From NCBI GenBank assembly GCA_028066245.1, contig JALCBR010000030.1, forward strand, positions 1-37,244: 37,244 nt of DNA. The letters run 5' to 3'. How positions within the stretch are numbered: the first letter of the stretch is position 1; the number at the start of each line of letters is the position of its first letter. Below are positions 1 through 37,244 of the stretch, in pieces. The DNA comes from Pirellulales bacterium. Its GTDB lineage: Bacteria; Planctomycetota; Planctomycetia; Pirellulales; S012-138. The notes under the pieces are model-generated. The model saw only the letters and a list, made by a program, of their open reading frames with translations, had not been told where the DNA came from and did no database searches. The position numbers and the translations under genes were made by a program.

Positions 1-185
1 CCCGTTGCTGGTCCATTGCATGGGCGTGACGCGTTTGCGCCACCCCCCTGGAGGATGGAAAAATTTGACCAATGTCAATTTCGCCCGTACGCGTGAAGGC
101 AGGGCGCGCGGGAACACCAACGCCACGGCAATTCCATCCCGCGCCAGCGAGCGATGAGGACCGCCGACGAACAGAACACCAATCA
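1..185. repeat. Partial copy of a dispersed repeat, cut by the window edge
   Basis: The first about 110 bases align colinearly with 34165-34275 at roughly 80-85% identity by eye. Blocks such as GTTGCTGGTC, CTGGAGG, AAAAATTT, ACCAATGT and AATTTCGC are kept in the same order and spacing. Weaker similarity continues to about 185. The two copies are in the same orientation and lie 34 kb apart. This copy starts before the window, so its full extent is unknown. No convincing gene is present between here and the end of the oxidoreductase gene at 207. The repeat family is not recognised. Confidence 0.6.
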
Positions 186-206
186 AGGAGATGGTCTCGC
201 CAAACG

Positions 207-2402
207 TTATTCGGCGTTCACCTTCACCACCACACCCTTGAATGCCGGCGTGCGTGATTGCGGGTCGGTGGAGCGCGGCACCAGCACGTTCGCCTCCGGG
301 TAGTACATGATCGCGGAGCCAGTTCGCACCCATTCATAGCTCCGGGCGATAACACTGCGCATCTCGCCCGTCTCACTGCTGACGGTGACTTGTTGACTGT
401 CTGTGACGTCGAGTGCTCGCAGGTCATCCGGATGGATCAGGATGACATCCCGGCGATCCTGCCCACGGTAGAGATCATGCTCTTCATAGACGACGGTGTT
501 GAATTGGCCTTCGCTGCGGACAGTCATCAGCCGCAACCCTTCGCGAGCAGGCATCTCCGCGCCGCCGAGTGGCTCAACCAAATCGTGGGTGAATAATTGT
601 GCTTTACCGTCAGGCGTTGCGAACTTGGGCGCGTGAAAAGTTCGGCCTTCGATCTGAAATTCCTGCCGAGTCTCATCGATCTTTCCCAGCGCGCTCCAAC
701 CGGGCACAACCTTAGCAATCATCTGACGGATGTTTCGCGTGTGCCGGAGTTCGTTCCAGTCGATGGGGCTGTTGTCCGGCATCACAGACGCAGCAATATC
801 GGCAATCACTTCGACTTCGCTGCGCGGTCCCGGTAGCCGTCGCGGTCCTCCGTCGCTCATTCGTACAAAGTTAAACATCGATTCCTGCGTTGTTGGTTCG
901 GCTTCTTCATCGCGAGCCAGTACAGGCAGGATGATTGTTTCTTCCGCCAGACCATGCGCGTGTCCGGTGTTGAGCGTTGTGCTCATGAAGATCAGTGTCT
1001 TGAGCTTAGCCAGTGCTTCTTCGGCGAACTGCGAATCCGGGTTGGAGCCGTAGAGGTTTCCCCCCAAACAGAAGCCGAACTTGAGTCTGCCCGCGTGCGA
1101 GTCCTCCATGCAACCCAGCGTATCCAAGCCTGCCGTTGTTGGTAGTTGCACGCCGAACTCAGACTGTAGGCGATCAAAGATGGCGTCCTTAAGCTTGGGC
1201 GTGACGCCGACCGAACCGATTCCCTGCACGTTGGAATGTCCACGAATGGGGGCCAAGCCGGCACCTGGCTGGCCAACCATGCCCCGCATCAGCGCCAGCG
1301 CTGCGATGGCTTGCACGTTTTGCACACCGTGAGCGTGATGCGTGATGCCCATCGTCCAAGAGAAAATGGTCCGCTGGGATTTTGCATACAGACCAACAAC
1401 TTGATCGATTTGAGTTCGGCTAACTCCGCTCTTGCTAGTAATCTCTTCCCAGCTCACCGTTTGCAACTTTGATCGCAGTTCGCTCCAACCTTCGCAGTGT
1501 TGAGCGAGAAATTCCTCACCTGCTGCGCCACGTTCGAGCACGCCCTTCATCACCCCATACAGGAATGCTAAATCTCCGCCGATGTGCGGTTGCACATACA
1601 GGCTGGCAATCGGTGAGCCGAAGAGCAGGCTGCGAACATCGCTGGGGATCTTGAAGTTAACCAGCCCGGTTTCGATGGCCGGATTAACGACAATCACTTG
1701 GCCGCCGCGGCGGCGGACGCGCATTAACTCTGTCATCAGCCGCGGGTGATTGCTGGGCGGATTGCCACCGATAACAAAGACCAGATCCGCGGCAGCCAGG
1801 TCTTCCAGCACAATTGTGGCTGTGCCGGAGCCAGTCACGGAGGTCAGTCCGACACCGCTCGCCTGATGGCAATAGTAACTGCAATTGTTGACGTTGTTGG
1901 TGCCGTACAGTCGGGCGAAAAGCTGTAGCAAGAATCCGGCTTCGTTGGAGCTTCGCCCAGAAAAGTACCAGAACGTCTCATCTGCGGAGAGTTGCTGAAG
2001 CCGCGCCGTGATCCGGTCAATCGCTTCACTCCACTCGATCGGCTGGTAGTATCCTTCGCCCCGCTTTGCCATGACTGGCCGCGCCAGCCGCCCGCAAGTT
2101 TCCAGTTGTCGAGGAGTGAAGGCTCTCAACTGTTGGATACTGTACGTGCTCCAAAAGTCATCACTGATGGCTCCCTGCATGTCCGCGGCCATGGCTTGCA
2201 GAGATTTCTTGCAGACTTCCAGCCGATGGCCGGATTCATTGACCATGCCGCCTCGCTGTCCCCCCATCCCCACAGCGCACGTCTTGCAGGCGTTTCGCGA
2301 ACGCATGGCCTTCCACATGCGCCACACGCCACCAGATTGGTGGCCTTTTCGCCAGGCGTAGCGAATGGCCTGCCAACCGCCACCATGAGAAGGGCGCTTC
2401 AT
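207..2402 (-). CDS. FdhF/YdeP-family molybdopterin oxidoreductase
   Basis: A 731-residue formate-dehydrogenase-like oxidoreductase of the YdeP branch, expected to carry a molybdenum bis-MGD cofactor in the cytoplasm. The N-terminus has the branch signature GGGWQAIRY and then KTCAVGMGGQRGGMVNE, with CxxC and a further Cys (VCKKS) that could bind an Fe-S cluster. The molybdopterin domain follows (GRSSNEAGF, GTNNVNNCSYYCHQAS, HAHGVQNVQAIAAL). The C-terminal dinucleotide-binding domain starts near residue 625 (LMTVRSEGQFNTVVYEE) and ends PAFKGVVVKV. At the active-site loop the sequence reads CHQAS where selenocysteine or cysteine FDHs have a catalytic U/C region, so true formate dehydrogenase activity is doubtful. 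YdeP relatives are linked to acid resistance, but the substrate is not settled. No fdhD or electron-transfer subunit lies nearby. The start is well fixed by the conserved first residues. Confidence 0.93.
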   Translation of the reverse strand: MKRPSHGGGWQAIRYAWRKGHQSGGVWRMWKAMRSRNACKTCAVGMGGQRGGMVNESGHRLEVCKKSLQAMAADMQGAISDDFWSTYSIQQLRAFTPRQLETCGRLARPVMAKRGEGYYQPIEWSEAIDRITARLQQLSADETFWYFSGRSSNEAGFLLQLFARLYGTNNVNNCSYYCHQASGVGLTSVTGSGTATIVLEDLAAADLVFVIGGNPPSNHPRLMTELMRVRRRGGQVIVVNPAIETGLVNFKIPSDVRSLLFGSPIASLYVQPHIGGDLAFLYGVMKGVLERGAAGEEFLAQHCEGWSELRSKLQTVSWEEITSKSGVSRTQIDQVVGLYAKSQRTIFSWTMGITHHAHGVQNVQAIAALALMRGMVGQPGAGLAPIRGHSNVQGIGSVGVTPKLKDAIFDRLQSEFGVQLPTTAGLDTLGCMEDSHAGRLKFGFCLGGNLYGSNPDSQFAEEALAKLKTLIFMSTTLNTGHAHGLAEETIILPVLARDEEAEPTTQESMFNFVRMSDGGPRRLPGPRSEVEVIADIAASVMPDNSPIDWNELRHTRNIRQMIAKVVPGWSALGKIDETRQEFQIEGRTFHAPKFATPDGKAQLFTHDLVEPLGGAEMPAREGLRLMTVRSEGQFNTVVYEEHDLYRGQDRRDVILIHPDDLRALDVTDSQQVTVSSETGEMRSVIARSYEWVRTGSAIMYYPEANVLVPRSTDPQSRTPAFKGVVVKVNAE

Positions 2403-2565
2403 CGCGTGCTAAATCAAACGATTGAAAATTGCCAGAGCGTGGAGAGAGTTGATAATGTCGCACACGTGGCCGCAGGGCTCAATGGCTTGTTGCGAGCCGC
2501 TAGAACGTGAGGCGAGTGCGCATTCCTGGCTCATTCTTGAGCCCACACCAAACTGGGTAACGGTG

Positions 2566-3753
2566 ATGGAAGAAATGGAAGTTGAATACCAGATCACACC
2601 AGAATCGCTCGACGCACTGCGTCGGGTCGTCCTCAAACGCGTGAAGACTTCGCGCTTCTTGATAGGAATCCTGTACATCGCGTTAGTGGGCATTCCGCCG
2701 AGTTTACTCTTCTTGATCAAGGGGAGTACATTCGCAGTCATCGGCGGGTGGGTCGCAGTCTTGGCTTGTGTGATCTGGGCGCTGATCGCTACACGGCGTT
2801 CAATGGCGCAAATCCTGCAAAGCTTTCTCGACAAGAGAACGCCAAGAACTCGGCTCAAGATCTCGCCAGCGCTGTTCGTCAGCAGTGACGATTGGGGCTG
2901 GAGCCGTCGTGGCTGGTCAACAATTCACGCGGTTGACCACTTCGACGGCCACGTCATGGTGTTCATCAATGAAGTCACCGCTCACGTTATCTCTGATTCT
3001 GATTTTTCTTCTCCGGGAGAAGCGCGGCGTTTTACCGAATTGGCCGAACAATATCGCCAAGCAGCGCTCCAGGGTTCACAGCAATTTCAAGCTCCTCCCG
3101 CGCCCAAAGCTGAAGAACATTCACATTTGCAGGTCTCATTCCGTCCTTCTCCGGCCGACAAGTTGGCCATTATGCACGATGTGGACGAGCGGCGAGGTCA
3201 GGATTTGTTTTCGGGCAAGCAAGAAGTCAAAGCGGGGAATTCGCGTTGGTTGAAGATCGTCTGCTTGATCGGATTCATCATCTTGATTGCCTACAACATC
3301 CTCGCAGACATTGGTCAGAAGACGGTCTGGGGGCAAGCTCTCCACGGTGTTTTCGTGACCGTGGCCTGGGGGGCATTCGTGATCTTCTCAGTGCAGAGCC
3401 TGCGCTATCGATTAGCGCGTCGGACAACTGGAAATACCCAACCACTCACCACAGTCACAATCGCTCAGGCGGGGCTGTTGCAGACAACCGAATCACACGA
3501 GTCATTCAGTACATGGCAAACGTGGGAAGACATCCGCAGTTCGCCGAGTTACATCTTGTTTTGCCCGGTCAAACAACATATTGACCTCATCATCCCCAAA
3601 CGGGCATTCGCCACGCCAGCGGAGGCGGATCACTTCTTCGCCGTGACGAAGGAGTTCTGGGAATTAGGCCGGCACCCTGCCAACAATCAACAGATGGTTG
3701 AACTCGTCCGGGAGGACGATGGCAATCCATTCCGCTCGCCGCTGGGGACGTAA
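2566..3753 (+). CDS. Membrane protein with two tandem YcxB-like domains
   Basis: About 395 residues, apparently an internal duplication. Each half has a pair of hydrophobic helices (around FLIGILYIALVGIPPSLLFL plus VIGGWVAVLACVIWALIA in the first half; IVCLIGFIILIAYNILA plus VFVTVAWGAFVIFSV in the second). Each pair is followed by a cytoplasmic YcxB-like domain, with a Trp-rich middle (WGWSRRGWSTI; STWQTWEDIRS) and a terminal element of the type DSDFSSPGEARRF or PKRAFATPAEADHFF. YcxB-like domains have no established biochemical role. The frame is open upstream to 2422, but the ATG at 2566 or the one at 2575 gives a sensible N-terminus just before the first domain. The gene is divergent from the oxidoreductase. 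It is recognised by motif pattern only. Confidence 0.8.
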   Translation: MEEMEVEYQITPESLDALRRVVLKRVKTSRFLIGILYIALVGIPPSLLFLIKGSTFAVIGGWVAVLACVIWALIATRRSMAQILQSFLDKRTPRTRLKISPALFVSSDDWGWSRRGWSTIHAVDHFDGHVMVFINEVTAHVISDSDFSSPGEARRFTELAEQYRQAALQGSQQFQAPPAPKAEEHSHLQVSFRPSPADKLAIMHDVDERRGQDLFSGKQEVKAGNSRWLKIVCLIGFIILIAYNILADIGQKTVWGQALHGVFVTVAWGAFVIFSVQSLRYRLARRTTGNTQPLTTVTIAQAGLLQTTESHESFSTWQTWEDIRSSPSYILFCPVKQHIDLIIPKRAFATPAEADHFFAVTKEFWELGRHPANNQQMVELVREDDGNPFRSPLGT

Positions 3754-4006
3754 CGCTATCACGGGCGTCCAGTGATGTTCCGTAGTCTTGTTTGCAAGCA
3801 TTTCGGGCCCTCACCGCTGCGCGGGCTCCTCAGCGCGATATCGACGCCAGCGGTATTCCCGTTTGGGAAATTCTTTCCGGTTGTACGGAATATCTCGATT
3901 CTAACGATTGCTCCGGCCGATAGCAGTCCTGCCGAGAATGTGTTAGTGCTCCAGGCAATCTCCGTGGAGCTAAACAGAGAAGCATCTGAATCGAGTTGGT
4001 GAAGTC

Positions 4007-4450
4007 ATGAGACGCGCTGTCATTACCGCAGGATTCCTTTTCATCGCTTCCGCACTCAGTGGGTGCTGTCACTTGTGGGAGAACATTCACTACTGGGAAG
4101 ACTGCATGTTCTGCGAGTGTGGCCATTGCGACATCCAAGGCTGCAATTGGGGCTGGGGCGATTACGGCTCTGCACACGCTGGATGTTCTGGCTGCGGCGG
4201 GTGCTATTACGGCGAATGGCACATGGACACCGGCTGTGATCCTTGCGATTGCCACGGCAACTGGGTTGGTCCGGGATACGTGGGAAGCCATCATAGCCAT
4301 GGTGTTCCGTACACGGCATCTCGCCAAGGTGGAGTCGTCCAAGATCGACCACTGCAAGCCCACCAGCAAGTGCCTCAGCAACAGGAACGTTCGGCCATTG
4401 TTGCTGAACAGCCTGATCACACGCATGCGATACCTAAACGGTTGCGTTAG
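4007..4450 (+). CDS. Small Cys/Gly/Trp-rich predicted lipoprotein
   Basis: A 147-residue exported protein with no recognised family. A short signal peptide (MRRAVITAGFLFIASA) ends in a good lipobox, LSGC, so the mature chain is probably lipid-anchored in the envelope. Residues 20-90 are unusually rich in Cys, Gly, Trp, Tyr and His (for example CMFCECGHCDIQGCNWGWGD and CSGCGGCYYGEW), suggesting disulfide cross-linking or metal binding. The C-terminal third is Gln/His-rich and polar. The start has no strong Shine-Dalgarno. It lies 56-92 bases upstream of the RND transporter on the same strand and could be co-transcribed. The lipoprotein call is secure in type, not in function. Confidence 0.75.
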   Translation: MRRAVITAGFLFIASALSGCCHLWENIHYWEDCMFCECGHCDIQGCNWGWGDYGSAHAGCSGCGGCYYGEWHMDTGCDPCDCHGNWVGPGYVGSHHSHGVPYTASRQGGVVQDRPLQAHQQVPQQQERSAIVAEQPDHTHAIPKRLR

Positions 4451-4542
4451 ACAGCGCTCAAAGCGATCTCGCAAGTGCCACCAGGCGGTGATCTTATGCT
4501 CAGGGCATGGGAGCGTTCACCGTCATCGGCTACGATTCTCGC

Positions 4543-6810
4543 ATGCAACATTTCTGGAACAGCGTTGCGGATGGCTTTGTTCGCAAACCGTGGATTGCGG
4601 CTCTTCTCGTTCTGCTCATCAGTTCCGGCGCTGGGTTCGGCCTGTCGCGTGTTGCGTTTGATGACAGCCCTCACAACATCTTCAAGACCGAAGATGCAGA
4701 GTTCCAATTTCTTAGCGAAGTTCTTTCGCAATACGGTGCTGATGACAACGACTGCCTGTTGATGGTCACGGCCGAGAAGGCTGTGGATATCTTCTCAGAG
4801 GGCGGATTGACACGGCTGAGTGAGCTTGAACGTCAAGCCGCATCAGTCGAGGGTGTGCAGGAAGTTGTTAGCCTCGTCAGCCCGCAGATTCTTCAATTGC
4901 TGGGTCTGGACAGCGGGCGCTTGGCAGAAGCTGATCTCCTCGCCGCTCAAGCAAAAGCACAGACAAACCCGTTGATCCGAGGGCAGCTTCTCTCAGAAGA
5001 CGCACGGGCAACGCTACTAATCGTGCGGCTCGATTCCTGGCGAAAGAACATCGGTCAGTTTGAAGCGCCCGTCGCTGAACTTCGTGATGTCGCTAAGCGA
5101 CTGTCCGATGAAACAAACCTCACGGTTGAGATGACCGGAATTCCGCCGTTACGGGTGGAGATCTTTGCCGCTGTGGAGTCGGAAAACCGCAAGTATACGA
5201 TCATCGGTTCGACCCTCGCATTCGCCATGGCCTTCATCCTATTCCGCAGGCTGCGGTTGGTGATGATTGCAGCCACTGGCCCCGTACTGGGGGCTTTGTG
5301 GACAATTGGATTTATGGGGCTCTTGGGTCAGAAGATCAACGTGCTCAACGTTGTCCTGCCGACGTTGGTGATCGTTGTCGGCTTTACCAGCGCCATTCAC
5401 TTGCTGGTCGATGCGCGCCGGTCATTAGCTGACGGAGCTTCCGTACGGGATGCCGTGCGGCTAGCCATCGCGCATCTCGGCGGGGCCTGTACGTTGGCAA
5501 TGTTCACAACGATGGTCGGATTTGCGTCGCTGGTGACGAGCAGTGCAGAAATCCTGCGACAGTTTGGGCTGGCGTGCGCTGGCGGGGTGATCTGCTCGTT
5601 CACTTCGGTCGTTCTCACCGCGCCACTTCTGATGTTGTGGTTGATGAAAAGTGAAGTTGATGCTCAGCGCAAGCATGACCGCGCGCGACTGGGAGTGGTC
5701 ATGGAGCACTTCACGGCCTGGATTATTCGCCACCGCAAGGTGGTTGTCATTGCCGGCTGCCTGGCCACACTGTTGCCGACGGCTCTACTCCCTCAACTCT
5801 ACCCGGACACTGAGCTGACTGAGACTATTCCGGAAGAGCGCGAAAGCTTCCAGACGCTCAAACGCTGTGATCAAGTGTTCGGCGGCGTTCTGACAGTGAT
5901 GGTCGTTGTTGACTGGTCCAACGAGCTTGCGCTGTTGTCGCCGGAAGTGCAATCAACCTTGAAGGAGGTTGAAGCAACGATCCTCGAAACGGAAGAGCTA
6001 CACTATCCGCTTTCCGTGCGTTCGATTCTGCGGACGCTTGATTCAGGTCATCCTGATTCTTTGGCAGCAAAGCTCGCCTTCAGCATGGTGCCTGCGGAGA
6101 CGTATGGGCGCATGTACCGGATGGCGGCTCCCAACAGGACAATTGTCACTGCACGGCTGCCGGACCTGGGTGCGGCCGCTTACCTGAAAATTTTTGCGCA
6201 GATGGAACAGCGTCTTGAAAAGATCGCGGATGTGGAGCCGGGCGTCACCGTGAGGATGACGGGCACACCAATTTTGGCCGCGCGAAACATCAATCAAATG
6301 GTCGTAGACCTGGCGACCAGTTTGACACTGGCGGCCATTGTGATCTTTGGCGTGATCACAGTCGCCTTTCGATCGCTCAAGTTGGGACTGTTGAGCTTGG
6401 TCCCCAACTCATTTCCGCTTGTGCTAACCGCTGCGATGCTGGTTGTCTTCAGCCAACCGCTCCAGTTGGCCAGTGTGATCGTGTTTACGATCTGCTTGGG
6501 CCTGGCGGTTGATGATACCATTCACTACCTCAATCGCTTTCGTCGTGAGTTGAGCCAATCCAATGACGTTCCCGCGGCTCTGCGTCGTGCGTCACATTCC
6601 GTTGGGGCAGCCTTGGTAACGAGCACGCTGGTTCTGCTGGCCGGCTTCGGCAGTGTGATCTTCAGCGAAATCCCCACCAGTCGGCTTTTCGCGTCGCTTG
6701 CCTGTACTGCGATGGGTGCGGCACTGTTAGGCGATCTGGTGTTTCTACCGGCGCTCCTGGCCGTGGTGGTGAAGAATGACGAACAACCCGTGACCTGTGA
6801 CACGGACTAA
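4543..6810 (+). CDS. RND/MMPL-family transporter
   Basis: About 755 residues with the duplicated RND topology: a first helix (PWIAALLVLLISSGAGF), a large periplasmic loop (about residues 40-210), five clustered helices, then a second helix, loop and five-helix block. Diagnostic features are DDSPHNIF after the first helix and GLAVDDTIHYLNRFRREL in the second sterol-sensing-like block, where the paired Asp are the expected proton-relay residues. It is closest in style to the MMPL/HpnN/Patched-like branch, which moves lipids or hydrophobic compounds out of the inner membrane. No membrane-fusion or outer-membrane partner is adjacent, so it probably works without a classical tripartite complex. 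An in-frame ATG at 4507 would add 12 residues; neither start has a convincing ribosome site. Confidence 0.92.
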   Translation: MQHFWNSVADGFVRKPWIAALLVLLISSGAGFGLSRVAFDDSPHNIFKTEDAEFQFLSEVLSQYGADDNDCLLMVTAEKAVDIFSEGGLTRLSELERQAASVEGVQEVVSLVSPQILQLLGLDSGRLAEADLLAAQAKAQTNPLIRGQLLSEDARATLLIVRLDSWRKNIGQFEAPVAELRDVAKRLSDETNLTVEMTGIPPLRVEIFAAVESENRKYTIIGSTLAFAMAFILFRRLRLVMIAATGPVLGALWTIGFMGLLGQKINVLNVVLPTLVIVVGFTSAIHLLVDARRSLADGASVRDAVRLAIAHLGGACTLAMFTTMVGFASLVTSSAEILRQFGLACAGGVICSFTSVVLTAPLLMLWLMKSEVDAQRKHDRARLGVVMEHFTAWIIRHRKVVVIAGCLATLLPTALLPQLYPDTELTETIPEERESFQTLKRCDQVFGGVLTVMVVVDWSNELALLSPEVQSTLKEVEATILETEELHYPLSVRSILRTLDSGHPDSLAAKLAFSMVPAETYGRMYRMAAPNRTIVTARLPDLGAAAYLKIFAQMEQRLEKIADVEPGVTVRMTGTPILAARNINQMVVDLATSLTLAAIVIFGVITVAFRSLKLGLLSLVPNSFPLVLTAAMLVVFSQPLQLASVIVFTICLGLAVDDTIHYLNRFRRELSQSNDVPAALRRASHSVGAALVTSTLVLLAGFGSVIFSEIPTSRLFASLACTAMGAALLGDLVFLPALLAVVVKNDEQPVTCDTD

Positions 6811-6916
6811 CCTTTGCTTGCCGTGATGAACCGCTGCCCCTGAGAGTGTTTCTCGGTGAGAATCATAATTGCCGCCTGCAAATCGCTTCATCTCGCGGCG
6901 TGGATTCCGAAATTCA

Positions 6917-7747
6917 TCACCACGCGGTCCACCCGCCGTCAACGGTAACAGCCGCCCCAGTCATATAGTCACTGGCGGAAGACGCCATGAATAGAACTGC
7001 GCCTTGATAGTCTTCGGCTTTGGCCATACGGCCAAGTGGCGTGCGCCGCTCATACTCGCGGACAAATTCATCGCCCTGATTATCGAACACGCCGCCAGGA
7101 ACCAAGCAGTTGACCCGGATGTTGTGCTCTCGCCAATGGACGGCCAAGTAACGGGTGAGTTGAATCACGGCTGCTTTGGAAGCTCCATATGCCGGCGGCG
7201 AGTTTACACCGGAATCTCCGTACACGCGGGGATCCGGTGAGACAACACCATACGTGGAGGCGAGGTTGATAATTTTTCCCTGCCCATTCTCGATCATCTT
7301 TTTTCCAAATGCCTGACAGGTGTGAAAGACGGCTGTCAGGTTCACGTCAATCACTTGCCGCCAAGCTTCCGTCTGATCATTTTCCGGCGAAGAAGAATAG
7401 AAGCCGGTTCCGCGAAACTGAGCGGAGTTGATCAAAATCGACGGCGGTCCGCACGCTCGCTGGACATCCGCGACAGCGTCCGCCAGCTCATCGGCTTTTG
7501 AGACATCGCGCGGAATGGCCCAAGCTCTGTTCTCGCCCCCTGAAGCATTGATCTCCGTGGCGAGCTGTTCCGCCGATGCGCCATTCATATCGACAATCGC
7601 TATGTTTGCGCCAGCGGAAGCGAGTGCTTGACACAACGCGCGGCCGATTCTGCCAGCGCCGCCGACAATCACGGCGACTTCATCCTTCAAGCCGAAAAGC
7701 CCTTGAAGAAACGTCGAGTCCGGATTGCGCTGGGAATCTTCAGTCAT
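6917..7747 (-). CDS. Short-chain dehydrogenase/reductase (SDR)
   Basis: A 276-residue classical SDR. The Rossmann motif is VGGAGRIGRALC near residue 33, with an acidic residue (VDMNG) after beta-2 that favours NAD(H). The NNAG-like segment is replaced by INSAQF. Catalytic Ser lies in LASTYG and the YxxxK pair in YGASK. The C-terminus SDYMTGAAVTVDGGWTAW is typical. An insert (SPDPRVYGDSGVNSPP) between Ser and Tyr resembles sugar-acid or nucleotide-sugar-associated SDRs. The substrate cannot be assigned. It begins 46 bases after the end of the peroxiredoxin pseudogene on the same strand and may share its transcript. It converges with the RND gene, with no obvious terminator between them. Confidence 0.93.
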   Translation of the reverse strand: MTEDSQRNPDSTFLQGLFGLKDEVAVIVGGAGRIGRALCQALASAGANIAIVDMNGASAEQLATEINASGGENRAWAIPRDVSKADELADAVADVQRACGPPSILINSAQFRGTGFYSSSPENDQTEAWRQVIDVNLTAVFHTCQAFGKKMIENGQGKIINLASTYGVVSPDPRVYGDSGVNSPPAYGASKAAVIQLTRYLAVHWREHNIRVNCLVPGGVFDNQGDEFVREYERRTPLGRMAKAEDYQGAVLFMASSASDYMTGAAVTVDGGWTAW

Positions 7748-7793
7748 CCTGAGGATCTGGGTTTGCCAGGATCAGGTCACCATCGACGAGAGG

Positions 7794-8270
7794 TTATTGC
7801 TCCAAGTTCTGCAGCGCCTTGAGCACGTGTTCGTCGTGACCATCTACTTTGACGCTTTTCCACATCTTGGAAACTTTGCCATCGGGTCCGATCACAAACG
7901 TGCTGCGTTGGATGCCCATCCGCGTTTTGCCATATTGGACTTTCTCCCGCCATGCGCCGTATTTTTCTGCTACGGCGTGATCAGGGTCCGCCAGCAGCGG
8001 GAAGTTGATCTCAAACTTGTCCCGGAATTTTTCATGGCTTTCCACGCTGTCAGGGCTTACGCCGAGGACAACGGCACCCAATTTCTTTAGCTTCGCCGAA
8101 GCGTCACGAAAGGCGCAAGCCTCGCGAGTGCAGCCGGGTGTGTCGTCACGAGGATAGAAGTAGAGGACAACCGGTTGGCCTTTGAAGTCACTGAGTTTGA
8201 CTTTCTCTCCGGCATATGTCTAGAGCGTAAACGCCGGCGCCTTTTGGCCAGCTTCAATCCAATCAGCCAT
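7794..8270 (-). pseudogene. bcp: Bcp-type peroxiredoxin gene interrupted by an in-frame TAG
   Basis: Reading from the ATG at 8270, the frame encodes a normal peroxiredoxin Q/Bcp of about 158 codons except for a TAG at 8220-8222 (codon 17). Before it is MADWIEAGQKAPAFTL. After it the frame continues TYAGEKVKLSDFKGQPVV and then YFYPRDDTPGCTREACAF, carrying both the peroxidatic (codon 47) and resolving (codon 52) cysteines. The rest matches the family to its end (GIQRSTFVIGPDGKV). No good restart lies between the TAG and the cysteines; the first in-frame TTG at 8081 would make a fragment lacking both. One base change would restore the gene (for example TAG from CAG, AAG, GAG, TCG or TTG). It is either a very recent nonsense mutation, a sequencing or assembly error, or a readthrough codon. 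Intact Bcp reduces peroxides using thioredoxin. Confidence 0.85.
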
Positions 8271-8720
8271 AACTCGAATGAATCTTACAAAACAAATGGT
8301 TGTGTGCCGGCGACGAAGCGCCACGATTGCGGCGCGAGTATAGCCGCACGGACGGCCAAGGAAAAGTCGCTGGTATTCTCAAGTCGCTTTCGAATCTGGG
8401 TGCCACACGATGAAAATCTGGTGGTTTGTAAGATTGCATTTCGTCTGACAAATTTTGCAACAACACTCATGCATCAGCGCGAAGAGTTTGGTATGGCTTC
8501 CGAGCGTACTCTTGCCTAGTTGGAGGCGGTGGCAAGCGCAAGTTGGTAATTCAGCGTCAAACTTTGCCGGTTGCGTCAATTCGCGCATCCCTTGTTGGGA
8601 GTCGTCAAGGAGTTTTCACCAATGTCGCGCTGTTCGGCACGCGACTTGCCAAAGTGCCTGGTGCAGCAAGCGAATGCATGCTCTCCTCACGTACGGAAAC
8701 GACCTTTCTCGGAGTGTCCC
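8271..8720. other. Divergent intergenic region upstream of bcp and pgsB
   Basis: 450 bases between the divergently transcribed peroxiredoxin and pgsB genes. No open frame here resembles a protein; the longer ones are low-complexity shadows. The region should contain promoters for both directions, but no convincing -35/-10 pair could be picked by eye. GGAG at 8711-8714 lies six bases before the pgsB ATG and acts as its ribosome site. The phrase TTTTCACCAATGTCGC near 8611 has a short match to the dispersed repeat, too short to count as a copy. Confidence 0.5.
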
Positions 8721-9941
8721 ATGGACGGAACACTGCTCTTTGCCGGTGGCGCTGCCGCGCTGGCTTCACTCGGATTTCTGGAATCCTGGCAGCACCGCAA
8801 TAACTTGCGGCGCATCCCCATTCGCGTCCACGTCAACGGCACGCGAGGCAAATCGAGCGTGACGCGGTTGATTGCCGCGGGAATGCGGGCAGGGGGGATT
8901 CGCACCTGTGCCAAAACAACCGGCTCGCTGGCAAGGATGATCATGCCTGACGGGCGGGAGTTTCCCATCTTTCGTCCAGCTCGGGCGAACGTCATTGAGC
9001 AAAAACGCGTCGTGCGAACGGCCGTCGCCAATGGAGTGGAGGCGCTGGTGATTGAATGCATGGCCGTGCATCCGGCGCTGCAATCTCTCTGTGAGTTGCA
9101 ACTCGTCCGCGCTACGCACGGCGTAATCACAAACGCTCGTGCCGATCACTTGGACGTGATGGGGCCTACCGTCCGCGATGTTGCCAAAGCGCTGGCAGGC
9201 ACTATGCCCGTTCGTGGGCGAATGTATACAACCGAGCGGCGCTGCCTAGACGTGTTACAAAGAGCGGCCCAAGACCGCCAATCTCAACTTGTGGCTGTTG
9301 GAGATGACCAGATCCAACAGGTTACTTGGGAAGAAGTCCAGGCGTTCCCATACATCGAACACCCGGAAAATATCGCACTGGCGCTGCGTGTCTGCTGTGA
9401 GCTGGGCATCAATCGCAAGGTTGCCCTGCGCGGCATGTGGAGTGCTACGCCGGACCCCGGCGCCATGAACCTCTACGAAGTCGATGAATCCACTCGCCGG
9501 ATCATCTTCGTCAATGGATTTGCCGCCAACGATCCGGAATCGACCGGACAAAACTGGAATATGGTGGTCGATCGCTTCAATGGCGTGGACCGAAGGATTG
9601 CCGTAGTCAATTGCCGAGCAGACCGTGCGGATCGTTCCGCGCAACTGGCCGACGCCTGCCTGAAGTGGAAGCCTGCCGATCATTACATGGTGATCGGCTC
9701 AGCGACCGACGCTTTTGCCAAGAGGGCGATCAATTTGGGCATGGACGGCCAAAGATTAACTTGCGCGGAGCGCATGCCTGTCGGGCAGCTCTACGAAACA
9801 CTCAGCCGAGTCAGTGGCCGTTCCGCCTTGGCGATGGGGATGGGCAACATCTCTGGTCCAGGGTTGGAGCTTTTGGATCTCTTTCGCCAACGGGATTTGC
9901 CGCGACACGCGGCCTCATATGCTGCTCAGGAGGTGGCCTGA
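8721..9941 (+). CDS. pgsB: PgsB/CapB poly-gamma-glutamate synthase, ligase subunit
   Basis: About 406 residues, close to the size of Bacillus PgsB/CapB (about 390). It is a Mur-ligase-like, ATP-dependent amide ligase that polymerises glutamate through its gamma carboxyl, working with PgsC at the inner membrane. An N-terminal helix (LLFAGGAAALASLGFLE) is followed by the nucleotide-binding loop HVNGTRGKSSVTRL near residue 40. Further family landmarks are KTTGSLARMI, ECMAVHPALQ and ITNARADHLDVMGPT. The open frame runs back to 8571, but the ATG at 8721, with GGAG six bases before it, fits the family start. The stop TGA overlaps the pgsC ATG by one base (9941), implying translational coupling. The amino acid used (D-, L- or mixed glutamate) cannot be read from sequence. 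Confidence 0.93.
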   Translation: MDGTLLFAGGAAALASLGFLESWQHRNNLRRIPIRVHVNGTRGKSSVTRLIAAGMRAGGIRTCAKTTGSLARMIMPDGREFPIFRPARANVIEQKRVVRTAVANGVEALVIECMAVHPALQSLCELQLVRATHGVITNARADHLDVMGPTVRDVAKALAGTMPVRGRMYTTERRCLDVLQRAAQDRQSQLVAVGDDQIQQVTWEEVQAFPYIEHPENIALALRVCCELGINRKVALRGMWSATPDPGAMNLYEVDESTRRIIFVNGFAANDPESTGQNWNMVVDRFNGVDRRIAVVNCRADRADRSAQLADACLKWKPADHYMVIGSATDAFAKRAINLGMDGQRLTCAERMPVGQLYETLSRVSGRSALAMGMGNISGPGLELLDLFRQRDLPRHAASYAAQEVA

Positions 9942-10411
9942 TGGAAATGGATGTTCCAACAGTGGCGATCGCCGTGGGTTTGGTGGTCAGCTTGATCTTT
10001 TCTGAGACATTCGGGCTGGCTGCTGGCGGGATGATCGTACCTGGTTATCTGGCGATGAACCTCGACCGCCCCTTGTGGGTGTTGGGAACGTTGCTGGCCG
10101 CAGCCGTTACGTTTGGTCTGGTGCGGTTGATCTCGCGTTGGGCAATTATTTACGGTCGTCGCCGGATTGTGATTGCCGTGATTATCGGTTTTTGCGTCGG
10201 CGCGGTTTTTCGCTCTTCGGCGTTGATGTTCTTCCCAACGGCAACGGAAACAAGTGAGCCGCTGTTCAATGTGATCGGGTTCATCATTCCCGGCTTGATT
10301 GCAGTCTGGATGGATCGGCAAGGAACGGTGGAAACGTTATGTCCAGTGGTGACATCGGCTGTCGCCGTGCGGCTCGTGCTGATTGCAATGGGACTGGAGG
10401 TGCTGTCATGA
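9941..10411 (+). CDS. pgsC: PgsC/CapC poly-gamma-glutamate synthase, membrane subunit
   Basis: 156 residues, almost all hydrophobic helices, matching the roughly 149-residue PgsC/CapC. Typical family segments are FSETFGLAAGGMIVPGYLA near the N-terminus, then NVIGFIIPGLIAVWMDRQG and an Ala/Val-rich final helix. PgsC is the partner of PgsB in the synthase core and probably forms part of the polymer path through the inner membrane. The start at 9941 shares a base with the pgsB stop, and the gene ends with an ATGA overlap into the next gene (ATG 10408, TGA 10409-10411), so the three genes are coupled. GGAGG at 9928-9932 serves as ribosome site. Confidence 0.93.
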   Translation: MEMDVPTVAIAVGLVVSLIFSETFGLAAGGMIVPGYLAMNLDRPLWVLGTLLAAAVTFGLVRLISRWAIIYGRRRIVIAVIIGFCVGAVFRSSALMFFPTATETSEPLFNVIGFIIPGLIAVWMDRQGTVETLCPVVTSAVAVRLVLIAMGLEVLS

Positions 10412-11598
10412 AAGGAATTTATTGGCGACCTCGTAAGGTATCACGTCGGACGTTGGTTGTACTGGCGGTTGCCTGCATTGCGGGAATGGCCGTGCTGGAG
10501 CTGGCTCCGCAACGCCGCGAGGTGGAACACATAGCGGAAAAGCTCTCCGCTGCTCAGTTGGCCGCGAACGGAATGGACCTGCTCAAGACCGAAAGACTCA
10601 AACGCGGACACGAAATCATTCCGGAGTTGGATCCGGCGCAGACCGGGCTGATTGGGCATAGCATGTCCTTGGTGACGAGCGTGCCGGGCCACTTGGGAGC
10701 GAAGCAAACCTCCGTCAATCCGAATTTCGCCGCCGTGATTGTGGGCATGCTAAGAGACGCCGGTGTCGGGAAGGGCGACTTGGTTGCCGTTGGTTGTTCG
10801 GGATCATTTCCTGCATTGAACGTCTGCGTCTATTCGGCTTTGGAAACGCTGGAAGCTCGGCCTGTCGTGATCGCTAGCGCTGCGGCGTCGCAATTTGGTG
10901 CAAACATCCCAGATTTGATGTGGGTGGACATGGAGCGCGAGTTGCACACCGCTGGGCTGATTTCTTTTCGGTCCGTTGCCGCGTCGTACGGCGGATTTGA
11001 AGATCGAGGGTTGGGTATGTCCTCCGCGGCGAAATCGCTCATCGCTGACGCCTTGGCACGCAACAACTTGTCAGCACTGAAAACCAAGTCTCTGGAAGCA
11101 GCAATTGACCGCCGAATGGGAATCTATCGTTGTGAATCAGGCGGCAAACCGTATCAAGCTTATGTGAATATCGGTGGGGGCGCGACGTCCGTTGGCCGCA
11201 CCGAAGGAAAGCACAAATACAAGCCCGGCTTAACGATAACTCCCGATGCAGATGCCCTATCGATCGATTCGGTGATGACCCGCTTCGCTGCGAATGGTGT
11301 TCCGGTGATTCACCTGGTCCAGGTCAATGAGCTGGCTGCCGAGCACGGACTGCCGGTTTGCCCTGCTGTTCGCCCACAGCCGGGCTCGGGAGGTGGTTTT
11401 GTCGCTGCTTCTTATGACCGTGGGTTGGCGTTGATGTTTCTGATTGGACTGTCCTTAGTCCTTTGTGGTCTTGTCTTGACGGGGTTTCGCCGCCCTCTAC
11501 TCCGGATCGCCGAATTGTTGCACCTTCACCGCCGGCCGCAGGGACCGCGTCTGGCCGAGATTTCCGTTGACGCTCATGGAGGAGAACTGATGGTCTGA
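10408..11598 (+). CDS. PgsW-like poly-gamma-glutamate system protein
   Basis: 396 residues coupled to pgsC by an ATGA overlap, with GGAGG at 10396-10400 upstream. One helix near the N-terminus (TLVVLAVACIAGMAVLEL) and one near the C-terminus (LALMFLIGLSLVLCGLVLTGF) enclose a large, probably periplasmic, domain. Landmarks are LIGHSMSLVTSVPGHLGAKQ, VAVGCSGSFPALNV, SASQFGAN-like SAAASQFGAN and NIGGGATSVGR. This matches my memory of the family called poly-gamma-glutamate system protein (PgsW), found with PgsBC outside Bacillus; the exact role is unknown. It is not PgsA/CapA, which has a metallophosphatase fold. The sequence gives location and partnership; export or polymer handling is inferred. 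The symbol is left blank because it is not certain. Confidence 0.8.
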   Translation: MKGIYWRPRKVSRRTLVVLAVACIAGMAVLELAPQRREVEHIAEKLSAAQLAANGMDLLKTERLKRGHEIIPELDPAQTGLIGHSMSLVTSVPGHLGAKQTSVNPNFAAVIVGMLRDAGVGKGDLVAVGCSGSFPALNVCVYSALETLEARPVVIASAAASQFGANIPDLMWVDMERELHTAGLISFRSVAASYGGFEDRGLGMSSAAKSLIADALARNNLSALKTKSLEAAIDRRMGIYRCESGGKPYQAYVNIGGGATSVGRTEGKHKYKPGLTITPDADALSIDSVMTRFAANGVPVIHLVQVNELAAEHGLPVCPAVRPQPGSGGGFVAASYDRGLALMFLIGLSLVLCGLVLTGFRRPLLRIAELLHLHRRPQGPRLAEISVDAHGGELMV

Positions 11599-11969
11599 AA
11601 TGCCGCTTGGAGAGAGAAATTCACAATCTCTCTTCGAGCGTCCGTGCGAGGGTCGGTCAAACAAGGCGACAATGACTGCCACATGTCGTCGCTTTGTGGC
11701 TCCTAAGGATGGGAGCTGAAGTTCGCGAAGGAATCTCGGCAAACCTTGCATGGTGGGATCAATGTCAACTGTAAGGTGCTGGAGTGCCACTTGCGGAACG
11801 TCAGGATGTTTCCGCAGGTGGCGCTCCTTTTTTGTGCTCCAAGATCTTTATCTTCGCGTTCGTCGAATTCCTGAGAACCGTCCGCTTGCCCCGGTTGGAA
11901 GCGGCACATCGCGTCCGTATCATGAATGCTGGTTCGATGCCCTTCCCCGTTTGATTTGTCACCTTTTCC
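11599..11969. other. Intergenic region between pgsW-like gene and FAD oxidoreductase
   Basis: 371 bases on the plus-strand side of two plus-strand genes. It holds a strong intrinsic terminator at 11781-11833. Before that, AGAGAG and CTCTCT around 11630-11655 could form a weak 6-bp hairpin without a T run. A 15-codon ATG frame starts at 11673 (MTATCRRFVAPKDGS) but has no ribosome site and is not claimed as a gene. The 182 bases between pgsW and the terminator are unexplained: a long 3' tail or a separate short transcript are both possible. Confidence 0.55.
11781..11833 (+). terminator. Strong Rho-independent terminator
   Basis: Arm 11781-11798 (GGAGTGCCACTTGCGGAA) pairs over all 18 positions with arm 11810-11827, two of the pairs being G-U. 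The loop is 11 bases and six T follow at 11828-11833. The T run occurs only on the plus side, so it acts on plus-strand transcripts. It lies 183 bases after the pgsW-like stop and 137 bases before the FAD oxidoreductase start. It therefore separates the pgs operon from the lipid-type genes downstream, or attenuates a transcript reading into them. Confidence 0.92.
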
Positions 11970-13412
11970 ATGGCCAAGGACTTTCTCAAAGACGCCCGCG
12001 ATGAATACGACGTGATCGTCATCGGTAGCGGGCTGGCTGGATTGACTTCAGCCAATTCCCTGGCCAAGGCCGGCCATCGCGTGCTGTTGATTGAGCACCA
12101 CTATCAACTCGGCGGGATGGCGACATGGTTTCGCCGTTCAGGCGGGCACATTTTTGACATCTCGCTACACGGGTTTCCCATCGGGATGATCAAGAGCTGT
12201 AAGCGATATTGGACGAAGGAAATCGCTGACTCAATCGTGCAGCTCAAGAACATTCGCTTTGATAACCCAATGTTCTCACTGCGAACGACGTTTGACCGCA
12301 ATGACTTCACTCAGCAACTGACGGAGAGTTTCGGCATCGCGCCAGAGACCGTGGTCGCGTTCTTTGATGCGGCGCGGGGAATGAACTTTTATGACAATGA
12401 AGGCGCTACTGTCGGTGAGTTCTTCGCCCGATTTTTCCCTGGACGCGAGGATGTGATCCGGCTGCTGATGGAGCCGATCACGTATGCCAACGGATCGACG
12501 TTGGAAGACCCTGCCGTGACCTATGGCATTGTCTTCTCCAACTTCATGTCCAAAGGCGTCTATACGTTTGAAGGAGGAACTGATCGCCTGATCGGATTGA
12601 TGAAGGATGAGCTGATTGCCAATGGCGTTGATCTGCGCATTCGCTGCGAAGCCCAAGAGATCCACGTGGAGAACAGGAAAGTAACCGGCGTCACCATCAA
12701 TGGGCGACGGATCAAAACACGTTGTGTCATCTCGAACGCTAACTTGAAGCAGACCGTGTTTCGGCTTGTTGGCGAGGATAAGTTCTCTGGGCAGTTCTTG
12801 GATGACGCTCGGGAAGTTCGGTTGAACAACTCCAGCTGCCAGGTTTACATGGCGCTTCAGCCTGGCGAACTCATCGATGAAAGCGTAGGCGATTTGTTGT
12901 TCAGTTCCACTGCCCCGCTGTTCCGCACCGACTTGTTGCTCTCGCGGGACATCACCAGCCGGACGTTTTCCTTTTATTACCCGCGGACACGTCCTGGTAC
13001 CGACCGCTGCATGGTTGTCTCCAGCACCAACGCACGCTACGAGGATTGGGCAAATCTGCCGGAGGAAGAGTATCAGCGGCAAAAGGAAGCGTTGATCGAA
13101 GACACAATCGTCGCCTGCGAACGATACGTGCCCAATTTGCGACCGCGGCTGGCGCACGTGGAAGCATCTACGCCGCGAACGTTCGAACACTACACCCGTC
13201 ACTTAAGCGGTGCCAGTTTCGGAACCAAGTTTGAAGGTTTGGCCGTCAGCCGTGCGTTGCCGGAACAAATCGGTGGGCTCTATCATGCCGGCAGCGTGGG
13301 GATCATCATGTCTGGGTGGCTTGGTGCCGTGAATTACGGAGTGATTGTCGCCAACGACGTTGACGGCTACCTGCTCAAATCGACTCCAGCCGGTTCCATT
13401 GCTACAGCGTAG
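11970..13412 (+). CDS. CrtI-like NAD(P)/FAD-dependent oxidoreductase
   Basis: 480 residues with the layout of the phytoene desaturase / prolycopene isomerase / retinol saturase superfamily. The dinucleotide-binding motif [18 protein letters not shown] is at residues 14-31, followed by [12 protein letters not shown], the ADP-binding acidic residue and flavin-contact loop. A mid-region [19 protein letters not shown] corresponds to the family GG..L...L pattern. The C-terminus [23 protein letters not shown] matches the flavin-binding end where carotenoid enzymes read GLYLAG..T.PG.G. The substrate is not predictable: no phytoene or squalene synthase is near. The next gene is a FabI-like reductase 107 bases downstream on the same strand, which points instead to a fatty-acyl or polyene substrate (inference). 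Confidence 0.88.
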
Positions 13413-13519
13413 CACTCATGTGTGTGACGCCTGTTGCGTAACGAGCCCTGCTTAACGGGTGATCGTTGTCTCGCCTCAATCTCTAGTTCTTACCAGCTCT
13501 CCTTCCTTTCTTCTTGCTC

Positions 13520-14371
13520 ATGTCCTTTCTTCAACTTCGCGACAAAGCGATCCTGATCGCTGGCGCCGCCAACCGAAAAAGCGTTGCTTGGCATGTCGCG
13601 CAGATGCTGAGAGCCGAAGGGGCCAAGGTGGTCCTCAGCGTCCGCAGTGAGGCTCGGCGAGACCAGATCATGGCGTTATGGGAAAAGACGGCTGGCAAGT
13701 TTTCCCGACAGGCACCGTCACCAGAGTTCCACGTCTGTGACGTCGAGCATGAAGATCAGATCACAAGCCTGGCGGAATCGGTTGCAAAGTCCAACGACTC
13801 CATCCACGGCATCGTGCATTCGATCGCCTTTGCTGATTATTCAGAAGGTCCTAAGCCGTTTCATGCAACTGACAAAGAGGCGTTTTTGCGGGCAATTGAC
13901 GTTTCGTGCTTTTCTTTGATTGCGTTGGCGAACGCCTTTAAGGATTTACTGGCCAAAGACGGCAGCGTGGTCACCATCTCCATCTCCACCACCGAGATGG
14001 CGTCCGAGAATTACGGCTTTATGGCACCTGCGAAAGCAGCGCTTGACAGCACTGTTGTCTTCCTGGCCAAGTCGTTCAGTCAATTCTCTGATGTGCGATT
14101 CAACGCTGTGGGCCCAGGTTTGTTGAAGACGTCTGCAAGTGCCGGGATTCCCGGCTACGTTGATTCGTACTTGTTTGCGGAGCATGCCACGCTAAGGAAA
14201 CGAGCCGTACAAACTGAAGAAGCCGCCGGCCCTGTAGCGTTCCTGCTTTCACCACGTTCCAGCGGAATCAACGCGCAGCGCATCCCGATTGATGCCGGGA
14301 TGCGAGTGAATTACTTTGATCGCGAGATCGTGCGGCGCGTTATTGGCGGTTCCGCACCGTCAGTCGATTAA
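13520..14371 (+). CDS. FabI-like enoyl-[acyl-carrier-protein] reductase
   Basis: About 283 residues of the divergent SDR branch that contains FabI. The nucleotide loop [16 protein letters not shown] matches the FabI form GxxNxxSIA rather than the classical TGxxxGxG. The catalytic Tyr and Lys are in [13 protein letters not shown] (Y-x6-K, as in FabI). [22 protein letters not shown] parallels the FabI segment VRVNAISAGPI.T.AA.GI. The second FabI active-site tyrosine, ten residues before the catalytic one, is Ile here. A conventional NADH-dependent trans-2-enoyl-ACP reduction is therefore likely in type but the substrate may differ. The upstream sequence is pyrimidine-rich with no Shine-Dalgarno; the ATG at 13520 fits better than TTG at 13514. 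The C-terminal [15 protein letters not shown] is longer than usual. Confidence 0.82.
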
Positions 14372-14489
14372 GCCATGAGTGGAAGCGCACAACCAGCGCA
14401 CAGAAACTCCCCGGTCCAATGGACTCGGAACGGGGAGGCGGTCGTCAATCTTCAATCAAAGCGGTTGAGTCTTCAGGCTCAACGATTGC

Positions 14490-14951
14490 TTATCGCAGGA
14501 ACTGCAAGCACCAGTAACAGGTTTCGCCTTTCGTTTGGTAGGCAGCCGCGCCGATGCGGGTGTAATTGCCCAGCATGTTGGCACGATGTCCCGGTGAGTT
14601 CATCCAGTCGCGAACAACCTCACTGGCGGTGCGTTGGCCCATAGCAATATTCTCAGCGACAGGGGCACTCGTGTGCTGTAAGGTGTTCGCCCGCACCATC
14701 CACCAAGCATGCTGGCGGGCCGATTTGACCAGACTCTCATCCATGGCAATTGGTGGCAATCCGTGCCGCTCACGTTCCTTGTTCGTGTACTCGATCAATT
14801 GTTCCTCAATCGGCCACATCGCAAACTTCTTTGACTCGGCCTTATCTTGTTTTTCCTGATTGTCTTGCGCGACGGCGGACGCACTTGGCGTCAACATCAA
14901 ACCCAATATGACGACGCCCAAGACCTGGCCCCTGGTAACGATCCAATTCAT
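14490..14951 (-). CDS. Secreted CAP-domain (SCP/PR1, YkwD-like) protein
   Basis: 153 residues from the ATG at 14951; the frame is open further upstream. A signal peptide (VTRGQVLGVVILGLMLTPSASAVAQ) is followed by a charged linker and a compact CAP domain. Family landmarks are IEYTNKERERHGLPP, SARQHAWWM, LQHTSAPVAENIAMG (conserved His and Glu) and WMNSPGHRANML. Bacterial CAP proteins are extracellular or periplasmic with mostly unknown activity. The domain ends with GETCYWCLQFL, where bacterial homologues usually have an aromatic strand; the CxxC here is unusual. Its end faces the FabI-like gene. Between them, CTCCCCG/CGGGGAG (about 14408-14438) and GTTGAG/CTCAAC (about 14463-14482) can form hairpins but lack T runs. 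Confidence 0.88.
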   Translation of the reverse strand: MNWIVTRGQVLGVVILGLMLTPSASAVAQDNQEKQDKAESKKFAMWPIEEQLIEYTNKERERHGLPPIAMDESLVKSARQHAWWMVRANTLQHTSAPVAENIAMGQRTASEVVRDWMNSPGHRANMLGNYTRIGAAAYQTKGETCYWCLQFLR

Positions 14952-15136
14952 CGACAACTCCAAACAGGCATGCAGAGAGATACGATGCAAACCGTGCAAC
15001 TCCCTTGAAGCGATTGCTCAGGCACGGTCGCAGAATGAGTGAGAATTGACGCTAACTACGCAAAGGTTACGGATTGGAGAAGTGTGTCCCGCACACGAGC
15101 CCAAATCGTAGCCGATGGATAGGAGGAGTAAATAGG

Positions 15137-15211
15137 ATGGTGAAAATGGGCGGACGTTATAGAGGCTGGGGTTACTTCACCCCCGCGTTGGAAATATATC
15201 CAACTCAATAA
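15137..15211 (+). CDS. Possible 24-codon small ORF with strong ribosome site
   Basis: An ATG at 15137 is preceded by AGGAGG at 15121-15126 (ten bases away) and opens a 24-codon frame ending TAA at 15209-15211: MVKMGGRYRGWGYFTPALEI plus four residues. It lies in the gap between the CAP-domain and mutM genes, antisense to both. The good Shine-Dalgarno is the only support; there is no recognisable domain. It may equally be chance. Confidence 0.2.
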   Translation: MVKMGGRYRGWGYFTPALEIYPTQ

Positions 15212-15220
15212 CTTAGCGTT

Positions 15221-16057
15221 TCAGCAAGGCTGGCAACCTGGGCAATAGAACGTTGATCGCTGTGCCTGAACAATTCGCACGATCCTATGATTTTGGCAGC
15301 TGGCACAACTCTCGCCAGCGCGATCATAGACCCGGTGGTGGTTCTGATATTCGCCGGCTTTGTTGAGCGTGTTGCGGTAGGTTCCGTCGTTCAATGTGGA
15401 GCCTTCATACAAGATAGCGGTCCGTAGGACCTTCTGCATCGCCGCATGAAGCCGTCGCCAATCGGGCGTTTCCAGTTCTCGGCACTCTAGCATCGGCCCG
15501 ATCCGCGCCAAGTAGAGCATCTCCGAGGCATAGAGATTCCCGATTCCCGCAATCGCTTTCTGGTCAAGCAAGGCAACTTTCACGGCCCGCCGGCTAGACG
15601 CCAAACGCTTTCGGAACTCCGTCAATGAACATTCCAACGCATCTGGACCCAAGTGTTCTGGTCCGAGTTGCGTCTCAAATTCGTCCGGCGTCAACAACCG
15701 CACGGTTCCCAGACCTCGCCGGTCCCAAAACAGCATTTGTGATGCCTTGGCGCCTTCGACAAGCAGTCGCAACCGTAGATGTTCTTGGCTGGGAACTTCT
15801 GCCAGCGCGACAAGTCCGGTCATGCGGGGCTCGATCACGAGCCGCAATTCCCCATCGTTGACGACGATCAACCGTTTGCCACGACGGTCAATCCGAGCCA
15901 CGCGCGTTCCAACCAACTTCCGTCGGATCTGTGGCCAGCCAGGCTTGATGGAGATGGGCTTTGCTGTGCAGCGCGGCTTTTGAACTGCTGTGATCACGCC
16001 ACCAACAATCGGCGCCAGGCCTCGCCGCATGGTCTCCACTTCCGGCAACTCAGGCAA
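15221..16057 (-). CDS. mutM: Formamidopyrimidine-DNA glycosylase (MutM/Fpg)
   Basis: 278 residues, the family length. The enzyme excises 8-oxoguanine and ring-opened purines and cuts the resulting site by beta/delta elimination. The invariant N-terminus MPELPEVETMRRGL gives the catalytic Pro and Glu. A conserved Lys lies in RRGKRLIV near residue 60. The helix-two-turn-helix reads LDQKAIAGIGNLYASE. The C-terminal zinc finger has two Cys pairs (CASC and CPGC) in the last 30 residues. The chain ends three residues after the final pair with a further Cys. It starts 51 bases after the thioredoxin lipoprotein gene on the same strand, so the two may be co-transcribed as a redox or oxidative-damage pair (inference). 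Confidence 0.97.
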   Translation of the reverse strand: MPELPEVETMRRGLAPIVGGVITAVQKPRCTAKPISIKPGWPQIRRKLVGTRVARIDRRGKRLIVVNDGELRLVIEPRMTGLVALAEVPSQEHLRLRLLVEGAKASQMLFWDRRGLGTVRLLTPDEFETQLGPEHLGPDALECSLTEFRKRLASSRRAVKVALLDQKAIAGIGNLYASEMLYLARIGPMLECRELETPDWRRLHAAMQKVLRTAILYEGSTLNDGTYRNTLNKAGEYQNHHRVYDRAGESCASCQNHRIVRIVQAQRSTFYCPGCQPC

Positions 16058-16108
16058 TTCAGCGGTCCGTACGTTTGGGAAGGTCTGTCTGGGAGTTCAG
16101 CGGAGGAG

Positions 16109-16702
16109 TTAAAGGGCAGCCCGTGCTGACAAGTCATTGCCGCCAGTATCTTCACCGGTCACGTCATCGTTGGAATCTACGTCCTTCGCGTCTCCACCGG
16201 AAGGCTTGGGGGCTAAATCGTCCGCCGTTTCCCTGGCCAGCAGTTCATCCAGCACTTCCGCCATTCTCGCTTTGGATTCATAGCCCAACCGATCAACCTC
16301 GCTTCCTTCTCTATCCAGGAACGTGACCGGTTTACCGTCTTTAAAGAACAAAATCTGGGGAACGCTGGCGGCGCGGTGCTCACCGGCTTTGTCCTTGTTT
16401 TGTCGTGTGTTCAACTTACCGACCAGCACTCGCCCTTCATATTCGTTGGAGAGTTCGGCCACCCAAGGCGCCATCTCGATACACGGCTGGCACGATCGGT
16501 TCCAGAAGTCAATCATGACGAGCTTGTCTGACTTCATCACGATGTCGTCAAAGTTCGCGTCGGTCAGTTCAACAAATTTTCCGGGATGAGCGGTCATGGG
16601 ATCGAGCGGCGATTTTTCCTCCTGACAACCGGTTATGGCGGTCACCAGCAGTGGCATGAACAAGCATCGCAAAACACGAGCAACAACGTTTGAAGATGAC
16701 AT
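16109..16702 (-). CDS. Thioredoxin-domain lipoprotein
   Basis: 197 residues. A signal segment (RVLRCLFMPLLVTA) ends in the lipobox ITGC, so the protein should be anchored at the outside of the inner membrane or in the outer membrane. A thioredoxin fold follows: FVELTDANFDDIV, then VMIDFWNRSCQPCIEMAPWV with active site CQPC instead of the usual CGPC, and the cis-proline in ASVPQILFFKDGK. The Gln in the CxxC should shift the redox potential relative to thioredoxin (inference from known CxxC variants). The last 45 residues are acidic and disordered-looking. Possible roles are periplasmic disulfide reduction or cytochrome maturation; no specific partner is nearby. Confidence 0.88.
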   Translation of the reverse strand: MSSSNVVARVLRCLFMPLLVTAITGCQEEKSPLDPMTAHPGKFVELTDANFDDIVMKSDKLVMIDFWNRSCQPCIEMAPWVAELSNEYEGRVLVGKLNTRQNKDKAGEHRAASVPQILFFKDGKPVTFLDREGSEVDRLGYESKARMAEVLDELLARETADDLAPKPSGGDAKDVDSNDDVTGEDTGGNDLSARAAL

Positions 16703-16867
16703 GATCAGTCCACCTCAACGCCTGAAGAACAGGACATCAGAGACACGTGCGCAGAAGCTAGCCTGTCTGGCTCGGCCACTATAGCAAATACGAATAGGGC
16801 AAACATCAGGTTCACGATGCCTGGAGTGGTCACCGTTTGGTGCTGACGCAAACTACTTTCGCACCAA

Positions 16868-17524
16868 CTACTCCGATTCCATCGCCCGTTCCAGGTGGAC
16901 GATATTGGCCCTGATGCCCTCCAGGTTGGGGTTGAGCTTGAGTGCCCGGCGAAAACACTCCAGTGCGTTGGCCCTGTCGTTCAACTGGAGGTGGCATTGC
17001 CCCATTCCGCTGGCGGCAGCGAAATGATAGGGATTGTATTCCAAAGCTTCGTGGCAATCAGAGATGCTGCTCTCGTATTCGCTCAAGCTATACGCGGCAA
17101 TCGCTCTTTGATTCCAAGCTTCGGCAAACCAAGGAGCTTCCTCTAGCAATTCGCTGGCGCGATCAATCGCTTCGGCAAATTGCCGGCTTGCGATTAGCCG
17201 CATCACAATGCCCAGGAGTTGCCGCTGGGAGTCGTTGCCGTCGCGTGTCCAAAGAGAGCGGATGCCATTCTCGGCGACCAATCGCACACCGCGATCTTCA
17301 TCGATCAACGCCATTCCCAACGCGGCGTTGCTTTCATAGTTGCCGACGTATCCCAAAGAGAGCGCGGCAGCGCGACGAACCTCTCGCCGTGCTGCTGAAC
17401 GGGCAAGCCGTTCCAACGTACCAATCGAGTACTTCCGCGTCATCTGACGAATGAATGACGTGGAATTCTGATCGATTAAGTACTGCTGGTAGAAACGCTC
17501 CAGCAGGGCTGTCCTTTCACTCAC
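16868..17524 (-). CDS. HEAT-like plus TPR repeat protein
   Basis: 218 residues, cytoplasmic, with no signal or membrane segment. The first half carries HEAT-like helices (LERLARSAARREVRRAAALSLGYVG, then ALIDEDRGVRLVAENGIRSLW). The second half has about three tetratricopeptide units, for example EAWNQRAIAAYSLSEYESSISDCHEAL and MGQCHLQLNDRANALECFRRALKLNPN. Such proteins act as scaffolds in protein-protein contact; nothing indicates the partner. The start ATG at 17524 has no strong ribosome site. The gene lies between glpK and the thioredoxin lipoprotein, all on the minus strand but with gaps over 150 bases, so not obviously one operon. Confidence 0.85.
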   Translation of the reverse strand: MSERTALLERFYQQYLIDQNSTSFIRQMTRKYSIGTLERLARSAARREVRRAAALSLGYVGNYESNAALGMALIDEDRGVRLVAENGIRSLWTRDGNDSQRQLLGIVMRLIASRQFAEAIDRASELLEEAPWFAEAWNQRAIAAYSLSEYESSISDCHEALEYNPYHFAAASGMGQCHLQLNDRANALECFRRALKLNPNLEGIRANIVHLERAMESE

Positions 17525-17796
17525 AAATCACCTCACGCACTTTGCCGTCACACACAAGAACGCATGAACGACGGTTGTCGATTGGAGAGCCACCTGCCGT
17601 CCCCAGATTTTTCCCGGAACTGCGGACCCCCAATGCATTGGAATTGAGTCTAATCGGGACGCGCGCGGTCTCAATCAGAAAACGGCATGCGCGACATGAA
17701 TCACCGCGTTTTACCGCCGGTTTTTCACAAAGGGTAAGCCAGGACAACCGGGAGAACTGTACGGCGATTCACCGTCAGGCAAGCCCGCAACGGACG

Positions 17797-19287
17797 CTAA
17801 CTCTCCCATTGCAGCGTCCGCTCGACTGCTTGTTGCCAACGGGTGAGCAGTCTCTTGCGTGTATCTTTTTCCATGTCCGGCAAGAATTCTTGATCCAACG
17901 ACCAGTTCTGCCTGATCGCGGCCTGGTCTTCCCAATAGCCTACGGCGAGACCCGCCAGGTACGCGGCGCCCAGAGCAGTGGTTTCGGCAACAACCGGTCG
18001 ACGAACCGATGCGTCGAGGATGTCAGCTTGAAACTGCATCAGCGCGTTGTTGAGCGATGCGCCTCCATCAACCTTCAACTCGGTCAGTTCTAAGCCGGCA
18101 TCTTTGCGCATGCAGGCGATCAAATCACGTGACTGGTAGGCCATTGAGTCCATCGCCGCCCGAGCAATGTGAGCTTGCGTTGTCCCTCGGGTGAGGCCAA
18201 AGATGGCGCCGCGAGCGTAGGGATCCCAATGTGGCGCCCCCAACCCCACGAACGCAGGCACGAAGAAAACGCCGTCAGCATCGCTGACTTGAGCGGCCAG
18301 CGATTCCACATCAGAACTGCGCTGGATGATCTGCAAGCCATCTCGGAGCCATTGCACGACAGCTCCCCCGATGAAGACGCTCCCCTCCAGGCAATAGGTC
18401 GTCTCGTTCCCAATCTTCCAACCGACAGTTGTCAGTAGTCGATTTTGTGATGCGACCGCCTCGGCACCGGTATTCAGTAGTAGGAAGCAGCCGGTGCCGT
18501 ATGTGTTCTTGGCGCTTCCCGGCTCAAAGCAACATTGGCCGAAGGTAGCTGCCTGCTGGTCACCAACAGATGAGGCGATTGGCACCTCCGCGCCGAGAAA
18601 GTCAGTCGAAGCTTGCCCGTAGATCTCGCTGGATGCCCGCACCTTCGGCAACATGGCACGAGGAACATCCAGCAGCTTCAGTAATTCATCATCCCACTGG
18701 AGCGTATGAATGTTCAGCAGCAGTGTGCGGCTGGCGTTGCTAGCATCGGTCACATGCAACTTGCCGCCGGTTGCCTTCCAGATCAACCACGAGTCGATAG
18801 TGCCAAAGAGGATCTCGCCGCGTTCTGCACGGCTGCGGAGACCACTAACGCTTTCCAGCAAATGCGTGATCTTTGTCCCGGAGAAATAAGGATCAAGCAA
18901 CAGCCCTGTTTTGCTGCGAAAGGTCTCTTCGCAGCCATCACGTTTGAGTCGCTCGCAGATTGGTGCGCTGACGCGGCTTTGCCAGACGATGGCGTGATGC
19001 ACTGGGCGCCCGGTTTCTTTCTCCCAAAGTACGGTCGTTTCGCGTTGATTGGTGACACCAATTCCCGCCAGATGCTCCGGACCAATTTCTGCCATCACCA
19101 AAGCCTGCTGCGCAGTTTCCCGCTGCGAGGCCCAGATTTCGTCGGCGTCGTGTTCGACGTTCCCAGGCGAAGGTAGAATCTGCTGGAACTCCCGTTGCGC
19201 AACGGAAACTATCTGGCCGGAGTGGTCAAAAACGATGGCCCGGCTTGATGTCGTGCCCTGATCCAAGGCGAGGATGTACTGTTGCAT
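17797..19287 (-). CDS. glpK: Glycerol kinase
   Basis: 496 residues, the standard size of an FGGY-family glycerol kinase, which phosphorylates glycerol to sn-glycerol 3-phosphate using ATP in the cytoplasm. The N-terminus [17 protein letters not shown] is the phosphate-binding segment. Substrate-contact motifs are [18 protein letters not shown] and [14 protein letters not shown]. The FGGY second signature region is visible as [24 protein letters not shown], and the end contains [17 protein letters not shown]. No glycerol facilitator or glycerol-3-phosphate dehydrogenase is adjacent, which is unusual for glp operons but common in planctomycetes. It is divergent from proC with a 255-base gap. 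Confidence 0.97.
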
Positions 19288-19542
19288 TTTGACTGGCGAG
19301 CTTGAACGAATGGCCTTACAAGCCGGGTTTTCGAGAATGACAAAACGCCATCATCATGACAGTTTCATCATAACGTAACGGTCGATCTTTGCTTGCGGTC
19401 TCGTCTCCGAGTCATGATTCTTGTGCGACGGGCAAGCTGGGCGGTGAGAGTAATTCTCGAATGTTGAGTATTTGCGTAAAGTCGCCTAGCATACGGCTTC
19501 GGATCGCGAGTTCTTCATTACTTACGCCTAGCGGTTGGTACA

Positions 19543-20388
19543 TTGCCAGATTCCAAATCATTTCGTCTCGGCTTCATTGGTTCAGGCCGGATGGCCACCG
19601 CATTGGCTGGCGGGTTGGCCTCCGCGCGGGTAGTTTCCTCAGATCAGATTGCCGCCAGTGATGTTTCTCCCGAAGCGCTGGCCGCTTTTGTCGGGCAGAC
19701 CGGCGGACGTGCTGTGGCAAGTAATCGCGAACTTGTCGCTGGCAGCGATGTGATTGTGTTGTCAGTCAAGCCGCAGATGGCTGCCGGCGTGATGAGCGAA
19801 ATCGCTGAAGAGATGGATGAGAGTAAACTCCTGGTTTCCATTGTGGCTGGCTTACCGTTAGCAGCTCTTGCCCGCGAATTGCCTGGGGGACGGCTGGTCC
19901 GCGTCATGCCGAATACGCCGTGCTTGATTGGCGCAGGGGCGAGCGCTTTTTCACTGGGCCGCGGGACAACAGCAGACGACGGGCAGCTGGTACAGCAACT
20001 AATGTCCGCTGTGGGAACATGTTTGTCGTTGGATGAGCGATTAATGGATGCCGTGACTGGACTTTCCGGGTCGGGCCCGGCCTTTGTTTATGCGATGATT
20101 GAAGCGATGTCCGACGGTGGGGTGAAAGCCGGTTTACCGCGGGTGGCAGCCACGCAACTGGCCGCCGCGACGGTTGCAGGCGCTGCACGGATGGTCATGG
20201 AAACTGGCGAACATCCGGGAGCCCTTAAAGATCAAGTGACCAGCCCGGCGGGAACAACTATTGCCGGTCTGGCGGAGCTGGAAAATAGGGGCTTACGTGG
20301 AGCTTTGATTGAGGCTGTGAACGCTGCCGCGGGGAGAGCCGGAGAACTTGCCGAACAGGCAAATGCGGTCCAGCGGACAAGCAAGTGA
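19543..20388 (+). CDS. proC: Pyrroline-5-carboxylate reductase
   Basis: 281 residues; reduces 1-pyrroline-5-carboxylate to L-proline with NAD(P)H, the last step of proline synthesis. The Rossmann motif is LGFIGSGRMATALAGGL near residue 9. Family signatures include VRVMPNTPCLIGAGASA, GLSGSGPAFVYAMIEAMSDG and the C-terminal KDQVTSPAGTTIAGLAELE. The frame offers no ATG before the nucleotide-binding loop. The start is therefore TTG at 19543, or another non-ATG codon upstream (open back to 19480). No Shine-Dalgarno is visible at 19543, so the start is uncertain although the gene is not. Confidence 0.95.
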   Translation: MPDSKSFRLGFIGSGRMATALAGGLASARVVSSDQIAASDVSPEALAAFVGQTGGRAVASNRELVAGSDVIVLSVKPQMAAGVMSEIAEEMDESKLLVSIVAGLPLAALARELPGGRLVRVMPNTPCLIGAGASAFSLGRGTTADDGQLVQQLMSAVGTCLSLDERLMDAVTGLSGSGPAFVYAMIEAMSDGGVKAGLPRVAATQLAAATVAGAARMVMETGEHPGALKDQVTSPAGTTIAGLAELENRGLRGALIEAVNAAAGRAGELAEQANAVQRTSK

Positions 20389-20544
20389 GACCCGCGCGAC
20401 ACAAGGCACGAGGGGAATCGTCATTGCAAAACGGCTCGTCCATTTCAACACCAACGACCTGGCGTCACTCTTCCCGTAGTGTGTCGGAGGACGGCCAACG
20501 CCGTTCGCTTGTCACCACAAACCTCGTGGTAAAACGGAGTTCCC

Positions 20545-21036
20545 ATGTCCACATTTGAGGATGATCGGTACCAGTGGCGCGAGACATATTTCGTCCTGTT
20601 TCCCACCGCGCGGCGACCTTCCACGAAGGCCATGCGTGAAGCTCTCAAACAGTTGCCTTCCGGTTTCGAAGATGAATCCGTTCGTGGCGATGACGATGGC
20701 GAGTTTGAATCGGCAACACTGTACGCGCCCGACGCATTCGCCGCCATTGATGTTGCGTATGTTTGCGGTGAGGAAGTGGCAGAGCAGATCGAAGAGCTTT
20801 CAGGCGATGTCAACAGGATGGTGCTTAACGACGCCCAAAAGGAAAAGCTCAAGCATCTGGACGAGTGTGACGCTCGCTTTGATGTGCTGCACTTTGAGAA
20901 GGTTGAACGAGAGTTTGACGAAGAGGAAGAAGAGATGCTTGACCCCAGCGCCCTGCTGCTGGTCCTGGCGCGTCTCGCGGAGCTGACGAACGGAATCGCG
21001 ATTGATCCGCAATCGGGCACATTTATGGCGGATTGA
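20545..21036 (+). CDS. Acidic hypothetical protein
   Basis: 163 residues with no recognised domain. The ATG at 20545 has GGAG six bases upstream, a good ribosome site. The chain is strongly acidic, with a run of Glu/Asp (EREFDEEEEEMLDP) near residue 125 and an earlier DDDGEFES. It begins RYQWRETYFVLFPTARRPS, which looks like a conserved strand pattern, and has hydrophobic helices YVCGEEVAEQIEEL and LLLVLARLAELTNG. There is no signal peptide, so it is probably cytoplasmic. It converges with the OB-fold lipoprotein gene, with only four bases between the stops. Confidence 0.75.
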   Translation: MSTFEDDRYQWRETYFVLFPTARRPSTKAMREALKQLPSGFEDESVRGDDDGEFESATLYAPDAFAAIDVAYVCGEEVAEQIEELSGDVNRMVLNDAQKEKLKHLDECDARFDVLHFEKVEREFDEEEEEMLDPSALLLVLARLAELTNGIAIDPQSGTFMAD

Positions 21037-21040
21037 GAAT

Positions 21041-21889
21041 CTACTTGGCGACTTTCACGGGTACGCAATAGCTGAGTTCAACAATCTGCTCCCCGGCAAA
21101 GAAGCCCGTGAAATCACCAGTGGCCGTGAGTTCGTCGCCAGCTTCCATTTCGGCCACACGGTACTCCTCGAAGACCGTGAAAATGCAACTGATGCGGAGG
21201 CCATCTTCACCCTCCAGCAGGACGCGCGAATCACCGGCTTGGTTGTAGCCGACTTCCAAAACGGTCCCGGTGACTTGAATGGGTGTATCTTCGTAGGCGG
21301 CAGTGGCCAATTCTGCGTCGAATGAGAATTCCGCTGCTAGGTTTGATGCGGGAATGGAAATGATGCTGCCTTTGCCTGCCAATTCGATGGTGGCATCTAT
21401 AATCACAAGTTCATGCTTTGACATCCGCCCACTTACCAGAACGAGGTCGCCAAACCAAATCTCTTTCCATGGTTTTGCCTCCCGGGTCAAACATTTCAAT
21501 CCGGAAGAGAGTTTGATGAAGGGATCTCCCGCTTTGATCAGTTGTCCAGAATCCGTTCCCTGATCTATTTCATGTCCGACATCCGAGACCTGTCCCGAGA
21601 TTCCCAATGTTCGCCCGCCGAGTGCCTCCAGCACAGCATTAGGATCGGCAGCATACGCGTCAACCAGATCAATCGCCATGAACGTCGATTGCGTGTAGTC
21701 GAGCGAAAGTCGATTGCCGCTTACCGGATTCGGTTGATTGGTGTCGCTGGATTGGGTTGCTTGAGCCTTCGCGGCGGACTCATCGGAACTTTGTTGTGAA
21801 GATGGTTCCTCTCCACAGCCGCAAACCAACGCGAACGACAGGCATGCGATGCCGTGGCGCGTTGAGAGTAAGAGGATGCGTCGGAACAT
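21041..21889 (-). CDS. Lipoprotein with two OB-fold (tRNA_anti-like) segments
   Basis: About 282 residues from ATG 21889. The signal peptide (LLSTRHGIACLSFALV) ends in lipobox VCGC; the mature N-terminus is Ser/Gln-rich and flexible. Two related units follow. The first has DAYAADPNAVLEALGGRTLGISGQVSDV and then VSGRMSKHELVIIDATIELAG. The second has ELATAAYEDTPIQVTGTVLEV and LTATGDFTGFFAGEQIVELSYC. The pattern Y..D...A...Y.G..L.V.G.V matches the tRNA_anti-like OB family of secreted bacterial proteins, whose ligand is unknown. The frame can be read from 21931, but the shorter start gives the proper signal. It is divergent from the M20 peptidase. Confidence 0.82.
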   Translation of the reverse strand: MFRRILLLSTRHGIACLSFALVCGCGEEPSSQQSSDESAAKAQATQSSDTNQPNPVSGNRLSLDYTQSTFMAIDLVDAYAADPNAVLEALGGRTLGISGQVSDVGHEIDQGTDSGQLIKAGDPFIKLSSGLKCLTREAKPWKEIWFGDLVLVSGRMSKHELVIIDATIELAGKGSIISIPASNLAAEFSFDAELATAAYEDTPIQVTGTVLEVGYNQAGDSRVLLEGEDGLRISCIFTVFEEYRVAEMEAGDELTATGDFTGFFAGEQIVELSYCVPVKVAK

Positions 21890-22100
21890 GGACAAGTCCG
21901 TTTGTGCGATTCTTGAGGTTCGCCGTGTCACAGCGTCTCCACTACGTGAAAGTCCTGCCTCAGGACTCAGTTCACCGGTTTGTGATCTTCATGACCGTCA
22001 ATTCTGCTTCAAGCTGGCGTGCGCTTCATGCGTAAATTCTAATGGCGACAACCAGAACCTCGCGTTTCAAACCTCACCATATGTTCGATTGGTGGAAACC

Positions 22101-23645
22101 ATGAAACCCTGCATCATCCAAACCATTTTGACATTGGGAATCGCATTCGCCAACGCCGTTGCTCCGGTATTCGCCGATGAGGTTGGCGACAGCGTGCGGA
22201 GCTACCGCCAGAGCCGTGCGACCGACATCTTGCAGTCCTTTCGTGAATTCGTTTCGATCCCCAACGTCAGCGCAGACGGAGCAAACATTGGTCGTAATGC
22301 AATCTGGATTCGTGACGAACTCAAGAAGCGAGGCGTCGCATCTAAGATCTGGGATCTGCCCGGCGCGAACCCTGTTGTCTTCGGCGAGTTGAGGTCTCCT
22401 GCTGCCACGCGGACCGTTGTCTTCTACGCCCATTTCGATGGACAGCCTGTCGATGAATCGCAGTGGTTGCACGCGCCATTCACGCCAACGCTGATGAATG
22501 CGGACGAGAGTGCCGGTGGCGAAGCCATCGCTTGGCCAGAATCAGGTGAGGGTTTTGAGATACCTCCCACGGATGAATGGAGAATGTATGGGCGGGGAAC
22601 CTCAGACGATCGAGCTGCCGTGATGGCAATGCTGACGGCGATGGATGCGTTGCAGGCAAATGGGTTGTCTCCCCAAGTGAACATCAAGTTTCTCTTTGAT
22701 GGCGAAGAGGAGATCGGTTCGCCAAATCTGCGACGATATCTGGAATCACACCGGCAAGAGTTGGACGCCGACTTGTGGCTGTTTTGTGATGGCCCCGTTC
22801 ATCAGACGCGCAAGCCGCAGCTCGTGTTCGGTGTTCGTGGTATCGTTCAGTTTGACCTGACGGTCTACGGCGCCAATCGCCCTTTGCACAGCGGGCACTA
22901 TGGCAACTGGGCTCCCAACCCGGCGTTGAACCTGGCCAAGCTGTTGGCGAGCATGAAGGATTCTCGTGGGGAAATCTTGATTGATGGCTTCTATGAATCG
23001 ATTGAACCGTTGGGTGGGCGAGAATTGGATGCCATCTCCAAGTTGCCCAATGTCGATGATGGATTGTTGTCCGAACTAGGACTTGCGGAGCGGGAGAATC
23101 CCACTCGCGACTACTACCAGAGTCTGATGTTTCCCTCGCTTAACATTCGGGGCCTGCAAAGCGCAACAGTCGGCAAAACGGCCCGCAACATTGTTCCCAA
23201 TGAGGCTTCAGCTACGCTCGACATTCGCCTGGTCAAAGGGAATGAGCCGGGAGAGATGCTCAAACTTGTCCGCAACCACCTTCAACGCCAGGGCTACCAC
23301 ATCGTCTATTCTGATCCCAGCGATGAGCTTCGCCGCAAGTACCCCAAGCTTGTGAAATTTCAATCCGGCGGCGGAACACCTGCAGAGCGAACTCCTCTTG
23401 GCCACCCGCTCGTCCAGGATGTGATCACAGCCGCGGACTTGGCCTCGGATGAGGAATTGCTTCTGGTGCCAACGCTAGGAGGCACTCTTCCGATTTCGGT
23501 GATTACAGACCGCATGGCCGTGCCAGTCGTCATCGTGCCAATTGCCAATCACGATAACAATCAGCATGCGCCCAACGAGAATATCCGCCTGGGCAATCTA
23601 TGGTACGGTGTGGACGTCATGGCCCGACTGTTCCTCATGAAATAG
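22101..23645 (+). CDS. Exported M20-family metallopeptidase
   Basis: About 514 residues from ATG 22101 (GGTGG ten bases upstream). The signal peptide is CIIQTILTLGIAFANAVAPVFADE. The M20 zinc sites are all present: His in VFYAHFDGQP, bridging Asp in YGRGTSDDRA, the catalytic/zinc Glu pair in FDGEEEIGSPN, Asp in FCDGPVH, and His in NQHAPNENI near the end. The dimerisation domain (HSGHYGNWAPNPALNL onward) is intact. This pattern is the dipeptidase/carnosinase-like subgroup. As an exported enzyme it probably trims dipeptides in the periplasm (inference). The frame stays open upstream to 21849, but that part overlaps the divergent lipoprotein gene and lacks a signal. Confidence 0.93.
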   Translation: MKPCIIQTILTLGIAFANAVAPVFADEVGDSVRSYRQSRATDILQSFREFVSIPNVSADGANIGRNAIWIRDELKKRGVASKIWDLPGANPVVFGELRSPAATRTVVFYAHFDGQPVDESQWLHAPFTPTLMNADESAGGEAIAWPESGEGFEIPPTDEWRMYGRGTSDDRAAVMAMLTAMDALQANGLSPQVNIKFLFDGEEEIGSPNLRRYLESHRQELDADLWLFCDGPVHQTRKPQLVFGVRGIVQFDLTVYGANRPLHSGHYGNWAPNPALNLAKLLASMKDSRGEILIDGFYESIEPLGGRELDAISKLPNVDDGLLSELGLAERENPTRDYYQSLMFPSLNIRGLQSATVGKTARNIVPNEASATLDIRLVKGNEPGEMLKLVRNHLQRQGYHIVYSDPSDELRRKYPKLVKFQSGGGTPAERTPLGHPLVQDVITAADLASDEELLLVPTLGGTLPISVITDRMAVPVVIVPIANHDNNQHAPNENIRLGNLWYGVDVMARLFLMK

Positions 23646-23930
23646 TACCCCCTTGTGATAGAAGTTTCCGTAGCGATCGAAGCCCTATCAGACAGGAGCA
23701 CTCCACGGCTGCACGACCATTTACTTGCTCGAAGTTGCGAATAGATATACGTTTAAGAAGGTGATCACGGTCGGCCGAGGTTGCTAAGTTCTCATTCGAG
23801 ACGTGGGGTCCGAGCGGTCCTCAGCGCGTGACTGCTCGGCAGTTGGAGCGTTCCTCTTCTTTCATCTCTGTTTCCCTTTACGAGAGTTCGACCCAGGATG
23901 TCGCACGCAGGGATTCTGTACCGCCCGTTG

Positions 23931-26900
23931 ATGAAACGCGTGAATATCGGCCTGATGGCGTTGGCGTTGCTTACGCTCTCGCTTCCGGCGGCGAGCCGCC
24001 TGCATGCCGATGAGCCCGTTGATCAGTTCCTTTCGGCGTTGCGTGCTCGCCAGATGCACGACGTCGTAATTCTCTATTTGGAGAATCTGAAATCCGGAAA
24101 TGAGCTGTCTGCGGACCTGCGTGAACGGGTGGACTACGAGATTGGACTGGCTCATTTGGACCAGGCAATCACAATCAGTGATCCCGCGGACCAGTTGCAA
24201 AGTCTGGTCGCGGCCCAAGAGTCCTTTGACGCTTTCCTGCAAGCCCAACCGGAGCACGTTCATGCGTTAAATGCACGCATGCAATTGGGTGTCGTCCAGC
24301 TTTGGCGGGGACGAAATCTGTTGCGAATCGGCGAGAAACTGCCTGCCCCGCAGCAGTCGAAGCGTAGTACTGATGCCCGTGAGTTGTTTGACGACGCTGG
24401 CAAAGTTTTTGCCGAAGTTTCCGTCGCTGCGGAAGCCAGGCTCGAGGAATTTCCCAAGGTCATTGATTCCCGCCAAAGGAAACTTTTGGCCGAACGCAAC
24501 GCCGTCCGAGACGCAATCGTCCGGTCAGAGATTTACGAGGCTGAAGCACATAAAGCCACTGCGGAGAGTTACCCCGATGGGTCCAATGAGTGGGAAACGG
24601 CCATCAAAGCTGCCGGTTCCAAATTCGAAGCCATTGCTAAAAAGTACGCTGAAAACTCAGCTGGAAGTTTTCTGGCACGTCGCGGCAGTGCCGAATGCCT
24701 GTTGGCGTTGGGCGATAAACCCAGAGCACTCGGGGGCTACCAGTCGCTTGTTGCTCTGCGCGACGTTGACCCATACGTCCGCGGCCAGCAATCGCTCTTG
24801 GTTCCCAAAATCCTTGAACTGATGTGTGACCCGGAGATTGCCGATATCCGCGGCGCCATTGCCTTGGGGGAGACTTGGCTGACGGGGGCTCGCGGCGCGG
24901 AAGGCCAGACGCCCACGGGACTTGCCGTCCACTATTGGGTGGCTCAGGCTCAAAACATGCGGATCGAAGAAATCAAAGCCGACGAAGAAGCGAGTGCTTC
25001 GCAGGCAGGACAGCGTGAGATGCGAGAGTTGGGTCAAGCGGTACTCAAGCATGTCGAGCTTGTCGCTTCGCGTCGAGGTCCGTTTCAGCGTAAGTCGCGT
25101 GAGTTGCTGGTTGCCTATCGCGGTGACGAGGAGGTTCGAGTTACGACTTTTATCGAGGCGCGCAGCAGAGGTCAATCAGCGTTGGACTATTTTCGAGAAC
25201 TCGCCTCGCCACCTGAGGCAGAATTGACGCCAGATGAATTGGACCAGCGCCAAGCCGAGAAGAACAAAGCCCTGGAGAAAGCAATCGAGTATTTCCGTTT
25301 GGCATTGGCGCTCGGCCGAGAAACTGTGACAGCCGATGAAACCAACTACGCGCGTTACTACCTTTGCTTCTGCCATTTCCATCACGGGGACTACTATGAC
25401 GCGGCCGTGATTGGAGAGTTCGTCGCGCGTAAAGAACCGACCTTTGAGTTGGCTCAAGCCTGCGCTCAGCTTGGCTTGGAAGCCTACCGTCAGATTTATT
25501 TCTCCGACAACCGAGGCGACCGCGGGTTTCAAACGCGGCGACTGGAGCAAATGGCCAGCTTAATTGCCAAACAATGGCCCAATTCAGAAGATGCTGACGC
25601 AGCCTGGATGTTACTCTCTGATCTGGCCATCGCCAGCAACAATTATCCCCAGGCGGCAGCATATCTCGATCGGATTTCGGCGGAGTCACCACGCAAAGGG
25701 GTGGCCATCCTCAAGGCCGGACAAGCGGTTTGGGGACAGTATGCCGCGCTGTCCGCGGCCAACGGCTCGGAACAAGAACTTGCAGGCTTACTTGAGCGTG
25801 CCGAAACAAACTTAACTGACGGCGTGAAGAAGGCTCGTGATGCTTTGGTCGCTGGCGCCGCTCCTTCCTACGACTTGCTGGCTGGAGAGCTTTCTTTGGC
25901 GCAGCTCTATTCTCGGTCCGGCCGCACTACACTTGCGGCAGACTTACTGCTTCGTGAGCAGGGTGTGATTGAAATGCTCGAGAAGGGCATTGTTGGTGGT
26001 TCCCCTCAGTTTCCACAGATTGCTTATCGCACCGCCTTGCGATGCTTTGTTCAGGCGGGAAACATGGATGCGGCGCTGGGAGTGATGCAGCAACTCAACG
26101 AACAGGCAGAGGGGGACGGGAAAGCTCAACGTGAACTGACGAGAACGTACCTGGGTTTGGGAAACGAACTCTCCCAGCAACTCAAAGCGCTTCAGCAAGA
26201 TACCAACAAACGAGCACAACTGGCCAAGATGGCCGATGGGTTCCTCGGTGTGCTCGATCAAATTGCCGATAATCCTGAAGGCGCGGCCTTCAATGAAATC
26301 TATTGGGTCGCCAGTACGTACGGCACGTTGGGCGAAACTCTCGCCGAACTCAATGCAGACAAGTCGAGAGGTTGTTATGACAAAGCGCGTAGGCTGTATG
26401 AGAAGTTAGTTGCTGACCCGTCAGTTGAAGAACAATACCGCAATCCGTTGCGTGTTCGCCTGGCCGAGAGCTATCGTTTCATCGGCAACGAAGATTCCAT
26501 GCAGAAAGGAATCAACCTGCTGCTGGCTGTTTTGAACTCAAATGAGAACTTTGTGGACGCTCAGCAGGAAGCGTGCCAGATCTTTGAGCGCTGGGGAGAC
26601 ATCTCCAATCAAGCCGCATATTACGACTTGGCAATCACTGGATACCGAGATCCCAACTCGCAGAAACGCTTGGTTTGGGGTTGGGCAACTTTGGCGAGTA
26701 AGGTTCAGCGAAGCGAGAGCTACCGCGATATGTATCACCTCGCCCGGCTGAACGTGGCCGAATGCCGTTTCAAGAAGGCAATGAAGCAGTCTGGCGAAGA
26801 GCAACAGAAGTCATTACGGCAAGCCAAAGGTGATATCGCAGTCACCATACGGCTGGGTGATCCATCTCTTGGGGGCGATGCCTGGAAGCCACGCTATGAA

Positions 26901-26978
26901 AGCTTGCTCAAGAAGATCCAAAAGGAATTGGGACAAAGCCCGCAACTTGGACTCAAGGAATTTCAAACTCGCAATTGA
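23931..26978 (+). CDS. Large exported TPR-repeat protein
   Basis: About 1015 residues from ATG 23931 (an ATG at 23898 is also in frame). The signal peptide NIGLMALALLTLSLPAASRLHADE is followed by an almost wholly helical chain of degenerate tetratricopeptide units, for example ANYARYYLCFCHFHHGDYYD-type helices near residue 470 and WMLLSDLAIASNNYPQAAAYL near 565. There is no membrane segment after the signal, so it is probably periplasmic. It lies 72 bases (counted to the second gene's start) ahead of another exported TPR protein and then ExbB/ExbD genes. Guilt by position suggests a scaffold or load for that motor. No catalytic motif is visible. Confidence 0.85.
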   Translation: MKRVNIGLMALALLTLSLPAASRLHADEPVDQFLSALRARQMHDVVILYLENLKSGNELSADLRERVDYEIGLAHLDQAITISDPADQLQSLVAAQESFDAFLQAQPEHVHALNARMQLGVVQLWRGRNLLRIGEKLPAPQQSKRSTDARELFDDAGKVFAEVSVAAEARLEEFPKVIDSRQRKLLAERNAVRDAIVRSEIYEAEAHKATAESYPDGSNEWETAIKAAGSKFEAIAKKYAENSAGSFLARRGSAECLLALGDKPRALGGYQSLVALRDVDPYVRGQQSLLVPKILELMCDPEIADIRGAIALGETWLTGARGAEGQTPTGLAVHYWVAQAQNMRIEEIKADEEASASQAGQREMRELGQAVLKHVELVASRRGPFQRKSRELLVAYRGDEEVRVTTFIEARSRGQSALDYFRELASPPEAELTPDELDQRQAEKNKALEKAIEYFRLALALGRETVTADETNYARYYLCFCHFHHGDYYDAAVIGEFVARKEPTFELAQACAQLGLEAYRQIYFSDNRGDRGFQTRRLEQMASLIAKQWPNSEDADAAWMLLSDLAIASNNYPQAAAYLDRISAESPRKGVAILKAGQAVWGQYAALSAANGSEQELAGLLERAETNLTDGVKKARDALVAGAAPSYDLLAGELSLAQLYSRSGRTTLAADLLLREQGVIEMLEKGIVGGSPQFPQIAYRTALRCFVQAGNMDAALGVMQQLNEQAEGDGKAQRELTRTYLGLGNELSQQLKALQQDTNKRAQLAKMADGFLGVLDQIADNPEGAAFNEIYWVASTYGTLGETLAELNADKSRGCYDKARRLYEKLVADPSVEEQYRNPLRVRLAESYRFIGNEDSMQKGINLLLAVLNSNENFVDAQQEACQIFERWGDISNQAAYYDLAITGYRDPNSQKRLVWGWATLASKVQRSESYRDMYHLARLNVAECRFKKAMKQSGEEQQKSLRQAKGDIAVTIRLGDPSLGGDAWKPRYESLLKKIQKELGQSPQLGLKEFQTRN

Positions 26979-27050
26979 GCGTTCCGCACAATCTGGAATT
27001 GGCTTAACCCGCCGATGAAGAACAACCGCTCGCACAATCCAACACCTGAC

Positions 27051-28124
27051 ATGAAAAATTTCGCCACCGTTTCACGCTTGGTCGTTTCCGTCGGACTCGC
27101 CTGCGCATGCGTGCTAATATTTGCCGGTCCAGCTCTTGCTTTAGATACGATTCGTCTTGCTGGTGAGAGTATCAACGGAACAATCCAGTCGATGACGAGA
27201 GACGAAGTTGTCATCAGGGAAGTTGGCAACAGTGAGCCACGCGCCATTTTGGTCGATGAGATCATCTCGATTTCTTTCAGCGGAGCCCCGGCAGCAATGC
27301 AGACGGTTGTCGGCCAGATGGAGTCAGGCGACTACAACGGAATGCAGCGCACTTTGGAGCTGCCATCGTTGGCCTTGGACAAGCTGACCGATAACCAAGT
27401 GAAAGCAGAGGTTAGTTTCTGCGCTGCATATGCCGCTGCCAGAAACGCGCTCAATGGCAATGGCAATCTGGAAGCCGCTGGTCGCGATATGCGGGCATAC
27501 GTGGACACTCACCCCAATCACTGGAGATATTACGCGGCCGCGCAGGCTTTGGGAGAGTTGTACAGCGCCGTTGGGGCTGAGGATGAGGCCATTCGAGCAT
27601 TTGCGCTCTTGCGAGCTGCCCCCAGTAAGGAGATCAAACTCAATGGCGCCATGGCGCAGGCTCAGTCGATGTTGGCCAGCGGCCAACACGAGGGTGCGAT
27701 GGCTTTGTTCAAAGAGGTTTTGGACGACGGCGGAAGTTCCGAGTTGGCCAAGGTTCGTTTGATGACTGCGGAAGTTGGTCTTGTCGCCTGCCAGGCACAA
27801 CTCGGCCAAGCGGAGGAAGGCATCAAGATCATCAAAAACATCATTGACGAAGGCGATGCGGAAAACGCCAGCCTGTTCGCAATGGCCTACACAGCGCTTG
27901 GGAATTGCCATCTGGCCAAGGGAGAAAACAAGGATGCCCTGCTGGCGTTCCTTCACGTGGAATTGCTGTACCCCTCACAGTCTCGTTACCGTGCCGAGGC
28001 TTTGTACCATTTGTCCCGCTTATGGGGGGAAGTCGGACAGGGAGAACGGGCCGTGCAGGCTAGGCAGATTTTGCTGAGTACGTACTCTGATTCCGTGTGG
28101 GCTCGCAAGAGCGAAGGTCGGTGA
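27051..28124 (+). CDS. Exported TPR protein with N-terminal beta domain
   Basis: About 357 residues from ATG 27051; ATG 27015 in the same frame would add 12. The signal peptide is VVSVGLACACVLIFAGPALA. The first 50 mature residues look like a small SH3-like beta barrel (IRLAGESINGTIQSMTRDEVVIREV). A tetratricopeptide array follows, including YYAAAQALGELYSAVGAEDEAIRAFALL and MAYTALGNCHLAKGENKDALLAFLHVELLYP. The last motif resembles YbgF/CpoB, the periplasmic partner of Tol-Pal in proteobacteria. This fits its place directly upstream of ExbB/TolQ- and ExbD/TolR-like genes. Direct homology to CpoB is not claimed. Confidence 0.85.
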   Translation: MKNFATVSRLVVSVGLACACVLIFAGPALALDTIRLAGESINGTIQSMTRDEVVIREVGNSEPRAILVDEIISISFSGAPAAMQTVVGQMESGDYNGMQRTLELPSLALDKLTDNQVKAEVSFCAAYAAARNALNGNGNLEAAGRDMRAYVDTHPNHWRYYAAAQALGELYSAVGAEDEAIRAFALLRAAPSKEIKLNGAMAQAQSMLASGQHEGAMALFKEVLDDGGSSELAKVRLMTAEVGLVACQAQLGQAEEGIKIIKNIIDEGDAENASLFAMAYTALGNCHLAKGENKDALLAFLHVELLYPSQSRYRAEALYHLSRLWGEVGQGERAVQARQILLSTYSDSVWARKSEGR

Positions 28125-28447
28125 GCACGGATTCTTAGAGTGTGGGGAGTGCACCTCGCAGTAAAACTTTACCGTTTCTGCGCGCCAAGATAGACTGAAA
28201 GTTACCCGCAAATTCGACGGTCGCTACAGATTGTTGATTTGTAAGCCGTGCACGGTTCACTTTCGTACATGGCTCAGGCTGAAAACGCGACGACGGTATT
28301 GACCGGACTTTTGATTAATCGTCGTTTGTCATGTCATGCACCGCGTTGTGCTCATAGCCCAAGTCCCCTCAAGATTTTCATCGCAAATCTGATCGCGCGA
28401 GTCGCAGTCAGCGGCACAAAGCGCGAATTTTCCCCACGGAGCCATTC
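28125..28447. other. Gap between second TPR gene and exbB-like gene
   Basis: 323 bases with no supported gene. It contains no intrinsic terminator with a T run, so read-through from the TPR genes into the motor genes is possible. A ribosome site (GGAG, seven bases before the ATG at 28448) lies at its right end. No promoter could be identified by eye. Confidence 0.45.
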
Positions 28448-29314
28448 ATGTCGTTTTGGTGCAAGACCCTGTCAGGCGTGATCGCCTGCCTGACTGTTTG
28501 GGCGTTGTCCGCATCCGTTTCTCTCGCCCAGGACGACGGAGGCCAGGACCCCGTATTTCAGCCGCCGGGTAATGACGCAGGCGGCGCCGGCGATCAGGGG
28601 GGAGGTGACGCTCCGGCCGCTGGAGGAAACGGAAAAGCCAACGAGAGCGAATCGTCATCTGACTCGGCACCATCGCAAAACCGGTTGGTGGCGATGTTCA
28701 CGGCCTTAGGTCTGTGGTTCAGTCCAATCTTCCTTGCGTTGTCGTTCATTCTTGTCGCTTTGATCGTGATGAACATCATGACGGCTCGACGCGACGCCGT
28801 GGTTCCGATCGCCTTGGTTGAAGACTTTGACGCACTCTTGGAACAAAAGAAATACCAGGATGCCTATGAGCTGGCCAAACAGGATGAATCTGTGTTGGGA
28901 CAGGTGCTCTCCGCGGGCCTCGCCAAGGCGTCGCAAGGCTATGAGGAAGCTCTCGAAGCCATGCAGGAAGTCGGTGAAGAAGAGAACATGAAGATGGAGC
29001 ATCGGCTCAGCTACATGGCGTTGATCGGTACCATCAGCCCAATGATCGGATTGTTCGGCACCGTGGCAGGCATGATCGGGGCATTTGACACCTTGGGCGG
29101 AACAGCCGCTGGTGCGCCACCAGCCACCGAACTGGCCAAAGATATCGCAACGGCTTTGTGGACCACGTTCGTGGGACTAGCGATCGCCATTCCGGCTATT
29201 GCTGCGTACAACATCATGCGCAATCGTGCCGCTCGGCTAATGCTAGAGGTGGGCATCATCAGTGAGAACTTGATGAGCCGCGTCAGGGCAGGAAGCGGCG
29301 GCGCCACCACATAG
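28448..29314 (+). CDS. MotA/TolQ/ExbB proton-channel family protein
   Basis: 288 residues. A cleavable signal peptide (IACLTVWALSASVSLAQ) and a Gly/Ala/Asp-rich linker precede three membrane helices: IFLALSFILVALIVMNIM near residue 100, LSYMALIGTISPMIGLFGTVAGMI near 190, and DIATALWTTFVGLAIAIPAIAAYNI near 240. The Thr of GLFGTVAGMI and the conserved polar residues of the last helix line the proton path in ExbB/TolQ. The signal peptide plus low-complexity extension is characteristic of planctomycete copies and absent from Escherichia coli ExbB. With the two following ExbD-type proteins it should form a proton-motive-force-driven inner-membrane motor. Confidence 0.95.
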   Translation: MSFWCKTLSGVIACLTVWALSASVSLAQDDGGQDPVFQPPGNDAGGAGDQGGGDAPAAGGNGKANESESSSDSAPSQNRLVAMFTALGLWFSPIFLALSFILVALIVMNIMTARRDAVVPIALVEDFDALLEQKKYQDAYELAKQDESVLGQVLSAGLAKASQGYEEALEAMQEVGEEENMKMEHRLSYMALIGTISPMIGLFGTVAGMIGAFDTLGGTAAGAPPATELAKDIATALWTTFVGLAIAIPAIAAYNIMRNRAARLMLEVGIISENLMSRVRAGSGGATT

Positions 29315-29437
29315 CCTGTCATCAGTGGACGCGCCTGATTGAATCATATGCGTTCCTTTCGGTCTTATCTGCGCATTTGTCTTGATCGTGTGACGCATTG
29401 ATCCTCTCGACATTGATTCCTTTCCACCGCGTTTGTC

Positions 29438-29908
29438 ATGCGATTCAAACCTGCACAAGTCAAGTTGCTCGAGGCGGATTTGACTCCGTTGATCGATTTG
29501 ACCTTTCTCTTGATCACGTTCTTCATGTTGGTCATCAATTTCGCCAAGGCGGAGCTCGATGACAGCGTGCAGCTGCCGGAAAGTGAAATCGCCCAACCCC
29601 CGGAAGATTCGGAAGAGTCCGCAATTACATTGCAGCTCACCGCAGACAATCAGGTGATCATGAAAGGCCAGCAGTTTCCGTTTGGTGAACTGCAGCGCCG
29701 CCTGGAAAGTGAAGCCCGGTTTTACACGGAGTTCTTCGAGCAAAGCCCTTCTGAGACCGACGTTATCATTCGTGCAGACCGCCGCTCACAGGGAGGCTAT
29801 GTGCGACGGATGATCGATACCTGCCAAGATGTCGGGTTTTCCAAGTTTGTGCTGCGTGCCAAGCAATCTGCCGGTGGCGGATCGCTGGATGTCTCCGTCT
29901 CGCAGTAG
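29438..29908 (+). CDS. ExbD/TolR-family protein, first copy
   Basis: 156 residues with one N-terminal membrane helix and a periplasmic domain. The key motif is DLTPLIDLTFLLITFFMLVINFA, where the Asp of the helix (PLIDLTF) is the protonatable residue of ExbD/TolR. The periplasmic part includes DDSVQLPESEIAQPPEDSEE, then a TolR-like strand/helix domain (ITLQLTADNQVIMKG and later DVIIRADRRSQGGYVRRMIDTC). It starts 123 bases after the ExbB-like gene. Its own weak start context (no clear Shine-Dalgarno) is shared with the next gene. Confidence 0.93.
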   Translation: MRFKPAQVKLLEADLTPLIDLTFLLITFFMLVINFAKAELDDSVQLPESEIAQPPEDSEESAITLQLTADNQVIMKGQQFPFGELQRRLESEARFYTEFFEQSPSETDVIIRADRRSQGGYVRRMIDTCQDVGFSKFVLRAKQSAGGGSLDVSVSQ

Positions 29909-29958
29909 AGAACTGGTCAAACCCCTGCACAATTTGATCTGCCTGTTGAAACTTTGCC

Positions 29959-30459
29959 ATGAAGATTCGCCACAGCATTGAGACCGGTCAAGTCAAGGCT
30001 GACACGCAGATGACGCCGATGATCGATGTTGTCTTTTTGCTGCTGATCTTCTTTCTGGTCACATTCAAGATCCCCTCTCGAGAAGGTGATTTTGACATCA
30101 CGATGCCACCGCCGGAGTCATCTGGCCCGCCAGAGTCAACCGCGCCATCGCTGATTGTCAAGATGACCGCTGGCCCGAATGGTGAACTGGCCGATTTGAT
30201 CTACAAGGACACGTTCGTGTCTGGAAACTCGGACGCAGAACGGTTTGACAATCTGCAACTGATGATCGCAAAAGATCTGGAAATCATCGGTCCGGAAACG
30301 GCCGAAGCGCCAGAAGTCGAGATCGATTATGACTTCGGCCTGCAGTACGGCTACGTCATGACGGCCATCTCGCACATCAATGGCCGATACGTGAACAACC
30401 AGCTTGTCGACATGGTGGAGAAGATCCGCTTCACACGTCACCCCGAAGACAGGAACTAA
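29959..30459 (+). CDS. ExbD/TolR-family protein, second copy
   Basis: 166 residues, 50 bases downstream of the first ExbD-type gene. The helix carries MTPMIDVVFLLLIFFLVTF, again with the essential Asp in PMIDV. The periplasmic domain differs strongly from the first copy (FDITMPPPESSGPPE, then DYDFGLQYGYVMTAISHINGRY). Two unlike ExbD proteins per ExbB suggest a heteromeric stator or two alternative couplers. No terminator with a T run was seen after the stop. Confidence 0.94.
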   Translation: MKIRHSIETGQVKADTQMTPMIDVVFLLLIFFLVTFKIPSREGDFDITMPPPESSGPPESTAPSLIVKMTAGPNGELADLIYKDTFVSGNSDAERFDNLQLMIAKDLEIIGPETAEAPEVEIDYDFGLQYGYVMTAISHINGRYVNNQLVDMVEKIRFTRHPEDRN

Positions 30460-30614
30460 ACGCCCATTGAAGACTCCGTCGTGATTGGCGAGGCAAAATC
30501 ACTCGAGTGCGAATCCCTAGCTTTCAGCGGCCACTGAGCTTTTTCTCGCTTCGTGTTCTGCTGGCCAGTGACAGGCGATCGGAAACGGCAAGGATTTGCC
30601 GATCTTACTGCCGC

Positions 30615-30911
30615 TCAGTTGAGTTCGTCCAGTGGACCGAAACCGTCAGTCTCATCGCTGTCGAACTCGCGATCGAAAAGATCGCTCACGGCCGCAGCCA
30701 ACCGCTCAGGCGTGTCATACGTTCCTTCGGCAACTTGACGACGAATTGCCGCCAGTCGACTGGCTCTCGATGGTTCAGGTTCCTCGCCGTGATACCGCAT
30801 AGTCCAAGGTTGTTGAATTCGACGATTGATCAGGCCATTGATGAGATCGTGAGAAGCGTCTGTCCGCCAACGCCTCGTGCTCCCAAAGTAGAGTTGTGCG
30901 TTGCTGCTCAT
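30615..30911 (-). CDS. FlgM-like anti-sigma-factor candidate
   Basis: 98 residues from ATG 30911 (the frame opens back to 30980). The C-terminal half has the FlgM pattern: SRASRLAAIRRQVAEGTYDT, then PERLAAAVSDLFDREF, comparable with the ..I..L...I..G.Y......A..ll helix pair by which FlgM binds sigma-28. The N-terminal half (QLYFGSTRRWRTDASHDLIN) is basic and not FlgM-like. No flagellar gene is in the window. It could be a true FlgM encoded away from the flagellar cluster or an unrelated short helical protein. It is convergent with the second ExbD-type gene. Confidence 0.55.
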   Translation of the reverse strand: MSSNAQLYFGSTRRWRTDASHDLINGLINRRIQQPWTMRYHGEEPEPSRASRLAAIRRQVAEGTYDTPERLAAAVSDLFDREFDSDETDGFGPLDELN

Positions 30912-31239
30912 GGTCTTGGGAACGTGGGTCCGGTGTGCTGATGGAGAAAACATCGGTGCACAACGGTATGATCCCGTCAAAAAAATCGCTCCCTGGCACT
31001 GATCTGCAAGACCGGTGCAGACCAGCGCGAAAAATATCGGTCATGCGCCGCGAAGGGCGTATCCCGCGTGCTGGCCAGAACCCGTACGCGCTGATTTTTC
31101 CGATATGCCGGAGAATCGCTCGCGTGCTGGACACGCCTCAGGTGCGGCGGATTCAGCTTCTTCCATCGCAACTGACATGAATTGTCAGCGGCACAAGGCT
31201 CGGAGATCGTATGCTACACGGCAACGATTTCAGAGCCGA
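30912..31239. other. Gap between FlgM-like and MaoC genes
   Basis: 328 bases upstream of the FlgM-like gene and downstream of the MaoC gene (both minus). No open frame here is convincing. Two AT-rich patches, AAAAATATCGG near 31030 and TTTTTCCGATATG near 31095, stand out in a GC-rich context but do not form a recognisable sigma-28 or housekeeping promoter. No terminator was seen for the MaoC gene. Confidence 0.4.
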
Positions 31240-31716
31240 TTAGCGAGGCTGCAAGGGGCGAGTGAAGGAGCACATCACCAGCGTTTCCAGTTCGCCTTCC
31301 TGCACGACTTCGTCATGCTGGTTTAAGACGCGTCGTTTCCAAACCACGCGACCACGGCGACGTCCGGATTGTTGCTTTTCTGCAACTTCGGTTTCCACAC
31401 GTATAGTATCGCCGGCAAAGATCGGCCTGGCGAACTTCCAATTTCTGATTCCCACAAAAGCCGCCGTCTTCACCACCGGAGAGGAACTTCCGATTCCGGC
31501 CATGTAAGACAAGCCCAGCAGCCCATGAGCAATTGGTTTGCCAAAAGGCGTATTGCTGGCGAACTCGTGATCCACATGCAACGGGTTGAAGTCGCCCGTC
31601 AAACAGGCGAAGTTTGTGATGTCGGTTTCGGTGATCGTACGTCCAGGGCTGAGGAATGTATCGCCGACTTCAAAATCCTCAAAATACAGCTCATTCGCCA
31701 CAGTTTGCGATGCCAT
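31240..31716 (-). CDS. MaoC-like (R)-specific enoyl hydratase/dehydratase
   Basis: 158 residues from ATG 31716, the usual length of single-hotdog MaoC proteins. After YFEDFEVGDTFLSPGRTIT comes the hydratase signature FACLTGDFNPLHVDHEFAS, with catalytic Asp and His, then FGKPIAHGLLGLSYMAG. The remainder is a regular hotdog fold ending in a charged tail. It hydrates or dehydrates acyl thioesters; the chain length and whether CoA or ACP is used cannot be read. The frame can be read from 31794 but the family start fits 31716. It may supply a step for the FAD/FabI pair at 11970-14371, although there is no linkage to show this. Confidence 0.93.
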   Translation of the reverse strand: MASQTVANELYFEDFEVGDTFLSPGRTITETDITNFACLTGDFNPLHVDHEFASNTPFGKPIAHGLLGLSYMAGIGSSSPVVKTAAFVGIRNWKFARPIFAGDTIRVETEVAEKQQSGRRRGRVVWKRRVLNQHDEVVQEGELETLVMCSFTRPLQPR

Positions 31717-32141
31717 ACTCGTCTGTTCCGGGGTGGGCGTCAGGAGGTGATGTCCACTGAAATGCACAACGCATCGTGCCACCGAAATGGCCAAAGGTCA
31801 AGTTGCTAGCCCGCCTGATGATGCAAAAAAACCACATCTTGCACCGGCTGTGACGGCCAGCGGAACTATTGAATTGAACTAAGAAGCGCATGGGGCTAAC
31901 GAGCGGGAAGGAGCTGCGTTTCTGCCGGACTCTTCTGCTCCGCACACATCCGGCATAACTCGAACTCCTTGCGCGATCGGTCGTTCTTTCCAGATTTGTT
32001 ACCCAGAGTGGTGTGAATTGGTTCTTGCGCGCCGGGCTCTTTGACGATAGCACTGCCAACAAAGCGACCAGTCGCGGCGAGGCAAAGCCTGGCTCCTGGG
32101 CGTGCTTCAGTCTTCTCTACCCAGGCTCCAGTATCGTAGTG
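31717..32141. other. Divergent gap between MaoC and BON-like genes
   Basis: 425 bases. Minus-strand and plus-strand open frames extend into it from both sides, but the encoded sequences are Ser/Arg-rich and look non-coding. It should contain divergent promoters; none was identifiable. No repeat or strong hairpin was seen. Confidence 0.4.
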
Positions 32142-32543
32142 ATGAGTTCGGCAACTGCTCCATCGTTTGAGGAAACAACCGCCGGCTCCTGTGGCGAGGT
32201 TGGCGTTGGCTCCAAGCTTCGGCCGCGCCGAACCAAGGACAATTCTGAACGCACTCTACTTACGCCATCGACAGACGAAGGGTGTTGCTCTCTACAGCTT
32301 GCCCGCGATGCGATTTCTCAATGCTCACACCTGCAGGGCTTGCAGATTCAAATTGATGCCCCCAATACAACCGACGGATCAAACGTAGAGGTTGTACTCA
32401 ACGGTGAGGTTGACTCCTACTTTCAAAAGCAACTCGCCCAAGAAGCTGTTCTCCGTTTGCCCGAGATCAGCGAAATGAGCAACCGCCTGTACGTCCGTGA
32501 CTGCAAACCGCCACGGAAGGCAATCCGTGTCTGCCATGCATGA
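32142..32543 (+). CDS. BON-like domain protein
   Basis: 133 residues from ATG 32142. The first 60 residues are Ser/Thr/Glu-rich and disordered-looking. From about residue 65 the chain resembles a BON domain: LARDAISQCSHLQGLQIQI, then VEVVLNGEVDSYFQKQLAQEA and a final strand MSNRLYVRD, with the typical Gly before the central helix. BON domains bind lipid or oligosaccharide in envelope proteins, but no signal peptide is present here, so the location is unclear. It ends eight bases from the convergent kinase gene stop. Confidence 0.6.
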   Translation: MSSATAPSFEETTAGSCGEVGVGSKLRPRRTKDNSERTLLTPSTDEGCCSLQLARDAISQCSHLQGLQIQIDAPNTTDGSNVEVVLNGEVDSYFQKQLAQEAVLRLPEISEMSNRLYVRDCKPPRKAIRVCHA

Positions 32544-32551
32544 TGATCGTC

Positions 32552-33526
32552 TTAGTCCCGTTGGCTGAACGTTTCGATCTCCGCGCGCACCAATCGTTGG
32601 CTGACATCCAAAGCGGAAAGTGGGCGGCGGAAGGGCTGCTTGGCCAGCATGGAACGAACGAGCGCAGCGACGCTTGAAGGCACTTGAGGCCGAATCTCTC
32701 TCAAGCAAGGTGCTCGCTCTTCGCGGTGTTTGAAGAGAAGCTGTGCCGTCTCCGTTGCGGAAAATGGCGGACGGCCTGCCAGCAGTTCAAAGAGCGTCAC
32801 GCCCAAACTGTAGATGTCGGACGCAATCGTTGGTTGCTCAACGCGCGATAATGCCTCTGGCGGCATGTAGGTGATCGAGCCGGCAAGTAGCTCTCGTCCG
32901 GATGGATTGCCGGTTGGAGAATCTGCATTACCACCCGCTTCCGCCACCGATGAACGTGTGACGGGTCGGGCAAACGCTAAATCAATCAACGTGGCGCGAC
33001 CGCTAAGATCGACGATGACGTTGGCTGGCTTGATGTCTCCGTGCAGCCAACCGGCGGCGTGCAGCGTGGACAGTCCTTCGGCCATTTGGCGTACGACCGA
33101 CAACGCCAGCGGAATGGATAGCCGGCCGGTGCGATGGAGCAGAGCCGCGACCGATTCGCCTGTGATTCGCGAGAAGACCGCATAGTAGGGTGGTCGTGTC
33201 ACGTGCGACTCGATTACTGAGACAATGCGCGGATGGCTGACCTGGCGAGCGACATGCACTTCACGCTGGATCGCCGAGACAGCGTCCCGGCGTGACTCCG
33301 CGCTTTTCCGCAACAGCTTGATGACGTGTTGAGCCTCTCGAAAAGGCGACGAGAGTACTGGTCTGGCGGCATAGACCCGGGAAGTCTCAGCCTGGTGCAG
33401 TAGCTTGATCAGCCGCCAATGACGCCCTAGCAAAGCCCAGTCACGTCGGAGATTGCTGGGCGGATGTGGACGTTCGTCTGTTGGACGGTCGGCAATCGAT
33501 CGAGCTGGCCTTGCCTGGGACATCAC
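32552..33526 (-). CDS. Hanks-type Ser/Thr protein kinase with altered motifs
   Basis: 324 residues covering only a kinase domain (about 40-315), with no membrane helix or sensor. Seen: ATP-binding Lys in HVIKLL (residue 70), helix-C Glu in IQREV (89), catalytic loop LHGDIKPANVI (Asp 164, Lys 166, Asn 169), metal-binding Asp in IDLAFARP (182), activation-loop end YMPPEAL, and SDIYSLGVTLFELLAGRPPF. Odd points: the glycine-rich loop is replaced by LLHQAETSRVYAA, HRD is HGD, DFG is DLA, and an insert rich in Gly/Asn/Ser (about 195-212) lengthens the activation loop. Catalytic residues remain, so activity is likely, but regulation by activation-loop phosphorylation may be absent because the RD arginine is missing. 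Confidence 0.93.
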   Translation of the reverse strand: MMSQARPARSIADRPTDERPHPPSNLRRDWALLGRHWRLIKLLHQAETSRVYAARPVLSSPFREAQHVIKLLRKSAESRRDAVSAIQREVHVARQVSHPRIVSVIESHVTRPPYYAVFSRITGESVAALLHRTGRLSIPLALSVVRQMAEGLSTLHAAGWLHGDIKPANVIVDLSGRATLIDLAFARPVTRSSVAEAGGNADSPTGNPSGRELLAGSITYMPPEALSRVEQPTIASDIYSLGVTLFELLAGRPPFSATETAQLLFKHREERAPCLREIRPQVPSSVAALVRSMLAKQPFRRPLSALDVSQRLVRAEIETFSQRD

Positions 33527-33754
33527 ACCAATGGGAAAACAAAAGTGAGTTGATTTGTTTCAACGGGTGGTCACCGATGCCGTTTTCATCGTCGCTGCCG
33601 TGTTGGGACTGAAATTCCGCCAGACGAGCCCGCAACGTCGCGTGAAAGCTTGACGGATGTACGGGCTGTGACACAGGGACGGTGGTTGAGAATTCAGAGC
33701 AGTCTGCCTAAACTCGACCGCTTCCACTCGAACGTCTTCAAAGAGGATTCAGCG

Positions 33755-33943
33755 ATGAACAGTTTTGTGCGTCGGAGCGTGCTCTTGGCCTGCCTGATGG
33801 GCCTGTTTTGTCTAAGCGGTTGCCGTGAGGAAGACCGAGTTCCGTCAACCGATCCTAACGCAAACTCTCAAGGCGAAGAGGGATCAGTCCCGTCAACGGA
33901 CCCTAACATGAACTCTCAAGGAGCCGGCGGGACAGATAGCTAG
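33755..33943 (+). CDS. Tiny predicted lipoprotein with a 12-residue repeat
   Basis: 62 residues. Signal MNSFVRRSVLLACLMGLFCLSGC ends in the strong lipobox LSGC. The mature part is only about 40 residues, hydrophilic, with the repeat VPSTDPNANSQG and VPSTDPNMNSQG separated by EEGS. The ATG at 33755 is preceded by AGAGGA at 33742-33747, an acceptable ribosome site. No homologue is recognised. It lies divergent from the kinase gene, 228 bases away. Confidence 0.75.
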   Translation: MNSFVRRSVLLACLMGLFCLSGCREEDRVPSTDPNANSQGEEGSVPSTDPNMNSQGAGGTDS

Positions 33944-34021
33944 AGCACCTGCCTGATTGTTGTTTCGCTCGCCCAGATGGACGCTGTCAATTCGGCTCGT
34001 GACAGGAGGCCACGCGCCTTG

Positions 34022-34261
34022 CTCTCAGGCGTACGAGCGAAATTAACATTGGTCAAATGTGGGGGGTGTTTCGGGCCGTCATGCGCGCTGCCGAGCACCA
34101 TAGGGGGTTGACGGTTAACATGCTGCTGAACTTAACGTCAGGATTGCCGGTGATGTTTGCGGTGCCGTTGCTGGTCAATTGCATAGGTGTGAAGCGTTCG
34201 CGCCACTCCCTGGAGGCGGGAAAAATTTCACCAATGTTAATTTCGCTCGTACGCCTGAGAG
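34022..34261. repeat. Perfect 32-nt inverted repeat with 176-nt spacer
   Basis: Arm 34022-34053 (beginning CTCTCAGGCGTACGAGCG) is the exact reverse complement of arm 34230-34261 (beginning ACCAATGTTAATTTCGCT). One mismatch outward from the inner edge the pairing resumes for four more bases. No obvious target-site duplication flanks the pair. No open frame spans it. It could be a miniature inverted-repeat element, a remnant of a mobile element, or a large foldback in an RNA. Confidence 0.85.
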
Positions 34262-34345
34262 TAGGGTGCGCGGAACGCCGTGGCATTCAATTAGCCTATC
34301 CGCAAAGCGCTCGGACTGGCGACGGCGATTTCAACGAATTATGGT
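34165..34345. repeat. Second copy of the dispersed repeat seen at window position 1
   Basis: 34165-34275 matches 1-112 in the same orientation at about 80-85% identity by eye, with weaker similarity to about 34345. It contains the right arm of the 32-nt inverted repeat. The match extends beyond that arm, so the repeat unit is larger than the inverted repeat. Its position next to a tRNA gene is typical of inserted DNA but no element gene is present. Confidence 0.65.
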
Positions 34346-34435
34346 GTCCCCGGTCGCTCATCAGGACACCAGCTCCCCACACAAGAAAAGTGCTGCCTCC
34401 AGCGAGGAGAAGGTGGCACCCTGCCGTCAGCGCAT

Positions 34436-34462
34436 AAAAAATCCCCACAAAAAACGCGGGGA
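34436..34462 (-). terminator. Rho-independent terminator of tRNA-Gln
   Basis: Read on the minus strand, the stem TCCCCGC (34462-34456) pairs with GTGGGGA (34448-34442) over seven positions, one being G-U. The loop is seven bases (GTTTTTT), followed by a T run at 34441-34436. It begins two bases after the tRNA 3' end. Confidence 0.85.
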
Positions 34463-34463
34463 A

Positions 34464-34535
34464 CTACCCGGCCAGGACTCGAACCTGGAATGAGGGAACC
34501 AAAATCCCTAGTGTTGCCAATTACACCACCGGGTA
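34464..34535 (-). tRNA. tRNA-Gln (anticodon UUG)
   Basis: A 72-nt cloverleaf. The acceptor stem is TACCCGG with CCGGGTA, then discriminator G. The D arm reads GTGTAATTGGCAACAC, the anticodon arm AGGGA-TTTTGGT-TCCCT with TTG at positions 34-36, and the T arm is CCAGGTTCGAGTCCTGG with the usual TTCGAGT loop. The CCA end is not encoded (TTC follows). It decodes CAA. A terminator follows directly, so it is probably a single-gene transcript. Confidence 0.97.
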
Positions 34536-34682
34536 AGCCGCCGGGCCGAAGCCACAGCAGGTGTGAGTTTATGCGCCAGGCGATCTTAGAGAAAGAGCCA
34601 AATCGGCGTAAACGGGTTCACAGGCACATTTCGCACTTCGTGGGAGTCGCCTGATTGGCCTGAGCCGACGGAAGCAGAGCCG

Positions 34683-35495
34683 TCACGCTGATTCGCCTTC
34701 GAGGAGGTCGCCGGAAGCCAACTCGTCTGGAGATTCGAGTTCGGAGTCATCGTCAGCGAGGGCATCGGCCAAATCGGCCGGTTTGTCCGCCGCCTTGTGT
34801 TTTCCTCCCCGATTGAGCTTTCGCGCCGCCGCAAACTTGCGGTTGCAGACGGAAAAGGAAAGCTGCTCCAATTCAATAGCCAAATCAACGCCAACCTGGC
34901 TCACCGTATTCGGAAGCGAAATGGTCACTGGGGCAAAGTTGAGAATGCCTTCGATGCCTGCGACGACGAGGCGATCTGCGACCTCCTGCGCCGCCGGCGC
35001 GGGCACGGCAATGATTGCAAGCTTGATCTCCTGCTGTTGGATCAGTGATTCGAGCTGATCCATCGGATGAATGGGCACGGTGCCGATAGAGGTGCCAACT
35101 TTCTTGGGGTGGGCATCAAATGCGGCGATCACACGAAAGCCTTGCTGTTCAAAACCTCCATAGCCCAAGAGGGCACGTCCAAGGTTTCCCGCTCCGATCA
35201 TTGCAACGTTCCAACTTTGGTCTGTCGCCAAGATCTTGCGGATGGCGGTGACAAGTTCGTCACAGCGATAGCCGATGCCGGGGTATCCGAAGTGCCCGAA
35301 GTAGGCCAGGTCCTTTCGCACCTGTGCATCCGTAAACTCGAGCAATCTGCCCAACTGCCGCGAGCTGATGGTCTCTTTGCCGTCCCTCAAAAGACGCTGC
35401 AATTCGCGCAAGTAGAAGCTGAGCCGGTTGACAACGGCTTTGGGAACCTGAGCGGGAACGCTGTCCGCAAGTTTCTTTTTGCCAGAGGAGGTCAT
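34683..35495 (-). CDS. rex: Redox-sensing transcriptional repressor Rex
   Basis: 270 residues. The N-terminal winged helix (VVNRLSFYLRELQRLLRDG, then TISSRQLGRLLEFTDAQVRKDLAYFG) is the Rex DNA-binding domain. The Rossmann domain follows with VAMIGAGNLGRALLGY near residue 97 and AFDAHPKKVG, which sense the NADH/NAD+ ratio. IAVPAPAAQEVADRLV and GILNFAPVTISLP are family typical, and the core ends LSFSVCNRKFA. A tail of about 45 residues beyond the usual end is acidic (ADALADDDSELESPDEL) and absent from standard Rex of about 210 residues. No Rex-operator-like palindrome was found in the window. It lies 147 bases upstream of tRNA-Gln. Confidence 0.96.
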   Translation of the reverse strand: MTSSGKKKLADSVPAQVPKAVVNRLSFYLRELQRLLRDGKETISSRQLGRLLEFTDAQVRKDLAYFGHFGYPGIGYRCDELVTAIRKILATDQSWNVAMIGAGNLGRALLGYGGFEQQGFRVIAAFDAHPKKVGTSIGTVPIHPMDQLESLIQQQEIKLAIIAVPAPAAQEVADRLVVAGIEGILNFAPVTISLPNTVSQVGVDLAIELEQLSFSVCNRKFAAARKLNRGGKHKAADKPADLADALADDDSELESPDELASGDLLEGESA

Positions 35496-35550
35496 TTTGC
35501 CGTTGTGGCGTTAGGGCCGCTGAACGGCCGCAAGGTGGCCAGCTGCGCAT

Positions 35551-35578
35551 AAAAAAAGGCATGGCGATCCATGCCTTT
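35551..35578 (-). terminator. Rho-independent terminator of the pseudopilin gene
   Basis: A perfect 10-bp stem, AAAGGCATGG (35555-35564) with CCATGCCTTT (35569-35578), closes a four-base loop. On the minus strand the stem runs into seven T (35557-35551, the first three shared with the stem base). It lies 101 bases after the pseudopilin stop and just ahead of rex, insulating rex from upstream transcription. Confidence 0.93.
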
Positions 35579-35679
35579 ACTCTATACATATGAGGCACTT
35601 ACGACAAGATTAGGCGTTTTTGGCGTAAGCTTCGCCCGCTCCAAACCGTGTGTGTGACGAGGTTTGCGTTCGTCGAGCG

Positions 35680-36114
35680 TTAGCGGTTCAGATAGCTTGC
35701 GTGGTCCAGGTAAATCATGCCGGAGGTGGCATTGTAGAGCCAGCCGGCGTCCGACGCACCGCTGGCGGCGGCGGGAGGGTCAGCGGCCGTGGCGGTGATC
35801 TTATTGCCGTTGGTGAATGGGTTATCCGGAATGAACTGGAGGTACGGCCCTAGGGTGCCGCCAGTGTTTCCGTCCATGTCCGTCTTGATGAGCAGCTCAC
35901 TGAGATCTGCACTGGGCATCAAGCCGTTGTGTTGTGCGCGATAGAGCTGAATCTGGCCGCGCATGGTCCGCAAGTTCAGTAGCGCTGTGCTTTTGCGGGC
36001 GTCATCAGATGAATCCGTGAATTGCGGGATAATCGCGGCCGCGAGGATCGCCATGATCACAACCACGATCAAGACTTCGACAAGCGTGAAACCGCGGTAA
36101 CGTTGAGTGTGCAT
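35680..36114 (-). CDS. GspG-like type II secretion pseudopilin
   Basis: 144 residues from ATG 36114. The N-terminus MHTQRYRGFTLVEVLIVVVIMAILAAAIIPQF has the prepilin-peptidase site (G followed by FTLVE, with Glu at mature position 5) and the assembly helix. The C-terminal part resembles GspG: LRTMRGQIQLYRAQHNGLMP, then LQFIPDNPFTNGN and GWLYNATSGMIYLDH. Planctomycetes carry many stand-alone GspG-type genes, so membership of a complete type II secretion system is not implied; none of its other genes is present. An upstream in-frame ATG at 36183 would put 23 residues before the leader and is less likely. Confidence 0.92.
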   Translation of the reverse strand: MHTQRYRGFTLVEVLIVVVIMAILAAAIIPQFTDSSDDARKSTALLNLRTMRGQIQLYRAQHNGLMPSADLSELLIKTDMDGNTGGTLGPYLQFIPDNPFTNGNKITATAADPPAAASGASDAGWLYNATSGMIYLDHASYLNR

Positions 36115-36608
36115 TTCGCTAACCCTCGTGCTGCGCTTGAATTGCCGACTCCCTGAATCGGGAGGACTTTTCGCGCCCTTCATTACCTAGCTTATGCAGT
36201 TGAACGGTCAAATCATGGTTTGCCAAAAGATTGCGCTCTCCTAGATCAATCAAGAGCCGTGACAAGCCAATGCTCTAAGCAATATCAGCCTATTCAATTT
36301 CTTACTGACAATCGGAATGACCGGATCATCCAGAGTTTGTTGACAAAAATTGCCTATTCTCCTTCATCATCTATTTCTTTTCGATCTATGTATATAAGTC
36401 AGTTGCCTCACATTTCCAGATTGCTATCGCCAGACGGAGTGATGAGTTCCGGTTATGACGACCAGCAAAACTCGAATTGTCTTGCGGCAGCTTCATTTTG
36501 GCGAAACTGACTGAATTGGGGCATTTTCCAATACCGAAGTAAATCAGGGTAACTAGGCCATCCCGCTGGCTTACGTTCAACGTTCAAGACCTTTGGAGGA
36601 GACGTACC
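36115..36608. other. AT-richer divergent region between pseudopilin and YTV genes
   Basis: 494 bases. The stretch about 36280-36420 is visibly more AT-rich than the genes. It contains TTGACA at 36340-36345 and TATATAAG at 36391-36398, but their spacing does not make a normal promoter. A 96-codon open frame on the plus strand (36220-36510) has no ribosome site and a low-complexity product, so it is not called. GGAGGAG at 36595-36601 is the ribosome site of the YTV gene. Confidence 0.5.
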
Positions 36609-37244
36609 ATGAAAAGGTTGTTCGCAGCGCCGTTGCTGGCCGTCTTGTGGACGGTCGTGACTGCTGGCGCGGCTGACGCCGGTTACTGCGGCGCGGCTAA
36701 GTACCGCTGCTGCTCGGCCGGCGGCGCTCTGTCGTACGAGCACAGCAAGCAATGCTGTTACACGGTAATGAAGAATTGCCGTGAAGTTGTTTACGAGAAG
36801 CAGGATTACACCTGCTACAAGACTGTTTACGAAACAGTTATGGAAGATCGCACGGTTGACTGTGTGAAATACGTGCCGGAAGTCCGCACCAAGGAATGCA
36901 ACTATACGGTCTGCAAGCCTGTCTACGAGACACGGACGAAGGACGTTTCCTACACGGTCTGCAAGCCTGTCTACGAGACACGGACGAAGGACGTTTCCTA
37001 CACGGTGTGCAAGCCTGTCTACGAGACCAAGACTCGTGACATTTGCTACACGGTTTGCAAGCCCGTCTACGAGACCAAGACTCGGGACATCTGCTACACG
37101 GTCTGCAAGCCTGTCTACGAGACCAAGACTCGGGACATCTGCTACACGGTTTGCAAGCCTGTTTATGAGACACGGACGAAGGATATTTGCTACACGGTGT
37201 GCAAGCCTGTCTACGAGACCAAGACTCGTGACATTTGCTACACG
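36609..37244 (+). CDS. YTV-repeat surface protein (truncated by window end)
   Basis: At least 212 residues, still open at the window edge. GGAGGAG seven bases before the ATG is one of the strongest ribosome sites here. A signal peptide (LFAAPLLAVLWTVVTAGAADA) is followed by a Cys-rich segment (YCGAAKYRCCSAGG, KQCCYTVMKNC), degenerate repeats (YKTVYETVMEDRTVDCVKYV) and then near-identical 16-residue units YTVCKPVYETKTRDIC. This is the YTV family, described from Rhodopirellula baltica as large cell-wall proteins thought to be linked by disulfides. The Cys in each unit, and a second Cys in the later units (DVS becomes DIC), would allow dense cross-linking. Confidence 0.93.
   Translation, partial: MKRLFAAPLLAVLWTVVTAGAADAGYCGAAKYRCCSAGGALSYEHSKQCCYTVMKNCREVVYEKQDYTCYKTVYETVMEDRTVDCVKYVPEVRTKECNYTVCKPVYETRTKDVSYTVCKPVYETRTKDVSYTVCKPVYETKTRDICYTVCKPVYETKTRDICYTVCKPVYETKTRDICYTVCKPVYETRTKDICYTVCKPVYETKTRDICYT
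36903..37244 (+). repeat. 48-bp tandem repeat inside the YTV gene
   Basis: Seven full 48-bp units begin at 36903, 36951, 36999, 37047, 37095, 37143 and 37191; an eighth starts at 37239. Units 1-2 encode YTVCKPVYETRTKDVS, units 3-5 and 7 YTVCKPVYETKTRDIC, and unit 6 YTVCKPVYETRTKDIC. Near-identity at the DNA level with few synonymous changes points to recent unequal exchange or gene conversion. Confidence 0.97.

Follow-up and report, generated by a model that had tools for sequence, protein, structure and literature searches.

Results

Composition of the five-gene block

The window, i.e. the whole stretch of 37,244 nucleotides that we have analysed, carries at positions 23931-30459 of the + strand five genes that have been identified from the listing of open reading frames (ORFs) and from Pfam matches: TPR1, TPR2, ExbB, ExbD1 and ExbD2, in this order. 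TPR1 (23931..26978, + strand; read from the ATG at 23931 within an open frame from 23898) encodes an exported, all-helical TPR protein of 1015 residues, and TPR2 (27051..28124, + strand; open frame from 27015) encodes an exported protein of 357 residues, counted from 27051; both score above the cut-off of the Pfam model TPR_19 (2e-06 and 7.7e-07, respectively). TPR2 is separated from ExbB by 323 bases (28125..28447, + strand), a gap that measures 8-354 bases in 18 relatives when the longest-ORF starts are used; the Rfam search has no match in this gap, having found a tRNA alone, and promoter-like sites and terminators occur in our scan at a frequency not above that of shuffled sequence.

The ExbB/TolQ-like pore subunit (28448..29314, + strand; 288 residues) has been assigned from its match to MotA_ExbB (3.2e-27, 95.2 bits against a cut-off of 22.9), from the alignment and from the ExbB tree. 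Its low-complexity extension, delimited by eye at about residues 28-75 (28529..28672, + strand), is rich in Gly, Ala, Ser and Asp; a stretch at the equivalent position, also located by eye, occurs in 18 aligned relatives and is Ala/Pro/Glu-rich in most of them. ExbD1 (29438..29908, + strand; 156 residues) and ExbD2 (29959..30459, + strand; 166 residues) have been assigned from the alignments and from the Pfam ExbD family (7e-22, 78.3 bits and 6.8e-12, 46.0 bits, respectively; cut-off 25.4). The signal peptides of TPR1, TPR2 and ExbB have been read by eye and recur in relatives. The first-pass annotation had described two exported TPR proteins, an ExbB with a signal peptide and a low-complexity extension, and two unlike ExbD proteins, all on one strand, and the ORFs and Pfam matches bear out this description.

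The alignments, with 39 ExbB rows from the clade of the block, show that the pore threonines of ExbB and the membrane aspartates of both ExbD proteins are all present. T205 of TM2 (29060..29062, + strand) is a threonine in 39/39 rows of the block clade and in every row counted of the other clades; in TM3, T239-T240 (29162..29167, + strand), the first residue is conserved in 39/39 rows of the block clade and the second in all rows counted. D20 of ExbD1 (29495..29497, + strand) and D23 of ExbD2 (30025..30027, + strand) are each invariant (19/19 aligned). From the roles known for these families, we take T205 and T239-T240 to be the pore threonines, and D20 and D23 to be the proton-carrying aspartates. 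The ExbB proteins of the block form a single clade of 39 rows (99/89 in the ExbB tree), apart from the vWA-linked paralog of the same genome. Profile hits in the PDB are to TolQ and ExbB; no component of the block lies above an equivalog cut-off (best TolQ 80.3 vs 221 bits, best TolR 37 vs 127.3).

Conservation of the block and its exceptions

Across the phylum, TPR1 has matches in 24 of 294 genomes, the genome of the window included. The genomes with strong matches, besides our own, are the 20 relatives that have been fetched, the weak G029, G169 and G225 being left out; they belong to the order of the window and to another family of its class, and 18 of the 20 carry the five genes in the same order. 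A full block is reported in none of the additional stretches L061-L063 (from G169, G225 and an extra copy in G087). The ExbB scan, from which 80 contigs were kept of at least 562 places, has returned the five-gene order in 12/80 contigs and one more that is truncated by the contig end. A contig scan with TPR1 alone was also tried as a source of relatives, and yielded 59 stretches and 0 relatives.

Within the class, TPR1-profile matches occur in 196/248 genomes, and within the order of the window in 64/65. When the scoring of block-type ExbD2 is confined to at most 14 candidates per genome, every one of the 130 class genomes (n=248) with such a match also has a TPR1-profile match (130/130). Among the matches listed, both positions are available for 123 class genomes, and TPR1 and ExbD2 lie on the same strand, 2.5-4.3 kb apart, in 109 of them; this count is made without 13 TPR1 rows of other families (ExbD2 match in 0/13 genomes), without six second or partial ExbD2 rows, and without seven ExbD2 genomes for which no TPR1 position is among the matches listed (TPR1 match in 7/7). 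The reading of the locus as an envelope motor, put forward in the first-pass annotation, hence passes the test of synteny: over a large part of the class, TPR and motor genes remain adjacent, as seen in both the 18/20 loci and the 109/123 genomes.

It is conceivable that vertical inheritance alone keeps the five genes adjacent and that they do not form a single machine, a reading that we consider very improbable. TPR1 and TPR2 adjoin each other with no block-type motor behind them in G105 (a single contig, where every ExbB candidate has been scored), G456 and G488, and at L072, whose ExbB belongs to the block clade, the motor trio is present with no TPR gene found upstream; these loci speak for mere neighbourhood. 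Against it, the five genes stay together while their flanks turn over, each flank family being common to a few at most of the 24 loci that we compared, and the parts of split blocks are retained: G087 and G494 have TPR1-TPR2 apart from the three motor genes, G583 has TPR1 apart from the TPR2-motor piece, and this last piece is found in G512 and G550 as well. Since the pieces are kept in several split-block genomes with differing breakpoints, they support one functional set. Judged from these sequence comparisons, the block is a genuine and ancient module.

With the same limit of at most 14 ExbD2 candidates per genome, 66 of the 196 class genomes have a TPR1-profile match and no block-type ExbD2 match. 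The TPR1 match is weaker in the 59 of them that belong to other families, where it may be a paralog; the other 7 (G105, G456, G488, G530, G564, G594 and G597) belong to the order of the window or to family f4.

Predicted structures of the TPR proteins

The AF2 model of TPR1 has a pLDDT of 86.7 and a pTM of 0.48, and that of TPR2 a pLDDT of 92 and a pTM of 0.83; the latter is predicted to consist of a five-stranded beta domain (residues 32-75), followed by a TPR superhelix. Foldseek and VIA-align have matched both models with many unrelated TPR scaffolds, i.e. with generic TPR relatives, and for this reason we draw no function from the fold searches. The Campylobacter scaffold entry chain 9hmf_K ranks 3 for TPR2 and 30 for TPR1 in Foldseek, amid generic TPR folds, and is absent from the best 50 VIA-align rows of both models.

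TPR2 matches the YbgF model TIGR02795 (7.7e-14; 52.3 bits, under the cut-off of 90.1), and a search with its profile finds the CpoB structure 6g5s (1.1e-07). These sub-threshold matches are consistent with a substitute for Tol-Pal, in which TPR2 would be a CpoB/YbgF-like protein and the motor would coordinate the outer membrane with cell division; planctomycetes are not known to have FtsZ. The same reading is favoured by the near-universal occurrence of TPR1-profile matches in the order and by the genome having no TolB above the cut-off (best 77.3 vs 343 bits), but the TPR matches are generic, with engineered TPR proteins scoring better, and we regard a Tol-Pal substitute as improbable; it may overlap with the explanation that we favour.

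Search for a force transducer

TonB_C has 0 matches in the whole genome, which is 97.5% complete, with positive controls in E. coli, Caulobacter and Bacteroides; this agrees with the earlier statement that no TonB is encoded. TonB_2 has no match in the genome either, its control being positive in Bacteroides only, so that the TolA of E. coli is missed. The genome encodes one TonB-dependent receptor, which, given the lack of a TonB_C domain, is a receptor with no obvious transducer. This receptor and the ExbB/ExbD homology could suggest an uptake motor that, in the manner of TonB, energises the import of large substrates across the outer membrane, the TPR proteins acting as adaptors in the periplasm. 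The sole receptor is located on another contig, however, and the flank families are each shared by a few of the loci at most; we find an uptake motor quite improbable, and it too may overlap with the favoured explanation.

At the block-type loci, a gene with an S-x3-H membrane helix has been found by the helix filter in 0/36, the window included, vs 9/20 hand-picked other motor loci, and the vWA profile has a single match in the 36 loci, of 20 bits, at L065. In E. coli, tonB does not lie next to exbBD, so the lack of a transducer gene near the motor is no proof that the cell has none. The motor could thus drive a transducer in trans, either the vWA protein of a paralogous locus or an unrecognised one, with the TPR proteins being accessory, as in the vWA loci described in the available text of PMC12204202; this is a serious rival, if in our judgement a somewhat unlikely one. 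In its favour, vWA homologs occur elsewhere in 21/21 TPR1-bearing genomes searched (19 of the 21, our own included, with an intact block), and 14/21 hand-picked frames of vWA loci have a TonB-type S-x3-H helix, several of the remaining 7 being on the wrong strand. In the relatives L129 and L138, a vWA frame follows immediately after the series big TPR-small TPR-ExbB-ExbD-ExbD, and in the split block of G550 (L227) an S-x3-H/vWA-like gene lies on the opposite strand, about 3.6 kb away from TPR2.

The docking of TonB on ExbB also bears on this rival. The docking network, according to the available text of PMC12215075, comprises S34, W38 and P190 of ExbB. Equivalents of S34 and P190 are kept in 39/39 ExbB proteins of the block, as mapped through the serine and a spacing of four in an alignment that has no E. 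coli row, and this conservation may favour a transducer in trans. The W38 column has a Trp in no clade counted, the block ExbB proteins included, and consequently the absence of the W38 contact from the block decides nothing; a Trp one column beyond occurs in 3/24 rows of the outermost group and in one other row. Against a transducer in trans, 13/30 vWA loci have a TPR2-like or ExbB-like frame within 1.5 kb of the vWA gene, so that each of these vWA genes has its own motor next to it, and the one vWA match of our genome lies within its own paralogous motor cluster.

Discussion

Proposed machine

Our preferred reading, held tentatively and given slightly less than an even chance, is that the products of all five genes work together as a single machine of the envelope. 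Its core would be a 5:2 motor whose axle is a hetero-ExbD pair, and the two TPR proteins would hold or couple this motor on the periplasmic side. Five ExbB subunits would enclose one ExbD1 and one ExbD2, and this asymmetric axle would be driven by proton flow. TPR1 and TPR2 would pair up in the periplasm and bind the periplasmic domains of the ExbD proteins, the ExbB extension, or both; as a rule, no transducer of the TonB, TolA or vWA type is located beside the motor, which makes the TPR pair its most likely direct partner. The pair might either position the motor or receive its force, by analogy with PflA and PflB, which hold the stators of Campylobacter. Neither the models nor this precedent conflict with the suggestion of the first-pass annotation that the large TPR protein may be load or scaffold. 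Outer-membrane upkeep, uptake and surface motion are candidate cellular tasks.

A stronger version, which we hold to be rather unlikely, is a transducer-free motor of the ExbBD type, where the pair of TPR superhelices in the periplasm would take the force directly from the asymmetric ExbD1/ExbD2 axle, in place of TonB, TolA or vWA; such a motor would be conserved in Pirellulales and Planctomycetaceae-like planctomycetes, beside the separate vWA-linked motor of the same cells.

The biology of the planctomycete envelope is poorly understood, and the block brings one of its questions within reach of a test: is a transducer of the TonB kind indispensable to an ExbBD-type motor, or can the load be borne by TPR scaffolds instead? 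This question can be tested directly, since nearly all genomes of the order have a TPR1 match, the pieces of the block are separable, and the same cell has a paralog with vWA.

Comparison with known systems

PflA and PflB of Campylobacter are, in the available text of PMC12222027, a TPR pair that scaffolds 5:2 motors (stator units). As in the block, there are two TPR proteins in the periplasm, of which one carries a beta domain at its N-terminus, and they would serve 5:2 motors; the two systems differ in that the motor is the flagellar MotAB there and ExbBD here, and the beta domain of TPR2 is about 45 residues long. This likeness rests on domain plan and role, not on homology.

The long ExbB of Serratia marcescens, as the available text of PMC9008036 presents it, shares with the block ExbB a signal peptide and an Ala/Pro-rich, disordered periplasmic extension; the Serratia extension contacts HasB, a TonB paralog, whereas no such partner is known for the block. 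Compared with Tol-Pal and Ton (TolQR, ExbBD), the block has the same MotA_ExbB and ExbD families and pore residues, but differs in its two unlike ExbD proteins, its two TPR proteins, a genome that has no TonB domain, and the lack of equivalog-level components.

The closest systems carry a vWA gene. The paralog in our own genome (contig C43, L054) has the order vWA - TPR2-like - ExbB - two ExbD - 929-aa TPR: its parts list is similar, and both TPR proteins have a remote profile likeness to those of the block (probability of 97.0% across 520 columns for one, 91.6% across 296 for the other), whereas the vWA gene comes first, the big TPR gene last, and the ExbB belongs to another clade. The genome has two further motors with TPR proteins, and the hhalign comparison of these proteins with TPR1 is weak (probabilities of 1.6% and 35.6%).

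Loci of PVC bacteria that combine a TPR gene and a TolQ-like gene with an unlike pair of TolR-like genes and a vWA gene for a "force transducer" are already in print (PMC12204202, 2025); the available text of that paper gives their function as unknown and says that these vWA-linked motors have no reported phenotype, in agreement with the first-pass annotation, which had called the function of such planctomycete motors undefined. In the open-licence literature, as far as the available texts extend, we have found no description of a block that lacks vWA. The PVC loci (PMC12204202) and the block of the window both cluster TPR genes with one TolQ/ExbB-like gene and an unlike TolR/ExbD-like pair; the block differs in having no adjacent vWA gene with an S-x3-H helix and in the separate clade of its ExbB. 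The block of the window is a variant of the PVC loci with no linked transducer found by the helix filter.

Conservation and spread of the block

The five plus-strand frames of the block at 23931-30459 (TPR1, TPR2, ExbB, ExbD1 and ExbD2) have been recovered by an ORF check with the positions and sizes of the first-pass annotation, on contig C42 of a genome of 4.94 Mb that is 97.5% complete; Pfam assigns TPR repeats to the first two genes, MotA_ExbB to the third and ExbD to the last two. Scores against the NCBIfam equivalogs of Ton and Tol components are far under the cut-offs, so the block does not represent an ordinary operon of either system. Directly upstream lies a gene that is M20-type peptidase-like on sequence reading (21849-23645, +), with no family that recurs in the flanks of the other compared loci, and at 30618-30980 (-) there is a weak FlgM-like match (E 0.0039, under the Pfam cut-off).

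Among the phylum's 294 genomes, a single-query search with TPR1 finds matches in 24, the window's own included; stretches of up to 20 kb have been fetched around each match in 20 strongly matching other genomes. In 18 of these 20 loci, all five genes occur in the same order on one strand, so that the pairing of TPR genes with motor genes, proposed in the first-pass annotation, holds beyond the window; the other two, from genomes of one genus (G087 and G105), carry TPR1-TPR2 without an adjoining motor. When the flanks of 24 loci are compared, few ORF families recur and none is present in most loci; some of the greedy ORF picks behind this comparison are artefacts lying antisense to ExbB and ExbD.

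At E<=1e-30, the TPR1 profile matches 196 of the 248 genomes of the class and 64 of the 65 genomes of the window's order (its own genome and family included), a count in which G555 is the only order member among the misses listed, and the remaining misses are assumed to be sorted after it. The ExbD2 profile (E<=1e-18, at most 14 candidates scored per genome) matches 130 of the 248, every one of which also has a TPR1 match. The 66 genomes with a TPR1 match and no ExbD2 match comprise 59 from other families, where the weaker TPR1 matches may represent a paralog, and 7 from the order or from f4, another family of the class. Of the 123 genomes with positions for both genes, 109 have ExbD2 on the strand of the TPR1 match and 2.5-4.3 kb further downstream. 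A scan of named contigs with an ExbB alignment, the best 80 of 562 places being taken, has revealed the full block at 12 of those 80 (L064-L071, L073, L074, L078 and L079), a block interrupted by a contig end (L075), and a motor trio for which no TPR gene was detected (L072); the titles of these relatives include Blastopirellula, Mariniblastus, Pirellulaceae, Planctomycetaceae and Thermoguttaceae, which points to Pirellulales as the window's order and to a probable position of f4 near Planctomycetaceae. An extra ExbD copy is located behind or between the usual two at L037:6671-7141 and in G574, G580 and L074.

Split blocks and the ExbB tree

Some of the 14 non-adjacent cases may be contig breaks; the genomes G494 and G583 contain true splits, each on a single contig: TPR1-TPR2 at one site and ExbB-ExbD1-ExbD2 at another in G494, and TPR1 separate from TPR2-ExbB-ExbD1-ExbD2 in G583. 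In G087, the motor trio is located on a different contig, its ExbB falling inside the block clade. The breakpoints differ and all parts are retained, which argues for one functional set; counter to this reading, G105, G456 and G488 retain TPR1-TPR2 with no motor behind, and an ExbD2 match is absent from all three among the at most 14 candidates per genome of the profile search. With all 50 ExbB candidates of G105 scored, the top one belongs to a sister clade, as does the top ExbB of G555.

The ExbBs of the block group in one clade (support 99/89) of a maximum-likelihood tree built from 127 ExbBs. This clade has 39 rows, with both TPR genes within the stretch examined in 32; the other seven (L072, L076, L077, L183 and L191-L193) are mostly cut, short or split loci. 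The sister clade consists of 16 ExbB-ExbD-ExbD motors (L096, L184, L188, L194-L202 and L204-L207), mostly of other families of the class and including those of G087, G105 and G555; some come from genomes without a TPR1 match, and such motors may be the partner where TPR1-TPR2 stand without a block motor.

The window's own genome has seven MotA_ExbB loci: the block; a flagellar-type MotAB pair, which on sequence reading adjoins flagellar-type genes; L054, arranged as vWA - TPR2-like - ExbB - two ExbD - TPR; L056 and L057, both TPR-ExbB-ExbD sets, behind which large proteins with weakly enzyme-like matches are encoded; L058, an ExbB-ExbD-ExbD set; and L059, a divergent set. Profile comparison links both TPR proteins of the block to their counterparts in L054, with probabilities of 97.0% over 520 columns and 91.6% over 296 columns, while TPR1 gives 1.6% and 35.6% against the TPR proteins of L056 and L057; the ExbB of L054 falls outside the block clade, among 24 rows that form a clade of their own (support 95/80) and include 17 vWA loci. 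The large proteins at L056:10452-12515 (687 aa) and L057:3158-7288 (1376 aa) have pectic-lyase- or squalene-cyclase-like matches; the former carries an S-x3-H membrane helix and may be an undescribed type of transducer.

The transducer

TonB_C has no match in the window's own genome, where one TonB-dependent receptor scores over the cut-off (contig C109:1766-3145, L236). Among 111 scanned sequences, a vWA-profile frame is the top call for some ORF in 26 and is located upstream of ExbB in 20 of these, mostly from Phycisphaerae and other planctomycetes; two loci, L129 (titled Verrucomicrobiaceae) and L138 (titled Blastochloris, an odd label), have the order big TPR-small TPR-ExbB-ExbD-ExbD-vWA. 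A simple filter for the S-x3-H membrane helix, the signature of TonB, TolA and vWA, fails on some vWA loci, L138 among them. It matches 9 of the 20 other motor loci chosen by hand, one split locus (L227 of G550) and none of 36 block-type loci, the window included; these 36 count two TPR-only loci, one motor-only locus and two truncated at contig ends. Because the filter has found none there, a linked transducer is missing from the block as a rule. After the motor genes of L131 (Kiritimatiellae, 9671-11428) and L115 (Lentisphaerae, 5974-7581), proteins of 585 and 535 aa have an apparent membrane helix near the start and no vWA-profile match, and are possible other transducers.

The block motor could alternatively drive a transducer supplied in trans, which we regard as a serious though less probable reading. 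All 21 TPR1-bearing genomes searched have vWA homologs, and at 13 of 30 loci the vWA gene has a TPR2- or ExbB-like frame of its own within 1.5 kb. In the E. coli structures of PMC12215075, Ser16 and His20 of TonB face Ser34 and Trp38 of ExbB, with Pro190 behind; the docking Ser and Pro are retained in 39 of 39 block ExbBs, while the Trp38 column holds Val in 38 of 39 and has no Trp in any other clade counted either, so that it does not tell the clades apart.

Subunits and comparison with known motors

Since the membrane Asp is retained in both ExbDs and the pore Thr residues in ExbB, the motor probably has a functional proton path in which both ExbDs take part; ExbD1 and ExbD2 would form a heterodimeric axle. 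In the confident model of TPR2, a small domain of five strands leads into a TPR superhelix, and the model of TPR1 is a nearly all-helical superhelix of good local confidence and loose global arrangement. Residues 1-400 of TPR1 resemble the peptide-binding TPR domains of the LGN type (Z 22.9, rmsd 4.0, 292 residues); speculatively, this part of the model might be suited to bind stretched-out segments, for example the extension of ExbB.

What is new here is a lineage that has two TPR proteins and lacks vWA, together with how widely it is spread, the distinct clade of its ExbBs and the forms in which it is split. In the light of the subunit features above and of a two-TPR precedent, we tentatively favour a TPR-scaffolded or TPR-coupled motor over a transducer in trans; proposals about its task (division, uptake) overlap with either reading. 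That precedent is PflA/PflB of Campylobacter, described in PMC12222027 as the two-TPR scaffold of 5:2 motors, for which the authors contemplate a Tol-Pal origin; the block likewise pairs two TPR proteins with its motor.
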